Source: Candidatus Eremiobacter antarcticus
GTDB lineage: Bacteria > Vulcanimicrobiota > Vulcanimicrobiia > Eremiobacterales > Eremiobacteraceae
Assembly: GCA_003244105.1 (NCBI GenBank)
Contig: QHBK01000003.1
Coordinates: 292,004 to 356,003, forward strand
DNA length: 64,000 nt
Reading direction: 5' to 3'
In this document: one piece after another, positions 1 through 64,000 of the stretch
How positions within the stretch are numbered: position 1 is the first letter of the stretch
Layout of the letters: every line of letters starts with the position of its first letter
Notes under the pieces: model-generated
What the model was told of the DNA's origin: nothing
Database searches by the model: none
The model's input: the letters and a program-made list of their open reading frames with translations, nothing else
Position numbers and translations under genes: made by a program

Positions 1-40
1 GAAGTCACCGGACAGACTCTAACACAAAAAAATGTCATCA

Positions 41-70
41 TTGACAAGACGGAGTGTCGGCCTCTATCAA
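41..70 (+). promoter_or_regulatory. Candidate promoter of the tRNA-Leu gene
   Basis: A perfect -35 hexamer TTGACA (41-46) is followed after 18 bp by TATCAA (65-70), which matches the -10 consensus at 4 of 6 positions. Transcription would begin around 77-78, directly at the 5' end of the tRNA (79). The placement supports a sigma-70-type promoter. Not tested. Confidence 0.55.
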
Positions 71-78
71 AACCTCAT

Positions 79-162
79 GCCCTGGTGGCGGAATTGGTAG
101 ACGCGCTGGTTTCAGGTATCAGTGGCTGCAAGGCCATAGGGGTTCGAGTCCCTTCCAGGGCA
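79..162 (+). tRNA. tRNA-Leu (anticodon CAG)
   Basis: The acceptor arm GCCCTGG (79-85) pairs with CCAGGGC (155-161), with discriminator A at 162. The D-loop carries the GGTAGACGC typical of tRNA-Leu, the anticodon stem closes a TTCAGGT loop giving anticodon CAG, a long variable arm is present as expected for a class II tRNA, and the T arm has GGTTCGAGTCC. The 3' CCA is not encoded. The tRNA ends 44 bp before glutamate dehydrogenase. Confidence 0.96.
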
Positions 163-206
163 GCTTGAGAAACGCGCGTGTCCTGCATCGTCTTTGGAGG
201 AGCCGC

Positions 207-1481
207 ATGTCATCCACATTGGATCGGTCCGCCGTACAGTCATCGCTGAACGTCTGGCAAATGGCCCAGCGTCAGCTCGATGACATCGCGAGCATCATCG
301 GTTTGGACGCGTCGATCCATGCCTACTTGCGAGAACCCAAGCGGGCCCTGATCGTGTCCGTTCCGGTGCGCATGGACTCCGGAGCCATCAAGGTGTTCGA
401 AGGGTACCGCGTCCAGCACAACATGGCGCGCGGACCGGCTAAGGGGGGCATCCGGTTCCATCCAGACGTGACAATCGATGAAGTGAAAGCGCTCGCGATG
501 TGGATGACCTGGAAGTGCGCGTTGGTCAACATCCCGTTCGGCGGCGCTAAGGGCGGCGTCATCTGCGACGCCAAGAATATGTCTATGCAAGAGCTCGAAA
601 ATCTCACACGCCGATTCACCTCGGAGATCTCGATCATCATCGGCCCCGAGAAAGACATCCCAGCTCCGGACGTCTACACGACGCCACAGATCATGGCGTG
701 GATCATGGACACCTTTTCGATGCAGAAGGGCTATTCGATTCCCGGCGTCGTGACGGGCAAGCCCATCGCGATCGGCGGCTCGCTCGGGCGCGACAAAGCG
801 ACCGCGCGCGGCTGCTTGTACGTCGTGCAAGAAGCGATGAAAGAACTGGGGTTGAGCGATGGTGCGCGCGTTGCGATCCAAGGGTTCGGCAACGCGGGAC
901 TCAACGCTGCCGAACTCATGCTGGAAGCGGGCTACAAGATCGTCGCCGTCTCCGACAGCCGGGGGGGCGTGGCCAACACCGACGGTTTGGACGTCCAGAA
1001 AATCGTCGCGCACAAGGCCGAGACCGGGAGCGTCGTGGGATTTTCCGGCGGGGAGCAGATCAGCAACAAGGATGTGCTGGAATACGATTGCGACGTGCTC
1101 ATCCCCGCCGCGCTGGAAAAAGTGATCACGGCGGAAAACGCCCCGCGCATCAAAGCGAAGATCATCGCCGAAGCGGCCAACGGCCCCACCATGCCGGAAG
1201 CGGACGAGATCCTGCAGGAACGCGGCATCATGGTATTGCCCGACATCCTCGCGAACGCCGGCGGCGTCACGGTCTCGTACTTCGAGTGGGTGCAAGACCT
1301 TCAAGAGAACTTCTGGGAAGAGCAGACGGTCAATGACCGCCTGCGCATCATCATGGTGCGCGCGTTTCGCGAGACCCTCGAGCGCGCCAAGAAATACAAC
1401 GTCAACATGCGGCGCGGCGCCTACGCTGTCGCAGTCGGCCGGGTAGCAGAAGCGACGAGTCTGCGCGGCGTCTACCCTTAG
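207..1481 (+). CDS. gdhA: Glutamate dehydrogenase (Glu/Leu/Phe/Val dehydrogenase family)
   Basis: This enzyme reversibly deaminates glutamate to 2-oxoglutarate and ammonia in the cytoplasm, linking carbon and nitrogen metabolism. The 424-residue product has the family length. It shows the GPAKGG substrate-binding loop (Lys79), Lys103, the catalytic lysine in FGGAKGG (Lys115), an IPAPDVYT segment and a Rossmann GFGNAG motif. The open frame extends upstream through the tRNA to 54, but ATG 207 is preceded by GGAGGAG (196-202), and homologous N-termini begin here. The stop interlocks with the stop of the convergent pqqE (TTAG, 1478-1481). NAD versus NADP use cannot be decided. Confidence 0.95.
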   Translation: MSSTLDRSAVQSSLNVWQMAQRQLDDIASIIGLDASIHAYLREPKRALIVSVPVRMDSGAIKVFEGYRVQHNMARGPAKGGIRFHPDVTIDEVKALAMWMTWKCALVNIPFGGAKGGVICDAKNMSMQELENLTRRFTSEISIIIGPEKDIPAPDVYTTPQIMAWIMDTFSMQKGYSIPGVVTGKPIAIGGSLGRDKATARGCLYVVQEAMKELGLSDGARVAIQGFGNAGLNAAELMLEAGYKIVAVSDSRGGVANTDGLDVQKIVAHKAETGSVVGFSGGEQISNKDVLEYDCDVLIPAALEKVITAENAPRIKAKIIAEAANGPTMPEADEILQERGIMVLPDILANAGGVTVSYFEWVQDLQENFWEEQTVNDRLRIIMVRAFRETLERAKKYNVNMRRGAYAVAVGRVAEATSLRGVYP

Positions 1482-2608
1482 GGCACGGGCTGGCGCTGGA
1501 AGCGCCTGGGCACAAACCCGTTCTCGCGGGGGTCCACTGCGGGGTGTTCGTCCTCGACTCTCAAGGCTTCGATTGCGTCGCGCCTGGGCGAGAGGGAGCA
1601 GGCGGGGTCGGTGACGGCCGCATCGCCCGTCAACAAAAAGGCTTGGCACCGGCACCCGCCCCAGTCGACTTCCCGCCGGGCACATGATCTGCAAGGCTCG
1701 GGCATCCACGACGTCCCACGGTAGGCGTTGAACGCTTCCGAATGGGACCATATCCACTCGAGCGATGCATCGGTCACCGCGTCGAAGTGAAGGGACGTGA
1801 TGGCGGCCGCGGCCGGGCAAGGAAAAACGCGTCCGTCCGGAGCGACCGTGAGGAACTGCCGCGCCCAGCCGTTCATGCACGGCTTTGGGAACAGCTCGTA
1901 GTAGTCCGCCAGCACGTGGGTTATCTCCATCCGTCCACGCAGGCGCTCTCGCGCGAGGTCGATGGTCGTGCGCGCCCGCTCCACTTGCGCCCGCGACGGA
2001 ACGATGGCAAAGCGGTTCTTGAAGGCCCAGCCATAGAATTGCGTATTCGCGAGTTCCAGCCGTTTCACGCCGATCGTCTCGGCGAAGGCGATGATATCGG
2101 CCACTTCATCGATGTTGTGGCGGTGCAGAACGCAGTTCAACGTCAGCGCGACGTCGCGGCTGGCGACGCGGCGCAGGACTTCGGCCTTTTTCTCGTGGAC
2201 GCGCGTGCCCGCGATATAGTCTGCGAGCGCAGCATGTGCGGCCTGCACGCTGATCTGCACGTGATCCAAACCGGCGCTTAGCAATTCATCCAGCAACGCG
2301 TCGGTCAAGAACGTGCCTTGGGTGATGAGATTGGTGTAGAGTTCCTTGGAGCGGGCATGCGATACCAGTGCGCACAGCTCGCGCGGCCGCAGCGTCGGTT
2401 CGCCTCCCGAGAAATGGACGTGGACGATTCCCATGGCCGCTGCCTCATCGAGCACGCGCGCCCAGGTCTCCACGTCGAGCTCCCGCGCATAGCTGCCCAA
2501 GTCCAAAGGATTGTAGCAATACGGACACTGGAGGTTGCAGCGGTAGGTGAGCTCGGCCAAAAGTGAAAGGGGCCGGCATTCCACCGCCTTTATTGCGTCC
2601 ACGATCAA
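1478..2608 (-). CDS. pqqE: PqqE, PqqA peptide cyclase (radical SAM)
   Basis: PqqE forms the carbon-carbon cross-link between Glu and Tyr of the PqqA peptide, the first chemical step of PQQ synthesis, and works with PqqD. The radical-SAM motif CNLQCPYC (Cys24, 28, 31 from the chosen start) is intact. A cysteine-rich C-terminal SPASM region follows, with CMNGW, an FPCP and a cluster of four or more cysteines near the end. A TTG start at 2608 gives a 4-nt TTGA overlap with the pqqD stop, like the other couplings of this operon, and 376 residues. A GTG at 2644 is an upstream alternative. It is the last gene of the minus-strand pqqABCDE operon. Confidence 0.93.
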   Translation of the reverse strand: MIVDAIKAVECRPLSLLAELTYRCNLQCPYCYNPLDLGSYARELDVETWARVLDEAAAMGIVHVHFSGGEPTLRPRELCALVSHARSKELYTNLITQGTFLTDALLDELLSAGLDHVQISVQAAHAALADYIAGTRVHEKKAEVLRRVASRDVALTLNCVLHRHNIDEVADIIAFAETIGVKRLELANTQFYGWAFKNRFAIVPSRAQVERARTTIDLARERLRGRMEITHVLADYYELFPKPCMNGWARQFLTVAPDGRVFPCPAAAAITSLHFDAVTDASLEWIWSHSEAFNAYRGTSWMPEPCRSCARREVDWGGCRCQAFLLTGDAAVTDPACSLSPRRDAIEALRVEDEHPAVDPRENGFVPRRFQRQPVP

Positions 2609-2889
2609 GGCAGAGCGGCCTTGTCGCCCACGACGAGCCAGCACTTCGCCGCTAAACGCTGCAAAAGAGTTTGCACGTCCGAAGACATTGACTGCAGATC
2701 GAGCGCGGTGCGTTCGGAGAGCTCAAGGGTGATTTCTTCCACAGTCCGTTTCCCGTCGATCAGCTCCACGATGGCCGAGGCGGAACTGTTGAGCTCGACC
2801 ACACCCTCCGGCACGAGCAGGGTTCCGGCGCTGTTCGCCGAGCGTCGAAAACGGCAGCCGCGGGCCAACGCTGGGGTTGCAGAGTTCAT
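2605..2889 (-). CDS. pqqD: PqqD, PqqA-binding chaperone
   Basis: A small 94-residue protein of the PqqD/RRE fold that binds the PqqA peptide and presents it to PqqE. Recognisable family features are the LLVPEGVVELN segment, LIDGKRTVEEI and a C-terminal helix ending near DVQTLLQRL. ATG 2889 overlaps the pqqC stop by 4 nt (ATGA), so translational coupling is likely. The open frame continues far upstream, but only this start matches the family length. Confidence 0.93.
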   Translation of the reverse strand: MNSATPALARGCRFRRSANSAGTLLVPEGVVELNSSASAIVELIDGKRTVEEITLELSERTALDLQSMSSDVQTLLQRLAAKCWLVVGDKAALP

Positions 2890-3620
2890 GATTCCTGCGG
2901 GCCGGTCGTTCCGGCGCCATATGCCAAGAGAATCGCATCGAGCATCGCCCACAGCACATCGCATTTGAATTCCAAAGCTCTCACGCAGGCGTCTTTCAGC
3001 TCCGGCGTGGTGGCGAAAGCGCGCACCCACTCCAACGCCGACTCGGCGTCGCGGGGCGCCAGCTGCAGACGCTTGCGGAAATACTGCAATCCGCGTTCGT
3101 CTATCCAAGGATACTTCTCCACGAGCGCGTCGATGCGTTGCGACATCAGATCGGGCGCGAACAGCTCGGTGAGCGACGAAGCCACCGCAACGACCCATGG
3201 CTGCGTTCGTGCAAACGTCACGTAGCCGTCGACGGCGAATCGCGTGGCCGGCAGCAAGAGCGACTCCTGCATCACATCGCGTTCGTCAAGCCCCACCGCG
3301 CGAGCGAGCGCTAACCACGACTCGATGCCGCCGCCGCCGTGCTCCAGCGTTCCGTCGTGGTCGAGGATGCGCCTGATCCAAACTCGGCGCCGCTCGCGAT
3401 CGGGCAGATTCGAAAGAATGGCGGCGTCTTTGATGGGAATGCTTTTCTGGTAGTAATATCGATTCGCGACCCAACCGCGCAACTGCGCCGGCGTCAAGAC
3501 GCCCGCGTGCATCTTCAGGTGGAACGGGTGCTTGTCGTGATAGCGCGCTGCGCCGACGGCGCGCAAGCGATCCAGAAGATCGCCGGTTTCAGAGAAACGT
3601 TCCGCTTCACGAGTGGCCAT
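2886..3620 (-). CDS. pqqC: PqqC, pyrroloquinoline-quinone synthase
   Basis: A cofactorless oxidase that carries out the final ring closure and eight-electron oxidation giving PQQ. The 244-residue protein has the all-helical PqqC/heme-oxygenase-like signature, seen in RYHDKHPFH, a WVANRYYYQ segment, IPIKDAAI and a DHDG loop. ATG 3620 follows the family N-terminus (MATREAERF). A further ATG 48 nt upstream would add an unusual tail. The gene overlaps the end of pqqB by 14 nt. Confidence 0.95.
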   Translation of the reverse strand: MATREAERFSETGDLLDRLRAVGAARYHDKHPFHLKMHAGVLTPAQLRGWVANRYYYQKSIPIKDAAILSNLPDRERRRVWIRRILDHDGTLEHGGGGIESWLALARAVGLDERDVMQESLLLPATRFAVDGYVTFARTQPWVVAVASSLTELFAPDLMSQRIDALVEKYPWIDERGLQYFRKRLQLAPRDAESALEWVRAFATTPELKDACVRALEFKCDVLWAMLDAILLAYGAGTTGPQES

Positions 3621-4506
3621 CGAGGTCGATCTCCAAACCATCCAGGGCGACGGCAAAACCGCCCTCACGCAATTCCCGGGAAGCCGCTGACGACGGATCG
3701 AGGAGCGGGTTCGAATTGTTTACGTGCGTGTAATACCGGTGCTCGGCCGGAATGCCGGCCGCGACGGCAAGGGAGCCGTCCGGTCCGCCGACGGGGGCAT
3801 GACCCATCGCGCGTGCGGTGCGCCGCCCGAGGCCGAGATCGATCAGTTCACCGTCGCTCCAACAGGTTCCGTCCAGAAACACTGCGTCCGCCGACCGCGC
3901 TTGCCGCAAAAGCTCGGCGCTCAGCTCGAGAAAAATGGGGGCATAGAGCAGCCGCTTGCCACCGCCCTCGATAAGATAAGCGACAGTGGCTCCATCCAGC
4001 GCCTGGGAGCCAGCGTACGACGGCAGCAGCCCGGGTACGGCGATCGCCTTGACGTGCAACCCCGGAACAGGCAATGTGACGGTTGCGACGTCTGCGGTCG
4101 CCTCAAACGCGTGCCACTCCTTGCCGCCGCGGCGCAGCGGCTCGAACATGGGGTTGCAGCACACCGTCTCGCGGACCACATCAGTGGAGTAGATATGAAG
4201 AACGTCTGCCTGGCGGAATTCAAGCAGCCCGGCCACATGATCGATGTTCGCATCCGTCAGGACCACGGCCGCGAAGGGCGTCGCGCGTGGCTTGCTTGGC
4301 TGCATATTCGCAGACCTGGCCAGCTGCAATCGTATGTCTGTTGTGACATTGACGAGCGTCCAGTTGATGCGGTCGCCGCTCACGGCGATCGATGCCTGCA
4401 GCCTATACGGCGCTCTGCCTTCGCGCGCGGCTTGGCAGTTCGAGCAGCCGCAGTTCCACTGCGGCACTCCGCCGCCGGCGGCGCTTCCTAAAACTTTAAC
4501 GATCAT
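3607..4506 (-). CDS. pqqB: PqqB, PQQ biosynthesis protein (metallo-beta-lactamase fold)
   Basis: PqqB belongs to the metallo-beta-lactamase superfamily and is proposed to act as a hydroxylase on the cross-linked Glu-Tyr product. The 299-residue protein begins with the diagnostic VLGSAAGGGVPQWNC, followed by two further cysteines (GCSNC). The metal-site segment is LTDANIDHVAGLL, the PqqB form of the usual HxHxDH. A conserved YTHVNNSNP stretch lies near the C-terminus. It is the first large gene after pqqA, from which it is separated by a perfect hairpin. Confidence 0.95.
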   Translation of the reverse strand: MIVKVLGSAAGGGVPQWNCGCSNCQAAREGRAPYRLQASIAVSGDRINWTLVNVTTDIRLQLARSANMQPSKPRATPFAAVVLTDANIDHVAGLLEFRQADVLHIYSTDVVRETVCCNPMFEPLRRGGKEWHAFEATADVATVTLPVPGLHVKAIAVPGLLPSYAGSQALDGATVAYLIEGGGKRLLYAPIFLELSAELLRQARSADAVFLDGTCWSDGELIDLGLGRRTARAMGHAPVGGPDGSLAVAAGIPAEHRYYTHVNNSNPLLDPSSAASRELREGGFAVALDGLEIDLDGHS

Positions 4507-4524
4507 GGAGCCCGGAAAACACTC

Positions 4525-4547
4525 AAGCCACAGCGCAGCTGTGGCTT
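4525..4547 (-). promoter_or_regulatory. Perfect hairpin between pqqA and pqqB
   Basis: AAGCCACAGC (4525-4534) and GCTGTGGCTT (4538-4547) form a 10-bp perfect stem with a 3-nt loop, 27 bp after the pqqA stop and 18 bp before the pqqB start. On the minus strand only a short GTGTTTT follows it, so it resembles an RNA-processing site, stabiliser or partial attenuator more than a strong terminator. In studied PQQ clusters pqqA is expressed far above pqqBCDE. This hairpin could produce that difference here. Confidence 0.65.
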
Positions 4548-4573
4548 AGTGCGTCATCGAAGCAGTACGGGTG

Positions 4574-4657
4574 TTAGCGGTCTACGTCGTCTCCCAGATA
4601 CGCCGTCACTTCGGCGCCGAGAGGGATGTGTTGAAAATCGGGTTTCTCCCAGCTCAT
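4574..4657 (-). CDS. pqqA: PqqA, PQQ precursor peptide
   Basis: A 27-codon gene whose product supplies the Glu and Tyr that become PQQ. It reads MSWEKPDF, then PLGAEVTAYLG, and ends DDVDR. Glu16 and Tyr20 hold the invariant E-x3-Y spacing at the usual residue numbers, and Trp3 and Pro6 match other PqqA peptides. A GAGGGAG ribosome-binding site lies about 11 nt upstream of the ATG. The position directly before pqqB on the same strand fits the canonical pqqABCDE order. Its size means automatic gene calling can easily miss it. Confidence 0.93.
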   Translation of the reverse strand: MSWEKPDFQHIPLGAEVTAYLGDDVDR

Positions 4658-5034
4658 TCGATTATTTCTCCCTCATGGAAAACCAAGGCTGTTTGCCCGG
4701 TACAGACCTTTCTTCGAGCTTGGGCCGCCTCCTTTGTATGCTCTTGCGCATCCGATCCAAGAAACTGACAGGCGTCTCGCTAAAGCCATTCGTTTGCCGG
4801 AGGGGAAAAGCCGCATTTTGAAAAGAACTTCAGCTTCCCCAAATGGGGAACCGCAGGGCTTTACTATAGCAAAGATGCGCACGGTTGCTCTCTGAAATAG
4901 GTCATCGCGATTTGGGAAAACGCGATGCCATGTCCGTGGTGCTTCGTGGTGGTTTTATGAATCAGTGCATGCATGGGTGTCCACGCATTGCACCTCTTAT
5001 GTGTGGACGCGCGAGCGTCTGGGGGAGAGAGACG
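4658..5034. promoter_or_regulatory. Divergent control region between pqqA and xoxF
   Basis: This 377-bp gene-free stretch must hold the promoters of both C1 operons. Visible elements are a perfect inverted repeat TTCCCC-AAAT-GGGGAA (4835-4850), a near-palindrome CTTTACTATAGCAAAG (4859-4874) containing the only TATA-like hexamer on the plus strand, and a direct repeat CGTGGTG at 4935-4941 and 4945-4951, exactly one helical turn apart. A hairpin lies in the presumed xoxF leader (listed separately). On the minus strand TTGGAT-N16-TACAAA is a weak pqqA promoter candidate. No element is certain. Confidence 0.5.
4979..5008 (+). promoter_or_regulatory. Hairpin in the xoxF 5' leader
   Basis: GTCCACGCAT (4979-4988) pairs with ATGTGTGGAC (4999-5008) over 10 bp, including one G-T pair, around a 10-nt loop. 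It ends 26 nt before the xoxF ATG and upstream of the GGGGAG ribosome-binding site. It could stabilise the mRNA or bind a regulator. As DNA it is also a possible operator half-site pair. Confidence 0.4.
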
Positions 5035-6792
5035 ATGAAGGGGAGACGATTGTGGCTTTGGGCGGCGGCGATGTTCGCGTGCACGCTGCTCGCTCCGAGC
5101 TTGGGGCGGACGGATGCTCTCGACACGCTGTCGCAGGACAAAAACCAATGGGTGATGCCCAGTCAGAACTATTCGAATCATCGGTACAGTAAACTCGACG
5201 AGATCAACACCGAAAACGTCAAGAATCTGAAAGTTGCCTGGACGATGTCCACGGGCGCTTTGCGCGGCCACGAGGGCCAGCCGCTCGTGGTAGGCGACAC
5301 GATGTATTTCCAGAGCGCCTATCCCAACCACGTGTACGCCGTGGACCTCAGCGACTACCACATCAAGTGGCAGTACACGCCGCGCCAGGACGAATTCGCC
5401 GTGGCGGTCGCCTGCTGCGACCTGGTCAACCGCGGCGTCGGTTATGCGAACGGCAAGATCATCGAGGACGCGCTCGACGGCCAGGTGATCGCGCTGGACG
5501 CGCAGACCGGCAAGGTGCTTTGGAAGGCCAAGAATGCCGATCCCAAGCTTGGCCAGACCCTCACCAGCGCGCCGCTGATCGTGCACAACAAAGTCATCGT
5601 GGGCGTTTCCGGCGGTGAGTTCGGCGTGCGCGGATACCTGACGGCCTATGACCTCAACACCGGAAAGCGAGTCTGGCGCGCTTACAGCATGGGACCGGAC
5701 AGCGATGTGCTGATCGGATCCAGCTTCCACGGCCCACGCAATGCCGGCACGAGCACGTGGCGCGGCGAAGACTGGAAGCTTGGCGGCGGCACGACCTGGG
5801 GCTGGTATTCGTACGACCCCAATCTGAATCTGCTCTACTACGGAACCGGCAACCCCGGCACGTGGAATCCTTCGCAGCGTCCGGGTGACAACAAGTGGTC
5901 GATGACGATTTTCGCCCGCAACCCCGACACCGGCCAAGCGGTGTGGGGTTACCAGATGACGCCACATGACGCTTGGGACTACGACGGCGTCAACGAGATG
6001 ATCTTGGCCTCGCTCAACGTGACCCCTACGGATCCCGTACCCGCGCTCGTGCACTTCGACCGCAACGGCTATGCGTACGAGCTCGACCGGCGCACGGGCA
6101 AAGTGCTGCTGGCCAAGCCGTTCGACCCGTCGGTGAACTGGGCGAAAGGCATCGACAAGAACGGCCGCCCGATCGTCGACCCGTCCAAAGAGACAAAGGC
6201 GGGCGTGAACGTGAAGAACATCTGCCCGGCGGCCATGGGCAACAAGGACGAGCAGCCTGCATCCTACGACGAGCAGACCGGCATGTTCATCGTGCCCACC
6301 AACCACAATTGCATGGATTACCAAGCCTTCGCGGTCAAATACAAAGCCGGGTTCCCGTACGTCGGCGCAATCGTGTTGATGTACCCGGGCCCTGGCAACT
6401 ATCGCGGTGCCGTGATCGCATGGGATCCCGTCAAGGGTGAGATCGCATGGAGTGACCACGAGCGCTTCCCGGCATGGAGCGGCGTGTTGACGACTGCGGG
6501 CGGCCTTGCATTCTACGGCACCATGGACGGCTGGTTAAAGGCCGTGGATGCAAAGGACGGCAAGCTGATGTGGAAGTTCCACGTGCCGTCGGGCATCATC
6601 GGCAACCCGATGACCTACATGCATGACGGCAAACAATACGTGGCAGTGCTCACCGGCGTCGGCGGCTGGGCCGCCTTGGGACTGGCTGCGGGCTTGACTG
6701 AGCCGACTGCGGGCCTGGGCGCGGTCAATGCCGCACAAGACCTCAAGAACTACACGAGCCTGGGCGGCACGCTCATGGTGTTCTCACTCTAG
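5035..6792 (+). CDS. xoxF: XoxF-type lanthanide-dependent methanol dehydrogenase
   Basis: A periplasmic PQQ quinoprotein oxidising methanol, using a rare-earth ion rather than calcium. The 585-residue protein has an N-terminal signal peptide, the adjacent disulfide cysteines CC (127-128), a GGEFGVRG metal-ligand segment (Glu195), GTGNPGTWNP (Asn273) and the diagnostic D-x-D in HDAWDYDG (Asp315 catalytic, Asp317 the extra lanthanide ligand that is Ala in MxaF). Beta-propeller W motifs recur, such as GKVLWKAK and GEIAWSD. ATG 5035 is preceded by GGGGAG and gives a good signal peptide. An in-frame upstream extension to 4885 lacks support. No MxaI-like small subunit is nearby, consistent with XoxF. 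Confidence 0.96.
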   Translation: MKGRRLWLWAAAMFACTLLAPSLGRTDALDTLSQDKNQWVMPSQNYSNHRYSKLDEINTENVKNLKVAWTMSTGALRGHEGQPLVVGDTMYFQSAYPNHVYAVDLSDYHIKWQYTPRQDEFAVAVACCDLVNRGVGYANGKIIEDALDGQVIALDAQTGKVLWKAKNADPKLGQTLTSAPLIVHNKVIVGVSGGEFGVRGYLTAYDLNTGKRVWRAYSMGPDSDVLIGSSFHGPRNAGTSTWRGEDWKLGGGTTWGWYSYDPNLNLLYYGTGNPGTWNPSQRPGDNKWSMTIFARNPDTGQAVWGYQMTPHDAWDYDGVNEMILASLNVTPTDPVPALVHFDRNGYAYELDRRTGKVLLAKPFDPSVNWAKGIDKNGRPIVDPSKETKAGVNVKNICPAAMGNKDEQPASYDEQTGMFIVPTNHNCMDYQAFAVKYKAGFPYVGAIVLMYPGPGNYRGAVIAWDPVKGEIAWSDHERFPAWSGVLTTAGGLAFYGTMDGWLKAVDAKDGKLMWKFHVPSGIIGNPMTYMHDGKQYVAVLTGVGGWAALGLAAGLTEPTAGLGAVNAAQDLKNYTSLGGTLMVFSL

Positions 6793-6803
6793 GAAGGGCA
6801 CCT

Positions 6804-6847
6804 AGCCCCGGTGCCGGCGCATACCGGCATCGGGGCTTTCTTATCTT
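6804..6847 (+). terminator. Rho-independent terminator after xoxF
   Basis: A 14-bp stem (6804-6817 with 6824-6837, one G-T pair) closes a 6-nt loop and is followed by TTCTTATCTT. It lies 12 bp after the xoxF stop but only 15 bp before the xoxJ start, so xoxJ and the cytochrome gene would depend on read-through or a separate promoter. Confidence 0.85.
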
Positions 6848-6862
6848 CGGAAAGCGGTTGGA

Positions 6863-7723
6863 ATGACCCTAACAGCTGTGTCCGCAGCATCGGCTCGTAG
6901 CGCGGTCGCGCTGGCGCTGACGCTCACCGTTTGGGCGGCGATGTTTCCGGCTGCGGCCCATGCCGCGGCCTTGCGGGTGTGCGCCGACCCGAACTACCTG
7001 CCGTACTCGAATCAGGCGCGGCAGGGCTGGGAGAACAAAGTCGCCGCCGCGGTCGCCAAAGACCTCGGTGAAAGCCTGTCATACACGTGGGCGACGACGC
7101 GCGGAACGGGCGGATGGGACCAGTTCATCCACGACACGCTGAACGCCGGCAAATGCGATGTTGTGATGAATGTGCCGTACGCCAATCAGGCGCTGCTGAC
7201 GTCAGACCCTTACTACATCTCCTCGTACGTCTTCGTTTTCGACAAGCGCAAGAACTACGACCTCAGATCGTTGGATTCGTCGATCTTGCAGCGCGTCAAG
7301 ATCGGTTATGAATCTGACACGCCGCCGGAGAGCGGGCTCAAGCTGCGCGGCATCTTGTTGGGTGCGGTGCCCTTCGATATCGGCGGCACGGAAGGCCAGT
7401 CGCCTGCGGTCATGCTCGATGCGGTTCGCAGCAACCATATCCAGGTCGGCATAACCTGGGAGCCGGCGGTGGGCTATTTCCTGAAGAATCGCTACTCGCA
7501 GCTGGCCGTAGTGCCGGTCCCGAACTCGCGCGGGCGTGGCACACCCGAGCAATACATCTTCCCGATGTCGATGGGCGTTCGCCAGAACGATCAAGCGTTG
7601 AAAAAACGTTTGAATCAGGTCATCGCCCGCCACAAGAGCCAGCTTGTCTCCATCCTGGATCAGTATGGCGTCAAGCTCTACCGCCCCAACGTGGATCCCT
7701 ACGGAAGCCAAGACCAACAGTGA
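6863..7723 (+). CDS. xoxJ: XoxJ, periplasmic binding protein of the methanol dehydrogenase system
   Basis: A 286-residue member of the quinoprotein dehydrogenase-associated solute-binding family (MxaJ/XoxJ), thought to assist maturation or activation of the dehydrogenase. It has a signal peptide of about 35 residues ending in AHAA, then LRVCADPNYLPYSN, a GWENKVAAAVAKDLG segment and LNAGKCDVVMNVPYA, all typical of this family. The context directly after xoxF and before a cytochrome matches the xoxFJG arrangement. The start lies just beyond the xoxF terminator. Confidence 0.92.
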   Translation: MTLTAVSAASARSAVALALTLTVWAAMFPAAAHAAALRVCADPNYLPYSNQARQGWENKVAAAVAKDLGESLSYTWATTRGTGGWDQFIHDTLNAGKCDVVMNVPYANQALLTSDPYYISSYVFVFDKRKNYDLRSLDSSILQRVKIGYESDTPPESGLKLRGILLGAVPFDIGGTEGQSPAVMLDAVRSNHIQVGITWEPAVGYFLKNRYSQLAVVPVPNSRGRGTPEQYIFPMSMGVRQNDQALKKRLNQVIARHKSQLVSILDQYGVKLYRPNVDPYGSQDQQ

Positions 7724-7758
7724 TGCGACAGGGTGCGTGAAGAGAGAATGATGAGACG

Positions 7759-8505
7759 ATGAGACACATCCTTGGCATCTCGCTTCTCTTTGTCGTAGCC
7801 TGCCTGCTGACGTCGTTGCTCGTGTCGACGCGCCAAGCGGCGTCGGCCGGCAGTCAGTCGCGCGGTGAGGCGCTCGCGCGCAAGAGCGATTGCCTCAGCT
7901 GCCACGCCGTGGATCGCAAGGTCGTAGGGCCGGCGTTCGTCTCCGTCGCGAAGCGCTACGCAGGCAAGCCCGGAGCGCTCGACAAGCTCGTCGCCAAAGT
8001 CCGCAACGGCGGAGCGGGCAACTGGGGCAGCGTCGCGATGACGCCGCATCCCAACGTGCCGACGTCCGACCTTCGTGCCATGGTCACGTGGGTGTTGTCT
8101 TTGAAGGCGTCGTCAAAGAAGGTCTCGTCATCGATCGCGCCTGGGAAGACCTACACCTATACCCTCTCGGGGGGCAAAAAGGTAAGCTTGGATTTTCCGG
8201 TGTTCAAGACTGGCCAAGAGGTGACGCATCCTATTTTCAGCGGTTGGGAAAGATTTGATTCGTACTGCTTCCGCTGTCACGGCACGGACGCGGTCGGCGG
8301 GGAGCTCGCCCCAGACCTGCGCATGAGTCTGCAGGGCGGGCTGACCAAGGATCAATTCATCAGCACCGCTCTGGCCGGGCGTCCGGGTAAAGGGATGCCC
8401 AGCTGGGCCGGTTTCTTCAGCCAAGCAGAACTCATGGAAGTCTACCAATATGTGAAGGCGCGCAGCGTCGGGCTGGTCGCGGCTGGCCGGCCGGCGGGCC
8501 AGTGA
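7759..8505 (+). CDS. xoxG: Diheme cytochrome c, XoxG-like with an extra N-terminal c-type domain
   Basis: The probable electron acceptor of XoxF in the periplasm. The 248-residue protein has an N-terminal membrane or signal segment (residues 4-24) and two heme sites. CLSCH (Cys45-His49) lies in a c551/c552-like domain with GPAF and a likely Met94 ligand. CFRCH (Cys170-His174) lies in a second domain with LAPDL and GKGMPSW (Met213), resembling XoxG/cytochrome cL. Known XoxG proteins are usually monoheme, so the fusion could hold donor and acceptor hemes on one chain. The xoxG label rests on position and the second domain only. Confidence 0.85.
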   Translation: MRHILGISLLFVVACLLTSLLVSTRQAASAGSQSRGEALARKSDCLSCHAVDRKVVGPAFVSVAKRYAGKPGALDKLVAKVRNGGAGNWGSVAMTPHPNVPTSDLRAMVTWVLSLKASSKKVSSSIAPGKTYTYTLSGGKKVSLDFPVFKTGQEVTHPIFSGWERFDSYCFRCHGTDAVGGELAPDLRMSLQGGLTKDQFISTALAGRPGKGMPSWAGFFSQAELMEVYQYVKARSVGLVAAGRPAGQ

Positions 8506-8536
8506 ATGCGGATGAGCGCAGGAGCGGAGTTTAACG

Positions 8537-9448
8537 ATGGCAGCAGCATCTGAACGCGTCGGCGTCGTCGGTCTGGGGCGGATGGGCGCGAACATCGCCC
8601 GTCGTCTGAACGACGTGGGCTATAAGGTGGCGGCCGTCTACGACATCCGCCCTGACGTCACCAAGGAGATCGCAGCCGAGCTGAGCGCGGAAGCCTGCTC
8701 GACGCTGTCACGGATCACGGAGCTAAGCGATACGATCATCACCGTCGTCACGGACGATGCGGCGATGCGCCAGATCTTCGCCACCTCGGGCGATAGCCTG
8801 CTCAACGGCTGCAAAGGGCGTTTGTTCGTGAACTGCGCCACCATCACGCCGAGCGTGCACGTCGAGGTGGAGAAGTTGGCCGAAGAGCGAGGCGCGAGCA
8901 GTCTCGAGGCCTGCATGGCCAGTTCCATCCCGCAGGCGCGGGAAGGCACGCTTTACCTGATGTGCGGGGGACGAAAGGAAGCGTTCGAGCGGGCCAAGCC
9001 GATGCTGGAAAAGATGAGCTCGTCGCTGATGTACGTGGGCAAGAGCGGCCAAGCCGCGCGCGTCAAAGCGCTCGTCAACATGGTGATGAACATCAACACC
9101 GCGGGACTTGCGGAGGGGCTGGGCCTGGGCGAAGCGCTAGCTCTGGACCTCGAAAGGTTGCGCGAGGTGTTCAGCCAAACCGGGGCAGGCTCTCGCGTGC
9201 TCGTCACGGACGGCGAAGACATGCAGAACAGAGCGCACGACTGTTACTTCTCGGCCGCTCACGCGGCCAAGGACTCCGGCATCGCCGTCGCCATCGCCAA
9301 GGAAGTGGGGTTGGAGCTGCCGCTGGCGGAGGCGACGCAACAGCAGTACGACCGCATGGTGACTTCGGGCCTGGGAGAACTCGACAAGTCTGGAATCGCA
9401 GAGCTCACCTTTAAATCGCGCCGCGCGCGCGAGCGGACACCGGCGTAG
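8537..9448 (+). CDS. Beta-hydroxyacid dehydrogenase (3-hydroxyisobutyrate dehydrogenase family)
   Basis: A 303-residue NAD(P)-dependent dehydrogenase. The N-terminal Rossmann motif is VVGLGRMGANIARRL, and the C-terminal all-helical domain includes a likely catalytic lysine in RVKALVNMVMN. The substrate loop (EACMASSIPQAREG) departs from the DAPVSGG of true 3-hydroxyisobutyrate or tartronate-semialdehyde enzymes, so the substrate is unknown. It starts 31 bp after the cytochrome stop with a purine-rich GGAGCGGAG upstream, and is probably cotranscribed with the xox genes. A role with a C1-derived hydroxyacid or aldehyde is only inference. Confidence 0.85.
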   Translation: MAAASERVGVVGLGRMGANIARRLNDVGYKVAAVYDIRPDVTKEIAAELSAEACSTLSRITELSDTIITVVTDDAAMRQIFATSGDSLLNGCKGRLFVNCATITPSVHVEVEKLAEERGASSLEACMASSIPQAREGTLYLMCGGRKEAFERAKPMLEKMSSSLMYVGKSGQAARVKALVNMVMNINTAGLAEGLGLGEALALDLERLREVFSQTGAGSRVLVTDGEDMQNRAHDCYFSAAHAAKDSGIAVAIAKEVGLELPLAEATQQQYDRMVTSGLGELDKSGIAELTFKSRRARERTPA

Positions 9449-9529
9449 CAAGATCGCGCGAGGCAAAGTATCCGCACGCACAACGTAAACCTCATCATCA
9501 CTGGTTCGCCGCTGCAAGGAGGATCGTCA

Positions 9530-9979
9530 ATGGCGGTAGCTTCTCAAACCAAAATCATCCCGCTGGTCAGCTCGGGGACAGCAGGTCCGCTCGGAGCCAT
9601 TCACTTGCCCCGCTTATGGTCGAAGCTCACACTGGCTGCAGCCGGCGTCTTGCCGGAAGGCTACGATGAATGCGGACAGGGCTTCGACCAGATGACGCTG
9701 AGCGATCTCGGGCTCAACAAAGAAGAGACCATAACCTACGTACGCACACGCAAGCCGACATATGTCGAGTTTGAAGAATACGTCCGTCAAAAAGGAAAGA
9801 CCGATCCTGAGACGATCAGAAAGCACAACGAGGCCGTGCGCGGCTACAACCATGCCGACGACAAGGCGCAGCATATGCGCGATGATATGGGCTTGAAACA
9901 GGGCCAGATCAAAGACGCGGTGACCTTGAACAGCCTCGAGGACCTGCACGAGCTGCACCAGTCAGTCACCAAGGGCTGA
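9530..9979 (+). CDS. DUF5069-like protein
   Basis: A 149-residue soluble protein of unknown function. The N-terminal half (GPLGAIHLPRLWSKL, then LPEGYDECGQGFDQM, then YVRTRKPTYVEFEEYV) resembles the DUF5069 family as I remember it. The C-terminal half is charged and helical. There is no signal peptide or membrane segment. An AAGGAGG ribosome-binding site precedes the ATG and a terminator follows, so this is probably the last gene of the xox transcript. Confidence 0.7.
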   Translation: MAVASQTKIIPLVSSGTAGPLGAIHLPRLWSKLTLAAAGVLPEGYDECGQGFDQMTLSDLGLNKEETITYVRTRKPTYVEFEEYVRQKGKTDPETIRKHNEAVRGYNHADDKAQHMRDDMGLKQGQIKDAVTLNSLEDLHELHQSVTKG

Positions 9980-9999
9980 CCTCAGCCGAGCATCACAGC

Positions 10000-10035
10000 C
10001 GGAGGGCGATCGACAGGTCGTCCTCCGTTCTTATT
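10000..10035 (+). terminator. Terminator after the DUF5069-like gene
   Basis: CGGAGGGCGA (10000-10009) pairs with TCGTCCTCCG (10018-10027), one G-T pair, and is followed by TTCTTATT. It lies between two convergent genes and may work for both, since its far edge touches the hydrolase stop. Confidence 0.75.
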
Positions 10036-10826
10036 CAGGCGCCGGTCAAAAAAGCTTCGGCGGCTTTGATGAAGCGCCCGAAGTCGGTGCGGTGCAAGTT
10101 GTGGCCTTGGTCCGCATAGGTCTCGATGGTGACGTTGGATCCGCCGTGTGCGCGGATGTACGATACGTCCCCTTGTGACAACGTTGATTCGCCCGGTTTT
10201 GCGGCGAGGATGAGCAGCGGTTTGGGATAGTCGGCCACGATCGCACGCAGATCCCATCCGCCCTCGTCCACACGATTCTGCTCGCCTAAGCGCCGGACGG
10301 ATTCCGCCTTCATGCGGCGCACGGCATGCAGCTTGCCCTCCACATCCAACGCGTGCCACTCGCGGTGGCGTTCGCGCAGCGCGCTTTCGCGTTGTGCCCA
10401 CGGCAGCGAAAGGTCGGCTTCCGCATCCTCGAGATACTCGCGCTCCCAGGTGCCTCGTTCGACGACGACCATCGGGTCGACGGCCAGCACCTTGGTCGCA
10501 AAATCCTCGCGTCCGACGAGCAGCGCGACGGCTCCGCCCCAGGAATGGCCGATGAGCGCGCAGGGTTCGCCCACGCAAGCAGCGACCGCTCGCAGATCAT
10601 CGAGCGAACGCCGCAGCGACATGTCCTCGAAGCTGTCCGCGCTGTCGCCATGGCCCCGTTGGTCGTAGGCGAACACGCGGAAGCGGTCGCCGAGCGCCTC
10701 CGCGGTGCGCTTCCACGACTTGCGCGAGCTTGTGATGCCATGCACGCAGATGACAGCGGGCCCCTTGCTGCCCCATGATTCAAGCTGGGTCCCCGCGCCG
10801 TCGCTCAGCGCAACCGTCTGCTCCAA
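10035..10826 (-). CDS. Alpha/beta hydrolase
   Basis: A 263-residue cytoplasmic alpha/beta-hydrolase. It shows the oxyanion-hole HGI after strand 3, the nucleophile elbow GHSWGG (Ser) and a late catalytic histidine in DQGHNLHR, with DYPKPLLIL and AAKPGE marking the region of the acid residue. The start is TTG 10826, preceded by AAAGGAC. The substrate cannot be inferred (esterase, lactonase or dehalogenase types are all possible). It is not obviously coupled to its neighbours. Confidence 0.85.
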   Translation of the reverse strand: MEQTVALSDGAGTQLESWGSKGPAVICVHGITSSRKSWKRTAEALGDRFRVFAYDQRGHGDSADSFEDMSLRRSLDDLRAVAACVGEPCALIGHSWGGAVALLVGREDFATKVLAVDPMVVVERGTWEREYLEDAEADLSLPWAQRESALRERHREWHALDVEGKLHAVRRMKAESVRRLGEQNRVDEGGWDLRAIVADYPKPLLILAAKPGESTLSQGDVSYIRAHGGSNVTIETYADQGHNLHRTDFGRFIKAAEAFLTGA

Positions 10827-10849
10827 TCGCTTTGTCCTTTCGTCGTCTG

Positions 10850-11647
10850 CTAGCGGTGAAAGATGGCTTGGTCGAAGTTTCGGGCGGCATGCAGCGCTTT
10901 GATCGTGGCGGGGTTGTTGAGACGCCCGAAGATAGCCCCGTCGATATTGGCCTGCGCGAACCTCGTCGCGCGCAAGTCTGCGCCCGTGAGATTGGCAGCG
11001 CTCAGATCGGCGCCGCGCAGATTGGCAAAGCTCAGGTTTGCGCCTCGCAGATCCGCAGAGTTGAGATCGGCGAACGAGAGGTCGGCGAAAGAAAGGTCGG
11101 CGCCTGCGAGCGTCGCCCGCGCGAAGATGGTGTGCAGCAGGCCCATGGGCTGATTGCTCAGGTCGGAAGCCAGATGCGCGTGGCGAAAGACCGCCGATGT
11201 GAAGTCAGAGTCCGGCGCGATCAAGTAGCCGGAGGCGCCGCTGAAGTCGGCCTGGCGCGCGGTCACGCTTTCCATCGTCGTCAGGAAGGTAGCTCGCCGC
11301 AGCGTTGCCTTGACCAGCCGCGCATGAGCCATTTTGACGCTCGACAGGTTGGCGCCGTCAAGACGGGCAGCCGACAAGTCTGCCCCGATCAGGGTCGCCT
11401 CCAGCAAGTCGGCGCCGCGAAGATCCGCCCCACGCAAGGATACGCCGGTCATATCGACGTCCAAAAGACGGCAACCCGAAAGTTTGGCCTTCCTCGACGC
11501 ATCGGCGTGCGCGCGCGCAGCGCGCAGCTCTGCCGCACAATGCGGCGACGGCGCGGAGAAAGCGCTACGCGGCGCGAAGGCCAGCCCGGCAGCGCAGACC
11601 AGCGCAGCGTACCTCGTCACCTTCGCCTGGAGGCTATCCGCGTCCAT
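10850..11647 (-). CDS. Secreted pentapeptide-repeat protein
   Basis: From ATG 11647 this gives 265 residues with a signal peptide ending in RSAFSA. Many A(D/N)Lxx pentapeptides follow, such as GADLRGADLLEATL and ADLSFADLSFADL, which fold as a right-handed quadrilateral beta-helix. Two repeat blocks are separated by a non-repetitive stretch (TTMESVTARQADF to PMGLLHTIF). The open frame continues 68 codons upstream, but that part overlaps the start of the divergent gene. Function is unknown. Export to the periplasm or surface is inferred from the signal peptide. Confidence 0.75.
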   Translation of the reverse strand: MDADSLQAKVTRYAALVCAAGLAFAPRSAFSAPSPHCAAELRAARAHADASRKAKLSGCRLLDVDMTGVSLRGADLRGADLLEATLIGADLSAARLDGANLSSVKMAHARLVKATLRRATFLTTMESVTARQADFSGASGYLIAPDSDFTSAVFRHAHLASDLSNQPMGLLHTIFARATLAGADLSFADLSFADLNSADLRGANLSFANLRGADLSAANLTGADLRATRFAQANIDGAIFGRLNNPATIKALHAARNFDQAIFHR

Positions 11648-11678
11648 GAGAACGGAGCGCCCAAACCGGGATGCACGC

Positions 11679-12299
11679 ATGACGTCAAAGTTTGGCCCGA
11701 AGAACACCCCTCCTGCGCTTGCGACATCCGGGTTCTCCCCAAGGCGGCAAGCGCTGACCGCTTGGTCGGCAGCCGTCTTGTTGGCTTGCATGATGCAAGC
11801 AACGCTCGCCGCGCCTCGGGCGGGCGGCGCTAGGCCCACGACGGTGACCATTTTGCCGTTGTCGCCGGTCGATACAGGCTTGCCATACGCCCCGTTGCCG
11901 ACGGCTGCGCAGTTGTCGGCCTTGACGCGTTTGCTCGCGGCGGGCGTCGGGACTTCAGCCGGGGTTCACGTGCAGAACTCGGCGAACGCGGCGCGGGAGC
12001 TTCGAGCGAGGGGGTTCGACCAGAGCACGACGCAGCGCTCGTGTGCCGAACCGAAGTGTGCCGCCGACGTCGGGCGAGCGGTCGGCGCTGACCTCGTCGT
12101 GTACGGCGGCGTCACGCGGCTCATGGCTGTCATCTGGAGCACGGAAGTTTCGGTGGTGGATGTCCACTCCAACGCCGTTCTCGGCCCCCTGGACGCCGGA
12201 TATAAAGGCGACTACAGCGCAATGGAGGTTGGGGAACATCGTCTGGGAGAGGCAGTGCGGCGTCTCATCGCTCGTTCTGGGTCGCGCTCGAGCGGATGA
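11679..12299 (+). CDS. Secreted DUF2380-like protein
   Basis: A 206-residue predicted secreted protein. The N-terminal signal region carries a PRRQALT twin-arginine-like run before a hydrophobic core and ALAAP. The mature part includes VTILPLSPVDTGLPY, a CAEPKCAADVGRAVGADLVVYGGV segment and VSVVDVHSNAVLGPL, which resembles the DUF2380/DUF3280 secreted family. A start at 11646 is also possible and would overlap the divergent pentapeptide gene. It overlaps egtD by 4 nt (ATGA), so the two are probably cotranscribed. Confidence 0.65.
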   Translation: MTSKFGPKNTPPALATSGFSPRRQALTAWSAAVLLACMMQATLAAPRAGGARPTTVTILPLSPVDTGLPYAPLPTAAQLSALTRLLAAGVGTSAGVHVQNSANAARELRARGFDQSTTQRSCAEPKCAADVGRAVGADLVVYGGVTRLMAVIWSTEVSVVDVHSNAVLGPLDAGYKGDYSAMEVGEHRLGEAVRRLIARSGSRSSG

Positions 12300-13288
12300 C
12301 TCCGGTGGTCGAGTCAGCTTCGCTGCGCTTCGCCGAAGACGTCCGGCACGGCCTGACGTCGGCGCCCAAGTCGCTGCCCTCAAAGTATTTCTACGATGCG
12401 CTCGGCTCGATGCTGTTCGAGGCCATCTGCCTGTTGCCTGAGTACTACCTGACGCGGGCGGAAGCAGAGATCTTCAACACGCATGCGGATGCGATCGTGG
12501 ACGCCGCGAGGCCCGACCGGCTCATCGAGCTTGGCAGCGGCAGCGCCATGAAAACCCGCATACTTCTGGATGCCGTGCTGCGCCGCCGTTCGCATCTCGA
12601 ATACGTCGCCATCGATATCTCGCAGAGCGCGCTCGAGTCCACGGCCAAAGCCCTGGAAAGCGAATACCCTGGACTGACGGTGCGCCGTTACCATAACGAT
12701 TACTTGGAAGGCCTCACGAGGCTCGCCAAGGATTCAACGGCGCGCAGCTCCCCAGGTCTGCCCAGCACGCCGGACGGTCGGGCCCTGGCTCTTTTCTTGG
12801 GTTCCAACATCGGCAATTTCGAGCCGGCCCAAGCGCGCGCATTTCTGCAGTCCATCCGAGCGGTGCTGAAGCCTGGAGACCGCCTTCTCTTGGGCACCGA
12901 TCTCAAGAAAGACGCAACCATCTTGGAAGCCGCTTACGACGACGCTCTGGGCGTGACGGCTGCGTTCAACCTCAACCTCTTGGCGCGCATCAATCGCGAG
13001 TTAGCGGGGGACATCGCTGTGCGTTCGTTCCGTCATGTAGCTATCTATAATGAGGCGGCGGGCCGGGTTGAGATGCATCTGCAGAGCCGGAGCCGGCAGA
13101 CATTCACCATCGGTGCGATCGGCTTGGAAGTGCGGATGGCCGAGGAAGAGACGATCCACACCGAATCTTCGCACAAGTTCTCTCCCGACGAGATAGCGGA
13201 GCTGGCGCGCAGCGCAGACCTCGCATTCGAAACGATGTGGACGGACAGCGCTCGGCGCTTCGCCTGTAGTCTCTTGCGCGTGGCCTGA
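12296..13288 (+). CDS. egtD: EgtD, L-histidine N-alpha-methyltransferase (ergothioneine biosynthesis)
   Basis: An S-adenosylmethionine-dependent enzyme that trimethylates histidine to hercynine, the first step to ergothioneine. Over 330 residues the family signature is strong: PKSLPSKYFYDALGS, FEAICLLPEYYLTRAE, LIELGSGSAMKTR (SAM site), FLGSNIGNF, a DLKKD and YDDALGVTAAFN segment, and TESSHKF near the end. No egtB is present in the window, so the pathway would need a distant partner or stop at hercynine. Coupled by overlap to the upstream secreted-protein gene. Confidence 0.92.
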   Translation: MTPVVESASLRFAEDVRHGLTSAPKSLPSKYFYDALGSMLFEAICLLPEYYLTRAEAEIFNTHADAIVDAARPDRLIELGSGSAMKTRILLDAVLRRRSHLEYVAIDISQSALESTAKALESEYPGLTVRRYHNDYLEGLTRLAKDSTARSSPGLPSTPDGRALALFLGSNIGNFEPAQARAFLQSIRAVLKPGDRLLLGTDLKKDATILEAAYDDALGVTAAFNLNLLARINRELAGDIAVRSFRHVAIYNEAAGRVEMHLQSRSRQTFTIGAIGLEVRMAEEETIHTESSHKFSPDEIAELARSADLAFETMWTDSARRFACSLLRVA

Positions 13289-13305
13289 CCGGCCGGTTGC
13301 CGGTC
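13287..13305. terminator. Hairpin between convergent egtD and opu genes
   Basis: GACCGGC (13287-13293) and GCCGGTC (13299-13305) form a perfect 7-bp stem that starts inside the egtD stop codon. There is no T run on either side, so termination strength is uncertain. Confidence 0.4.
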
Positions 13306-13311
13306 TGCGGG

Positions 13312-13938
13312 TCAGCCGCGCTCCAGCCTTATCGAGTACGTCGCCTCGATGCGTCTCAATCCGAAATCGGCAGCCAGGGCCAACGCGACCGCGGCGACCG
13401 CTCCGGCGACGGCCTTTTGCGGATAATCATGCTGAATGCCGTCCAACACGAGCGTCCCAAGTCCGCCGGCGTTGATCCACGCGGCGATTGTGGCGATGCC
13501 GATGAGCGACACCGTTGCTAGGCGTATGCCTGCCAGAGCGACCGGCATGGCCAGGGGGCGTTCGACCAGCCAGAAGATCTGCCACGGCTGCATCCCCATA
13601 CCGCGGGCGGCCTCGACCGTCGCCCGATCGACCCCGTTGATCGCGGCCGCGAAGTTGCGCACGAGAATCATCTGCGCATACGCCGCGAGTGCGATCACTG
13701 CGGTCCAAAAACCAAGGCCCAACACGGGGATGAGCAGCGCGAACAGGGCCAAGCTCGGAATCGTGTAGACGGCGCCCAGGACTCCGAGGATGGGGCCTGC
13801 CGCCGCAGGCTTGCTCGCGACCAGCAGCGCCAACGGGAGCGCGACGACGAAGGCGATGGCGAGCGCGGTGGACACCAACGCCAGGTGGGCCGCGCTCAAC
13901 TGCCAGATCTGACCCGTATGGTGGTAGAGATACTGCAT
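13312..13938 (-). CDS. Osmoprotectant ABC transporter, permease (OpuCB-type)
   Basis: A 208-residue inner-membrane permease with about five to six membrane segments. It contains the binding-protein-dependent transport loop EAARGMGMQPWQIFWLVERPLAMPVAL, here cited only by its start at residue about 110. The family imports glycine betaine, choline or carnitine. It is the last gene of a four-gene minus-strand operon (permease, binding protein, ATPase, permease), 5 bp after the ATPase. Confidence 0.88.
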   Translation of the reverse strand: MQYLYHHTGQIWQLSAAHLALVSTALAIAFVVALPLALLVASKPAAAGPILGVLGAVYTIPSLALFALLIPVLGLGFWTAVIALAAYAQMILVRNFAAAINGVDRATVEAARGMGMQPWQIFWLVERPLAMPVALAGIRLATVSLIGIATIAAWINAGGLGTLVLDGIQHDYPQKAVAGAVAAVALALAADFGLRRIEATYSIRLERG

Positions 13939-13943
13939 GGTCG

Positions 13944-14969
13944 CTAGAAATCGCTCACGCCAACCTGGCTGACGGGAGTGCGCGCGGCTTGCAGCAGTTG
14001 CTCCAGCGTGAACGCGCCGAGCGCGGCTCCGTCGTCAGACAACACGGGCAGTTCGCGCACTCCGGCGGCCAGCATCAGCGAGAGAGCGGTGCGCAGGTCG
14101 GTTTGGGCGGTGAGCGGTGCGGCGTCCGAGGGCGCCTTGATGGGCGCGGCGGTCCTTGCATGAGCAGTGCTCGAGGCGCCGTCGAGCGGCAGGACATCAC
14201 CGATCTTTATCACCCCTAAGCGGCGCACCGCATCCTGCGCGCTCACGAGCTCGGCGACGAACGCGTTGGCCGGCCGTTCCAAGATATCGATGGGCCGGCC
14301 GTACTGCTCGATGCGCCCGGCTCGCATCACGACGATGCGATCGGCGAGATGCAGCGCTTCTTCAACATCGTGCGTGACGAAGACGACGGTCTTGTGCAGC
14401 CGTTGATGCAGATCCGAGAGTTCGGCTTGAAGCCGAACTCTCTCGATGGCGTCCAGGGCCCCGAAGGGCTCGTCCATCAGCAGAATGTCGGGATCGGCCG
14501 CCAAGGCTCGCGCCAGGCCGATGCGCTGCTGCTGGCCGCCCGACAATGCGGCCGGATGCCGCAGCCCGAATTCATCGTACGGCAGGCGCACGAGCTCCAG
14601 CAGTTCTCGCACGCGCGCGGATGTGCGCGCCGGTTCCCAGCGCAGCAGCTCCGGAACGGTCGAAACGTTTTTTGCGACCGTCATATGCGGGAACAGCCCG
14701 ATCTGTTGGATGACATAGCCCATGCTGCGGCGCAGCTGCGTGACCTTGATCGCTTTGGAGTCGACGCCGTTGATGAAAATGCTGCCGGAGGTGGGCTCCA
14801 CCAGCCGGTTCACCATCTTGAGCAGCGTCGTTTTGCCGCAGCCTGAAGGCCCCAGCACCACCACGAAGTGGCTGCGCTCGATCGAAAGGGTGACGCCCTC
14901 GACCACCGCGTCGCCATCGCCGTAGCGCTTGCCCACCCGCTCGAAGCGGATGACGGGATCGTGTGCCAA
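13944..14969 (-). CDS. Osmoprotectant ABC transporter, ATP-binding protein (OpuCA-type)
   Basis: A 341-residue ATPase with Walker A GPSGCGKTT, Q-loop VIQQIG, signature ALSGGQQQR and Walker B ILLMDEPFG, followed by the switch histidine in VTHD. The C-terminal 70 residues hold one CBS-like unit (LMLAAGVRELPVLSDDG), shorter than the tandem CBS pair of classical OpuCA that senses ionic strength. It is separated from the binding-protein gene by 3 bp. Confidence 0.92.
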   Translation of the reverse strand: MAHDPVIRFERVGKRYGDGDAVVEGVTLSIERSHFVVVLGPSGCGKTTLLKMVNRLVEPTSGSIFINGVDSKAIKVTQLRRSMGYVIQQIGLFPHMTVAKNVSTVPELLRWEPARTSARVRELLELVRLPYDEFGLRHPAALSGGQQQRIGLARALAADPDILLMDEPFGALDAIERVRLQAELSDLHQRLHKTVVFVTHDVEEALHLADRIVVMRAGRIEQYGRPIDILERPANAFVAELVSAQDAVRRLGVIKIGDVLPLDGASSTAHARTAAPIKAPSDAAPLTAQTDLRTALSLMLAAGVRELPVLSDDGAALGAFTLEQLLQAARTPVSQVGVSDF

Positions 14970-14972
14970 CGG

Positions 14973-15872
14973 CTAAGCCGCCGGCAGCAGCGACGCTTGC
15001 CTCAGAAAGCGCTGCGCGACATCGGCCGGCTCCTCGTGTTGGCCGTCGACGAGCCAGTTCAGGCGGCGCATCGCGCTGTCGGTGAGCCGCGGCGCCAGCC
15101 GGTCGAGGGTCGCGGCCAGGGCGGGGAAGCGCGCAAGAGCATCGTCGCGCACGACCGGCGCGACTTGATACGGTGGAAAGAAGTGTTTGTCGTCGTCGAG
15201 CACGACCAGCTTGTGAGCGTCGATCTGCCCGTCCGTGCCGAAGGCGACGACGACGTCAACGTTTCCGTTCAAGAGCGCTCTGTATTTGAGGCCGATGTCG
15301 ATCAGCTGAATGCTCTTGAACCGGAATCCGCCATACGCGCGCCGCAGCCCGGGAAGCCCATCGGGCCGGTCGGTGAACTCCGGCACAGCGCCCAAGCGAA
15401 GCTGCGGCGCAAGCCTCGCACAGTCAGAAAGGCTGCGCAGCTTCAGCCGCTGCGAAGTGTCCGCGGTGGCCGCAAGCGCTTGGGTGTCGTTCATGGGAGC
15501 CGGCGCAAGCCACGTCAGCTGGTAGCGCGACCGGTAGGCTTTTTTGACCGTCTGGTAGACCGCCGCACGATCGTGCGCGGGAGGCTCGTGCAGCTGTGTG
15601 AGCAACGCAGTTCCAGTGTACTCCGGGTAGAGATCGATGTCGCCGCGCAGCAATGAAGCCATGGCGATCTGCGTGCCGCCGAGGTTGAGACGCCGCTCGA
15701 CAGCATACCCCCGGCGCTCCAACAGCTGCGCATACATCTCCCCGAGCAACAGCTCTTCGGTGAAGTTCTTCGAACCGATTTTGAGCGCGCTCGAGCTTCC
15801 ACGGGAACAGCTCGCGACGAATGCCATCGACGCGACACCCGCGAGTTTGGACAAAGCCTGCGCACGCGACAT
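14973..15872 (-). CDS. Osmoprotectant ABC transporter, substrate-binding lipoprotein (OpuCC-type)
   Basis: From ATG 15872 the 299-residue product has a lipoprotein signal ending in the lipobox VASC, then IGSKNFTEELLLGEMYAQ, which is the hallmark of glycine betaine/choline/carnitine binding proteins. YPEYTGTALL and GNVDVVVAFGTDG follow. The open frame runs further upstream into the permease gene, but only this start gives a lipoprotein signal, 8 bp after the permease stop. Confidence 0.9.
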   Translation of the reverse strand: MSRAQALSKLAGVASMAFVASCSRGSSSALKIGSKNFTEELLLGEMYAQLLERRGYAVERRLNLGGTQIAMASLLRGDIDLYPEYTGTALLTQLHEPPAHDRAAVYQTVKKAYRSRYQLTWLAPAPMNDTQALAATADTSQRLKLRSLSDCARLAPQLRLGAVPEFTDRPDGLPGLRRAYGGFRFKSIQLIDIGLKYRALLNGNVDVVVAFGTDGQIDAHKLVVLDDDKHFFPPYQVAPVVRDDALARFPALAATLDRLAPRLTDSAMRRLNWLVDGQHEEPADVAQRFLRQASLLPAA

Positions 15873-15879
15873 CAGCTCG

Positions 15880-16527
15880 TCAGGCAACGCCGTACCTCCC
15901 GTATCTACGCGCGGCTGCACGCGCCATCCAACCCAGCAGCGCTTCGGCCCATAGGGCCAAAAGCGCGACCGACAAGCCGCCCAGCAAGAGCTGACGCACG
16001 TCGTTGTTCGCGAGGCCATCGAGGATCAGATCGCCCAATCCGCCGCCGCCGATGAAAGCAGCCAAGGTGGCTGACGCGATGACTTCGACGGTGCTCGTGC
16101 GAATGCCGGCGATGACGACGGGGAACGCCAGCGGATATTCGACGCGCCGCAGCATCTGCGGGCGGCCCATGCCCATGCCCAACGCCGCTTCGCGTACGGC
16201 CGGTTCGATGCCGCGAAACGCGATGTCGGTGTTGATGAGGATCGGGGGACAGGCGAGCAGGATAAGTGCGACCAGCGCCGGTCTATAGCCGATGCCTAGA
16301 ACCGGCAGCACTAAGGCCAAAACCGCTAAGCTCGGCACCACTCGCGCTGCGGTCATCACGCTCACGACCGAGGGGCCAAAGCGCGAACGCGCCGTCCAGA
16401 TGCCCACCGGCAGGCCGATTACGATCGCGATGCCGACGGCGCTGAAGCTCAGCGCGATATGCGTACGCACCGCGGTCATCAACTCATGCTGATGTTCGCC
16501 TGCATACGACCAAAGCTGAAGCAGCAT
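15880..16527 (-). CDS. Osmoprotectant ABC transporter, permease (OpuCD-type)
   Basis: A 215-residue membrane protein with the permease loop containing REAALGMGMGRPQ and a glycine-rich AAFIGGGGLGD segment, both characteristic of OpuC permeases. It is the first gene of the operon. The second permease lies at the far end, so the transporter can assemble from two different permease chains. Confidence 0.88.
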   Translation of the reverse strand: MLLQLWSYAGEHQHELMTAVRTHIALSFSAVGIAIVIGLPVGIWTARSRFGPSVVSVMTAARVVPSLAVLALVLPVLGIGYRPALVALILLACPPILINTDIAFRGIEPAVREAALGMGMGRPQMLRRVEYPLAFPVVIAGIRTSTVEVIASATLAAFIGGGGLGDLILDGLANNDVRQLLLGGLSVALLALWAEALLGWMARAAARRYGRYGVA

Positions 16528-16625
16528 GAACGCGTCGCGCCTTCTGCGCTGCGGCGGGGCAGACCCCTGCCGTCGCCTTCTCGCCGGGGGAGGCGGGGCC
16601 TCAAAGCCCGCCCAAACCGTCGTTC

Positions 16626-17126
16626 ATGGAAGTGTACTTGCTTCGCCACGGCTTGGCGTACGAACGCGATGCCAAGAAATTTCCGGACGACCGGCAGCGC
16701 CCGCTGACGATTGAAGGCTTGGAGAAGATGCGAGAGATCGTGCGCGGCATGCTCAAGCTCGGCGTCGAGTTCGACGCGATCTTCGACAGCGGGTACGTGC
16801 GCACGCGTCAGACTGCTGAGGCCGTCACCGACGCGTACCGCGTGGACAGCAGGGACATCCAAGCCGCGCCCGCGCTCGAACCCGAGAGCAGCCCTTCCGA
16901 GTTGTTGGCCCTCCTGAAGACCGTCAAGGACTCGCAACGGGTCCTCTTGGTCGGGCACGAGCCCCATCTGAGCGCGGCCGTGAAGCACCTGACCGGCGCA
17001 AGCGACGGGGTGAGCGTGGACTTCAAGAAGGGCGCCTTGTGCCGTATCGATCTCGATCCCAAGAAAAAAGCGAACGGCACGCTCGTGTGGCTGTTGCCGC
17101 CCAAAGCGCTGCGCAAGATCCGTTAA
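16626..17126 (+). CDS. sixA: SixA-type phosphohistidine phosphatase
   Basis: A 166-residue histidine-phosphatase-superfamily protein. The catalytic RHG lies at residues 7-9 (YLLRHGLA), a second arginine in YVRTRQTAE, and the second histidine in LVGHEPHLS. Family members dephosphorylate phosphohistidine on signalling or phosphotransfer proteins, but targets cannot be deduced here. Its stop interlocks with that of the convergent phosphoribosyltransferase (17123-17126). Confidence 0.85.
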   Translation: MEVYLLRHGLAYERDAKKFPDDRQRPLTIEGLEKMREIVRGMLKLGVEFDAIFDSGYVRTRQTAEAVTDAYRVDSRDIQAAPALEPESSPSELLALLKTVKDSQRVLLVGHEPHLSAAVKHLTGASDGVSVDFKKGALCRIDLDPKKKANGTLVWLLPPKALRKIR

Positions 17127-17755
17127 GAATTCCGGAAGCGGGCCAGTTCTTCGCGCACGCGAGCGTCGGGGACTTCGCCGAACAAGAAATAGTACTGGCC
17201 GACAGCAAACGGTATATCGGGCGCTTCGATCAGAACGCGCACGCGGTCGTACTGCGCGCGCAGGTACGCGAGGCTGTCGGTTGGAGCGACCGGCACGGCG
17301 CACGTGATCGACGTGGCGCCGCGGTTGCGGAGTGCATGCAGGGCGCACATCATGGTCGCCGAGGTGGCGATCCCATCATCGACGACGATCACGGGCTTGC
17401 CGTCGACGGGCAGCGCAGGCTCATCGCCTCGCAGCCGCGTCTCGAGCGACAGCGCTTCGCGGCGCGAGCGCGCGATCAGCGACTGGAAAAGGTGCGGTGA
17501 AAGACCGCCGGCGTGCTCGGTCGTCACCGCTTCACCGTACGAGGAGACGGCGCCCAGCGCCAGCTCCGGCTGCATGGGATGGCCGATCTTGCGGACGACG
17601 ATGATATCCAGCGGCAGCGCGTGGGTCTCTGCGACGGCGGCGGCGCACAGCGCGCCGCCCCGCGCCACGCCGAGCACCATCGTACCGGCTTGCGGAGACA
17701 ACAGCTTCGCCAACTGCAAGCCGGCAGCCCGGCGGTCGAGGAAGGGCGGGCGCAT
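17123..17755 (-). CDS. Phosphoribosyltransferase-family protein
   Basis: A 210-residue protein of the type I phosphoribosyltransferase fold, with the PRPP-binding loop VIVVDDGIATSATM near residue 120-135 and the early VLGVARGGALCAA segment. This resembles predicted phosphoribosyltransferases found in many bacteria, often beside esterase or hydrolase genes. The nucleobase substrate is unknown. ATG 17755 is chosen because it begins the conserved region (RPPFLDRRAAG); an upstream start at 17818 is possible. An extended -10 (TGCTATGAT on the minus strand, 17896-17904) lies upstream. Confidence 0.8.
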   Translation of the reverse strand: MRPPFLDRRAAGLQLAKLLSPQAGTMVLGVARGGALCAAAVAETHALPLDIIVVRKIGHPMQPELALGAVSSYGEAVTTEHAGGLSPHLFQSLIARSRREALSLETRLRGDEPALPVDGKPVIVVDDGIATSATMMCALHALRNRGATSITCAVPVAPTDSLAYLRAQYDRVRVLIEAPDIPFAVGQYYFLFGEVPDARVREELARFRNS

Positions 17756-17969
17756 CCGAACGCGCTCTTGCCTGTCGGTGCGGTCTCTAGCGTCTAGCTC
17801 TCTTGCAAAGGCCGGCACAGCGAATTGATAACGGCATCAAACGCTTCCCCCTCCACAACAGCGGCCCTGACACAATGCATCCGCTCGCCCTGGTCATCAT
17901 AGCACACTCGCGCATCCCGATATAGCCAAAGCTTGTGGCGGCGCAAGCCGTACAACCCGTCCTAGCAGG

Positions 17970-19892
17970 TCAACCGGTGCGGCGGCCCAATTGTGGCCTT
18001 ACGATGAGGCCGTCGAGGACGAAAGAGCTGCTGCGCAGGTTGCGGACTGTACGCTTCTGGCGGGCCACTCCCGTCGAGACGGAAGCGTACGAGGGCATGG
18101 GAGAGCGCGAGCTGGACAGGCCGACCAGGGTTAGGGTCACCTCGGGCGGGACCAACTCGGCTTGCTCCGGCGAATCGTGCGAGGCGTCGCGGCTGACATG
18201 CAGGGATGCGACGCGGCGCTCGAATTGGACCATTAGCGTCACGCCCAGTTCCTCGAGCTTCGACTCGCGGCACAACACCATGAAATTGACGCCGCCAAGA
18301 TGGCCGACGACTGCATGCGGTCCGTCGATTGAGCGGGCGGTCGAGCCCAGCGTCTCCGCGAGGATGTTGATGACCTCGTCGCCCCGGCCGAAGCCGAAGC
18401 GCTCGTTATACTGACGGAGATGGTTCAGGTCGACGTGCAGCAGCGCAAACGGCGTGCCGGCTGAAGCCCTGCGCTCGATGTCCTGCTGGATCAGCGTCCG
18501 CCCGGGCAGGCCCGTGAGCGGATTTGAATACCGCGAGACGGATGCTTGGAATTCGGTCATGGTGTGCAGCAGATCGCGCACGGATACGACGCCCGAATAG
18601 GAGCCATTCTCAAGCACGACGACCTCGTCGTACATCTCCGAGCGGCGTCGATGGATGACCTTGCGCGCCACGTCGTCGACCGAGTCGCCGACGTCTACCG
18701 CGAGATACGCGTCGTCCATGACCAAGCGGACCGGCCGTTTCGCGTAGATGGAGTAGCCGAACCGATGCGACAGCCGCTCGTACAGCTTGGTGCGGCTGAC
18801 GAGTCCGATAGGGACGTCTCCATCGGTCAAGACGACGCTGTCGAGATCGGCGTTGCGGTCGAAGATCTCCATCACTTCCATCGTGTAGGCGGACGGCGAA
18901 AGGGCAGGCGCGCGGCGCGTGACCGCGCTGATGGTCGTCCGTTTGGGGGCGGGCGCTCGACGGCTGGCGGACGACCGCTCGCGGATGAACGCGGCGATCT
19001 CCGCTTTCGGTTCGGCGAACACAGAAGACGGACGCGCGAGCAAGAAGCCCTGTCCGTATTCCACGCCGATCTCGATCAGCGTGGTGAGCTCGGCGACGGT
19101 CTCGATGCCTTCCGCCACAAGCTTCGCGTCGATGCGCCGCGCGAAGATGATGATGGCGGAGACCAGGGCGTTTTTGGCGCGGTCGCGATCGATGTCGCGC
19201 ACGAGCGCGATGTCGAGCTTGATGAAATGGGGGCGGACTTCGGTGACGGCGCGCAGGGAATTGTGGCCGGCGCCGGCGTCGTCGATCGCGACTTTGAAGC
19301 CCTGGCGATTGTAGTGCAGCAGCGTGCGCTTGAAGAGATCGAAGTCCTCGATGGCTTCTTTCTCCGTGATCTCCAAGACGATGCGCCCTTGACCGAGCCG
19401 GTTCTGATCCACGACGTCGGCCGACAATGCTTCGTTGCGCTCTTCGAAGACGCGGGCGCTGATGTTGAGGAACAAGAAGCACCCCGGCGGGATGGCCGAG
19501 GCGTTCGCGATGGCTTTAAAACGGCAAATGCGCTCGAGCTGCGCGGCCACGCCGCGCTGGGCGGCGGTCTTGAAGAGAGCGTCAGCGCTCTCAAGGCGCG
19601 TCCCGATGGGCCCGCGCGAGAGCGCTTCGTAGCCGAACACGCTCCCGTCCGAGAGGGAGACGATCGGCTGGAACAACGTGCGGACGCGCCCTTCCTTGAG
19701 AAGGCGGTCAAAATCGTCGAGCGCGGCGCCGGCATCCTCACGCGTGGGCATCTGTGCGACCTGTGCGCCAGGCTGATCTTCGCTTTGCGCTGTTTCGACT
19801 TCGGCGTCCGACCGTTGAGGAAGCGGCGTAGCGTCGCCCGTGACAAATCCGAGCAATCGTCCGAGACGCTGATTCGCTTTTGGGCGGCTCAT
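17970..19892 (-). CDS. EAL-CBS-GGDEF protein, predicted c-di-GMP phosphodiesterase
   Basis: A 640-residue cytoplasmic protein with three parts. The EAL domain (about 60-305) has EALS (Glu89), LNIS, LEITE, DDAGAG, KLD and AEGIET, so the catalytic residues look intact. Two CBS motifs (about 325-455) follow, with DVPIGLVSR and GVVSVRDLL. The C-terminal GGDEF-like domain (about 460-600) reads FGFGRGDEV, so its active-site loop is degenerate (RGDEV) and cyclase activity is doubtful. The CBS pair could sense an adenine nucleotide. It probably lowers cyclic di-GMP, but signals and targets are unknown. Confidence 0.88.
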   Translation of the reverse strand: MSRPKANQRLGRLLGFVTGDATPLPQRSDAEVETAQSEDQPGAQVAQMPTREDAGAALDDFDRLLKEGRVRTLFQPIVSLSDGSVFGYEALSRGPIGTRLESADALFKTAAQRGVAAQLERICRFKAIANASAIPPGCFLFLNISARVFEERNEALSADVVDQNRLGQGRIVLEITEKEAIEDFDLFKRTLLHYNRQGFKVAIDDAGAGHNSLRAVTEVRPHFIKLDIALVRDIDRDRAKNALVSAIIIFARRIDAKLVAEGIETVAELTTLIEIGVEYGQGFLLARPSSVFAEPKAEIAAFIRERSSASRRAPAPKRTTISAVTRRAPALSPSAYTMEVMEIFDRNADLDSVVLTDGDVPIGLVSRTKLYERLSHRFGYSIYAKRPVRLVMDDAYLAVDVGDSVDDVARKVIHRRRSEMYDEVVVLENGSYSGVVSVRDLLHTMTEFQASVSRYSNPLTGLPGRTLIQQDIERRASAGTPFALLHVDLNHLRQYNERFGFGRGDEVINILAETLGSTARSIDGPHAVVGHLGGVNFMVLCRESKLEELGVTLMVQFERRVASLHVSRDASHDSPEQAELVPPEVTLTLVGLSSSRSPMPSYASVSTGVARQKRTVRNLRSSSFVLDGLIVRPQLGRRTG

Positions 19893-20156
19893 GACGGTCG
19901 CTGGACGGCGCAGCGGCCGGCGTCTACGGACAACATCATCGTCAGGTTCACACTCGCGGTCGGCGCTTGGCCGGGCAGTACAAGTCAGCAGTTGTCGTTA
20001 GGGTCGCCAAGAAGCGCTTCTCTTGCGAATCATCGGCGGCCCCCTCAAGGGACGTTAGCGGGCGTAGACATCGCGTCAGCAGTTTCGGGGGCGAGTGCTA
20101 AGGGGGGTCCGCGGTTCGTGCGGGCGAAGGTCGCCAGTCCCGCTTTTCGAGGTACA
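19893..20156. other. Intergenic region between the EAL gene and the formate dehydrogenase operon
   Basis: A 264-bp divergent intergenic region. The only repeat noticed is GTCAGCAGTT at 19984-19993 and 20075-20084. No clear promoter hexamers, riboswitch or gene could be recognised. GAGG at 20149-20152 is the likely ribosome-binding site of the downstream gene. Confidence 0.4.
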
Positions 20157-22076
20157 ATGTCACCAATGAAAGAGAGCTTGACTCGCCTGACTCACCCGCT
20201 GGTGCGTGACGAGGGGAGATTGCGGACGGCGAGCTGGGACGAGGCGCTCGACCGGGCCGCGCGTGGGTTCGCGGACGCCGTCGCCAAGGGCGGTCCCAAA
20301 GCTTTCGGGCTGTTCAGCTGCTCCAAGACGACCAACGAGCTGAATTTTCTGACGCAGAAGTTCACCCGGGCCGTCATCGGCTGCAACAACATCGACAGCT
20401 GCAACCGCACCTGACACGCTCCCAGCGTCGCCGGTCTGGCGGCGGTCTTCGGTGCAGGCGGGGGCACGAACTCATATCAAGAGGTTGAAGAGACCGGCCT
20501 CGTCATCTTGTGGGGGTCCAATGCCCGCGAGACGCATCCTATTTTTTTCCACCACGTCCTCAAGGGCGTTCGCGCCGGCGCCAGATTGTATGTCGTCGAC
20601 CCGCGCCGCACCGGCACGGCCCAGTGGGCCGACCGCTGGCTCGGCCTCAACGTCGGCACCGACGTCGCGCTCGCCAATGCCATGGCTCACGAGATCCTAA
20701 AGAGCGGCCTAGAAAACCGCGAGTTCATCGACCGCGCGACCAGCGGCTTTGAAGAATATCGCGCCTGCGTCGAACAGTATACGCCGGAGCGTGCCCAGGA
20801 GCTGACGGGCGTGCCCGCCGCGCTGATCAGGGAGGCGGCGCACAGCTATGCGACGTCGGAGCGCGCGATGATCTGCTGGACGCTCGGCATCACCGAGCAT
20901 CACAACGGAGTGGACAACGTCCTTTCGCTGATCAATTTGGCGCTGCTCACCGGTCACGTGGGACGGTATGGCTGCGGCCTGAACCCGCTGCGGGGCCAAA
21001 ACAACGTCCAAGGCGGTGGAGACATGGGAGCGATACCGGATCGCTTGCCCGGTTTCCAACACGTGGCGGATGACGCCGCGCGCGCCAAATTCGAAAGCGC
21101 TTGGGGTACGAGGGTGCCCAACATCCCTGGCTGGCGTCTCAATGAGATGTTCGATGCGATGGGCCGCGGCGAACTGAGGACGCTGTACGTGGTCGGAGAG
21201 AACCCGGTTGCCTCTGAGGCCGATCGCAGCCACGCCGAACACGCTTTGTCGGCGCTGGACCATATCGTGGTGCAAGATCTCTTCCTGACGGACACGGCGA
21301 AGATGGCTCACGTCGTGCTGCCTGCGGCCGCGGGATGGTGCGAGACCGAGGGCACGGTCACGAGCTCGGAACGGCGCGTCCAGCGAGTCCGCAAGATCGT
21401 TGATCCCCCGGGAGAGGCGCGCGATGACATCGAGATCATTTGCGACGTCGCGAGACGGCTAGGCCATGACTTCGGGCGCCCGACCGCGGAACATCTGTGG
21501 GATGAATTGCGGGCGCTGAGCCCCATGCACGCCGGCATGTCCTATCGCAGGCTTGAGGAACTCGGCGGTCTGCAATGGCCCTGCTACGACGAGTCGCACC
21601 CAGGCGAGCCGTTCCTTCACGCTCGTCTGTGGGAGACTCCGGTGCGCGGGCCGCGCGCGCCCTTCCATCCCGTCGAAGACGATGCGCCGGTCGATCTCGT
21701 CAATGACGAATACCCGCTCACCTTGAGCACCGGCCGCCGGCTCGACTCTTTCAACACAGGCGTGCAAAGCGGCGGCTATACGTCGCCGCTGCGCCGTGGC
21801 GAGACGATCGACGTATCGCCCGAAGACGCCGTGCGCTACGGTCTTCGCGACGGTGAAGACGCGCGCGTCGAGTCGCGGCGCGGAGCCGTCGTCGTTCCGA
21901 TCCGCATAGACCCCACGCTGCGCGCTGGCAATGCTTTCATGACGTTCCACTTCGACGCGCCCTCCAACGTCCTCACCATCGAAGCGAACGATCCGAAGTC
22001 GGGCACCGCGGAGTTCAAGGCTTCGGCCGTGCGCATCCAACCGCTGACGCACAGCCTGGCTGCGGCGGGAGGCTAG
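20157..22076 (+). CDS. fdhA: Formate dehydrogenase catalytic subunit, selenocysteine-containing (C-terminal part of a split FdhA)
   Basis: The molybdopterin (Mo/W-bisMGD) catalytic part of an NAD-type formate dehydrogenase, oxidising formate to CO2. The frame is open across an in-frame TGA at 20412-20414 (codon 86). Before it is DSCNRT and after it HAPSVAGLA, the exact context where other formate dehydrogenases have Cys or Sec. Downstream features include LVILWGSN, PLRGQNNVQGGGDMG and a C-terminal dinucleotide-binding domain (LSTGRRLDSFNTG). Product 639 residues with Sec. The N-terminal [4Fe-4S] segment is missing here and is encoded at 23933-24877. ATG 20157 follows GAGG by 4 nt; ATG 20166 is an alternative. 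Reading TGA as stop would break the gene in two. Confidence 0.9.
20412..20443 (+). promoter_or_regulatory. UGA selenocysteine codon with bacterial SECIS-like hairpin
   Basis: The UGA (20412-20414) is followed by GUCGCC (20427-20432), loop GGUCU (20433-20437) and GGCGGC (20438-20443), a 6-bp stem with one G-U pair. The loop sequence GGUCU and its distance (19-23 nt after UGA) match the E. coli fdhF element as I recall it, where SelB binds the GU of the loop. The match in both sequence and spacing makes recoding much more likely than a nonsense mutation. Confidence 0.88.
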
Positions 22077-22079
22077 CGC

Positions 22080-23936
22080 TTGGACCTGCATTACACCGCT
22101 GCCGCGCCCACCGCGCAGGAACGGGCCGCTGTTGACCAGCTTTTGGGCCCGCCCACGTCCGGATGGGAGGGCGGAGCACGCCGTCCGATCGACGGACACA
22201 CCGCGCCCGACGCGCGAGAGGCTCGCGGTCGCCGCCATCTGCTGCTGCCGGCGCTGCACGCCGTATCGGCGCGAGTTGGCTGGGTGAGCGAGGGCGCGCT
22301 CAACTACATCTGCCGAAGGCTGACGGTTCCGCCCGCTGATGCGTATGGCGTTCTCAGTTTCTACGCACTGCTCTCCGCGACGCCCCGGCCGCCGACGATC
22401 GTCCACGTGTGCGACGACATCGCGTGCATGGTCAGCGGAGCGCAGGCCCTGTGCGCGGATCTGGAGCGCACCGTCGGCCCTGCGGGCTCACCCGTTGGTG
22501 ACGGCAGCGCGCTCTGGCTTCGCAGCCCATGCCTGGGATTGTGCGAACGCGCCCCTGCCGCACTTCAGACCGTCGCAGGCGAACAACCGCGGAGCGAGCC
22601 GATCGCTCCGGCGAGCAGCGCGGACTTACGGGCAGCGCTGGCCGGCGTCGCGACGCCCGCCTACACACCGTACCAGCTGCCCCAGCATGGCAGTTCCGAT
22701 CTGCGGCTGCTGCGACGCATCGGACGCGTCGACCCCACGAGCATCGATGCATACCTGACGGCGGGCGGTTATGCGGCGTTGCGCCGCGCGTTTGAATTGG
22801 GGCCGGCAGGAGTCATCGCCGAAGTTTCTCAGTCGAAGCTGCTGGGCAGGGGGGGCGCCGCGTTTGCGACCGGCCGCAAGTGGGAGGCGGTCGCCAACCA
22901 GCCGGAGCAGCCTCACCACCTCGTCTGCAACGCCGACGAGTCAGAGCCGGGCACCTTCAAAGATCGCGTTCTGATGGAAGAAGATCCCTTCGCGCTGCTT
23001 GAGGCGATGACGATCGCCGCCTTTGCCGGCGGGTGCGAGTACGGTTACCTCTACGTGCGCGGCGAATACCCGCGGGCGACGCGCCGGTTATCCGGCGCCA
23101 TCGAACAGGCTCGGGCTCGCGGCTTTCTCGGTCAGAATATTTTGCAAAGCGGCCTGAGGTTCGACGTCGAGCTGCGCAGCGGAGCGGGCGCCTACATCTG
23201 CGGCGAAGAGACGGCCCTTTTCAACTCGATCGAAGGCTTTCGCGGAGAGCCAAGAAATAAGCCGCCGTTCCCCGTGCAAAAAGGGCTCTTCGGCAAACCC
23301 ACGGTCGTCAACAACGTCGAGACGCTGCTCAACGTTCTTGACATCATCGTGAGCGGTGGCGCAAACTTCGCGGCCATCGGCACGCCCGCATCCACCGGCA
23401 CGAAGCTGTTCTGCCTGAGCGGCCACGTGGTCATACCGGGACTCTATGAGGTGCCGTTCGGCGTGACTCTGCGACAGCTCATCGAATCGGCCGGAGGCGT
23501 GGCAGGATCGAAGCGGCTGCAAGCGGTCCTCATGGGCGGCGCGGCGGGAGCCTTCGTGACCGCGGACGAGCTCGACACGCCGCTCACCTTTGAGGACATG
23601 CGCGCGGTCAAAGCGACGCTCGGATCCGGCGTGGTTCTCCTGCTGGACGATACGGTCAACCTCGAGGCACTGCTCTTGCGCATCGCCGCGTTCTTCCGCG
23701 ACGAGTCGTGCGGGCAATGCGTCCCATGCCGGGTGGGCACTGCGCGCCAAGAAGAATCGCTTCGCAGGCTGGCGGCCGGACGGCCCTTGGGCTCGCTCCC
23801 GCAAGAGCGGGCGTTGCTGACCGAGATGGGCCAAGCCATGCGGGATGCTTCCATTTGCGGGCTTGGCCAGACCGCGTCCGCGGCCATCGAGTCGGCCATG
23901 ACCAAGCTCAACGCCTTCACGAGGACGGCGACATGA
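22080..23936 (+). CDS. fdhB: Formate dehydrogenase diaphorase subunit (NuoE-NuoF fusion)
   Basis: A 618-residue fusion that passes electrons to NAD. Residues 1-190 are NuoE/FdsG-like, with the [2Fe-2S] ligands Cys111, Cys116, Cys151 and Cys155 (CDDIAC, CLGLC). The rest is NuoF/FdsB-like, with GRGGAAF for NADH/FMN, NADESEPGTFKDR and the [4Fe-4S] motif SCGQCVPCRVGT plus a later cysteine in SICGLG. The start is TTG 22080, 3 bp after the fdhA stop and behind GGGAGG. It overlaps the next gene by 4 nt (ATGA). Confidence 0.93.
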   Translation: MDLHYTAAAPTAQERAAVDQLLGPPTSGWEGGARRPIDGHTAPDAREARGRRHLLLPALHAVSARVGWVSEGALNYICRRLTVPPADAYGVLSFYALLSATPRPPTIVHVCDDIACMVSGAQALCADLERTVGPAGSPVGDGSALWLRSPCLGLCERAPAALQTVAGEQPRSEPIAPASSADLRAALAGVATPAYTPYQLPQHGSSDLRLLRRIGRVDPTSIDAYLTAGGYAALRRAFELGPAGVIAEVSQSKLLGRGGAAFATGRKWEAVANQPEQPHHLVCNADESEPGTFKDRVLMEEDPFALLEAMTIAAFAGGCEYGYLYVRGEYPRATRRLSGAIEQARARGFLGQNILQSGLRFDVELRSGAGAYICGEETALFNSIEGFRGEPRNKPPFPVQKGLFGKPTVVNNVETLLNVLDIIVSGGANFAAIGTPASTGTKLFCLSGHVVIPGLYEVPFGVTLRQLIESAGGVAGSKRLQAVLMGGAAGAFVTADELDTPLTFEDMRAVKATLGSGVVLLLDDTVNLEALLLRIAAFFRDESCGQCVPCRVGTARQEESLRRLAAGRPLGSLPQERALLTEMGQAMRDASICGLGQTASAAIESAMTKLNAFTRTAT

Positions 23937-24877
23937 GCGTGGCGGCAGCGCGGCCGGCTGCTGAGGGCGTGACGCTTGAGATCGACGGCACCGAGCTGAC
24001 GGTTCCGCGCGGCGCCACGATTTTGGACGCGTGCCGCTCGATGGGCGTCGACACGCCGACCCTCTGCTACCTCGAAAATCTGACCCCGGTCAACGTCTGC
24101 CGCGTCTGCGTCGTCGAGCTGGAAGGCTCGCGCGTGCTCGTGCCCGCTTGTTCGCGCGCCTGTGAACCCGGCATGAAGATCCGCACGGACAGCGAGCGCG
24201 TCCGCCTGAGCCGCCGCCTCGTGCTCGAATTCCTCGCTTCGTCGGTTGACGTCTCTCTGGCCTCTGAAATGCAGCGCTCGATGATTCGATATCAAGCGCA
24301 GCCCGAGCGTTTCGGATCTGCAGCCGCTCCTCACGCGGCCGGCGAGCGCGACCGCGCGACGCCTGGGCACCATCACGCGCCCAATGGCGAGCGTCATCAG
24401 ACCGTGGAACAGCCGGTGAAAGTCGACAACGAGCTGTACGTGCGCGACTACTCGAAGTGTATTTTGTGCTACAAGTGCGTGGAAGCGTGCGGCAGCGATG
24501 CGCAGAACACGTTCGCCATCGCAGTCGCCGGACGCGGCTTCGACGCGCGCATCTCCACGGAGTACGCGGTGCCGTTGCCCGACTCGGCCTGCGTCTACTG
24601 CGGCAACTGCATCGGTGTCTGCCCAACCGGCGCGCTCATGTTCAAGTCCGAGCGAGACATGCGTGACGAAGGCACCTGGGACGAATCTCGTCAGACCAAA
24701 GCGGATACGATCTGCGGCTACTGCGGCGTGGGCTGCACGCTGACGGTGCACGCCCAAGACGGCGAGATCGTCAAGGTGAGCTCACCCATGGATCACAGTG
24801 TGACGCGCGGTCATCTGTGCGTCAAAGGCAGGTTCGGTTGGCAGTTCGTTGGCAGGCGCGACAGAGAAGAAGTGTAA
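23933..24877 (+). CDS. Formate dehydrogenase iron-sulfur subunit (N-terminal part of a split FdhA)
   Basis: A 314-residue protein carrying the iron-sulfur part of an FdsA-type large subunit. In order: [2Fe-2S] ferredoxin domain (Cys45, 56, 59, 73), two [4Fe-4S] motifs (Cys176/179/182/186 and Cys220/223/226/230) and the [4Fe-4S] segment of molybdopterin oxidoreductases (Cys261/264/268 and Cys296, CGYCGVGC). The His/Cys cluster usual after the 2Fe-2S domain is absent; that stretch reads SSVDVSLASEMQRS. The chain stops at GRFGWQFVGRRDREEV, just where the 20157 product resumes (LTHPLVR, SWDEAL). The two add up to 953 residues, the normal FdsA size. Confidence 0.9.
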   Translation: MSVAAARPAAEGVTLEIDGTELTVPRGATILDACRSMGVDTPTLCYLENLTPVNVCRVCVVELEGSRVLVPACSRACEPGMKIRTDSERVRLSRRLVLEFLASSVDVSLASEMQRSMIRYQAQPERFGSAAAPHAAGERDRATPGHHHAPNGERHQTVEQPVKVDNELYVRDYSKCILCYKCVEACGSDAQNTFAIAVAGRGFDARISTEYAVPLPDSACVYCGNCIGVCPTGALMFKSERDMRDEGTWDESRQTKADTICGYCGVGCTLTVHAQDGEIVKVSSPMDHSVTRGHLCVKGRFGWQFVGRRDREEV

Positions 24878-24901
24878 CGCGGCGCCGCGGCCGCGGGCCG
24901 A

Positions 24902-25144
24902 TCACGTATTGAAATAGTCCGCGTTTTTTTGCGTGTAGTCTTTCCACTCTTCCGGCACTTCGGTTTCGTTGTAGATCGCGTTGACCGGGCAGGCGGCCAC
25001 GCAAGCGCCGCAGTCGATGCAGGTGCTGGGGTCGATGTACAGTTGCTCGTCGGCGTCCGTTCCATGGATGCAGTCCACCGGACACACGTCGACGCACGAT
25101 TTGTCTTTGACGGTGATGCACGGTTGACAGATCACGTAGGTCAA
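24902..25144 (-). CDS. Ferredoxin, 7Fe type (FdxA-like)
   Basis: An 80-residue ferredoxin starting at TTG 25144, with GGAGG about 9 nt upstream. The N-terminus MTYVICQPCI is typical of FdxA. Ligand set one is Cys9, Cys17 and Cys21 with Val12 where a fourth Cys could stand; set two is Cys42, 45, 48 and 52, with Cys25 extra. This suggests one [3Fe-4S] and one [4Fe-4S] cluster. It is convergent with the formate dehydrogenase operon and may be its redox partner, although the diaphorase already provides an NAD outlet. Confidence 0.88.
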   Translation of the reverse strand: MTYVICQPCITVKDKSCVDVCPVDCIHGTDADEQLYIDPSTCIDCGACVAACPVNAIYNETEVPEEWKDYTQKNADYFNT

Positions 25145-25304
25145 GAAGCGGGCCTCCACACTCAAAGCGGCGCTGACGCCAGGTCCCCAAAGCTGTTTGG
25201 CGTCGTTCTGCGCTGTACAACCGGAACCTACCGGGCGGCGGGCGCAGAATGGGTTTGCCATGCGAGAAAAAGAACAGCGGCGACTGCAAAGGGACCGGTC
25301 TGAT

Positions 25305-26066
25305 ATGTTGGACACAGCGTTCGTCTTAGCGCGCATGACGCGGCTCGTGAGCCGCGTGCAAGCCCTCGCGCGACAGCCCAACGTCGAGGTGACGGTCCTC
25401 GACGTCTTGCGTCGCAGCGGCCATGCCCTGCCGCTGCTGATGGTGACGGTCGGAGCCGGGCGCAAGCGCACTGTTTTGATCTCTGCCGGCTTGCACGGAG
25501 ACGAAAGCGCCGGGGTCGACGCGGCGGTCGCGTGCATCAGCAGGTTTGCATCCGACGATTGCGCCCTAGGAGCGCTCGTGCTGCCGTGCATCAATCCCTA
25601 TGGTTTCTGCGCCGGCATCCGCAGCAACGACATCGGCTACGACCTCAACCGCACCTTCGGCCAAGATCCCGCTCCCATCGAGATCGCGTTGGTTCGGGAA
25701 GCGCTGGGCGGCCGGCATTTCGCCTTCACATTGGATCTCCATGAAGACGAAGACGCGGATGGCTTCTACGTCTACGAGCACACGAGAGCGGGGCGGGAGC
25801 TTGGGCCTGCGATGGTGGCGCGGGTCCGCGCTGCCGGCTATCCGATCCACAGCGGCGCTGCCGTCGAGGGTTACGTCATGAACGACGGATGCGTCGTGCC
25901 CAAAGAGGAGCGCACGTCTGAGATCGTCGGGTTTTTTTCCGTGTATCTCTTCGACTATCACACCGACCATTCGCTGACGACCGAAACACCGACCCGCTTG
26001 CCGCAACGGTCGCGAGCCGCGATGCAGGAGCTCGCCGTCGACGAGGCGATCGACCGCTTCGCTTAG
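25305..26066 (+). CDS. M14-like zinc carboxypeptidase / deacylase-type protein
   Basis: A 253-residue cytoplasmic protein. The zinc-binding pattern LHGDESAG (His, Glu) and the later histidine in DLHEDED place it in the M14/succinylglutamate-desuccinylase-like superfamily, with DLNRTFG matching the arginine-containing substrate motif. The substrate is not inferable. Start ATG 25305 is chosen over ATG 25260 because AAGGGA lies upstream, but the choice is weak. Its stop interlocks with that of the convergent CPBP gene (26063-26066). Confidence 0.7.
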   Translation: MLDTAFVLARMTRLVSRVQALARQPNVEVTVLDVLRRSGHALPLLMVTVGAGRKRTVLISAGLHGDESAGVDAAVACISRFASDDCALGALVLPCINPYGFCAGIRSNDIGYDLNRTFGQDPAPIEIALVREALGGRHFAFTLDLHEDEDADGFYVYEHTRAGRELGPAMVARVRAAGYPIHSGAAVEGYVMNDGCVVPKEERTSEIVGFFSVYLFDYHTDHSLTTETPTRLPQRSRAAMQELAVDEAIDRFA

Positions 26067-26749
26067 CTTTCCCGCGTCGCGAACATGCCTCTGCGCAACG
26101 CGCCCGAGAGCAACGCCGCTCCGCACAGATCTTGCGCGAAATGTCCGAGCATGCACGGATAGAGCGAGCCGGTGTACAAAAACAGCGCAGCGTAGAAGAG
26201 GCCGCTGCCGAACGCCGCCAGCATGCCCGTCCTGCCCTGGTAGGCGTGAGCTGCCCCGAAGGCCAGGCTGGAGAGACAGACGCCCACTATCAGGCTGCCG
26301 CTTAAAGAAGCGATGACCGTCAGCGCATAGCCGCGGTAGAGAAATTCTTCGCAGACGCCTGCGCTCAAGGCAAGCGGCAAGAACAGCGCCCATTCGGCAC
26401 GCGAAGAAGGGACGACCGCGCGTATCGCTTGCAGGTACTCGCCATCAGCCGGACGGCGCCGGCCGGATGCCAGCAGCGCGATCACGACTGCCGCGCCGAG
26501 GAAGAGGTCCACGATGGAGCGGGGCGGCCGCAGTCCGACGTCGCGAGGGCTCAACCCGTGCAGAGCGAGCGCGTAGACGGCCAAGCCGCACAGCGTCCAC
26601 AGCACCACGATCGTTCGCGCGTAACGCATCAGTTTGGCCGAGCCGAGTTCGCTTGGTTTGCGGCGCCGGCGCGACGCAAGAGCGCTCTGCAGCGGTAAAG
26701 CCAGCACCAGCAGCGCCAGCATCAGCGCCGCGGCGACAGTAGCCTTCAT
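26063..26749 (-). CDS. CPBP-family intramembrane protease
   Basis: A 228-residue integral membrane protein with six to seven hydrophobic segments. The CPBP (Abi/Rce1-like) motifs are present: EEFLYRGY (glutamates and arginine), FGAAHAYQG and a third histidine in MLGHFAQD. Such proteins cleave prenylated or membrane peptides, or serve immunity to bacteriocins. No bacteriocin gene is visible nearby. ATG 26749 starts directly at the first membrane segment. Confidence 0.85.
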   Translation of the reverse strand: MKATVAAALMLALLVLALPLQSALASRRRRKPSELGSAKLMRYARTIVVLWTLCGLAVYALALHGLSPRDVGLRPPRSIVDLFLGAAVVIALLASGRRRPADGEYLQAIRAVVPSSRAEWALFLPLALSAGVCEEFLYRGYALTVIASLSGSLIVGVCLSSLAFGAAHAYQGRTGMLAAFGSGLFYAALFLYTGSLYPCMLGHFAQDLCGAALLSGALRRGMFATRES

Positions 26750-26950
26750 CAGGCGCGGGCCGCGCGGCTGAAGACGACGACCGTCGCAGCCACCAAAATG
26801 GACAGCGCTGCCGGATTCATAAGAGAGCATTTCTCGCTTGGCGTGGCCGGCGGATGCGTGCTCGCAGTCCGGCCAGCGCCTTTGACGCTGCGCGTACTCA
26901 AGCCCTATGTGCGTGCCGACGGCAAGCCCTTGTGAGCCTTCGTGAGACAG

Positions 26951-28126
26951 ATGAACAGACGGGTGTTGGCAGTGTTGTCGACGGGTCACTTGGCGGTCGA
27001 CTTCACCGCCGGAGCGTTGCCCGCCACGCTGCCTTTCCTGCAGCGTGAATTCCACCTATCATATTTTTGGGTCGCCGCGCTCGTGATGACATCGGGCGTC
27101 ACTTCGTCGATCTTGCAGCCGCTCTTCGGCATCGCCTCGGACGCCGCCGCGGCGCGTTACCTGCTGCCCGTGGGCGTCCTTTGCGCGCTGGCCGGTTTTG
27201 CCGCCATCGGCCATGCGGGCAGCTATGCGGGGGTGCTGGCTCTCGTCGCAATGGCGGGCATCGGCTCAGCCATGTACCACCCCGAAGGCATGAAATCGGC
27301 GCGGTCCGTGTCGGGCTCGCTGCGCACGACGGGCATGTCGTACTTCGCCGTCGGCGGAAACGTGGGCGTCGCGCTGGGTCCGTTGATCCTGACGGCGCTG
27401 ATCGCAGCGCGCGGTTTGCATGCCATCGGCTATCTCATCGTTCCGGCGTTTCTGATCTCGGCGCTGGTGGCGACCGCCATTGCGCCGCTGCGCCGCGCGC
27501 AGGCAGTGACACTCGCGACGGCGACGGCGCCGCGTCCCTCCCGACCGCGCGTCCTCTTGGTGCTCATCGCGATCGCCGCTCTGCGGTCGCTCGTCTACGC
27601 CGGCATCCTGACGTTTGTGCCGCTCTACTCCATCAACGTCTTGCACCATCCGGTGACCCAGAACGGTGGTCTGCTGTTCGCCTTTTTGGCAACGGGCGCG
27701 CTCGCCACCCTCATCGCCGGACCCTTGGCGGATCGCCACGGAGTGCGCTCAACGATGATCGTGAGCCTCGCGTTGGCGCCGCTCGCATTGTGCGGCTATC
27801 TGCTCGCGGACGGCATGCTCCAATGGATCGCGCTTGCCTTGAGCGGCGCGTGCATCATCGGCACGTTTTCGACCACGGTGGTCTTGGGCCAGGAATGTCT
27901 GCCGAACCGAGTCGCGCTTGCGTCCGCGCTTTTGATCGGCCTGACGACCGGTTTGGGGGCTCTGGGTGTGGCGGTCGTCGGAAGGATCGCAGATGCGTTC
28001 GGTTTGTCCGTCGCGCTTTGGCTGCTGGTTGGAATCGCGGTTTCGGCATTTTCCTTGACGCTCGTACTGCCGACCGAACAGCGCATGCGCGCCTTCGCGC
28101 AGCTCGCGGGCGGCAACGAGGCATGA
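26951..28126 (+). CDS. MFS transporter, fosmidomycin-resistance (Fsr)-like
   Basis: A 391-residue major-facilitator transporter with 12 predicted membrane segments. Its N-terminus (LAVLSTGHLAVDFTAGALPATLPFL) aligns with the Fsr family, and the segment after TM2 holds QPLFGIASD. Fsr proteins export fosmidomycin, but distant members have unknown substrates. ATG 26951 or GTG 26942 could be the start. The 200-bp divergent gap to the CPBP gene shows no clear promoter. Confidence 0.82.
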   Translation: MNRRVLAVLSTGHLAVDFTAGALPATLPFLQREFHLSYFWVAALVMTSGVTSSILQPLFGIASDAAAARYLLPVGVLCALAGFAAIGHAGSYAGVLALVAMAGIGSAMYHPEGMKSARSVSGSLRTTGMSYFAVGGNVGVALGPLILTALIAARGLHAIGYLIVPAFLISALVATAIAPLRRAQAVTLATATAPRPSRPRVLLVLIAIAALRSLVYAGILTFVPLYSINVLHHPVTQNGGLLFAFLATGALATLIAGPLADRHGVRSTMIVSLALAPLALCGYLLADGMLQWIALALSGACIIGTFSTTVVLGQECLPNRVALASALLIGLTTGLGALGVAVVGRIADAFGLSVALWLLVGIAVSAFSLTLVLPTEQRMRAFAQLAGGNEA

Positions 28127-28148
28127 GCACGGGGCAAGCGCGCGCCGC

Positions 28149-30890
28149 ATGAGCGGCGAAACACGCACGTCCGTGACGACGAACGAAAAACTGCTGCTGA
28201 TCGACGTCTACGCCCTGGTCTACCGGGCGTTCTTCGCGTTGCCTCCGCTCAACACGTCGAGCGGTCAGCCGGTCAATGCGGCCTATGGTTTTCAACGCAT
28301 GCTGCAGCGAGTGCTCAACGATGAGAAACCGACGCACGTGGTGGCGTGCTTCGATGCCGGCATTCCGGCCGAACGCTTTGAAGCCGTGCCGGAGTATAAG
28401 GCCAACCGCTCGGAAACACCCGCCGACCTTCGGCCTCAGTTCGCGCTCGTGCGCCGCATTCTGGAAGCCTACGGCATCCCCATCATCGAGGTCCAAGACG
28501 AGGAAGCGGACGACTGCATCGCCACCATCGTCACTCAAGCGACGGCGCGGCGTCTGGATTCGGCCGTCGTGTCCGGCGATCTCGATCTGCTGCAGCTGGT
28601 CAACGAGCACTGCACCGTGGTCGTCACGCGCCGGGGCATCAGCGAGATGGCGCGCTACGACGCAGCCGCCGTGCACGAACGCTACGGCTTGCGCCCCGAG
28701 CAGCTGCCCGACTTCCGCGGGCTCAAAGGCGATCCGTCCGACAATCTGCCGGGCGTGCCCGGGATCGGCGAGAAGACCGCCGCCAAACTCATCGCGCAGT
28801 TCGGCTCGCTGGATGCGCTGCTGGCCAACGTCGATTCGGTGAGCCCTCAGCGCATCGCAGAGCTGCTGCGCGCGCACGCGGACAAGGCCCGCAGCTGCCG
28901 CGACGTGTCGCTCGCGAAACGCGACCTGCCGATCGAGCTTTTGTGGGATCGATGGCGCTTTGAGCCGCCTTCAGCGGAGCGTATGGCGCAGCTGTATTCG
29001 GATCTCGAATTCAAGTCGCTGCTGAGCAGACTGTCGACGCCGGCGTTCGCCGGAGCAGCGGGCGATTCTGAGATGGGGGCGGCGCTGTCCATGCCGGCGG
29101 CCGCTTTTCAGCCGGGCTCGTATCAAGCCGTCCTCGAGGCAGCGACATTGGCAGGCGCTTTGGACAAAGCGCGCACCGCGAGCCTCGTCTCGGTGGCGCT
29201 CGTTCCGCAGCCCGCGAGCTGGCGCAATGCAGAGGTTGCCGGCATTGCGCTCTCCTACGCGGAGCGCGAGGCGATCGTCTTTCCGGTGTCGCTGCTCGCC
29301 GATCAGACGATCCGCACGAGATTCGCCGACCTGTTGCAGTCGACGACAGCGCGCAAAATCGTGCACGATGCGAAGAACATTTCCGGCTGGTTGGTCCCAA
29401 ACGGTTTTTCGCTTCAGGGCTTGGATCTCGACCTCAAACTGGCGGCGGGGCTGCTCGACCCCAGTCGCGGTGAACCCTCGCTCCCCGAATCGCTGCGCGG
29501 CACGCCAGGGGAAGGCGCCGATCTGACGGCGCTGCCGCCCTCCGGCCAATCGTCGCTCTTCGAGCAGCCGCCCGAGGTCACGCCGCAGTGGGCAACAGCG
29601 GCCGACGCGGTGTTGCGCGCCGCCCCGCACCTGACCACCTCGATTCGAGACGTCGGCATGGAGCGCGTGCTCTTCGACATCGAACAGCCGCTCGCGCCCA
29701 TCTTGGCAGAGATGGAAGCCGCCGGTTTTCGCTTGGACCTCGCGGAGCTGGAGCGCATCTCCGAGTCGCTGAGCGAGGTCATCGCCAGCACGTCAGCCGA
29801 GATCTATCGCTTGGCAGGCGAAGAGTTCAATTTGAACTCGCCCAAGGCGCTCGGGGCCATCTTGTTCGAAAAACTCGGCCTCCCGAGCGGCGCCAAGAAG
29901 AAGACCGGCTACGGCACGGGCGTCGAGGTGCTCGCGCCGCTTGCGGTCGAGCATGAGATCGCCGCGAAACTTCTGCAATATCGCGAGGTCTCGAAGCTCA
30001 AATCCACCTACGTGGATTCACTGCCCACCTTGGTGGATGCGCGCACCGGGCTGCTGCACACCACCCTGCACCAGCTTGGCGCAGCAACCGGAAGGCTTTC
30101 GAGCACAAATCCCAACCTGCAGAATATCCCTGTGCGCTCTGACGTCGGACGAGCGATCAGGCGCGCGTTTCTGCCGGCCACGCCGGGGAATCTCCTGATG
30201 GCCGCCGACTATTCGCAGATCGAGCTGCGGCTGTTCGCGCACATGTCTGCCGACGAGGAGTTCATCGCTGCCTTCGCCCGCGGCGATGACATCCACGCGT
30301 ACACCGCGCAAGCGGTCTTCGGCACGGGCAACGGAATGACCACACCCGAGATGCGGCGCCGCGCCAAAGCGGTCAACTTCGGCATTCTCTATGGCATCAG
30401 CGATTTCGGATTGGCGCAGAGCGCCGGCATGGAGCGCGCGGAGGCCAAGGTGTTCATCGCGGACTACCTGGCGCGCTTTCCTACCGTCAAGCAATACATC
30501 GACCGCAGCGTGGAGCAAGCGCGCAACCACGGCTTCGTGACGACCCTCTTCGGGCGGCGGCGCTATCTCCCCGACTTGCGCGCCCGCGCCTACCCGCTGC
30601 GCGCCGCTGCCGAGCGCATGGCGATCAACGCACCGATCCAGGGCAGTGCGGCCGATCTTATCAAACTCGCGATGGTGCGCGTCGTGCGGCGCCTGCGCGA
30701 GATCAAAAGCGTTGCGCGGCTTGTCCTGCAAGTGCACGACGAGCTGATCTTCGATGTTGCTCCTGCATCCGTGGCGCAGCTCCGTGCTGAAGTGAAGGAT
30801 GCCATGGAAAACGCCGTGCAGCTCTCGGTGCCGCTCGCGGTCGATCTCAAGGCGGGTCCCAACTGGGCGCAGGCAGAGGCGATGGAATAG
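28149..30890 (+). CDS. polA: DNA polymerase I
   Basis: A 913-residue family A polymerase for Okazaki-fragment processing and repair. Residues 1-300 are the 5'-3' exonuclease (LLLIDVYALVYRAFF, then EADDCIA and GLKGDPSDN). The central 3'-5' exonuclease-like domain lacks the FDTET acidic residues, so proofreading is probably absent. The polymerase domain has motif A (AADYSQIELR), motif B (RRRAKAVNFGILYG) and motif C (VHDELIF). mutM follows 6 bp downstream, an arrangement seen in many bacteria. Confidence 0.97.
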   Translation: MSGETRTSVTTNEKLLLIDVYALVYRAFFALPPLNTSSGQPVNAAYGFQRMLQRVLNDEKPTHVVACFDAGIPAERFEAVPEYKANRSETPADLRPQFALVRRILEAYGIPIIEVQDEEADDCIATIVTQATARRLDSAVVSGDLDLLQLVNEHCTVVVTRRGISEMARYDAAAVHERYGLRPEQLPDFRGLKGDPSDNLPGVPGIGEKTAAKLIAQFGSLDALLANVDSVSPQRIAELLRAHADKARSCRDVSLAKRDLPIELLWDRWRFEPPSAERMAQLYSDLEFKSLLSRLSTPAFAGAAGDSEMGAALSMPAAAFQPGSYQAVLEAATLAGALDKARTASLVSVALVPQPASWRNAEVAGIALSYAEREAIVFPVSLLADQTIRTRFADLLQSTTARKIVHDAKNISGWLVPNGFSLQGLDLDLKLAAGLLDPSRGEPSLPESLRGTPGEGADLTALPPSGQSSLFEQPPEVTPQWATAADAVLRAAPHLTTSIRDVGMERVLFDIEQPLAPILAEMEAAGFRLDLAELERISESLSEVIASTSAEIYRLAGEEFNLNSPKALGAILFEKLGLPSGAKKKTGYGTGVEVLAPLAVEHEIAAKLLQYREVSKLKSTYVDSLPTLVDARTGLLHTTLHQLGAATGRLSSTNPNLQNIPVRSDVGRAIRRAFLPATPGNLLMAADYSQIELRLFAHMSADEEFIAAFARGDDIHAYTAQAVFGTGNGMTTPEMRRRAKAVNFGILYGISDFGLAQSAGMERAEAKVFIADYLARFPTVKQYIDRSVEQARNHGFVTTLFGRRRYLPDLRARAYPLRAAAERMAINAPIQGSAADLIKLAMVRVVRRLREIKSVARLVLQVHDELIFDVAPASVAQLRAEVKDAMENAVQLSVPLAVDLKAGPNWAQAEAME

Positions 30891-30896
30891 GCCTGC

Positions 30897-31718
30897 ATGC
30901 CTGAACTTCCCGAAGTGGAGACGATCGCGCGCGATCTTGCGCCGCTGTTGCGAGGCTTGCGCATCGCAAAGGTCTGGCACGCAGCTCAGCCGCCCGTCTT
31001 CGATCGGCACAGCCTTCCGCCCGAGATGTTGGCGGGCCGCACCGTCATCGCGGTCGAGCGCGCCGGCAAGTTCGTCGTGATCGAGCTGTCAGCGGGTCTG
31101 CGCCTGGCGGTGCACCTGCGCATGACGGGCCGCCTCATCTTCCGGCCCGTCCACGCGCCGCTGCCGCCGGACGCCGAGCGCTACGCGCGCGCCACCTTGA
31201 GCTTCCGGGGAGGCGCCGAACTGCTCTTCGCAGACGTCCGCAAGTTCGGACGCCTGAGAGTTTTTCGCGGCGGCGCGCAAGACGCGCTGGCGCTGGGGGT
31301 CGACCCGTTCGACCGGCGGTTGGACGCGACTGCGCTTGCCGCGCTCACGCGCAAGCGCACGACGCCCGTGAAGATGTGGCTGCTGGACCAACGCCGCCTG
31401 GCGGGTGTGGGCAACATCTACGCGTGCGAAGCCTTGTATTACGCCCGCCTACGGCCGAAAAGACGAGTCGGAAGATTGACGGCGCTCGAGCGTCACAGGC
31501 TGTTGCTGGCTCTGCGCAAAGTATTGCGCAAAGCCATATATCATAGGGGTTCCAGCGTCGATGACTACGTCGATGCGGCAGGAGAGTCAGGCCGATTTCA
31601 GAACCATCTTGCTGTCTATGGTCGGGCCGGCATGCCGTGCCGGCGCTGCGGCACGCCGATCAACCGCATGGTGCTCGGGCAACGGGGCACATTTTATTGC
31701 CCGGCCTGTCAACGCTGA
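30897..31718 (+). CDS. mutM: Formamidopyrimidine-DNA glycosylase
   Basis: A 273-residue base-excision repair enzyme for 8-oxoguanine and formamidopyrimidines. It begins MPELPEVETIARDL, giving catalytic Pro2 and Glu3, has the conserved lysine in ERAGKF, the helix-two-turn-helix near GVGNIYACEALY and a four-cysteine zinc finger (CRRC and CPAC) at the C-terminus. It is cotranscribed with polA. Confidence 0.96.
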   Translation: MPELPEVETIARDLAPLLRGLRIAKVWHAAQPPVFDRHSLPPEMLAGRTVIAVERAGKFVVIELSAGLRLAVHLRMTGRLIFRPVHAPLPPDAERYARATLSFRGGAELLFADVRKFGRLRVFRGGAQDALALGVDPFDRRLDATALAALTRKRTTPVKMWLLDQRRLAGVGNIYACEALYYARLRPKRRVGRLTALERHRLLLALRKVLRKAIYHRGSSVDDYVDAAGESGRFQNHLAVYGRAGMPCRRCGTPINRMVLGQRGTFYCPACQR

Positions 31719-31778
31719 CTCGGGGCTCGCGCCCAGACGATTTCATATTCAAAAACTTGAAAAGGTGATATCTTCCGC

Positions 31779-32981
31779 ATGTCCGACACCCCTGTGCTGC
31801 AGACGCAAGCCGCGCTCGATGATCAGTTCTCCGTCATCCAACGCCTCTATGAAGAGAGCCTTCGCACGCTTGATGAAGGCCAGGTCCTCCACGGCCTGAT
31901 CGTCGCGAAATCCAATGACGAGCTGCTGGTCGATATCGGCGGCAAGTCGGAGGGCGTCGTCACCGCTCGCGAGCTGTCGCCCGGCATGAGCATCAGCGAT
32001 CTCAAGGTCGGAGACTATCTCGAAGTGCTCGTCTATCGCATCGACAGCGACGGCGACGGGACCATGTATCTCTCCGAGAAGCGCGCGCGCGCTCTCAAGA
32101 CGTGGGAGAAAGTCCTCGAGGCGCATCAGCAAAACGAAGCGATCACCGCCACGGTCACGCAAGTCGTCAAAGGCGGCGTCTTGGTTGATCTCGGCATGCG
32201 CGGGTTCGTCCCCGCGTCGCAGATCCGCCGCCAGCCGGTCGGCAATCTTGATGAGATGATCGGCAAGATGCTGCGGCTCAAGGTCATCGATCTCGATCAC
32301 AAGCGGCGACGCGTCGTGCTCTCGCAGCGCGTCGTGCTTGAAGAAGAACTGAACCAGAAGAAACAGGAGCTGCTGTCGACGCTGCAGCCGGGCCAGATCC
32401 GCGAAGGCACAATCGTGCGCTTGGCCGATTTCGGAGCGTTCGTGGACTTGGGCGGCATCGACGGGCTGATCCACAACAGCGAGCTGTCGTGGGCGCGCGT
32501 CAAACATCCAAGCGAGGTCGTGAAGATCGGCGCGAAGGTGCAGGTCGAGATCATGAAGTTCGACCCGGAGAGCAAGAAGGTCAGCTTGTCGCTGAAGCAC
32601 TCGCTCGATGATCCCTGGAAGGCCGTGCCGGAAGCGTTGAGCGAAGGCGCGATCGTTCCGGCGACCGTCACCAAGATCAACGCCAACTACCTGCTGGTGG
32701 AAGTGGTGCCGGGCGTGACGGGGATGGTTCCCAAATCCGAGTTCGACGCAGCGGCGCCCCCGGATGTGGGAGCGCAGCTGCAAGTGAAGATCCTTTCGAT
32801 CAATCTGGGCTCACGCCGCATCACCGCCAGTCTCAATGCATCCGCCACTTCGGACGCGGAAGTTACGGCTGGGTCGCAGTCACAGTCCGCTGAGCGGGGA
32901 GCCGAGCCTGAGGTCCCAACGCCCGATAGCGCAGCGGACGCTCAAGAGCCTCAGCCCGCGGGCGAAGAGGCCTCTCCCTAA
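31779..32981 (+). CDS. rpsA: 30S ribosomal protein S1
   Basis: A 400-residue protein with four S1 RNA-binding domains, at about residues 36-105, 122-188, 206-276 and 290-358 (for example [21 protein letters not shown] in domain three, which is cited here by its first residues [11 protein letters not shown]). The tail is acidic and low-complexity. Six domains are usual in proteobacteria; four are common in other phyla. AAAGGTG lies about 13 nt upstream of the ATG. Confidence 0.94.
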
Positions 32982-33041
32982 AACGCAATCGCAAAACCGG
33001 CATTCGACGTCGCGCCGTCCGACCGCGGCGGCGGCCGTGCC

Positions 33042-33674
33042 ATGATCGTCGGCCTTACCGGCGGCATCGGCTCCGGAAAAAGCACAGTCGCGGCCATGCT
33101 GGCCGAGCGCGGCGCCTGCGTCGTCGACACCGATGCCGTCGCGCGGGAGGTGGTCGCTCCCCCGAGCCCCGTCCTCGAATCCATCCGCGCCGCGTTCGGC
33201 GACGGGATCATGGCTGCAGACGGGACCCTGGATCGCGCCGCCCTCGCCCGGCTCGTATTCAGCGACGAAAAAAAGCTGGCGCAGCTGAACCGGCTCACTC
33301 ATCCGGCGATCTTGAAGCGAGCCTTGGCCACGATCGCGATGCTTCCGAAAGACGCCCTGGTCATCGTCGTCGTGCCGCTCTTGTACGAGTCGAACTTCGA
33401 GCGCAACTGCCACTCGGTCATCGCCGTCACGGCTTCAGAGGACACGCGCCGCCGCCGGCTGCACGAGCGCGACGGCTTGACCGACTCCGACATCCAAGCA
33501 CGCATGCGCGCGCAGCTCGACGCCAGCGAGTACGAGCGCCGCGGCGCATTCATCCTGCCGAACGATGGCGATCGCGAGGAGCTGCGGCTGGCCGTCGATC
33601 AGGTGTGGAAGAGGCTGCGGGTGGGAGACGGACACAGCGAGCGCGCGCTGCCGAACGCGGGTCCGCCGGTCTAG
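33042..33674 (+). CDS. coaE: Dephospho-CoA kinase
   Basis: A 210-residue enzyme that phosphorylates dephospho-CoA, the last step of coenzyme A synthesis. P-loop GLTGGIGSGKST, then VVDTDAVAREVV, and the LTHPAI and VPLLYES motifs are all in place. It lies 60 bp after rpsA and probably shares its transcript. Its stop interlocks with the convergent deacetylase (CTAG, 33671-33674). Confidence 0.96.
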   Translation: MIVGLTGGIGSGKSTVAAMLAERGACVVDTDAVAREVVAPPSPVLESIRAAFGDGIMAADGTLDRAALARLVFSDEKKLAQLNRLTHPAILKRALATIAMLPKDALVIVVVPLLYESNFERNCHSVIAVTASEDTRRRRLHERDGLTDSDIQARMRAQLDASEYERRGAFILPNDGDREELRLAVDQVWKRLRVGDGHSERALPNAGPPV

Positions 33675-34435
33675 CGGCGGCGCACCAGAGTTTCGCGTTC
33701 GCCATCGTCGAGCAGTTGGGTCACGGTCACGAAAGCGTATCCCTCGGAGCGCAGGCGAGCGATGATGAGCGGCAGCGCCTCGATCGTCTTGTATTGGCCT
33801 GAGTGGAGGAGAACGATTCCCCCGTCCTCCGCCGCGTCGATCACGCGGTTCGCCACCACATCGGGGGAGAGGGGCTTCACGTCGTCCGGACTATCGCTCC
33901 AAAAAATCGTACGATATCCCAATGCCTGCGCGATGGCGACGACGCGTTCGTTGTAACGGCCGTGTGGCGGCCGGAACAGGGTTAGTGGGCGGCCCGTGAA
34001 TTGCTGCAAGAAGGCGCCGCCTGTGGCGATCTGATACGCGATCCGATCGTCCGACAATGCCGTCAGCGTGAAGTGGTTGAACGTATGGTTGCCGAGCTCG
34101 TCGCCTGAAGAGACGATGCGCTGCACAAGCTCCGGGAACTCTTGGGCTGACCGGCCGACGACAAAGAACGTGGCTCGGACGTTGGAGCGTTCCAGGACGT
34201 GCAGCAGCAGCGGCGTGTAAAATGGATAGGGACCGTCGTCGAACGTCAGGGCGATTTCACGGCGCTGCATGGGTACGCGCCAGACCTCATCATGGCGCCC
34301 GTACTTCGCGACCGCGCTCGTCGGCAACATGTGGACGGCCGGCGGCTCGAGCACATGCGCCGGATGCGCGGGAAGCAGCGCGGCAAGCCGCAGCGCCAAC
34401 ATGGCCACAACCGCGGACAGCGCGAGGCCCGTCAT
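33671..34435 (-). CDS. Polysaccharide deacetylase (NodB/CE4 family)
   Basis: A 254-residue exported or membrane-anchored CE4 deacetylase. The N-terminal hydrophobic segment is followed by the catalytic LTFDDGP, the metal-binding HTFNH (HxxxH), RPPHGRYN and a late HSG. Targets could be peptidoglycan or exopolysaccharide N-acetyl groups. ATG 34435 overlaps the upstream secreted-protein gene by 4 nt (ATGA), so the two form an operon. Confidence 0.9.
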   Translation of the reverse strand: MTGLALSAVVAMLALRLAALLPAHPAHVLEPPAVHMLPTSAVAKYGRHDEVWRVPMQRREIALTFDDGPYPFYTPLLLHVLERSNVRATFFVVGRSAQEFPELVQRIVSSGDELGNHTFNHFTLTALSDDRIAYQIATGGAFLQQFTGRPLTLFRPPHGRYNERVVAIAQALGYRTIFWSDSPDDVKPLSPDVVANRVIDAAEDGGIVLLHSGQYKTIEALPLIIARLRSEGYAFVTVTQLLDDGERETLVRRR

Positions 34436-34980
34436 CGGGGCACCTCCGGCGACACCCACACGCGTCCGAACGCCGCCAGGAACTTGTCCGAGTTGTGAAG
34501 CCCTTTCGCTTTCACGGCTTCGTACGTGGAGCGGTCAGCAGAGACCGAAAAGACGGTGCTTTCAATTCTGGTCTGCAGGGCGGCAGCCACCGGTATCGTC
34601 GCCCAAACATCGATCGTCTCAACCTCCGGAAAGTCATCAAAGGTGCTCCGTATGAGCGCCGCCGCCTCGCTATCCAATTCTTCGTCGCTCAGATCGCGCG
34701 CGCGGTGCGGCACCCGCGCAGAAAACCGGATGCCGGCCGATTCATAGCCGCCTGCATCGAAGACGTAGACCTTCAAGACATTGTGGCTGGGCAGGACTCT
34801 GTAGGTGCTCGCGAACAGCCGGCTTTCGAGGTTCGGCGTCACCCCTTCGATCCACGGTGCACGCACAGCCGAGGGCCGCTGAAAATGCGAAGCGCGTCCG
34901 GCGGTGTGAACCGGCAGCGCCGCTTGTGCGCCCGTGCATCCGAGAGCCACGAACATGGCTGCCCACGCCATCGTCTTCAT
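34432..34980 (-). CDS. Secreted protein of unknown function
   Basis: A 182-residue product with a signal peptide (MKTMAWAAMFVALG to AQA). A possible lipobox-like LGC is present but poorly placed. The mature part has VLKVYVFDAGGYESAGIRFS, cited from its beginning VLKVYVFDAGG, and a segment on variance-like positions (TIDVWATIPV), with no family that I recognise. It is translationally coupled to the deacetylase, so a role in envelope polysaccharide or peptidoglycan modification is a reasonable but unproven inference. Confidence 0.7.
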   Translation of the reverse strand: MKTMAWAAMFVALGCTGAQAALPVHTAGRASHFQRPSAVRAPWIEGVTPNLESRLFASTYRVLPSHNVLKVYVFDAGGYESAGIRFSARVPHRARDLSDEELDSEAAALIRSTFDDFPEVETIDVWATIPVAAALQTRIESTVFSVSADRSTYEAVKAKGLHNSDKFLAAFGRVWVSPEVPR

Positions 34981-35035
34981 CTAGTCATCCAACGCTTCTG
35001 GGGCGGTCTTCGTTTGGCTCGCGGCATTCATAGGA

Positions 35036-35063
35036 GGTATAACCCTGGGCCGGCCGGAGTCAA
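35036..35063 (-). promoter_or_regulatory. Candidate promoter for the secreted protein / deacetylase operon
   Basis: On the minus strand TTGACT (35058-35063) and TATACC (35036-35041) are separated by 16 bp. This is a fair sigma-70-type match about 55 bp upstream of the start at 34980. Confidence 0.4.
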
Positions 35064-35088
35064 GGCGCCACCCCCGCGTTGATGCCGG

Positions 35089-36678
35089 CTAGAGATCCCG
35101 TCCCCGCCGCAGCACCCGGCCTGGCCGCGAGCCTGTGATCTCTCCATTGCGCACGACCCCGATTCCATTGACCAAGACGTGCTCGATGCCTGACGGGAAC
35201 CGCTGGGGCTCTTCATAGGTAGCATTGTCTGCGATGCGCTCGCTGTCGAACACGACGACGTCGGCGAAGTTGGACTCCGCGATGACGCCTCGCCCGCGCA
35301 AGCCGAGCCTCTGGGCAGGCAACGCCGACGTGCGCCGAACGGCTTCTTCCAACGAAAGGACGCGAATGTCTCGGACGTACCGTTTGAAGATGCGCGGAAA
35401 CGTGCCGAAGGCGCGGGGATGCGGCTTGCCGCGCGCCGTTGGCCCTGCAAGCACGCGCGCGGAAGCGTCGCTGCCGACGCAGGTGCGCCCGTAGGACAGC
35501 ACGGTCTGCACGTCTTCTTCGCACATCGTGAAATAGATGGCTGATACGTCAAGCCGTTCCTCGACCAAAAGCTGCAGCGCCGCATCCACTGGTCTGCGGC
35601 CCATCGCTTTGCCGACGTCGACCATCGTCAAACCCTCGAAATGCCGGTTCTTGGCGGATCCGACGGATGAGACGACCACGCTATGCCAACGGCCGCCGTA
35701 TTTGAGGTCCACCCGCAAGGCGACGAGCGCGGCATAGCGCTTGTCGGCGAGCCGTGAGGCGATATCCTCAGGGCTTCCGACGTTGACGTCCTCCGGCAAG
35801 ATGACGTCAAGCCCGGTGGACGACGCTTTGTAGGGATATTGATCGAGCACGACGTCGTGCCCCGAGCGGATCGCGCGGTCGACGCGCGCGAGCGAGTCGT
35901 GCACTTTGCCCCAGTTGGCCGGTCCGGCCGCCTTGTGATGCGACAGCTGCACCGCGCAGTCCGCGCGGCGCCCGACGTCGATGGCCTCATCGACCGCCTC
36001 GAGCAGCGCATCCCCTTCGCTGCGGATATGCGACGCGTAGAGCGGGCTGTTGGCCTCGGCAGCTGCTCGCGCCAGGGCAGAAAGCTCATCTGAATCCGCG
36101 AAGCTGCCGGGCTGATAGATCAAGCCTGACGAGACGCCGATAGCCCCCTGTTCGCATGCCTCTCGAGTGAGCCGTTGCGCCAGGGCGAGGCGGTCAGGCT
36201 CGAGCGGCCGGGGCTGCGATCCGCCCACCGCGGATCGAACGGTGCCCAACCCGGCCAAGCAGCAGAAGTTCAGCGCGGCCGGCGCCCGCTCCAACGCGGC
36301 AAAGAAACCATCGAATCCACGCCACGAGATCTCGTAGTCATAACGCTCTCGCAGCTCCTGCGCCTTGCGCGCGAACATATCGTCGGAAAGCGGCGCCGGA
36401 GAGGACCCGCAGTTGCCGCCGACTTCGGTCGTGATTCCCTGCCGGATCTTGCTGTCGGCGGTGGCATTGATCAGCAGCAGTTCGTCCGAGTGGCTGTGCA
36501 TGTCGATAAAGCCGGGAGCCACAATGAGGCCGCCGCAATCCAGCCGCGTGGCCGCCTCCGCGCCGGCGCAATTGCCGATCTTCACGATTTTGTCCGCCAC
36601 GATCCCGAGGTCGGCCACATACGCGCGGTCGCGCACCCCGTCGATGACGCGGCCGTTCTCTAACACGATATCAAGCAC
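35089..36678 (-). CDS. N-acyl-D-amino-acid deacylase-like amidohydrolase
   Basis: A 529-residue cytoplasmic amidohydrolase of the D-aminoacylase family, which removes acyl groups from N-acyl-D-amino acids. Metal-site motifs are APGFIDMHSHSD (HxH), GGNCGSSPAP (bridging Cys), a SHHKAAGPANWG segment and GSDAS. The N- and C-terminal beta-sandwich parts (VLENGRVIDG and FADVVVFD) are complete. The start is GTG 36678. Substrate specificity (D-Glu, D-Asp or hydrophobic) cannot be assigned. It could act in turnover of D-amino acids from the wall. Confidence 0.88.
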   Translation of the reverse strand: MLDIVLENGRVIDGVRDRAYVADLGIVADKIVKIGNCAGAEAATRLDCGGLIVAPGFIDMHSHSDELLLINATADSKIRQGITTEVGGNCGSSPAPLSDDMFARKAQELRERYDYEISWRGFDGFFAALERAPAALNFCCLAGLGTVRSAVGGSQPRPLEPDRLALAQRLTREACEQGAIGVSSGLIYQPGSFADSDELSALARAAAEANSPLYASHIRSEGDALLEAVDEAIDVGRRADCAVQLSHHKAAGPANWGKVHDSLARVDRAIRSGHDVVLDQYPYKASSTGLDVILPEDVNVGSPEDIASRLADKRYAALVALRVDLKYGGRWHSVVVSSVGSAKNRHFEGLTMVDVGKAMGRRPVDAALQLLVEERLDVSAIYFTMCEEDVQTVLSYGRTCVGSDASARVLAGPTARGKPHPRAFGTFPRIFKRYVRDIRVLSLEEAVRRTSALPAQRLGLRGRGVIAESNFADVVVFDSERIADNATYEEPQRFPSGIEHVLVNGIGVVRNGEITGSRPGRVLRRGRDL

Positions 36679-36731
36679 GTATGATTACTACGGACAGATT
36701 GTGAGTGAGGCCTTGTACCGCTTAGCCCGGT

Positions 36732-36757
36732 GTTTTACTGCGCAAAACCGGGGGTAG
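36732..36757 (+). promoter_or_regulatory. Sigma-B-like promoter upstream of the KGG stress genes
   Basis: GTTTTA (36732-36737), a 14-bp spacer and GGGTAG (36752-36757) match the sigma-B-type consensus GTTTAA-N12-15-GGGTAT at 5 of 6 positions in each box. The location 56 bp before a GsiB-like gene fits general-stress control. The same bases also form an imperfect inverted repeat (CCCGG...CCGGG), which is an alternative reason for the pattern. Confidence 0.5.
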
Positions 36758-36812
36758 AGAACATTTTAGGTCCTATAGCCATTCAAGCACATGCATTGGA
36801 GGGATCGACTAC

Positions 36813-37034
36813 ATGGGGAATGAGAACGGCGGCATGACTGTCCGCGAGGCCGGGAAAAAAGGCGGAGACGTGGTCAAGACAAAATATGGGCCGGAGTTTT
36901 ACGTCGAGATTGGCCGCAAGGGTGGGGAGAGCACCAAACGGCGGCACGGATCTCAGTTTTATGAAGAGATAGGCCACAAAGGCGGCCAGCGGGTAAAGCG
37001 ATATGTCGAGGACGGCCGCCGCACTGACGAATAA
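36813..37034 (+). CDS. KGG-repeat (Em/GsiB-like) stress protein
   Basis: A 73-residue highly hydrophilic protein with three repeats of about 20 residues, each containing a G(R/K/H)KGG core: GKKGGDVV, GRKGGEST and GHKGGQRV. The repeats resemble plant group-1 LEA (Em) proteins and Bacillus GsiB, which are induced by desiccation, heat or starvation. The ribosome-binding site is GGAGGG (36798-36803). A paralogue follows directly. Confidence 0.9.
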   Translation: MGNENGGMTVREAGKKGGDVVKTKYGPEFYVEIGRKGGESTKRRHGSQFYEEIGHKGGQRVKRYVEDGRRTDE

Positions 37035-37050
37035 CCCCGCAGGGTTTTTC
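37033..37050 (+). terminator. Weak terminator or attenuator between the two KGG genes
   Basis: AACCC (37033-37037) pairs with GGGTT (37042-37046) around CGCA, followed by TTTC. The stem starts at the stop codon of the first gene. The stem is short, so read-through to the second gene is likely. Confidence 0.4.
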
Positions 37051-37076
37051 GTTCGCCGTAAATCGGAAGGTGCGCG

Positions 37077-37379
37077 ATGACCCAAGACAGGGGCCAGGCC
37101 GCAGATCAACCTCGAGACTTGACGGTGCGGGAGGCCGGCAAACGTGGCGGCGATGCCGTGCGAGCGAAATACGGCGCGACGTTTTACGAAGAGATCGGCC
37201 GCAAGGGCGGCAAGTCCACAAAACAGCGCCACGGCCCCCAGTTCTTCGAGAACATCGGGCAAAAAGGCGGCAACGCCGTCAAGGACAAGTACGGCCAAGA
37301 ATTCTACGAAGAGATCGGTCACAAGGGCGGTCAGAAAGTGAAGCGCCTCATCGAAGAGGCGAAACGCGCAGGCAGGTAA
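37077..37379 (+). CDS. KGG-repeat (Em/GsiB-like) stress protein, second copy
   Basis: A 100-residue paralogue of the 36813 product with four KGG repeats (GKRGGDAV, GRKGGKST, GQKGGNAV, GHKGGQKV) and repeated FYEEIG. The pair most likely arose by tandem duplication, with one repeat gained or lost. GGAAGGTG is the ribosome-binding site. The next gene starts 4 bp after the stop, so the isomerase may be cotranscribed. Confidence 0.9.
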   Translation: MTQDRGQAADQPRDLTVREAGKRGGDAVRAKYGATFYEEIGRKGGKSTKQRHGPQFFENIGQKGGNAVKDKYGQEFYEEIGHKGGQKVKRLIEEAKRAGR

Positions 37380-37383
37380 AGGC

Positions 37384-38472
37384 ATGACGGTGCCACAGGC
37401 ACTGGACGCCTCCTCATTTCAAGCGCTCGATCCGCAGGATATGCTCGGCGCTGTTCTGGGTTTGCCCGAGCAAGTGGACGATGCAAAGCGCATCGCCCTC
37501 ACCGTTTCTTTCGAATCGATCCGCAAGCGCCGGTTTTCATCGCTCGTCATCGCCGGCCTGGGAGGATCCGCCATCGGCGGAGATCTCTTGCGAGCCGGTT
37601 TCGAGTCTTCGCTCCGTCTGCCGGTGACGGTCGTACGCGATTACGACCTGCCGGCGTCTGTCGGCGAGGACAGCCTGGTCTTCGCTTCCAGCAACTCAGG
37701 GAACACCGAGGAGACGCTGGCGGCGTACGCCGCAGCGCACGAGGCCAAGGCGACGGTGATCGCTTTCACCACCGGCGGAAAGCTTGCTGAGCTGGCGCGC
37801 GCGGATGGAGTGCCCGTCGTCAGTTTTCCTGGAGGCTTGCAGCCGCGCGCCGCAGTCGGCTACGCGTTCATTCCGCTGATCGTCGCAAGCGCCGCTCTGG
37901 GGATCCTGCCGAAGACCGCCATCGACGAAATCGATGAGGCGAGCGCCGTGATGCGCGCCGTTCGAGAACGCTGCGGACCACACGCGCCGTCGGACAGCAA
38001 CGAGGCGAAACGCCTTGCGGGGCGCTGGCAAGGAATGATTCCCGTCATCTACGGTTCGCAAGGCGAGCGTGGGGTGGTGGCCTATCGTTGGAAGACCCAG
38101 ATCAACGAAAACGCCAAGGCGTTCGCGGTTTCAAACGTGTTTCCGGAATTGAACCACAACGAAACGGTGGGATGGAGCGGCGCTCACGGCCAGGAACGGC
38201 CGCAGTCGCATTTGACGGTGGTCATACTGCGCGACAAAGCCGAACCGGCGCACATCCGCAGGCGCGTGGAGCTCACGAAACAGATCATCTCTCGGCACGC
38301 GGCGGCTATCAGCGAGGTCTGGTCCGAGGGGGAGTCGCCGCTCGCGCGCATGCTCTCGCTCGTGTACGTCGGGGATTTTGCTTCCTTGTATCTCGCCATC
38401 GCGTACGGTGAAGATCCCACACCGGTCGGCGTCATCGATTGGCTCAAATCGGAGCTGGGCAAACCGTACTAG
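37384..38472 (+). CDS. Bifunctional phosphoglucose/phosphomannose isomerase
   Basis: A 362-residue SIS-domain isomerase interconverting fructose-6-phosphate with glucose-6-phosphate and mannose-6-phosphate. Features are IAGLGGSAIGGDLL, SNSGNTEETL and FPELNHNETVGW with the catalytic glutamate and histidine. The length matches the bacterial/archaeal PGI/PMI family, not classical PGI. Start ATG 37384 lies immediately after the KGG gene. Confidence 0.9.
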   Translation: MTVPQALDASSFQALDPQDMLGAVLGLPEQVDDAKRIALTVSFESIRKRRFSSLVIAGLGGSAIGGDLLRAGFESSLRLPVTVVRDYDLPASVGEDSLVFASSNSGNTEETLAAYAAAHEAKATVIAFTTGGKLAELARADGVPVVSFPGGLQPRAAVGYAFIPLIVASAALGILPKTAIDEIDEASAVMRAVRERCGPHAPSDSNEAKRLAGRWQGMIPVIYGSQGERGVVAYRWKTQINENAKAFAVSNVFPELNHNETVGWSGAHGQERPQSHLTVVILRDKAEPAHIRRRVELTKQIISRHAAAISEVWSEGESPLARMLSLVYVGDFASLYLAIAYGEDPTPVGVIDWLKSELGKPY

Positions 38473-38478
38473 CGTCGC

Positions 38479-38499
38479 GCGACCGCTGGGCGCGGTCGC
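38479..38499. terminator. Hairpin between convergent isomerase and lptC
   Basis: GCGACCGC (38479-38486) and GCGGTCGC (38492-38499) form a perfect 8-bp stem with a 5-nt loop in the 35-bp convergent gap. There is no T run, so it could act as a bidirectional, factor-assisted terminator. Confidence 0.5.
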
Positions 38500-38507
38500 C
38501 TCGAGCC

Positions 38508-39101
38508 TCAACCGTTCGACTTGATCGATGTAGCCCCGAGCGATGATGACCCGTTGGCGAAGTTCGCGCTCAAGCGCGACGTGACCAAAGCGTATCCTTT
38601 GTAGAGCACCCGCACGGTTTCCGGGCAGGTCAGCGTTTGCAGCGGATTGTTCCATGTCAACGTCTGCGTCTGCAGATCTTGGATCGCGCGCGGCTGCAGG
38701 CTGTGGACATGGACGCCGCCGGTGGCGACGTAGTTCTGGGTGCGGGTATCCAAGGTGACCGTGCCCGCCGTCAGCCGGTAGGCTGGCTTGCCATCGAGGT
38801 AATAGGTGCCGGCGCGCACGTTATGATAGGTCGTCACCATGCCGTCGGCGCTCACATCCGAGCTGTCCGCCGAGAATTGCCAGCCGATCTGCGTGCCGCG
38901 TTCGCCTTGGCCCTTGATGCCTTTCATTGTGACCGTGGATTGGCCGGTCGTCGCGGGAAGATCAGGAGACAGCATGGCGCTCAAGAAGTAGTACAACCAC
39001 ATCGCAAAAAATGCGATCAGCAGCGCAGCGATCAACAGCGTGCGTCTGGGAACGGCGGACAGAAATGCGGACTTCAAGATCGTCCTCGCCGTGACCGCCA
39101 C
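38508..39101 (-). CDS. lptC: LptC-like lipopolysaccharide export protein
   Basis: A 197-residue protein anchored by one N-terminal membrane helix (about residues 19-45), with a periplasmic OstA/LptC-type beta-jellyroll: ADGMVTTYHNVRAGTYYLDG, cited from ADGMVTTY, then YVATGGVHVHS and LTWNNPLQTL. LptC forms part of the bridge carrying LPS to the outer membrane. The start is GTG 39101, 7 nt after GAGGAGG; a TTG at 39077 overlapping the lnt stop is an alternative. It overlaps lnt by 28 nt and follows it in one operon. Confidence 0.8.
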   Translation of the reverse strand: MAVTARTILKSAFLSAVPRRTLLIAALLIAFFAMWLYYFLSAMLSPDLPATTGQSTVTMKGIKGQGERGTQIGWQFSADSSDVSADGMVTTYHNVRAGTYYLDGKPAYRLTAGTVTLDTRTQNYVATGGVHVHSLQPRAIQDLQTQTLTWNNPLQTLTCPETVRVLYKGYALVTSRLSANFANGSSSLGATSIKSNG

Positions 39102-40642
39102 CCCGGCGCCTCCTCGGTCCGCCGGATCAGGCCCGCTATCAAAGCCAGCGCGCAGAGCAGCAGCAGCCAGAAGACGCCGAACCGGTCGTATGGCGTTTGC
39201 GTTCCGCGGCCGATGAGTCCGACCAGAACACCCTTGGAATCAAGAGGAAGCGACGCGACGATCTTTCCCTTCGGATCGATGATCTGTGAGATTCCCGTAT
39301 CGGCACCGCGCACAACCCAGCGTCCGGTCTGGACGGCATCCACGACGGCTGCGTCCGCGTGCTGGAAGGGGCCGCCGCTTTGTCCGAACCACGCGTCGTC
39401 GGTCGCGACGATGAGGGCATCAGCGCCCGAATTGACGGTCTGACGCGCGTACGAAGCGAACGCAGATTCGTAGCAGATCAACGTGCCCCACTGCAAGCCT
39501 GCTGCCGGCAGCAGACGAGGACCGCTGCCGCTTGAGAAGTGCGAGATGTTGTCCATCAACGGCAGGGGCCGCAGGATCGCGTCGAGCGGCAAGTATTCGG
39601 CGAACGGCACGAGCCAGCGTTTGTGGTATACACCTTCCAGGGTTCCGCGCGGGCTCAGGTCGATGGCGGCGTTGTAATACCCGTTCGGGAGCGGCCGGTC
39701 GATCGTCCCGGCGATGATCCACACGCCGCTGCTTGAAGCGAGCTGCGTAAGCGTTGCGAGCAGGAGCGGGTTCTGCAACGGCGTCGACGTGATCGCCGTC
39801 TCCGGCCACACCACGAGGCGAGCTCCTCGGTGCGCCGCCTGCCGTGTCAGCTCCGCATAGGTGACGAGCGTGCGATCGAAGATCTGAGGCGACCACTTCA
39901 CGCGCTGAGAGATGTTGCCTTGCGCGATCGCGACCTTCACCTGTGGCGGCGGGAGCGCGATGCGTGACTGCGCGAGGTCCCCAGCCGCGACGAGCGCGGC
40001 AACCATGATGATGCACGCAGCAGCGGTGATCTTGGCGCCACGCGTGCCCGCGAACAGGGCCGCCACTGCCGCGTTGACGAGCGCGACGATCATGCTGAGG
40101 CCGTACACGCCCGCGTAGGCCGCGACCGGCAGAAGCCAGGGCAGATGCGCGGCTACAAGGCCGAGCGCGCCGAACGGCACGCCGAGCGCGCCGCGAGTGC
40201 GGATCGACTCGACGAGCAGCCAGGCGGCGGGAATGGCGACAACGGCGATCGCGCGAAACGACCCGCGACAGACGAGCGCTGCGAGGACGGCTGCCGCTGC
40301 GACCGACAAGCCTTCCATGGCGGCGAGCAACACGAGAGCGAGAATCGACCAGCCACCGACGAAGTCGCCGATCGTCGTCGTCATCCACTGGAAGAGGACC
40401 GCGAACATCACCGTGCCGGTGAGCCAACCGGACCACAGCGCTTGCGTCCAGGTCGCTTTCGACCACACCAAGAACAGCGGGGCGAGCGCGACGAACGCGA
40501 ACCAGGGCAACGTGGTTTTCGGGAACGCAAGGCCCAACAGAAAGGGACAGACGATTGCAGCCGCGATGGCATACGGCCAGAACATGGGGCGTTCGAGCGC
40601 CGAGGTCGCGTTGAAGCGGCGTTCAGTGGCGGTGCCGATCAT
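39074..40642 (-). CDS. lnt: Apolipoprotein N-acyltransferase
   Basis: A 522-residue inner-membrane enzyme that adds the third acyl chain to lipoproteins. An N-terminal multi-helix membrane part is followed by a nitrilase-like periplasmic domain, with the catalytic Glu in VVWPETAI, Lys in YHKRWLVPF and Cys in LICYESAF. One more helix lies near the C-terminus. ATG 40642 would overlap the divergent lipoprotein start by 11 bp; ATG 40585 (MFWPYAIAAAI) is a plausible shorter start. Confidence 0.92.
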   Translation of the reverse strand: MIGTATERRFNATSALERPMFWPYAIAAAIVCPFLLGLAFPKTTLPWFAFVALAPLFLVWSKATWTQALWSGWLTGTVMFAVLFQWMTTTIGDFVGGWSILALVLLAAMEGLSVAAAAVLAALVCRGSFRAIAVVAIPAAWLLVESIRTRGALGVPFGALGLVAAHLPWLLPVAAYAGVYGLSMIVALVNAAVAALFAGTRGAKITAAACIIMVAALVAAGDLAQSRIALPPPQVKVAIAQGNISQRVKWSPQIFDRTLVTYAELTRQAAHRGARLVVWPETAITSTPLQNPLLLATLTQLASSSGVWIIAGTIDRPLPNGYYNAAIDLSPRGTLEGVYHKRWLVPFAEYLPLDAILRPLPLMDNISHFSSGSGPRLLPAAGLQWGTLICYESAFASYARQTVNSGADALIVATDDAWFGQSGGPFQHADAAVVDAVQTGRWVVRGADTGISQIIDPKGKIVASLPLDSKGVLVGLIGRGTQTPYDRFGVFWLLLLCALALIAGLIRRTEEAPGWRSRRGRS

Positions 40643-41402
40643 CGTCCTTCACCATCTCGCCAACCGGTACTCACTCGCGGCGGTTCTCATCGCCGCGATG
40701 GCGGGGTGCGGGCGCGGGCCGGTGCGGCCGCCGCAGCCGATCGTTTCGTCGCACACGATAATCTTCCAGTTCTTCGTCAGCGGCCAGATCAACCCCAGCC
40801 AAGGGAATTACATCATCGCCATCAACGCGAACACGGATCCGGCCACCAACGTCAACCCTGGCGAGAATCCGGGGCAGCCGACCGCGCAAGAGGCGCAAGG
40901 CAACCCTGCGCCCTACACGCATTGGGATCAGGAGTTCGTCTACGGCTCCTCGACGAGCACCCAACCCAACGGCTTTTTGTACGCCTACAAGGTGCTCAGC
41001 AGCGGAACGGGCACGACGACCGCGCAATTTTTGCCGATCGTGTTGACGAGCAATCAGTTCACGCTCATCCCCAACGGCAGCGTGGGCACTGGCAGCAATA
41101 ACGCGCTCAGCATCACACTGCCGATCGCAGCGCTCTCCATCCGGGGCAATCCGCAAACGTCCAATCCGCCCACCATCACCACGCCCCCGGTGACGCAGAT
41201 CTACGTCAACTACATCACGACCGACACGTCGGGGATTCCGCAGGATCAACTGGGACCGAACGGTCTGAACAGCACGGGATATACGCAGATCATCAACCTG
41301 ACCCAACCGGCCACCATCCTGTTGCCGAATTTCTCCAACGCGCCGGGGCCGAGCAATCCTAACCTGTTCATCACCGGCGGCCAGATCGTGGTGCAGCCCT
41401 GA
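40632..41402 (+). CDS. Predicted lipoprotein of unknown function
   Basis: From GTG 40632 the product is 256 residues. It begins with a lipoprotein signal whose lipobox is AMAGC at about residue 26. The mature part is rich in Asn, Thr, Pro and Gly (NPSQGNYIIAINANTDP, PNGFLYAYKVLSSGTGTT, IYVNYITTD), suggesting an extracellular beta-rich fold. No catalytic motif is seen and I do not recognise a family. The open frame continues upstream in antisense to lnt, which I disregard. It is convergent with the lptD-like gene. Confidence 0.65.
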   Translation: MPIIVLHHLANRYSLAAVLIAAMAGCGRGPVRPPQPIVSSHTIIFQFFVSGQINPSQGNYIIAINANTDPATNVNPGENPGQPTAQEAQGNPAPYTHWDQEFVYGSSTSTQPNGFLYAYKVLSSGTGTTTAQFLPIVLTSNQFTLIPNGSVGTGSNNALSITLPIAALSIRGNPQTSNPPTITTPPVTQIYVNYITTDTSGIPQDQLGPNGLNSTGYTQIINLTQPATILLPNFSNAPGPSNPNLFITGGQIVVQP

Positions 41403-41412
41403 CCGTTTGAGG

Positions 41413-43704
41413 TCATTGACCGAAGCTTTGCGCGATGATCGGACCGTTGTTGTTGATGCCGAAGGTGGCGCTTTCGCCGGGGAAGGCGAGCAGGCTCACC
41501 GACAGGTCGACCTCCTTGAGCGGCTGGAGATACGCAACGCGCACCTGATAACAATCGTTCACCGTGTGGCTCAGGAAATAGTTCTGCCCTTGCAAGCCAT
41601 GCTGCTTGAAGTCGTAGCTGCCTGAGAACTGGAAGTAATCGTTGCGCGACAAAGGGGTCGCCAGCGTGATGGCAAGCGGCGAGTAGCCGGTTCCATGCGG
41701 ATCGTATGACGTCCCGAGCGTGACGAGCGAAGACGAGCTGGGCTGCACGTTGAGCTGGTAGTTCACGATCGACAAGAATTTGTTGTGGAAATCGTAGCTC
41801 GTGAAAGCCGTGAACCGGTAGTAGCTCGCGTTGTAGATGTTGAGCGACTCGTTGATCTGATCGAAACCGAACTGGCGGTCCAATGAAGGCAGCGGCGTAT
41901 AGCCGCGCACGCTGGCGGCGCTGTAGGAGAGCGTGTTGTCGGCATGGCGGCCGAAGAACTGCTGCAGGGAGACCTGCTCGTTGATGCTGCCGAGCAGATC
42001 TCCGCTGCCGTAGGCGTCTTGACGGACGGTCGCCGACGCGTTGAGCAGCGTGCTGTTCCCGACCTTGAGCAGCGCCGGGCCGAACTGGGCGTTGGCTTCG
42101 TAACGCGAGGTCTCGATGTTGTCGTACTCATCGTTGTAGATGCCGTCCACCAGCGTGAGCGACACGGGCAGTCGCAGGGAGCTGATGAGGAACGGACGCG
42201 CGCGCAACGTGAGTTCGGGCACGCGCTGGATGCCGATGACCGGTGTCGTGGTCTCGAATGGCGTGCCGACGCCTGACGTCGAGAAGCCGTGGTTGGTCGA
42301 GGTGATCAGATCGGCGTCAAAGGAACGGGCGCTCACGTGCGTGTCGAGATTCAGACCGACGGCTCGCGAGAACGACTGCGGATTGGTGCTGTCTTGGAGA
42401 TTGAGCCCGACCGTCTGGCTGAAGGCCGGCGAGAAGGCGATGGTGTGATTGAAGATGCCGCCGAACGAGGTGGAGGGACCGGTGCTGGTATTCGTCAGGA
42501 TGTAGCTCGTGTTGCTGCGCGCGCCTGTATGGGTCACCGACAGGTTGGCGCTGGTCGTGGGCGGCAATGCGGTGAAGACCGCCGACTGCCCCGAATAGCT
42601 GAATTGAAGCGAGCCGGTCAAGTGCTCGTTGAAGAAGCGCTGCACGTTGAGATTGGCCTGCGTGGAGTTCTTCGTGCCCGTCAGGTCCTCTTGACGGCTG
42701 TTGTTGCGCAGGTTGTACAGCGTCAGCGATCCGCCTCCGCGTCCGTCTCGGCGCTGGAAATACATATCCGCGCCGAGACCCACGCCGACTTTTTGGAAAT
42801 AGTCGACGTGATAGGTGCCGTACCACTGCGGGCTGCGGTAGAAGTTCAAGAAGTTGCGGACGAAGAGCCCTTCCGTGGAGTTGTAGCCGACGCGCGGCGC
42901 GTAGGCGGTCGGACGGCTCTCGGCTTCGGTCAAAGGCAGCACGAACAGCCCCAGCGCCGCGACCAGCAGTTTGCCCAAGAACAAGGCTGAGCTGTGCACG
43001 ATCAGGCGGTCGTGCGGGCGAACTTCGATCTCTTTGCCAGTGATGTGATAGGCGACGTGGCGCGGATCGCACGTCGTGACCCACCCGTTCTTGATGATCG
43101 TGTGACCGTTGCCGTCGATGAACGCCTGCTCGCCGCGATAGTACAGCTGCCCTTGGATCTGCCGGCCTTCGTGGTAGATGGCCGTCGTCTGGCCGGACAC
43201 GCCCAAAAGCGTCGCCCGGTCGCTGTCGGCGTGATACTCGAGCGCTGCCGCCGTCGCGGAATCACCGTTGGCCTGCGTGAAAACGACGTGGCCGGTCGCG
43301 CGCAGCGTCTGCGTCACCGCATTGTACACCGCTTGATCGGATTTGACGTTGCTGTCCCCATACACCAGCACCACATGCCCCGTGGCGGTGAAGCCGCCCG
43401 AAGGGCTGCTGTTCCCATAGATCTGGTCAGCCGTTAACCGGGCCAGGCCTTCGCCCGGCGGCGGCAACGCGGCGCTTGGGCCGGGCTGAGGCGAGGCGGC
43501 GGGGCCGGACGTCGGAATGGGGGTGGCTCCGCGGTTGATGCGCGGGAAGTCTTCAGACGAAGGGGTGGGGGTCGTGAGCGCCGGTGCCGGCGTGCCGGGC
43601 AACGGGGTTGACATGGCTGCGGGCGATGCCGACGGCGATGGAGACGGCAGCGGTAACGCTACTGCGCGCGTACTCCAATCGCAGACGATGAAAAGGACGG
43701 CCAC
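41413..43704 (-). CDS. lptD: LptD/OstA-like outer-membrane LPS assembly protein
   Basis: A 763-residue protein with a short signal peptide, a Pro/Ser-rich linker (about 18-85), an N-terminal OstA-like periplasmic domain (LTADQIYGNSS, GHVVLVYGDSNVKSDQAVY, ATGHVVFT) and a long beta-barrel region with alternating aromatic strands. The two regions match LptD, which inserts LPS into the outer leaflet. The start is GTG 43704, with GGAGG 6 nt upstream. The sequence is divergent, so the lptD name rests on architecture and on lptC and lptF nearby. Confidence 0.78.
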   Translation of the reverse strand: MAVLFIVCDWSTRAVALPLPSPSPSASPAAMSTPLPGTPAPALTTPTPSSEDFPRINRGATPIPTSGPAASPQPGPSAALPPPGEGLARLTADQIYGNSSPSGGFTATGHVVLVYGDSNVKSDQAVYNAVTQTLRATGHVVFTQANGDSATAAALEYHADSDRATLLGVSGQTTAIYHEGRQIQGQLYYRGEQAFIDGNGHTIIKNGWVTTCDPRHVAYHITGKEIEVRPHDRLIVHSSALFLGKLLVAALGLFVLPLTEAESRPTAYAPRVGYNSTEGLFVRNFLNFYRSPQWYGTYHVDYFQKVGVGLGADMYFQRRDGRGGGSLTLYNLRNNSRQEDLTGTKNSTQANLNVQRFFNEHLTGSLQFSYSGQSAVFTALPPTTSANLSVTHTGARSNTSYILTNTSTGPSTSFGGIFNHTIAFSPAFSQTVGLNLQDSTNPQSFSRAVGLNLDTHVSARSFDADLITSTNHGFSTSGVGTPFETTTPVIGIQRVPELTLRARPFLISSLRLPVSLTLVDGIYNDEYDNIETSRYEANAQFGPALLKVGNSTLLNASATVRQDAYGSGDLLGSINEQVSLQQFFGRHADNTLSYSAASVRGYTPLPSLDRQFGFDQINESLNIYNASYYRFTAFTSYDFHNKFLSIVNYQLNVQPSSSSLVTLGTSYDPHGTGYSPLAITLATPLSRNDYFQFSGSYDFKQHGLQGQNYFLSHTVNDCYQVRVAYLQPLKEVDLSVSLLAFPGESATFGINNNGPIIAQSFGQ

Positions 43705-43779
43705 GGCCGTCCTCCACGCGCTTGACCGACAATCAATTGACCGGCGTTCTCCTCGTGCGTCAAATGATAGCCGCGAGAC

Positions 43780-45015
43780 CTACCGCTCCTCTCTCCAGAT
43801 CATCACCAAGCCCGCCAGCCCGAGAATCATGTTCGGTATCCACGGCGCGAGGTTGGCGGGCAGCGCGCCGTCCTTTCCCAACGCGTACGTGGCCGACATG
43901 ATCAGATAGTAGACAAAGAGGACGACGACCGCGAGCATCGCTCCCACGCCGCGGCCGCGCTTTCCGAAGCGAACGCCGAGCGGCAGCGCGATGAAGATGC
44001 TGATCAGACACGCCAGCGGCATCGCGTACTTCTGCTGCAGCGAGATCTGGTATTGGCGGACGTCGTCGCCGCTGCCCTTGAGCGCCTTGATCTGCGCTGA
44101 CAACTGACGAGAGTTCATCTCAAACGGGCCGCGCGCGCCCTCGAACAACACCGAGGCGTTCGCCAAAGGGAACTCAAGCGTGTGGAAGCGCTGCTGCTTC
44201 GTGACCAAGCCGCTCGGACCGTAGATCGTCTGGACTCCATCAGCCAATATCAGCTTGCCTTGCGCCTGACGCGCAGTCGCCGCCGTCAAGGTCTCCGGAA
44301 AAAAGCCGGTCCCAAGCGAGTAGATCTGCACGTTGTGCATCAGCTTGGTCTGAGGGTCAGTCGAGCCCACGTAGATGCTGTGCTTCCCGTCGTCAGTCCG
44401 GATGAACTGGTCCGGCGCGATGATCGGCTGGCTCGAGTGGTACGCGATCTGCCGAAAAATCGCTTGCGATTTATGCTGTGACTGAGGCGCGACGAATTCG
44501 TTGATCAAAAAGGCGACGATGGCCAGCGCTATGCCCATCGCGAAGGCCGGCATGGCGATGCGCGTCAGGGTGATGCCGCTCGTGCGCATCGCGGTCATCT
44601 CGTTGTCGCCGGCCAGCCGGCCGAAACCTTGCAAGACGCCGAAGAGCGCCGAGAACGGCAAGATCAAGTAGACGAACGACGGCACCTGCAGCACGATGTA
44701 CCGCATGACCAAGCCGAACGGCACCGATTTGTTGATGATATAGTCCGCCGCCAGAAAGAATGTGTTGATCAGCAGAAACAGTGTGAAAGCGGCCACTGCG
44801 AAGCCGAACGGCGCGGCGATCTCCCGGGTCAGGTAGGCGTCGAGGATACTGAAGATCGAGCGCCGCGGCTTGATCGGCGCCGACGGTAGGCTGCGCGGTC
44901 CCTCGCTTGTCAGCCAATCGAGCGAGGATCCTGCAGCGGGCGCGAGCCGCGGCGACTCTGAGAGAACGCCGTAGCTTTCACCGTGGGGCGCCGATGCCTC
45001 GCTGGATGTGGACAT
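43780..45015 (-). CDS. LptF/LptG-family permease (YjgP/YjgQ)
   Basis: A 411-residue inner-membrane protein of the LPS export ABC transporter. A proline-rich cytoplasmic N-terminus precedes YLTREIAAPFGFAV and three membrane helices, then a periplasmic jellyroll (about 150-310) and three more helices. LQGFGRLAGDNEMTAMRTSGI, cited from GRLAGDNEMTAMR, is the cytoplasmic coupling helix that contacts LptB. ATG 45015 follows AAGGAAG. LptB and a second permease are not in the window; a homodimer is possible. Confidence 0.88.
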   Translation of the reverse strand: MSTSSEASAPHGESYGVLSESPRLAPAAGSSLDWLTSEGPRSLPSAPIKPRRSIFSILDAYLTREIAAPFGFAVAAFTLFLLINTFFLAADYIINKSVPFGLVMRYIVLQVPSFVYLILPFSALFGVLQGFGRLAGDNEMTAMRTSGITLTRIAMPAFAMGIALAIVAFLINEFVAPQSQHKSQAIFRQIAYHSSQPIIAPDQFIRTDDGKHSIYVGSTDPQTKLMHNVQIYSLGTGFFPETLTAATARQAQGKLILADGVQTIYGPSGLVTKQQRFHTLEFPLANASVLFEGARGPFEMNSRQLSAQIKALKGSGDDVRQYQISLQQKYAMPLACLISIFIALPLGVRFGKRGRGVGAMLAVVVLFVYYLIMSATYALGKDGALPANLAPWIPNMILGLAGLVMIWREER

Positions 45016-45123
45016 GAAGCGCCACTTCCTTTGCTTTTACGGGCTATCCTGGGCTGGCGTTGCGATGGAGCGTGCGGTGCCGCGCAAAGGGCGCGGCGAT
45101 GATGCGCTTTCGCCGTCGCCGTT

Positions 45124-45624
45124 TCAGCGCTTCGGCGCTGAGCGATACATCGCGTTGATGCTGTCGACGTAGGCGCGGGTTTCCGCGTATGGCGGTATGC
45201 CGCCGTACTTTTGGACCGCGCCGCTGCCGGCGTTGTAGGCGGCCAGCGCCAGCGACACGTCACCGTGGTACCGTTGCAGCAGATCGTGCAGATACGCGAC
45301 GCCCCCGGCCACATTAGCCGCCGGGTCGAAAGCATTAACGACGCCGTAGGCTGCGGCGGTTCCGGGCATCAACTGCATCAAGCCCATAGCACCGGCGCTG
45401 GAGATCGCTGAAGGGTCGCCGCCGGATTCTTGCGCGATCACGGCTTGCACCAATGACTGCGGCACGCCCCGAGCTCGTGACTGTTCGGAGACGATCGCGT
45501 TGAGACGCGCCGCATCCATGCTGTGCGGCCCGCTGACGAGCGGCAAGAAGCCTCCTCCGCTGCAGCCGGCCACCGTGGCTGATCCGATGATGAGCAGCAA
45601 CAGCCCGAGGCGCGGGATCATCAT
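45124..45624 (-). CDS. Lytic transglycosylase (SLT domain) lipoprotein
   Basis: A 166-residue exported enzyme cutting peptidoglycan glycan strands. A lipoprotein-type signal ends in VAGC, and the SLT domain shows the catalytic glutamate in IAQESGG, then SSAGAMGLMQLMPGTA and ALAAYNAG. ATG 45624 (or 45621) starts directly at the signal peptide. Upstream lies a strongly structured region. Confidence 0.9.
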   Translation of the reverse strand: MMIPRLGLLLLIIGSATVAGCSGGGFLPLVSGPHSMDAARLNAIVSEQSRARGVPQSLVQAVIAQESGGDPSAISSAGAMGLMQLMPGTAAAYGVVNAFDPAANVAGGVAYLHDLLQRYHGDVSLALAAYNAGSGAVQKYGGIPPYAETRAYVDSINAMYRSAPKR

Positions 45625-45727
45625 GAAGCGTTCACGGCCATTTCTCGCAGCAGTTATGAGCGCAGGCCGATGCAGCCTGCTTCCGGCGCACGACGGCGCC
45701 ATGTCTCTCTAACGTTGTATCGGTGCA

Positions 45728-45766
45728 TTTCGGCTGTTTTCGGCGTTTGCGCGAAATGAGCCGAAA
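45728..45766. repeat. Long imperfect inverted repeat
   Basis: TTTCGGCT (45728-45735) pairs perfectly with AGCCGAAA (45759-45766), and inside it TTTCGGC (45738-45744) pairs imperfectly with GCGCGAAA around GTTT. Together they form a stem of about 17 bp with a few mismatches, between the transglycosylase gene and the upstream zinc-ribbon gene. Confidence 0.6.
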
Positions 45767-45772
45767 GTGAGA

Positions 45773-45796
45773 ACCTGCGCACAGGGGCGCGCAGGT
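45773..45796 (-). terminator. Terminator-like hairpin after the zinc-ribbon gene
   Basis: ACCTGCGC (45773-45780) and GCGCAGGT (45789-45796) give a perfect 8-bp stem with an 8-nt loop, 4 bp downstream of the zinc-ribbon stop on the minus strand. TTCTCACTTT follows. Confidence 0.6.
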
Positions 45797-45799
45797 GAG

Positions 45800-46099
45800 T
45801 TACTGCCGGGCGCGCCGGCCGGCAACCGAGCGGTAGCAGTCTGGGCAGTAGACCGGCTTGTCGGGCTGCGGCGAAAACGGCACCTGCGTGGCGGACCCGC
45901 ACTGGGAACAGACGGCGTCGAACATCACTCGATCGGCGCCCCCATTGCTGCGGTCGCGCTTGCGCGCCTTGCGGCAGTCAGGGCAACGCGTCGGCTCGTG
46001 CTCGAAACCTTTTTGCGCGTAGAACTCCTGTTCGCCGGCGGTGAACACGAATTGGCCGCCGCAATCGCGGCACGTTGAAGTCCGATCTTGAAACGCCAC
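45800..46099 (-). CDS. Zinc-ribbon protein (double CxxC)
   Basis: A 99-residue small protein with four CxxC pairs: CRDC, CPDC, CSQC and CPDC, separated by GGQFVFTAGEQEFY and a basic KARKRDRS linker. The N-terminal half is a widespread zinc-ribbon type of unknown function, often linked to nucleic-acid or RNA-polymerase binding. The start is GTG 46099 with GGGAG about 8 nt upstream. It is divergent from the TlpA-like gene. Confidence 0.85.
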   Translation of the reverse strand: MAFQDRTSTCRDCGGQFVFTAGEQEFYAQKGFEHEPTRCPDCRKARKRDRSNGGADRVMFDAVCSQCGSATQVPFSPQPDKPVYCPDCYRSVAGRRARQ

Positions 46100-46250
46100 G
46101 GCAGTCTCCCAGATGCTTCGCAAACCGGAAATGATGAAGTCCGCGCCGTGGTTACGGCGCAGCGTTCCCGAGAAGACGTTAGCACGTTTTGAGCGAAAAA
46201 GCAACTTCGGCAGGCGGTTGGAGAGCCTCCACAGGGGAACGTTCATAGCT

Positions 46251-47936
46251 ATGCGGATGAGCAAAATTCAGCTGGCCATTGCAGTGGGGTGCGCAGGCGC
46301 AGGCATGCTGCTGTTGCCGCGCGGCGCGGCGCTCGGTTTGAATCCGCCCGCGCTCAACAGCGGCGCTCGCGCTCCTGCTGAAGGAACGGCCGCTCCCCCG
46401 TTCAGCCTCCTTGGGCTCGACGCGCGCAACTGGACGCTGGCCCAGACGCGCGGCCGCGTCACGGTTTTGAACTTCTTCGCGACCTGGTGTCCGCCGTGCC
46501 GTGCAGAGACACCTGACCTCAATGCCATCGAGCGGCGTTATGCCGCCAAGGGAGTGGCATTCGTCGGCATCGACGATGAGGAGAGCCCGGCGCTTGTCTC
46601 GGTGTTCGCAAAGACGAAGGGCGTGCGCTATCAGATCGTGATGGATTCCAAAAGCGCGGTCGAGCATGCGTACGACGTGCGAGCGATCCCGACGACGTAC
46701 GTCTTGGATCGCCGCGGCATCGTCCGCTATCGGCAAGTCGACGAGCTTAACGCGAAGACCCTCACAGCAGTGCTCGAGGCGGTCATCGCGGGCAAGCCGA
46801 TACCGCAAAGCCAAGCGACGCGACGGTTTCATGGGATTGTCTCAACAGCGCTGCGCTCGCTGAACGAAGGCTTGAAAAGCGCGAAGGCTGCGGCGCCTGG
46901 CAAGACGCCCGCGCTGGACGCCGCTATCAACACCGGCACGCGAGCCAACAAATCGATTGACACGCTGCTGTCAGGTCCGGATTCGTCATCCGTGAGCTAC
47001 TTCGATGTGACCAAAGCGCGCGGTGCGCTGAACAATGCGCTCGCCGAGGCCTACGCGTTGCGCGCTTCGGGCAGCGACGCGCTGGAAGCCGCCTTGCTGC
47101 GCGGTCAGACGTATGAGGATCAAGAACGCTTTGCGGATGCGGCCGCGCAGTACGAGCAGGCCATGCAGATGGCTCCCAAGGACACGAGAGGCTACGACGG
47201 CGCCTACCTAGCGCAGTACGAGATGCACGCCTACAGCCGATCGCTTGAGATCGCCCAGGCTGAAGCCGGCATCGCGCCGCAGGAGCCCGAGAGCTGGCTC
47301 ACCGTCGCATCGGCGCGCAACTCCCTTCATCAATACGGCCTGGCTCTCGAAGCGCAGCGAAAAGCCTTGGCGCTGGCTTCGCAAGCGTACGCGCGCAAGC
47401 CGTCAGCCAAAGATGCGGCCTACGAACTGGGCCGGGTTTGGCTGAAGATGGCGCGCACCGAGATTTTGGCCCATGATGCGGCCTCAGCGCGTCCGCTGCT
47501 GCGGCAAGCGTCCGCTGCTGCTCCCCAGACGATCGTCGACCAGCAGGCCGCCGAGCAGTTGGCGGCGCTTCGACCTTCGCAAATAGCCATCGACGGCTCG
47601 GGCGAGCGCGGGGCGCGCGGCAGATCGATGAATCCGGCGCACGTGTTCGTCAACGTGCGCAATCCGTCGGCCCAGGCGCGCGCGGTCAATCTGGCCGCCA
47701 CCGGTCTGCCCAGCCGCTGGCTCCTCTCGTTCTGCTACGGCACCGTGTGCAACCCGTACAAGGTCTCATTCGCGTTGCCCGCGCGAGGCAGCAAGCGCGT
47801 AGAGCTTTTGGTCGCGCCGTTGCGAGAAACAGGCGGACCCTGGTCGATGAGCCTGAGCGTTTCCGGCGGCTCGACGGCGCGCGTGAACCTCGACGCCAAA
47901 ACGGCAAAAGCTGCGATTCTCATCACCGCCAGCTAA
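46251..47936 (+). CDS. TlpA-like thioredoxin fused to a TPR and C-terminal beta domain
   Basis: A 561-residue exported protein. After a signal or anchor helix comes a thioredoxin-like domain (about 35-180) with FFATWCPPCRAE, GVAFVGIDDEES and the cis-proline AIPTTYVLD. A helical region with TPR-like repeats follows (about 290-450), and a C-terminal beta-sandwich-like part that contains SFCYGTVCNPYKVSF. TlpA proteins reduce periplasmic disulfides, for example in cytochrome c maturation. ATG 46251 has AGGGGA upstream; ATG 46257 is equally possible. Confidence 0.85.
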   Translation: MRMSKIQLAIAVGCAGAGMLLLPRGAALGLNPPALNSGARAPAEGTAAPPFSLLGLDARNWTLAQTRGRVTVLNFFATWCPPCRAETPDLNAIERRYAAKGVAFVGIDDEESPALVSVFAKTKGVRYQIVMDSKSAVEHAYDVRAIPTTYVLDRRGIVRYRQVDELNAKTLTAVLEAVIAGKPIPQSQATRRFHGIVSTALRSLNEGLKSAKAAAPGKTPALDAAINTGTRANKSIDTLLSGPDSSSVSYFDVTKARGALNNALAEAYALRASGSDALEAALLRGQTYEDQERFADAAAQYEQAMQMAPKDTRGYDGAYLAQYEMHAYSRSLEIAQAEAGIAPQEPESWLTVASARNSLHQYGLALEAQRKALALASQAYARKPSAKDAAYELGRVWLKMARTEILAHDAASARPLLRQASAAAPQTIVDQQAAEQLAALRPSQIAIDGSGERGARGRSMNPAHVFVNVRNPSAQARAVNLAATGLPSRWLLSFCYGTVCNPYKVSFALPARGSKRVELLVAPLRETGGPWSMSLSVSGGSTARVNLDAKTAKAAILITAS

Positions 47937-47998
47937 GCCCTAAAACAACAGCTTTCTAGCCCGATCCTTCGGCGCTGCTCTAGCGCGGACCACGCCCT

Positions 47999-48016
47999 CA
48001 TTTGTCTTTACAAATG
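47999..48016. repeat. Perfect inverted repeat overlapping the mraZ promoter
   Basis: CATTTGT (47999-48005) and ACAAATG (48010-48016) are separated by CTTT. The arm covers the -35 box TTTACA. It could be an operator, or a terminator stem for the upstream TlpA-like gene, since ATTTATTATT follows. Confidence 0.45.
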
Positions 48017-48035
48017 GCCGATTTATTATTATAGT
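48007..48035 (+). promoter_or_regulatory. Promoter of the mraZ/dcw operon
   Basis: TTTACA (48007-48012) and TATAGT (48030-48035) each match the sigma-70 consensus at 5 of 6 positions with the ideal 17-bp spacer. The predicted start point is near 48042, inside the MraZ box array. Confidence 0.75.
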
Positions 48036-48067
48036 GGGGCTTAGTGGTACGTAGTGGAGTAAAGTGG
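48033..48067 (+). promoter_or_regulatory. MraZ-binding repeats (four AGTGG boxes, 10-bp period)
   Basis: AGTGG occurs at 48033, 48043, 48053 and 48063, exactly 10 bp apart, ending 7 bp before the mraZ ATG. MraZ is known to bind tandem GTGG-type repeats with this period upstream of its own operon. The first box overlaps the -10 hexamer, so MraZ would be expected to repress the operon. Confidence 0.85.
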
Positions 48068-48074
48068 CCAGTAG

Positions 48075-48515
48075 ATGAACCCCTTTCCGAAGTTTACGGG
48101 ACGATACGATCACTCGTTCGACGAGAAGGGCCGCTTGACCATACCATCGCGCTTCCGCGCACGGCTTGGAGACCACTTCGTGCTGACAATTGCGCCGCCT
48201 GATCCATGCTTAGCGATGTACCCTGAGTCCACGTGGTCCGAATTCTGCAGCAAGCTCGAGGCCGCCCCGCGCAAGGACGCCCAGTATCGGGCCTTCGTGC
48301 GCCACCTGTTCGCGAACACGGAAGAAGTCTCGGCTGACGCTCAAGGCCGGCTGCTGATCCCCTCGGTGCTGCGCGACGCGGTGGGCCTGCAACGCGAGGC
48401 GGTCCTCGTCGGCGCGCTGACGCGCGTTGAACTGTGGCCCGCTGAGGCTTGGCGCGCGACGCATGGCGCGCCGGACGGCATGGCTGACCTCATGACCGAG
48501 CTTGGGCTCTATTGA
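48075..48515 (+). CDS. mraZ: Transcriptional regulator MraZ
   Basis: A 146-residue protein with two AbrB/MraZ-type repeats, seen in DEKGRLTIPSRFR and DAQGRLLIPSVLR. It autoregulates the division and cell wall cluster. Upstream lie the promoter and four AGTGG boxes. The downstream rsmH start overlaps its end by 14 nt. Confidence 0.96.
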   Translation: MNPFPKFTGRYDHSFDEKGRLTIPSRFRARLGDHFVLTIAPPDPCLAMYPESTWSEFCSKLEAAPRKDAQYRAFVRHLFANTEEVSADAQGRLLIPSVLRDAVGLQREAVLVGALTRVELWPAEAWRATHGAPDGMADLMTELGLY

Positions 48516-49467
48516 GCATGCGCCGGTCATGCTGCAGGAGGCGGTGACGTTGCTGCGCGCCGCCGCCACTCTGGAACGCTCTCCCACCTTCGTCGACGCG
48601 ACCTTCGGCGGCGGCGGGCATTCGCGCGCGCTGCTCGATCAGGTGACGTCCTGCAATGTGATTGCGATCGACGCCGATCCGGCTGCCATCGCGCGAGCGC
48701 GCTCGATGGCGCAAGATTTCGGCGGCCGATTCGTCGCTTTTCAGCGGCGCTTTGGCGATCTCACTTCCGTCTTACAAGAAGCTGGCGTCGAGCGTATCGA
48801 CGGCGTCCTCTATGACTTGGGGCTTTCGTCATTCCAGCTTGCGGATACGCGCGGGTTTTCGTTCACCGGCGACGACCCGCTCGACATGCGCCTCGATCCG
48901 CAATCGGACGCCGCCACCGCGTCCGACCTGCTGCAAACGCTTCCGTTCGCCGGTCTGGAGAGGCTCCTGCGCGACTACGGCGAGGAACGCAGGGCCAAAG
49001 CGATCGCGCACGCGATCATCCAGCGGCGCGCTCCCCTCAAACGCTGGACCACGAGCGATCTCGTGGGAGCCGTTTTGCGCGCGCAGCCTCGACGCGAGCA
49101 GCGCCGCCACCAGCGCATCCATCCGGCGACGCGGACGTTTCAGGCGTTGCGAATGGCCGTCAATGACGACGTCGGCCAGCTCGAGCGCAGCTTGACCGCC
49201 GCTGCTCAAGCCCTCGCGCCGGGTGGCCGCATCGTCGCCATCAGCTTTCATTCGATTGAAGACCGGATCGTCAAGCACCGCTTCAAAGAATTTCAAGCGG
49301 CCGGCTTGACCGCGACCCTGACGCGCAAACCGATGCGGCCAAAAGCCCCGGAGGTCGCCGCCAACCCCCGCAGCCGCAGCGCGAAGCTGCGCGCCGCCGA
49401 GCGCGTTTCAGACGCTCCCCAGGCGCCGCTTGCACCCGCGAGATCGAGACGAGGAGCGAGCGCATAA
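48502..49467 (+). CDS. rsmH: 16S rRNA (cytosine-1402-N4)-methyltransferase
   Basis: A 321-residue SAM-dependent methyltransferase (MraW) modifying 16S rRNA. It has HAPVM near the start, DATFGGGGHSRALL (SAM site), the LYDLGLSSFQL segment, DMRLDP, FQALRMAVND and SFHSIEDR. The start is TTG 48502 inside mraZ; no ATG fits the conserved N-terminus. The C-terminal tail is basic and Ala-rich. Confidence 0.94.
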   Translation: MGSIEHAPVMLQEAVTLLRAAATLERSPTFVDATFGGGGHSRALLDQVTSCNVIAIDADPAAIARARSMAQDFGGRFVAFQRRFGDLTSVLQEAGVERIDGVLYDLGLSSFQLADTRGFSFTGDDPLDMRLDPQSDAATASDLLQTLPFAGLERLLRDYGEERRAKAIAHAIIQRRAPLKRWTTSDLVGAVLRAQPRREQRRHQRIHPATRTFQALRMAVNDDVGQLERSLTAAAQALAPGGRIVAISFHSIEDRIVKHRFKEFQAAGLTATLTRKPMRPKAPEVAANPRSRSAKLRAAERVSDAPQAPLAPARSRRGASA

Positions 49468-49468
49468 C

Positions 49469-49921
49469 ATGGCAATGGCCGCTTACGCGTACAAGCCACA
49501 ACTCGAGGCGAACGCAAAGCGCGAGGGCGACGGCCACGAGGCCGGGCGGCGGCTCAGATGGGAATCGCGGCGCCGCCTGAAGGTCTTTGCCAACGCCAAA
49601 GCGCTGGGCTTTTGTCTGGCGCCCGTGATCATGGTGCTGCTGTACGTCGGGCTGATGGCAGGACTCACCGCTCAAACGTATCGGCTGAGCGCCCAAGAAC
49701 GGCTGCGCAGCGATCTCATCCAGCGCGATGCAAGTCTGCGAAGCCGCGTCGCCCAGCTCGAATCCGTTGACCGGCTGCAAGCCGTGGCACGACAGCTGCA
49801 CATGGGACCTCCCAAGCGCGTCGCCGTGCTGCCCTTGCCGAGAGCGCCGGTCGCGGAGCAGCGGCGGACAGCGCTTTTGGAACGGGTCGCGGGCGTCGCG
49901 CACTGGCTCGTGGTGCGCTGA
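49469..49921 (+). CDS. ftsL: FtsL-like cell division protein
   Basis: A 150-residue bitopic protein with a basic cytoplasmic N-terminus, one membrane helix (about 49-68: LAPVIMVLLYVGLMAGL) and a coiled-coil region (TYRLSAQERLRSDLI, SLRSRVAQLES). The position between rsmH and ftsI is where ftsL stands in dcw clusters. FtsL sequences are poorly conserved, so the assignment uses topology and position. GAGGAG lies 12 nt upstream. Confidence 0.78.
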   Translation: MAMAAYAYKPQLEANAKREGDGHEAGRRLRWESRRRLKVFANAKALGFCLAPVIMVLLYVGLMAGLTAQTYRLSAQERLRSDLIQRDASLRSRVAQLESVDRLQAVARQLHMGPPKRVAVLPLPRAPVAEQRRTALLERVAGVAHWLVVR

Positions 49922-49965
49922 CGGCCAGTCGGCGTCCCCCCGCCGATCATCCATCGCGCGAGCGC

Positions 49966-51756
49966 GTGAAAGACAAAGAACGATCGGCGTTCCTCGTGCG
50001 CGCGCTCGTCATTTTTTGGGCGTTCTTCTTCTTCGCAGCGATGCTCGCCGCCAGGCTCTTCATCGTGCAGATCCATCAGGGGGCCGGTCTGGCCGCAAAT
50101 GCCGGCGAGGAGCACCTGGCGCAATTCCCGTTGAGCGCGCGCCGAGGCGATATCGTCGATCGCTTCGGAAACGTGTTCTCAACCAGCTTGCCTTCTTCAG
50201 CGATTTTCGCGCAGCCGGCCGGCGTCACGGAGCCGGCGGTTGAATCCAAACGTCTGGCGGCGATTCTGCGGATGAATGCCGGCGCGCTGCAGCGGCTCCT
50301 TTCGTCAAAGACGACGTTCGTGTACGTGGCGCGCAACGTTCCTCAAGCGGTCGCCGCTCGCATCGACGCTCTCGCGCTGCCCGGCATCGGCACCTCGGAC
50401 GAACCGATGGGTATTCGCGTGCAGCCCCAGTCGCGAGCCGCATCGACCGTGGTCGGATTCACCGGCGTCGATAACCAAGGGCTGTCAGGTCTGGAGTACC
50501 GCTTCAACGAGCTCTTGAGCGGCAAACCCGGCAAAGTCATCCAAGCGACGGATGCTGCACGCCGCCCGATTCCGTTCGGGCGGCGCACGGTGCAGCCGTC
50601 ACAGGCGGGCGCCAGTCTCGTGCTCACAATCGATCGATCCTTGCAGTTCGCCGCTGACGAAGTGCTGCGCTCGACCGTGGCGCGCTTTCACGCCGCGGAT
50701 GGCTCCATCATCATCATGCGCGCACGGACCGGCGAGGTGATGGCGCTCGCCAACTGGCCGGATTTCGACCCGAACCGGTATGCGGCGTCTCCATCGGCGG
50801 CTTGGAAGAATCAGGCGGTCACCGATCCGTACGAGCCGGGATCCACCTTTAAGCTCATCACCGCGGCCGCGGCGCTCGATTCCGGCAAAGTGAGCCTCGC
50901 TGACACGTTTCCAGCGCGAGACTCGATCGAGGTCGGAAACCGCATCATCCACAACGCCGATGACGGCCTCATGGCGTCAGGGCATGCCAGCGAGACGCTC
51001 GATGATATCGTCACGTTCTCTCACAACGTGGGAGCTGCACAGGTGGCCTTGCGCGTCGGCAAGCGCACGATGTACGAGTACATCCGGCGCTTCGATTTCG
51101 ATCGGGAGACCCGCATCGATCTTCCCGGTGAAAGCGCGGGCATCGTAGGAACCCCTGACGACTGGTGGGGCTCGCGCCTCGCCACCATAGGATTCGGCCA
51201 AGGCATCTCAGTCACGCCGCTCGCGTTGGCGCGCGCGTACTGCTCGATCGCCAACGGCGGCCTGCTGATGCGGCCGTTGATCGTGCGCTACGTGGTCGCG
51301 CCTGACGGCCACGTCCTGCGCCGGTACGACCCGCAGACGGTGCGGCGTGCGATCAGCTCGCAAACATCCGCTGCGCTGCTCGCGATGCTGCGCGACGTCA
51401 TGAAGCGGGGCACGGGCAAGGGGATCACCATGCCCGGCTATGCGCTGGCGGGAAAGACGGGAACCGCGCAGATGGTGATCGACGGCGCGTATGCCGGGGG
51501 GGCGTACACCGCATCCTTTGTAGGCATCGTGCCTGCGGACAAGCCGCAGTACGTGATCTTGGTGAAGATCGACCGTCCGCGCGGCGCCTACTACGGCAGC
51601 ATCGTGGCGGCGCCCGCCTTTCAAACGCTCGCCGGCACGGTGATGTGGCGCGAAGGCGTGACTCCGAGACACGCAGATGAGGCATTCGGCGCGCCCGCGG
51701 CGGCGGCCAACACAGCGGCGGGAGAGGCAACCGGCAAACCGAGAACACAGCCGTAG
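49966..51756 (+). CDS. ftsI: Peptidoglycan transpeptidase FtsI (PBP3-like)
   Basis: A 596-residue class B penicillin-binding protein that cross-links septal peptidoglycan. It has an N-terminal membrane helix, a dimerisation domain (about 45-230) and a transpeptidase domain with the nucleophile Ser293 in GSTFK, Ser352-His-Asn354 (SHN) and Lys497-Thr-Gly (KTGTAQ). There are no PASTA domains. The start is GTG 49966. murE begins immediately after the stop codon. Confidence 0.95.
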   Translation: MKDKERSAFLVRALVIFWAFFFFAAMLAARLFIVQIHQGAGLAANAGEEHLAQFPLSARRGDIVDRFGNVFSTSLPSSAIFAQPAGVTEPAVESKRLAAILRMNAGALQRLLSSKTTFVYVARNVPQAVAARIDALALPGIGTSDEPMGIRVQPQSRAASTVVGFTGVDNQGLSGLEYRFNELLSGKPGKVIQATDAARRPIPFGRRTVQPSQAGASLVLTIDRSLQFAADEVLRSTVARFHAADGSIIIMRARTGEVMALANWPDFDPNRYAASPSAAWKNQAVTDPYEPGSTFKLITAAAALDSGKVSLADTFPARDSIEVGNRIIHNADDGLMASGHASETLDDIVTFSHNVGAAQVALRVGKRTMYEYIRRFDFDRETRIDLPGESAGIVGTPDDWWGSRLATIGFGQGISVTPLALARAYCSIANGGLLMRPLIVRYVVAPDGHVLRRYDPQTVRRAISSQTSAALLAMLRDVMKRGTGKGITMPGYALAGKTGTAQMVIDGAYAGGAYTASFVGIVPADKPQYVILVKIDRPRGAYYGSIVAAPAFQTLAGTVMWREGVTPRHADEAFGAPAAAANTAAGEATGKPRTQP

Positions 51757-53253
51757 ATGCAAGCGACGACCGCCGCGACGCTGGAGCGCTTGTTGACGGG
51801 CGTCGATGCCCGCATCCGCGGCCAGACCGACGTTCCCCTGACTTCCATCGCCACCGACTCGCGCCGGGTGCGCCCTGGCGCGCTGTTTTTTTGTCTGCCG
51901 GGCCAGCATGTCGACGGACATGCGTTCGCGCCTGCGGCCATCGCTGCCGGCGCGCGGGCAATCGTCGCGTCGCGCGAGATCGATGCGCCCGCCGGCGTCG
52001 GCGTGGCCATCGTAGATGACTCCCAGAGCGCTCTTTCCCGGGTCGCCGCTGAATTCTATCATCACCCGAGCGCGGCACTGACCTGCGTCGGCATCACCGG
52101 CACCAACGGAAAGACCACTACGACCGTGCTGCTGGAGGCGATCATGTTCGCCGCTGGTCTGCGGTTCGGCGTCATAGGCACGCTTGGCGCAAAGCTGCGG
52201 GAGCCGAGCGGCGAGCTCGGCACGGTCGAGGAGCTGGAGCACACGACGCCGTTGGCGCACGACGTGCAGCGCCTGCTGGCGGCCTTTGCGGCTGCGGGCG
52301 CAGATGGCGCGGCGATCGAGGTATCGAGTCACGCCTTGTCGCTGCATCGCGTGGACGACGTCGAGTTCGATGTCGCGGTGCTCACAAACGTCACCCACGA
52401 CCACCTCGACTTCCACGAAACGCTCGACGAGTATCGGGCCGCCAAGCGGCGGCTCTTCCGAACGCCTGACGGGCGGCGTAAAGCGCCGTTGCGGGCCGCT
52501 TTGAATGGTGACGACGAAGAGGGACGCCGCCTGGCGTCATCCATGAAGGCGCGGCTGACCTTCGGCGTCGATAACGATGCGGCGCTCTTGAACGCGACCG
52601 GCGTGACGTTCGACCCCGCCGGCTCGACGTTCTTCGTCAAAGCGCTGAGACCGGCGGCGTTTCGGGTGAAGTTGCCGGGGCCGTTCAACGTCAGCAACGC
52701 GATGGCAGCCATCACGGCCGCGTGCGCCATGGACGTGGATCCCGAGGCGATCGCCGAAGGGCTGCAAACAGTCAACGCGGTGCCGGGCCGCATGACGGTC
52801 ATGTCGACGAAAGACATCTCCGTCTACGTCGATTACGCGCACACCCCCGACGGTTTGCAAGAAGTGCTAAAAGCGGCGCGCCGGCTCACGGCTAACCGGC
52901 TCGTTTGCGTCTTCGGCTGCGGCGGAGATCGCGACCGTGCCAAACGGCCGCTCATGGGGCAGGCGGCCGCCGCGCTCGCCGATCGGGTGATCGTGACGAG
53001 CGATAATCCCAGAGACGAAGATGCCAACGCGATCATCGCGGACATCGTCTCGGGAATACAAGGGAGCCACGAGGTCGTAGAAGACCGGGCGCAGGCCATC
53101 GAGCTTGCCATCAGCGAGGCGCGGCCCGGAGACGTGATCGTCATCGCCGGCAAAGGCCATGAGACGCACCAGATCGTCGGCGATCGCAGGCTGCCATTCT
53201 CAGATGTGGCGGTCGCTCGGCTCGCGCTCGACAAGGCGCGGCCATGCCACTGA
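51757..53253 (+). CDS. murE: UDP-MurNAc-tripeptide synthetase MurE
   Basis: A 498-residue ATP-dependent ligase adding the third amino acid to UDP-MurNAc-L-Ala-D-Glu. The P-loop GTNGKTTTT lies at about residues 115-123, followed by SSHALSLHRV, a FTNVTHDHLD-like segment and, near residue 415, DNPRDED, which matches the meso-diaminopimelate-specific DNPR motif. It overlaps murF by 10 nt. Confidence 0.96.
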   Translation: MQATTAATLERLLTGVDARIRGQTDVPLTSIATDSRRVRPGALFFCLPGQHVDGHAFAPAAIAAGARAIVASREIDAPAGVGVAIVDDSQSALSRVAAEFYHHPSAALTCVGITGTNGKTTTTVLLEAIMFAAGLRFGVIGTLGAKLREPSGELGTVEELEHTTPLAHDVQRLLAAFAAAGADGAAIEVSSHALSLHRVDDVEFDVAVLTNVTHDHLDFHETLDEYRAAKRRLFRTPDGRRKAPLRAALNGDDEEGRRLASSMKARLTFGVDNDAALLNATGVTFDPAGSTFFVKALRPAAFRVKLPGPFNVSNAMAAITAACAMDVDPEAIAEGLQTVNAVPGRMTVMSTKDISVYVDYAHTPDGLQEVLKAARRLTANRLVCVFGCGGDRDRAKRPLMGQAAAALADRVIVTSDNPRDEDANAIIADIVSGIQGSHEVVEDRAQAIELAISEARPGDVIVIAGKGHETHQIVGDRRLPFSDVAVARLALDKARPCH

Positions 53254-54638
53254 GTTTTCAGCGCTTTCTGCAAGTCTGCAACGCGCGCTTCGTAGCGGAT
53301 GCGGAAGCGCTCCCCGCCCTGTTTGCGCCCAGCACCGACTCGCGCACGTTGACGCGGGGCGAAGTGTTCGTGTGTCTGCGCGGTCCGCACTACGACGGCC
53401 ATGACTTCATCGCGGCGGCGATCGGAGCGGGCACTTCGGCAATCGTGGTCGACGACGCGAGCAAAGGGCCGCGTCAATCGGCCGTGCCGATCGTGCGAGT
53501 AGACGACGCCAAAGCGGCCTATCTGGCAGCTGCGTCTGCCGCACGGCAAGAGTTCTCCGGGCGGCTCATCGGCATCACCGGCAGCAATGGGAAGACGACG
53601 ACCAAGGAGATGACGGCGCAGCTGCTGGCGGCGGACAAGCGCGTCGTCACGACGCCGAACAACGAGAACAACGAGCTCGGCGTCGCCAAGCTGTGCTTCC
53701 GCTTGAACGACGACGTCGATGTTGCGGTGGCAGAGCTGGGCGCGCGGCACCCGAACGAGATCGCCGCGCTCGTGGACATCGCGCTGCCCGATGTCGGCGT
53801 CCTGACCAACGTCGGGGAAGCGCACATGGAGTTCTTCAGAGAAGAGGAAGACCTAGCGCGCACGAAATTCGCCATCTTTGGGCGCGGCGCGCACGCCGTC
53901 TGCAACGCGGCCGATGCGTGGTCGCGCTCTCTTGCGGCGGAATCGAAGATCGACACGACGGCGCTGTGGATCCGCTTGTGCGGCGATCCGCGGGTGCCGG
54001 GCCTCGCGTTGGAAGCGGGGTCGCCGCAGGACGGCCAAGTGGCGATCTCTCTGGGCGCGTCACACTCCTTTGCGTCTTGGCGCTTGCCGGGCGATCATAA
54101 CCTGCGCAACGCGCTCATGGCTTGCGGAGCGGCACTCCAAAGCGGTGTGCCCTTCGAATCGCTCTGCGCCAGGCTCGGAGAGCTGCGGCTGCCGCCGGGC
54201 CGGTTCGAATCGCACCGCACGTCGGCGGGCGCGACGATCGTGTACGATGCCTACAACGCGAGTCCCACGGCGGCGCTGCACGCGCTGCGCGCCTTCCTCG
54301 CGTTGCCTGCATCTCGCCACATCGCCGTCTTGGGCAGCATGGCGGAACTCGGGCCGCAGGCGGCCCGCCATCACCAGTCGGTCGGTAAGGCTGCGGCGGA
54401 AGGCGGCGTCGACCTGCTGTATTGCAGCGGCGAGCACGCGGATGCGCTTGTCGACGGCGCCGCACAGGGCGGGATGCCCCGCGACACGGTCATCGCGTAC
54501 GGCTCCAACGCGGAGGTGACCCAACTTTTGCGCGCGCAACTGCGCAGCGGAGACTGCGTGCTGCTCAAAGGATCCCGCATCCAGCACATGGAGCAGATCC
54601 TGGAAGGGCTTGCGGAGCCAAGCGCGGTCGCTTCATGA
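53244..54638 (+). CDS. murF: UDP-MurNAc-tripeptide D-Ala-D-Ala ligase MurF
   Basis: A 464-residue ligase adding D-Ala-D-Ala, the last cytoplasmic step of the pentapeptide precursor. The P-loop is GITGSNGKTTTKE; NNENNELGV, the LTNVGEAHMEFF segment and YDAYNASPTA follow as in other MurF proteins. Start ATG 53244 is inside murE; the stop overlaps the next gene (ATGA). Confidence 0.95.
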   Translation: MPLSFQRFLQVCNARFVADAEALPALFAPSTDSRTLTRGEVFVCLRGPHYDGHDFIAAAIGAGTSAIVVDDASKGPRQSAVPIVRVDDAKAAYLAAASAARQEFSGRLIGITGSNGKTTTKEMTAQLLAADKRVVTTPNNENNELGVAKLCFRLNDDVDVAVAELGARHPNEIAALVDIALPDVGVLTNVGEAHMEFFREEEDLARTKFAIFGRGAHAVCNAADAWSRSLAAESKIDTTALWIRLCGDPRVPGLALEAGSPQDGQVAISLGASHSFASWRLPGDHNLRNALMACGAALQSGVPFESLCARLGELRLPPGRFESHRTSAGATIVYDAYNASPTAALHALRAFLALPASRHIAVLGSMAELGPQAARHHQSVGKAAAEGGVDLLYCSGEHADALVDGAAQGGMPRDTVIAYGSNAEVTQLLRAQLRSGDCVLLKGSRIQHMEQILEGLAEPSAVAS

Positions 54639-55351
54639 GCCTGCGGTCGTTCACGCTCGAGCTCGAGACTCTCCCCAAGCACATCGTAGCGATTCCCGTG
54701 CGCACTCCCCTCATCAAGGAAGGCGACGACCTTGCCGCGATCGTGAGCGAGTCGCTGCATGGAATGATATCGTCTGCAGATGTCGTGTGCGTTTCGGAAA
54801 CAGCGGTCGCCATCGCTCAAGGCAGATCTATACGCGCCGAGGCGATCCGGCCCGGCAGGCTCGCGCGCATGTTGTCGCAGCGCGCAGGTTCGTACGCGAC
54901 GGTGAATCAGCCGGAATCCATGCAGCTCGTATTGGAAAACGCCGGCGTCTGGAAGGTGCTCACAGCCGCAGCCGCCGGGGCCGCAGGCAGGCTCATCGGG
55001 CGGCGCGGCGACTTCTACCGCATTTTGGGCTCCGAAGTGGCCGAGGTCGACGGCTACACCGGCACGATGCCCCCGTACGAACGCCATATCGTTCTCGGAC
55101 CTCAAGATCCCGCGGGTGTCGCGGAGGCCATCGCGCTTGCGTGCGCTGCCAACGCATGCATCGTGGACGCCAACGACCTGGGCAAGGCGCAGATCTTGGG
55201 CGCGAGCGCCGCAGTCGACCAGACGGCGGTCCGCCTGTGCCTCCTGTGCAACCCCGCGGGAAACGCGGACGAGCAGACGCCGGTGGTCGTCCTCAAGTAC
55301 AGGCCGCAGCGAGGAAGTCCGGCCCTTTCTCCCTTGGTCGGCCAACCGTGA
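54635..55351 (+). CDS. CofE-like F420-0:gamma-glutamyl ligase family protein within the dcw cluster
   Basis: A 238-residue protein resembling the coenzyme F420-0:L-glutamate ligase (CofE/FbiB N-terminal) family. Features are IPVRTPLIKEGDDLAAIV, cited from the start of the conserved GDDL loop, the DVVCVSETAVAIAQGR segment, a mid-section with GRRGDFYRILG, and D-rich metal-site candidates (ANDLGKAQ). The family forms gamma-glutamyl amide bonds using GTP. It lies between murF and mraY with 4-nt overlaps on both sides, so it is translated as part of the wall operon. No other F420 gene is present. A role in modifying a wall precursor is inference. Confidence 0.75.
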   Translation: MSLRSFTLELETLPKHIVAIPVRTPLIKEGDDLAAIVSESLHGMISSADVVCVSETAVAIAQGRSIRAEAIRPGRLARMLSQRAGSYATVNQPESMQLVLENAGVWKVLTAAAAGAAGRLIGRRGDFYRILGSEVAEVDGYTGTMPPYERHIVLGPQDPAGVAEAIALACAANACIVDANDLGKAQILGASAAVDQTAVRLCLLCNPAGNADEQTPVVVLKYRPQRGSPALSPLVGQP

Positions 55352-56334
55352 GCATCCGGGAAGCGGCTCTGGCGCTGCTCGCCGGAGCGGTGCTTTGCAG
55401 CGTCGCTATTCCATTCGTCATCGCAGCGCAACGCCGGCACCGCTTGGGTCAACACGTCTACGAAGACGCGCCGAGCAGCCACGCCGCGAAACAGGGCACG
55501 CCAACGATGGGCGGCCTCGCCTTTGTGGCTGCGGCGTTCGCCGGTCTAGCCATCAGCGGCTTCGCGGCGCCGGAGCGCGGTCTGTTCTGTCTGGTGGCGC
55601 TCGCGGCGGCTGTGGGATACGCCGACGACCTTCTCATCCTCAAGGGCCGCCGAGCCCTGGGCTTGCGCGCCCGCTGGAAGTTCGCTTTCATGGCACTGCT
55701 CGCGCTCGGGTACACAGCGTGGATCGGACAACAACCAGGCATCGCAACCGAGAACTGGTTCGGCCGCACCGTCGACATCCCGCATGCCTTGTGGTTCGCG
55801 CTGGCCGTTCTGGCGCTCGTGGGGACGGCAAACGCGGTCAATCTCACTGACGGGCTCGACGGGCTTGCCGTGGGCACGGTCATCCCCGCGTTGATCGCTC
55901 TCCAGTTGCCCGCTGCCGCATCCTCGATCGCTCCGATCGTCACCACGAATGTCGCGATGTCGGTCTTGGGAGCGTGTTTCACATTTCTGTGGTTTAACCG
56001 GCATCCTGCGCGGGTCTTCATGGGCGACACCGGTTCGCTGTTGCTCGGCGCGCTCATCGCGGGCAGCGCGATCGCGTCTCATCTGCTGTTGCTGCTGCCG
56101 TTGTTCGGGCTCGTGTTTGTCGTCGAGGCGCTCTCCGTCATGGCGCAAGTCGCCAGTTTCAAGATGTTCGGCCGACGCATCTTGCGCATGAGCCCGCTGC
56201 ATCATCACTTCGAGCTGTCTGGCTGGCGAGAGACCTCGGTCACGGCGGGCTTCGTCGCGTGCCAGACGGCGTGCGCCGCCGCAGCGTGGCTGCTGTGGTG
56301 CACCTCGAACGTGCGGGGCGCGCAAGCGCCGTGA
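55348..56334 (+). CDS. mraY: Phospho-N-acetylmuramoyl-pentapeptide transferase MraY
   Basis: A 328-residue membrane enzyme forming lipid I from UDP-MurNAc-pentapeptide and undecaprenyl phosphate. It has about ten membrane helices, the catalytic GYADDLL (Asp-Asp), NLTDGLDGLA, FMGDTGSLLLG and the PLHHHFEL loop. The start is GTG 55348 overlapping the previous stop (GTGA). Confidence 0.95.
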   Translation: MSIREAALALLAGAVLCSVAIPFVIAAQRRHRLGQHVYEDAPSSHAAKQGTPTMGGLAFVAAAFAGLAISGFAAPERGLFCLVALAAAVGYADDLLILKGRRALGLRARWKFAFMALLALGYTAWIGQQPGIATENWFGRTVDIPHALWFALAVLALVGTANAVNLTDGLDGLAVGTVIPALIALQLPAAASSIAPIVTTNVAMSVLGACFTFLWFNRHPARVFMGDTGSLLLGALIAGSAIASHLLLLLPLFGLVFVVEALSVMAQVASFKMFGRRILRMSPLHHHFELSGWRETSVTAGFVACQTACAAAAWLLWCTSNVRGAQAP

Positions 56335-56361
56335 ATGAACCAGCCCTCGACGTAAAATCTC

Positions 56362-57753
56362 ATGTCTGATTTCCTTGAGCGCCGTGATTCGGTGTTGGTC
56401 ATCGGCGCCGGCCGCAGCGGTCTTGCCACCGCCGAAGTGCTTCACGCGCGCGGCGTCTCGGTCGTCGTCTATGACGACAAGCCGCAGGAAGCGTTGGCGG
56501 CGGAGCGCCAGTCGCTCATGCGTGTGGGCGTGCCGCTCATCGGGCCGCCGGAATTACCGGCCGCCATTGCTGCCGCGAAGGGGGCGGTGGTCTCTCCGGG
56601 CGTGCCGCCGACCAACGCGGCTGTCCTGGCCGCGGTTCGCGCCGGCATATCAGTGGATTCCGAGATCGAGGTCGCGTACACGCTTTCCAAGGCGCCGATC
56701 ATCGCGGTCACGGGCAGCAAGGGCAAGTCCACGACAACGGCGCTCATCGGACATCTGCTGGCGGCGGCCGGAAAGCGCAATCGTGTGGGCGGCAACATCG
56801 GCAATCCGCTCATCCGCGAGACAGCCGAGGCCACAAGCGACGAATGGATTGTGGCCGAGGTCTCGAGCTTCCAGCTCGAGGGCATCCGGACGTTCGCTCC
56901 CGACATCAGCGTCCTGCTCAACATCTCGCCAGATCATCTGGACCGCTACCATTCCATGCACGAATACGCTGAAGCCAAATACCGCATCTTCGCCAATCAG
57001 AAGCCCAAAGATGTGTTCATCGGCAACGCGGACGATCCGTATTGCGCCGCGCTTCGCGACGGGCGCGGCCGCACCGTCCCCTGTCAGACGCTCTGGTACG
57101 GCACCGACCCGAGCGACGCAAAACTGAACGCGCTGCTCAAAGACGACTCGCTCGTGCTGCGCATCCGCGGTCGAGAGCGAGCGATCGCCGCGATTGCGGA
57201 TCTGCGGCTGAAAGGGAAGCATAACGCCGGCAATGCGATGGCCGCGGTGCTCGCCTCGCTGGCCGCCGGGGCTGCGGTGGAATCGCTGTCCGTTAATCTT
57301 GCGACGTTCGAGCCGTTGCCGCATCGCTTGGCGGTCGTGCGAACCGACGACAGCATCACGTGGGTGGATGACAGCAAGGCGACAAATCCGGACGCCGCGA
57401 TCAAAGCGATGGAATCGTTCGGCGAGCCGTTGATCCTCATCGCGGGTGGCAAGAGCAAGAGGACGGACTTTTCTCATTTCGCAGCGCAGGCATCGAAACG
57501 CGCGAAGATCGTCGTGCTGATCGGCGAGAGCGCTGCGGAAATGGGCGATCTCATCGACGGACCGCCCGTGGTCATCGCGCCCACCCTCGAAAAAGCGGTC
57601 AACGCGGCGGCCAACGTGGCGGTGCCGGGAGACGTGGTGCTGTTGTCGCCCGCGTGCGCTTCCTTCGATATGTTCGACAACGCCGAGCAGCGCGGCCGCG
57701 CCTTCGCGGACCTCGTCAGGGCCCGCACGAGTTCGGGGCTGGCAGCCTCATGA
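56362..57753 (+). CDS. murD: UDP-MurNAc-L-Ala:D-glutamate ligase MurD
   Basis: A 463-residue ligase adding D-Glu to UDP-MurNAc-L-Ala. The N-terminal Rossmann motif is VLVIGAGRSGLA, the P-loop VTGSKGKSTTT, then SSFQLEGI, NISPDHLDRY and the WVDDSKATNPDA segment, all diagnostic of MurD. Confidence 0.96.
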   Translation: MSDFLERRDSVLVIGAGRSGLATAEVLHARGVSVVVYDDKPQEALAAERQSLMRVGVPLIGPPELPAAIAAAKGAVVSPGVPPTNAAVLAAVRAGISVDSEIEVAYTLSKAPIIAVTGSKGKSTTTALIGHLLAAAGKRNRVGGNIGNPLIRETAEATSDEWIVAEVSSFQLEGIRTFAPDISVLLNISPDHLDRYHSMHEYAEAKYRIFANQKPKDVFIGNADDPYCAALRDGRGRTVPCQTLWYGTDPSDAKLNALLKDDSLVLRIRGRERAIAAIADLRLKGKHNAGNAMAAVLASLAAGAAVESLSVNLATFEPLPHRLAVVRTDDSITWVDDSKATNPDAAIKAMESFGEPLILIAGGKSKRTDFSHFAAQASKRAKIVVLIGESAAEMGDLIDGPPVVIAPTLEKAVNAAANVAVPGDVVLLSPACASFDMFDNAEQRGRAFADLVRARTSSGLAAS

Positions 57754-57769
57754 GCCGGCGGCGGGCTCC

Positions 57770-58906
57770 GTGCTAGAGCGCCGCTCCCCGGACTTGGTGC
57801 TGATCGGCATCGCGGGCCTGCTGACCGCCATCGGCATCGTCATGGTTTTTTCGGCTTCCTCGGCGGTCGCATACACGCAGTATCAAGACACGACGTACTA
57901 TCTCAAGCGGGAATTGCTGTGGGCCGGAGTTGGATGGGCCGCGCTGTTCGCGGCCGTGCGTTTCGACTACGCAAAATTGCGGCCGCTGGCCCCGCTCATG
58001 TTCGCGATCGCGGTAGCGCTGCTGGTCGTCGTGCTCGTGCCCCATATCGGAACGGTGTCGGGCGGTGCACGGCGCTGGCTGTCGCTGCGATTCGTGTCCT
58101 TCGAGCCGTCCGAACTGGCAAAACTGGCGCTCGTGCTCTTCATCGCCAGACTCTTGTCGGCGCGGGCGGATGGGGCGCGGTCGTTCCGCTCAGTCGGCTT
58201 TCCTGTGCTGTTCTGTGTCGGCGTCTGTTTCGTTCTCGTAATGCGCGAGCCGGATCTCGGCACGGCGCTGATGTTGCTGCTCACGGCGTTCGTGATGCTG
58301 TTCGCAGCCGGAGCGCGGCCCGTGCATCTGCTCTTGGAAGCGTGCACCGTCGTTCCCGCGGTGCTCGTTTTCATCTACGGAAGTCCCTACCGCCGCGAGC
58401 GATTTCTGGCATTCCTGCACCCGTGGAAAGATCCCACCGGTACGGGCTACCACATCATCCAGTCGCTCTACGCGCTCGGATCCGGTGGTCTCTTCGGGTT
58501 GGGGCTCGGGCAGAGCCGCCAAAAGTTCGGCTATCTGCCCGCCCAACACACCGACTTCATCTTTTCCATCATCGGAGAAGAACTGGGCTTCATCGGAGCG
58601 GCGGCGGTGCTCGTCACGTTCTTGGCGTTCACCTACCGGGGCATCCGAATCGCTATGCAAGCGGACGACCGTTTCGGGTTCTATCTCGCTGTGGGCATCA
58701 CGGCCTCGATCACGCTGCAGGCCTTCATCAATGTGGGCGTCGTGACGTCGTCATGGCCCGTGACAGGCGTCCCTCTTCCCTTCATCAGTTACGGCGGTAC
58801 GTCGCTTGCCACCACGTTGTTCGCGGTTGGCATTCTGGCGAGCATCTCGCGCGGACGCCGCCAGCGCGTGGCTGCGCTCGACATCTCACGCAGGAAAGCA
58901 TCGTAA
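57770..58906 (+). CDS. ftsW: Septal peptidoglycan glycosyltransferase FtsW
   Basis: A 378-residue SEDS protein with about ten membrane helices polymerising lipid II at the septum. Motifs include MVFSASS, GGARRW, SEL-type FEPSELAKL, RREPDLGTA-like MREPDLGTA, the AQHTDFIFSIIGEELGF segment (cited from AQHTDFIF) and GVPLPFISYGGTS. The start is GTG 57770. Its stop overlaps the murG start by 1 nt (TAATG). Confidence 0.94.
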   Translation: MLERRSPDLVLIGIAGLLTAIGIVMVFSASSAVAYTQYQDTTYYLKRELLWAGVGWAALFAAVRFDYAKLRPLAPLMFAIAVALLVVVLVPHIGTVSGGARRWLSLRFVSFEPSELAKLALVLFIARLLSARADGARSFRSVGFPVLFCVGVCFVLVMREPDLGTALMLLLTAFVMLFAAGARPVHLLLEACTVVPAVLVFIYGSPYRRERFLAFLHPWKDPTGTGYHIIQSLYALGSGGLFGLGLGQSRQKFGYLPAQHTDFIFSIIGEELGFIGAAAVLVTFLAFTYRGIRIAMQADDRFGFYLAVGITASITLQAFINVGVVTSSWPVTGVPLPFISYGGTSLATTLFAVGILASISRGRRQRVAALDISRRKAS

Positions 58907-60108
58907 TGAGGGTCCTGTTCACGGGCGGCGGCACCGGCGGCCACCTGTACCCGACGCTTTCGCTGGCCAGAGCGCTGCTGCGTGCCGATGGCGAAGCCGG
59001 GCTCTGCACAGCGCCGCGCGCGCCGGACGACGTGCAGGCACCTTCAAGCGACGCGCCCGATGAGGTCCTGTTCATTGGCGCCCGCGGAAAGGTGGATCAA
59101 AAGCTCTTGGAGCGCGACGGCATCCCGCATGTGACGCTCGGAAGCTCGCCGCTTCGCGGCAGTTCGGTGGTCGAAACCGTCGGAGGCTTATCTCGCAACG
59201 CGGTGGCGACGGCGCAGGCCATGCGCATCGTCTCGCGCTTCCGGCCGGACGTCGTGGTGGCAAGCGGCGGTTACGCTTCCGCTCCGGCTGTGATCGCGTC
59301 CGCCTGGCTGCGCGCCGCGGGCCTCTTGCGCAACACGAAGATCGTACTGCTCGAGCCTAACGTCATCCCAGGTCACGCCAACCGGCGCCTCGCCCGTTTC
59401 GCTGATGAGGTTTGGGGAGGATATGACAACACGGGCACGTCACACCATTTCAGAGAGAAGTTCCGGCTCATCGGGATTCCCGTGCGGCCCGAGCTCGTCA
59501 CGCCTTTGTCCCAAGCGGATGCGCGCCGCAGCCTCGGACTGCAGCCCGACGGTTTTCTCGTTCTTGTTTTCGGAGGGAGCCAAGGCGCGCGCACGCTCAA
59601 CGTGGCGACGTCGGGCATGGTCGCTCACCGCAGACTGCCCGCCCACTGGCAGATCTTGCACATCAGTGGCGAACGGGATTTCGAGTGGATGACGGCAGAA
59701 CGGCGCGCCGAGCCCAACGATAACCGGTACTCGCTGTTGCCGTACGTCGATGATATGGCCCTTGCATACCGAGCAGCAGACCTGGCTGTGTGCCGCTCGG
59801 GCGCCTCGACGCTTGCCGAGTTGGCAGCCGTGGGGTTGCCCGCGATTTTTGTGCCCTACCCGCACGCGGCGGACAACCATCAGCGGGCAAACGCCGACCA
59901 TTTCGTCGATCACGGCGCCGCTTTGATCATGCAAGACGAGCTGTTGACTTCGGATTCTCTGTATTGGATGCTGATGGATACGGCGGAGACGTCAAAACTG
60001 CAAGGCTTGCAAACCGCGTTGCGCAAGCTTTCGCATCCACAAGCGCTTGCCGTCATGGTGGAGCGTATCGCGCGCGCTAAGGTCGGGAGCCTGGGTTCTG
60101 CGGCCTGA
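58906..60108 (+). CDS. murG: UDP-GlcNAc transferase MurG
   Basis: A 400-residue membrane-associated GT28 enzyme making lipid II from lipid I. It begins with the FTGGGTGGHLYP motif, then GGYASAPAV, LEPNVIPG, FGGSQGARTLN and a CRSGASTLAE acceptor/donor site. A segment at about residues 27-50 looks like an insertion between strand 1 and the FIGARGK motif. The length is slightly above the usual 355-365. Confidence 0.95.
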   Translation: MRVLFTGGGTGGHLYPTLSLARALLRADGEAGLCTAPRAPDDVQAPSSDAPDEVLFIGARGKVDQKLLERDGIPHVTLGSSPLRGSSVVETVGGLSRNAVATAQAMRIVSRFRPDVVVASGGYASAPAVIASAWLRAAGLLRNTKIVLLEPNVIPGHANRRLARFADEVWGGYDNTGTSHHFREKFRLIGIPVRPELVTPLSQADARRSLGLQPDGFLVLVFGGSQGARTLNVATSGMVAHRRLPAHWQILHISGERDFEWMTAERRAEPNDNRYSLLPYVDDMALAYRAADLAVCRSGASTLAELAAVGLPAIFVPYPHAADNHQRANADHFVDHGAALIMQDELLTSDSLYWMLMDTAETSKLQGLQTALRKLSHPQALAVMVERIARAKVGSLGSAA

Positions 60109-60166
60109 AATTCGGGCATACGCACAGCCGAAGGGCGACCTTGCGCGACAGCCAAAGGCTGCACGC

Positions 60167-61588
60167 ATGAAGCGTTCGTATCAGCGCGTGCACTTCGTGG
60201 GCATCGGCGGTGTCGGCATGAGCGCGATCGCGCGCGTGCTGCTCGCGTTGGACATGAGCGTCTCGGGATCAGATCTCAAGATCAACGGCACTTTGGAGAA
60301 ATTGCGGACGCTGGGCGCGGCGGTGACGCTGGGCCATGCCTCTGAAAACGTCAACGGCGCGGATGCCGTCGTGATATCCTCGGCCATCCCTCAAGACAAT
60401 CCCGAGGTGATCGCGGCACAGCGCGCGGGCATCCGCGTGATGCAGCGCGCCGAAATGCTCGCCGAGATCATGGAGGATAAGCAGAGCGTCGCCGTCTCGG
60501 GCACGCACGGAAAGACCACGACGACCTCGATGATCGCATCGGTGCTCGACTCAGCAGGGCTCGCGCCGACAGTCCTCATCGGCGGCGAAGTGAACGATCT
60601 GGGGGCGAACGCGCGTCTCGGGGCGGGCGACATCGTCGTCGCCGAAGCGGACGAGAGCGACGCATCGTTTTTGCGGTTGCGTCCCACCTATGCGGTCGTG
60701 ACGAACATCGAGAACGACCATCTGGGATACTATCGCGACGTCGAGCACCTCATCGAGACGTTTCTCTCCTTTATCGAGAGGGTTCCGTCGCAGGGCTGGA
60801 TCATCGCGTCGGCCGACTGCGCCGCCGTGACCGAACTTTTGGCTCGCTTTCGCCGGATGCCGAACCTGTTGGGCGACGCGAACATCATGACGGCGGGGTT
60901 TGAAACGTCCGCCGACGTGCGGGCAGTGGATTGCACCTTGGCGGATTTCGGCTCTTCGTTTCGTGTGCGGATCAACCGCCAGGATTGCGGCGAGGTCGCT
61001 TTGCGCGTCCCGGGGCGCATGAACATCTCGAATTCGTTGCTCGCCATCGCCGTGGGGACGCGTTTGGAGGTTCCCTTCGAGACCATCGCGCGTGCGCTCG
61101 CCCGGTTCCGCGGCGTGGCTCGACGCTTTCAAGTGCTGTACGAGAGCGAGTTCATGATGGTGGTCGACGATTATGCCCACCACCCGACGGCCGTGCAGGA
61201 GACGATCGCCGCCGCTCGCGCCTACTGGCCGGGTCGCATCGTTGTGGCCTTTCAGCCGCACCGCTATAGTCGCACCGCCTATCTCATGCGCGACTTCGCG
61301 CGCGCGCTGCTCGGCGCCGACGCCATCGTCATCACCGACATCTACGCTGCGGGCGAGACGCCGTTGCCCGGCGTGCGCTCGGAATCCATCGTCGACTTCA
61401 TCCACGATTGCGATGCGGCCAAGAACGCTTTGCATCTGCCCAAGGTCGCCGACGTCCTCGCTTATCTGCAGCGGACCGTGACGTGCGGAGACCTGGTTCT
61501 CACGCTCGGGGCGGGCGACATCGGCGGCGTCGCGCACGAGTTGGCTGCCGGACTGTCCGCCGCGGACGCCGGCGTCGCGTCCGTCTAG
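60167..61588 (+). CDS. murC: UDP-MurNAc:L-alanine ligase MurC
   Basis: A 473-residue ligase adding L-Ala to UDP-MurNAc, the first Mur ligase step. Motifs: VHFVGIGGVGMSAIA, VSGTHGKTTTT (P-loop), EADESDASFL, TNIENDHLGYY and VVDDYAHHPTAV. ATG 60167 gives the conserved N-terminus. The open frame upstream of it overlaps murG and is not used. Confidence 0.96.
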   Translation: MKRSYQRVHFVGIGGVGMSAIARVLLALDMSVSGSDLKINGTLEKLRTLGAAVTLGHASENVNGADAVVISSAIPQDNPEVIAAQRAGIRVMQRAEMLAEIMEDKQSVAVSGTHGKTTTTSMIASVLDSAGLAPTVLIGGEVNDLGANARLGAGDIVVAEADESDASFLRLRPTYAVVTNIENDHLGYYRDVEHLIETFLSFIERVPSQGWIIASADCAAVTELLARFRRMPNLLGDANIMTAGFETSADVRAVDCTLADFGSSFRVRINRQDCGEVALRVPGRMNISNSLLAIAVGTRLEVPFETIARALARFRGVARRFQVLYESEFMMVVDDYAHHPTAVQETIAAARAYWPGRIVVAFQPHRYSRTAYLMRDFARALLGADAIVITDIYAAGETPLPGVRSESIVDFIHDCDAAKNALHLPKVADVLAYLQRTVTCGDLVLTLGAGDIGGVAHELAAGLSAADAGVASV

Positions 61589-61598
61589 CAGTTCTCCG

Positions 61599-62522
61599 TT
61601 GTCCGCTTCACGCGCCTTGGTCCCCGGCGATGCGCTGCGCGACGACCAGCGGCGCGGGCTTGCGGCGCTATTCGGCGACGCCGTTCGCTTCGACGAACCG
61701 CTCGCGCCGCGCACCTCGATGCGCGTGGGCGGGCCGGCGGCGGCGCTCGTCAACATCTGCGATGTCGGCTCGCTGATCGCTCTTCTGGATTTTTGCCAAT
61801 CGCAAGGGGTCGTCTGGACGATACTCGGTCTGGGCAGCAACGTGCTGGTGCACGATGAAGGCTTCGCCGGAATCGTGATCCGCCTGGGCGGGTCGTTCAC
61901 CGCAATCGCGATCACGGGGACGATCATGCATGCAGGCGGTGCGGCTCCGATTGCGGCCGTTTGCCGTCAAGCGGCGCAGTACGGACTGCGTGGGGCGGAA
62001 CCCCTCGTCGGCGTGCCGGGCACGGTTGGCGGCGCGATCCGCATGAACGCGGGGACGAACGTGGAGATCGGCGATCTCGTCCGCCGGGTAGAAGTGGTGA
62101 GCGCAGGCAAGGACGTCCGCGCAGTGACCCTGCCCGAGTTCTCATACCGCTCGTCTACCCTCGCGCGCGATGCGGTCGTGTGCGCCGCGGATCTCGAACT
62201 GCAACGGGGAGACCCGGTCGAAGTGCGCCGCGAGCTGCGGCGCCGCATCCAAGAGCGCAACGCTTCTCAGCCGCTCGAGCTCCCGAACTCAGGCAGCATC
62301 TTCCGCAACCCTGCTGGCGATCACGCGGCGCGGCTCATCGAGAGTGCGGGCTGCAAAGGCTGGCATTGCGGAGGCGCCGAGGTCTCGCCCAAACACGCGA
62401 ACTTCATCGTGAACCGCGGCGGCGCGACGTGCGCCGATGTGCTCGAGCTGATCGAACGCGTGCGCGCGGCGGTCAAACGCGACAGCGGCATCGAGCTCGA
62501 GACGGAAGTCCATGTGCTGTGA
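61599..62522 (+). CDS. murB: UDP-N-acetylenolpyruvoylglucosamine reductase MurB
   Basis: A 307-residue FAD enzyme reducing UDP-GlcNAc-enolpyruvate to UDP-MurNAc. Motifs: TSMRVGGPAA, LGLGSNVLV, the GVPGTVGGAIRMNAG segment, FSYRSS, and SGSIFRNP with the catalytic Ser. The type without the extra C-terminal domain (type II) is indicated. Start TTG 61599. The stop overlaps the ddl start by 4 nt (GTGA). Confidence 0.94.
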   Translation: MSASRALVPGDALRDDQRRGLAALFGDAVRFDEPLAPRTSMRVGGPAAALVNICDVGSLIALLDFCQSQGVVWTILGLGSNVLVHDEGFAGIVIRLGGSFTAIAITGTIMHAGGAAPIAAVCRQAAQYGLRGAEPLVGVPGTVGGAIRMNAGTNVEIGDLVRRVEVVSAGKDVRAVTLPEFSYRSSTLARDAVVCAADLELQRGDPVEVRRELRRRIQERNASQPLELPNSGSIFRNPAGDHAARLIESAGCKGWHCGGAEVSPKHANFIVNRGGATCADVLELIERVRAAVKRDSGIELETEVHVL

Positions 62523-63430
62523 CGTTGGATATCGTCGTGCTGATGGGAGGCAGCTCGCCGGAAAGGGAGATCAGCCTGCAGACGGGCGCCGGCGTCATGC
62601 AAGCGCTGAAAGCGTTGCACCATCGCGCTACAGCGCTGGATTTTGACGACCGCGTCGTCGCTGAGATCAGACGCCTGCGGCCCGCGGCAGTCTTCAACGC
62701 ACTGCATGGCGGGGCAGGCGAGAACGGAACAGCCGCCGCCCTGCTGGATTGGATGGGCGTTGCATATCAAGGCTCGGGCGTACGCGCGTCCGCGATCGCG
62801 ATGGACAAGTGGCTCAGTAAAGCGGCCTTCCGCGCAGAGGGCATTCCCGTGCCGCCCGGCAGGCGGCTCCCCGCGCGCGCTCTCTCCGCGTCTGCTTCCG
62901 CACCCGACGTTGCGTTGCCATGCGTCGTCAAGCCGATCGCGGAAGGGTCCGCGGTGGGTGTCAGCATCGTCCGATCGAGCTCCGACTTGCCCGCCGCCGC
63001 GCAGGCAGCCGCACCGGATGGCGGCGACGTCTTGATTGAAGATTACATCGCCGGCCGGGAGTTCACCGTGGCCGTTTTGGGGGAGGAGGCGCTGCCGGTG
63101 GTCGAGATCACGCCGCACGAACAGTTCTACAGCTATCGCGCGAAGTACACGGCGGGCGGCAGCACCCACACGGTGCCTGCGGACCTCGAGCCGGCAGCCG
63201 CTGAGGAGATGCAGCGGCTTGGCCTGGCGGTGCATCGCGCGTTGGGCTGCCGCGATTATTCCCGAACTGATCTGCTCATGGATGACGGCGGCCGCGTCGC
63301 CGTTCTCGAGTGCAACACCCTCCCGGGGCTGACGCCGCTCAGCCTATTCCCGGACGCCGCACGCGCCGCCGGCATCGCCTACGAGGCTCTTGTAGAACGG
63401 TTACTGGGATTTGCGCTGGCCCGCTCATAA
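62519..63430 (+). CDS. ddl: D-alanine--D-alanine ligase
   Basis: A 303-residue ATP-grasp enzyme producing D-Ala-D-Ala for MurF. It has VVLMGGSSPEREISL, FNALHGGAGENG, the lysine in CVVKPIAEGSAVG, EDYIAGREFTVAVLG and ECNTLPGLTPLSLFP. The start is GTG 62519 within the murB stop. Confidence 0.95.
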   Translation: MTLDIVVLMGGSSPEREISLQTGAGVMQALKALHHRATALDFDDRVVAEIRRLRPAAVFNALHGGAGENGTAAALLDWMGVAYQGSGVRASAIAMDKWLSKAAFRAEGIPVPPGRRLPARALSASASAPDVALPCVVKPIAEGSAVGVSIVRSSSDLPAAAQAAAPDGGDVLIEDYIAGREFTVAVLGEEALPVVEITPHEQFYSYRAKYTAGGSTHTVPADLEPAAAEEMQRLGLAVHRALGCRDYSRTDLLMDDGGRVAVLECNTLPGLTPLSLFPDAARAAGIAYEALVERLLGFALARS

Positions 63431-63500
63431 CGCAGGCGTCAGCGGCGCCGCGAGGAGCGGAAAAATGCTCGCGCCGGCCGGTTTTGCCGAAGTCTAGTCT

Positions 63501-64000
63501 ATGGGTCAATTCTGGGCGCTCCTCTTGGGCGGCGCGGTCGCTTTACTCTCAGCGCTGCTGCGCGGCCGCAGATCGGGATCCATCATCGCGGGCACTGACT
63601 TCGAGCCTGCAGGCGGCCTTGCCATGTCGATAGGGAACGCTCAAACGGCTCCGCCGCTGCCGCCCATGTGGGTACAAGCTAAAGCGCAGATCGAATCGCT
63701 GCGCAAAGGCGACCCGAACTTCTCCGAGAGCGCTTTTCTGACGCAAGCCGCCCGCTCGTATGCAGCCGCCCTCGCCGCCGAAGGAGCGATGAACGCAGAT
63801 GGGCTCGCCTCGCTTGCGACGCCAGACTTTCTCAGGCGCTTTCAAACGCGCCTCAGCGGATGGAGAGGTGCCGGATTCACGCGCGTGGTCAGCGATGTGA
63901 AACTTGACGCGCCGACCACCTTGAAGGTGGCCAGCGGCGGGCAATTCCAGTCGATCACCGTGCGGTTCACCGGGACCGCCCGGCGTTTCACGCGCGAAGA
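63501..64000 (+). CDS. Tim44-like domain membrane protein (truncated by window end)
   Basis: The frame is open from ATG 63501 to the end of the window (166 residues seen). An N-terminal hydrophobic helix (FWALLLGGAVALLSALL) is followed by a linker and a Tim44-like domain (GDPNFSESAFLTQAAR, LASLATPDFLRRFQ, then ITVRFTGTARRF). Such proteins bind membranes or partner proteins, and bacterial functions are mostly unknown. It sits where ftsQ usually follows ddl, but the sequence does not look like FtsQ/POTRA. Confidence 0.7.
   Translation, partial: MGQFWALLLGGAVALLSALLRGRRSGSIIAGTDFEPAGGLAMSIGNAQTAPPLPPMWVQAKAQIESLRKGDPNFSESAFLTQAARSYAAALAAEGAMNADGLASLATPDFLRRFQTRLSGWRGAGFTRVVSDVKLDAPTTLKVASGGQFQSITVRFTGTARRFTRE

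Follow-up and report, generated by a model that had tools for sequence, protein, structure and literature searches.

A CofE-fold protein encoded between murF and mraY throughout a class of Eremiobacterota is a candidate ligase of peptidoglycan precursor modification

The dcw cluster is among the best-studied bacterial operons, and the inventory of its cytoplasmic steps is considered complete. In the window, by which we mean the whole 64,000-nucleotide stretch of Candidatus Eremiobacter antarcticus DNA analyzed here, a gene resembling cofE lies between murF and mraY, and the question is what a protein of the F420-0:L-glutamate ligase family does at this point of wall synthesis. The original prediction was that it modifies a peptidoglycan precursor or an isoprenoid-linked intermediate, for instance by adding an amino acid, and that the gene overlaps both of its neighbors by 4 nucleotides; the overlaps are indeed present, as the shared ATGA and GTGA sequences (Table 1). 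DNPR is the motif of the meso-diaminopimelate-adding MurE, and the murE of the window carries it, so the stem peptide of this host is probably of the DAP type. Just 5' of mraZ, a long ORF (46113 to 47936) reads as a TlpA-like thioredoxin domain joined to TPR-like repeats on its C-terminal side.

Table 1. Features of the window at and around the CofE-like gene; dcw gene names outside murE to murD were assigned by reading of the ORFs and by position.
Feature	Coordinates	Strand	Basis
CofE-like ligase gene, class-specific short form, 238 aa, ATG start	54635..55351	+	Pfam, AlphaFold2, Foldseek
ATGA shared by murF stop and CofE-like gene start	54635..54638	+	
GTGA shared by CofE-like gene stop and mraY GTG start	55348..55351	+	
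murF, upstream partner	53244..54638	+	Three Mur ligase Pfam domains
mraY, downstream partner	55348..56334	+	PF00953 and MraY signature PF10555
murE, DNPR-containing product	51757..53253	+	Pfam domains, sequence
murD, dcw cluster continues	56362..57753	+	Pfam domains
dcw cluster mraZ-rsmH-ftsL-ftsI-murE-murF-[CofE-like]-mraY-murD-ftsW-murG-murC-murB-ddl	48075..63430	+	

A relative of the CofE-like gene was found in 133 of 148 sampled genomes of the phylum (Eremiobacterota/Vulcanimicrobiota) and, within the window's class (families f1 to f3), in 105 of 116. Scanning of the genome contigs gave 76 class loci, and all 73 that retain both flanks have the order murF-CofE-mraY, with a 4-nucleotide overlap with murF in 50 (taking the nearest in-frame start) and with mraY in 54; a further 29 fetched class loci, which overlap in part with the set of 76, are consistent with murF-CofE-mraY-murD, some of them being cut by contig ends. 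Since relatives at 46 to 73% identity occupy the same site at every class locus with both flanks, neither the ORF nor its placement in the dcw cluster is due to chance. Eleven class genomes lack a relative: nine show no mraY above the cut-off, in another (G130) the mraY match begins 152 nucleotides from the contig start, and in the last (G127) murF lies directly before mraY. The G127 contig in question (C95, locus L212), which also holds a second mraY fragment, encodes a MurF of 31.5% and a MraY of 40.5% identity, values lower than and unlike those of the class, and it was for this reason taken as foreign and is probably contamination. Outside the class but within the phylum, 13 loci have murF immediately before mraY, with no insertion. 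The CofE-like relative is fixed inside the dcw cluster of a whole class of Eremiobacterota, and the survey of dcw clusters suggested alongside the original prediction thus uncovered the same insertion throughout the class and not its absence from relatives. A search for the gene on plasmids gave no match. In the dcw cluster of one genome (G028), about 4.3 kb lies between ftsW and murG (L070:13916-18265).

In one genus (g4), the association with murF goes further. Two of its genomes (G044, locus L005, and G085, locus L013) contain one uninterrupted ORF of 733 to 734 residues that comprises the whole of MurF and the CofE-like domain, the MurF part of the L005 protein showing the three Pfam Mur domains, and in a third (G126, locus L012) an ORF cut by the contig end starts with the MurF C terminus (LLKGSRVQRMEEIL) and continues as the CofE-like domain.

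Conservation of the CofE-like protein also exceeds that of almost every other dcw protein, which speaks for a strongly constrained enzyme. Across the class loci, its mean identity to the window protein is 54%, compared with 42% for MurF, 48% for MraY, 48% for MurD, 40% for MurG, and 43% for MurC; MraZ alone exceeds it (57%), and FtsW roughly equals it (53%). Residues E55, G104, G125, F127, G132, D139, P156, D178, N180, D181, N206, P207, G209, N210, T215, and P216 do not vary in any of 95 relatives. The acids among them (E55, D139, D178, and D181) are what a metal-nucleotide site would need, but sequence alignment could not match them to the active-site acids or metal ligands of CofE.

The relation to CofE is one of fold and not of family membership in the narrow sense. 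Residues 22 to 103 match Pfam F420_ligase (PF01996; E = 2.4e-17, 63.6 bits, cut-off 25), and this match involves only the N-terminal part of the profile (positions 2 to 81 of 218). The NCBIfam cofE models give 43 to 49 bits against cut-offs of 181 to 274; TIGR01916, the model of the F420 enzyme, gives 42.9 bits (cut-off 180.65) and aligns at profile positions 4 to 82 only, and the folate-type model TIGR04132 gives 13.8 bits (cut-off 350). A phmmer search of the PDB returned CofE structures only, and the AlphaFold2 model (pLDDT 88, pTM 0.85) had significant Foldseek matches in the PDB to CofE structures only (E = 1.5e-10 to 3e-9, TM 0.52 to 0.59), placing the protein in the CofE fold. Profile comparison with true CofE by hhalign covered residues 10 to 189 (97.8%) and left the C-terminal part unaligned; in sequence alignment, the C terminus, where CofE has its F420-binding part and swapped hairpin, is shorter and unalignable. 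In the tree, true CofE is split from all relatives (100%), and the dcw forms, long forms, and Bacillota forms make up separate blocks; rooting by true CofE puts the root inside the dcw group, which is probably a long-branch effect. Judged by these profiles and the tree, the dcw protein belongs to a CofE-fold subfamily apart from F420 CofE.

The other classes of the phylum have a long form of the relative, about 400 residues in length, in which an N-terminal membrane helix and a β-rich domain precede the CofE-like domain, and its gene is located outside the dcw cluster. Ten genomes with the long form also carry a second, weakly similar protein; the two of these that were scanned are both true CofE, above the TIGR01916 cut-off, and the second proteins adjoin genes that read by eye as cofD, cofC, and F420-dependent oxidoreductases. 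Because the long form coexists with true CofE, the CofE-like relative and the F420 enzyme are separate paralogues in this phylum. At one locus (L040), the start of the long form and the stop of a ddl gene overlap, the latter scoring above the cut-offs of three D-Ala-D-Ala ligase subfamilies; at most other-class loci, the long form has no recognized wall neighbor. A conserved neighbor of about 500 to 830 residues accompanies it at 14 loci (L036, L038, L039, L042, L044, L045, L047 to L052, L054, and L055), and the one tested, in L052, had no Pfam match. In one lineage, a gene reading as FolD lies directly or closely 3' of the long form (L038, L039, L042, L047, and L049).

Relatives also occur in Bacillota, where 157 of 300 genomes from the phylum of a Syntrophomonadaceae genome have a match, some of them weak. 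These loci are related to one another, and their counts are not independent events. In 8 of 29 inspected loci (L175 to L178 and L180 to L183), the CofE-like domain is the C terminus of a protein of 530 to 630 residues that reads as a fusion with Amidase_3 (N-acetylmuramoyl-L-alanine amidase), often followed by a gene for a SpoVB-type flippase; PF01520 was found in three of four scanned proteins, those of L175, L176, and L178, and also in that of L181, with E values down to 1.5e-38. The fusion proteins have no hydrophobic N-terminal helix (maximal 19-residue hydropathy of 0.65 to 1.54 versus 2.57 in the long form) and so are probably cytoplasmic. Among 63 flanked loci, an amidase is fused or lies within 1.5 kb in 23 (on the same strand in 17), a SpoVB-type flippase lies within 1.5 kb in 12, and a gene for the N-terminal domain of the long form is directly upstream in 14; the flippase is nearest to TIGR02900, with 349 and 312 bits, under the cut-off of 372. 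In several Bacillota, as in L153, that N-terminal domain is a separate gene (9433-9981 in L153) that overlaps the CofE-like gene (9977-10618) and matches no Pfam family. About half of the Bacillota loci have no recognized wall neighbor. A gene for a pyruvoyl-dependent arginine decarboxylase stands beside the CofE-like gene, mostly divergently, at L153:8841-9296, L204:10252-10725, and 13 other loci, which possibly hints at a link to polyamines. The idea that a polyamine is placed on D-Glu for SLH tethering is a weak one: of the 15 decarboxylase genes near the 63 loci, only 1 lies within 1.5 kb and on the same strand, and the host has no SLH protein.

The MurF fusion, the ddl overlap, and the amidase and flippase links in Bacillota independently point to wall metabolism and lend the original prediction partial support; that a precursor is the target is what we infer from them. 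Gene position and fusion indicate a shared process, not a shared substrate. In CofE, GTP phosphorylates a carboxylate, that of phospholactate, whereupon the amino group of L-glutamate attacks, and the authors of its structure liken the enzyme to MurD, to which its mechanism is described as strongly similar (PMC10861534). By analogy, the dcw protein would be a nucleotide- and metal-dependent amide ligase of the CofE fold recruited to peptidoglycan synthesis, in which GTP or ATP would phosphorylate the substrate carboxylate and an amine would attack the acyl phosphate. The substrate might be the MurF product UDP-MurNAc-pentapeptide, modified ahead of its attachment to the membrane by MraY, or else lipid I, directly after that step; the isoprenoid-linked substrate is possible and no likelier than the soluble UDP-precursor. 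The site would be a free carboxylate, most plausibly the D-Glu α-carboxylate or the DAP ε-carboxylate, and the added group an amino acid or another amine. Genomic association is strong support for a shared process and weak support for any one reaction, and hence we give an even chance to the proposal that the protein is a nucleotide-dependent amide ligase modifying a carboxylate of a cytoplasmic peptidoglycan precursor between MurF and MraY.

That the gene is simply the cofE of an F420 pathway, as its PF01996 match and fold might suggest, is hardly credible given the rest of the host genome (2.64 Mb in 19 contigs, 95.8% complete, the window lying on contig C3). Its single PF01996 match is the dcw gene; the sole CofD-family match is YvcK (375 bits, versus 31 bits with the F420 cofD model, cut-off 257), and two tandem CofH-like proteins are MqnC (454 bits, cut-off 428) and MqnE (420 bits, cut-off 435, its best model), a pair that by these scores belongs to futalosine menaquinone synthesis. 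Nothing in this assembly passes the CofH cut-off, and the CofG models reach at most 56 bits (cut-off 213). With YvcK and MqnC/MqnE in place of CofD and CofH, and true CofE in a separate clade, service of the dcw protein in F420 synthesis is very unlikely and was rejected. The earlier remark that no F420 gene is near holds for the whole assembly as far as the CofD, CofG, and CofH models cover it, and a complete F420 pathway with the dcw gene as its only cofE, named beforehand as the opposing outcome, was not found. Rather improbable is a cofactor or housekeeping ligase, acting on folate or some other small molecule, whose place in the operon has no bearing on its function. COG1478 proteins serve as FolC2 in Chlamydia (PMC1971073) and are discussed as such in L. 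reuteri (PMC5061717), and a FolD-reading gene stands beside the long form at four or five loci of one lineage. However, the host has a strong FolC (351 bits, cut-off 163), so there is no folate gap for the protein to fill and a folate role is not required; with the TIGR04132 score far under its cut-off, that role was rejected, and it would leave the class-wide dcw fixation and the MurF fusion unexplained.

Two further readings keep the protein within wall metabolism. It might act on another wall-related molecule, for example in recycling or in the repair of precursors, where it would join an amine or a peptide to the muramic acid lactyl carboxylate; we consider this unlikely. N-acetylmuramoyl-L-alanine amidase cuts at the lactyl amide, and in Bacillota the CofE-like domain is fused or adjacent to Amidase_3 proteins that lack both a signal peptide and a membrane helix at the N terminus. 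The phospholactate used by CofE itself likewise presents a lactyl carboxylate (PMC10861534). In the window's class, however, the partner is MurF and not an amidase, and the three Amidase_3 genes of the host lie elsewhere, away from the CofE-like gene. In addition, the lactyl carboxylate is not free in the MurNAc of the MurF product. The protein might also be a noncatalytic partner, with a CofE fold devoid of ligase activity that serves as a MurF-MraY scaffold or flux regulator; the MurF fusion and mraY overlap would be expected of a scaffold, and the fold is truncated at the C terminus relative to CofE, whereas acidic and polar residues that stay invariant in two phyla and in several architectures, together with the strong conservation within the class, accord better with an active site and make this option quite improbable.

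A well-conserved additional enzyme in the dcw cluster, class-wide and in one genus joined to MurF, would imply either an unknown precursor modification or an unknown control point, and many bacterial proteins labeled coenzyme F420-0:L-glutamate ligase in organisms without F420 would gain a function, correcting a systematic misannotation. Our broader proposal, of an undescribed CofE-fold precursor step universal in one class of Eremiobacterota and, in many Bacillota, of a related ligase working with a cytoplasmic muramoyl amidase, seems tenable to us at somewhat less than an even chance; these walls would then carry an unrecognized modification of the stem peptide or muramic acid. No literature link of CofE with dcw, murF, or mraY was found in open-access papers. 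The wall can feasibly be tested, because the phylum has a cultured member, Vulcanimicrobium alpinus (PMC9758169).

Among known systems, MurT/GatD and other precursor-modifying ligases, which amidate D-Glu, resemble the proposed activity in that a stem carboxylate would be changed in the cytoplasm at the expense of ATP. Unlike the CofE-like protein, they have an unrelated fold, and MurT-type amidation as a reaction already present in the host was rejected because the host genome has no match to the MurT C-terminal domain (MurT_C); a search of this genome for FemAB gave two weak, marginal matches only. In the peptidoglycan of Selenomonas and Veillonella, a polyamine is attached to the D-Glu α-carboxylate, which resembles the proposed reaction in that an amine is joined to a carboxylate of the stem; the literature on that modification names no gene that we could find, and the host differs in having no SLH (OmpM-type) protein, so SLH use is unsupported there. 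FolC2 (CT611 of Chlamydia, in the TIGR04132 group) sets a precedent for a non-F420 substrate in the CofE family (PMC1971073), although the CofE-like protein falls far short of that group and its host possesses FolC. The closest system is CofE itself, with the FbiB N-terminal domain (PF01996, TIGR01916): the overall fold is shared (Foldseek E = 1.5e-10, TM 0.59 to 2phn), as is homology over about the first 190 residues. The dcw protein differs from F420 CofE in scoring far under the family cut-offs and forming a separate clade, in a C-terminal part about 35 residues shorter, in a helical insertion before D139, and in residing in a dcw cluster in a genome without F420 genes. Its fold and likely chemistry are already known; its place, its partners, and its probable class of substrate are new.
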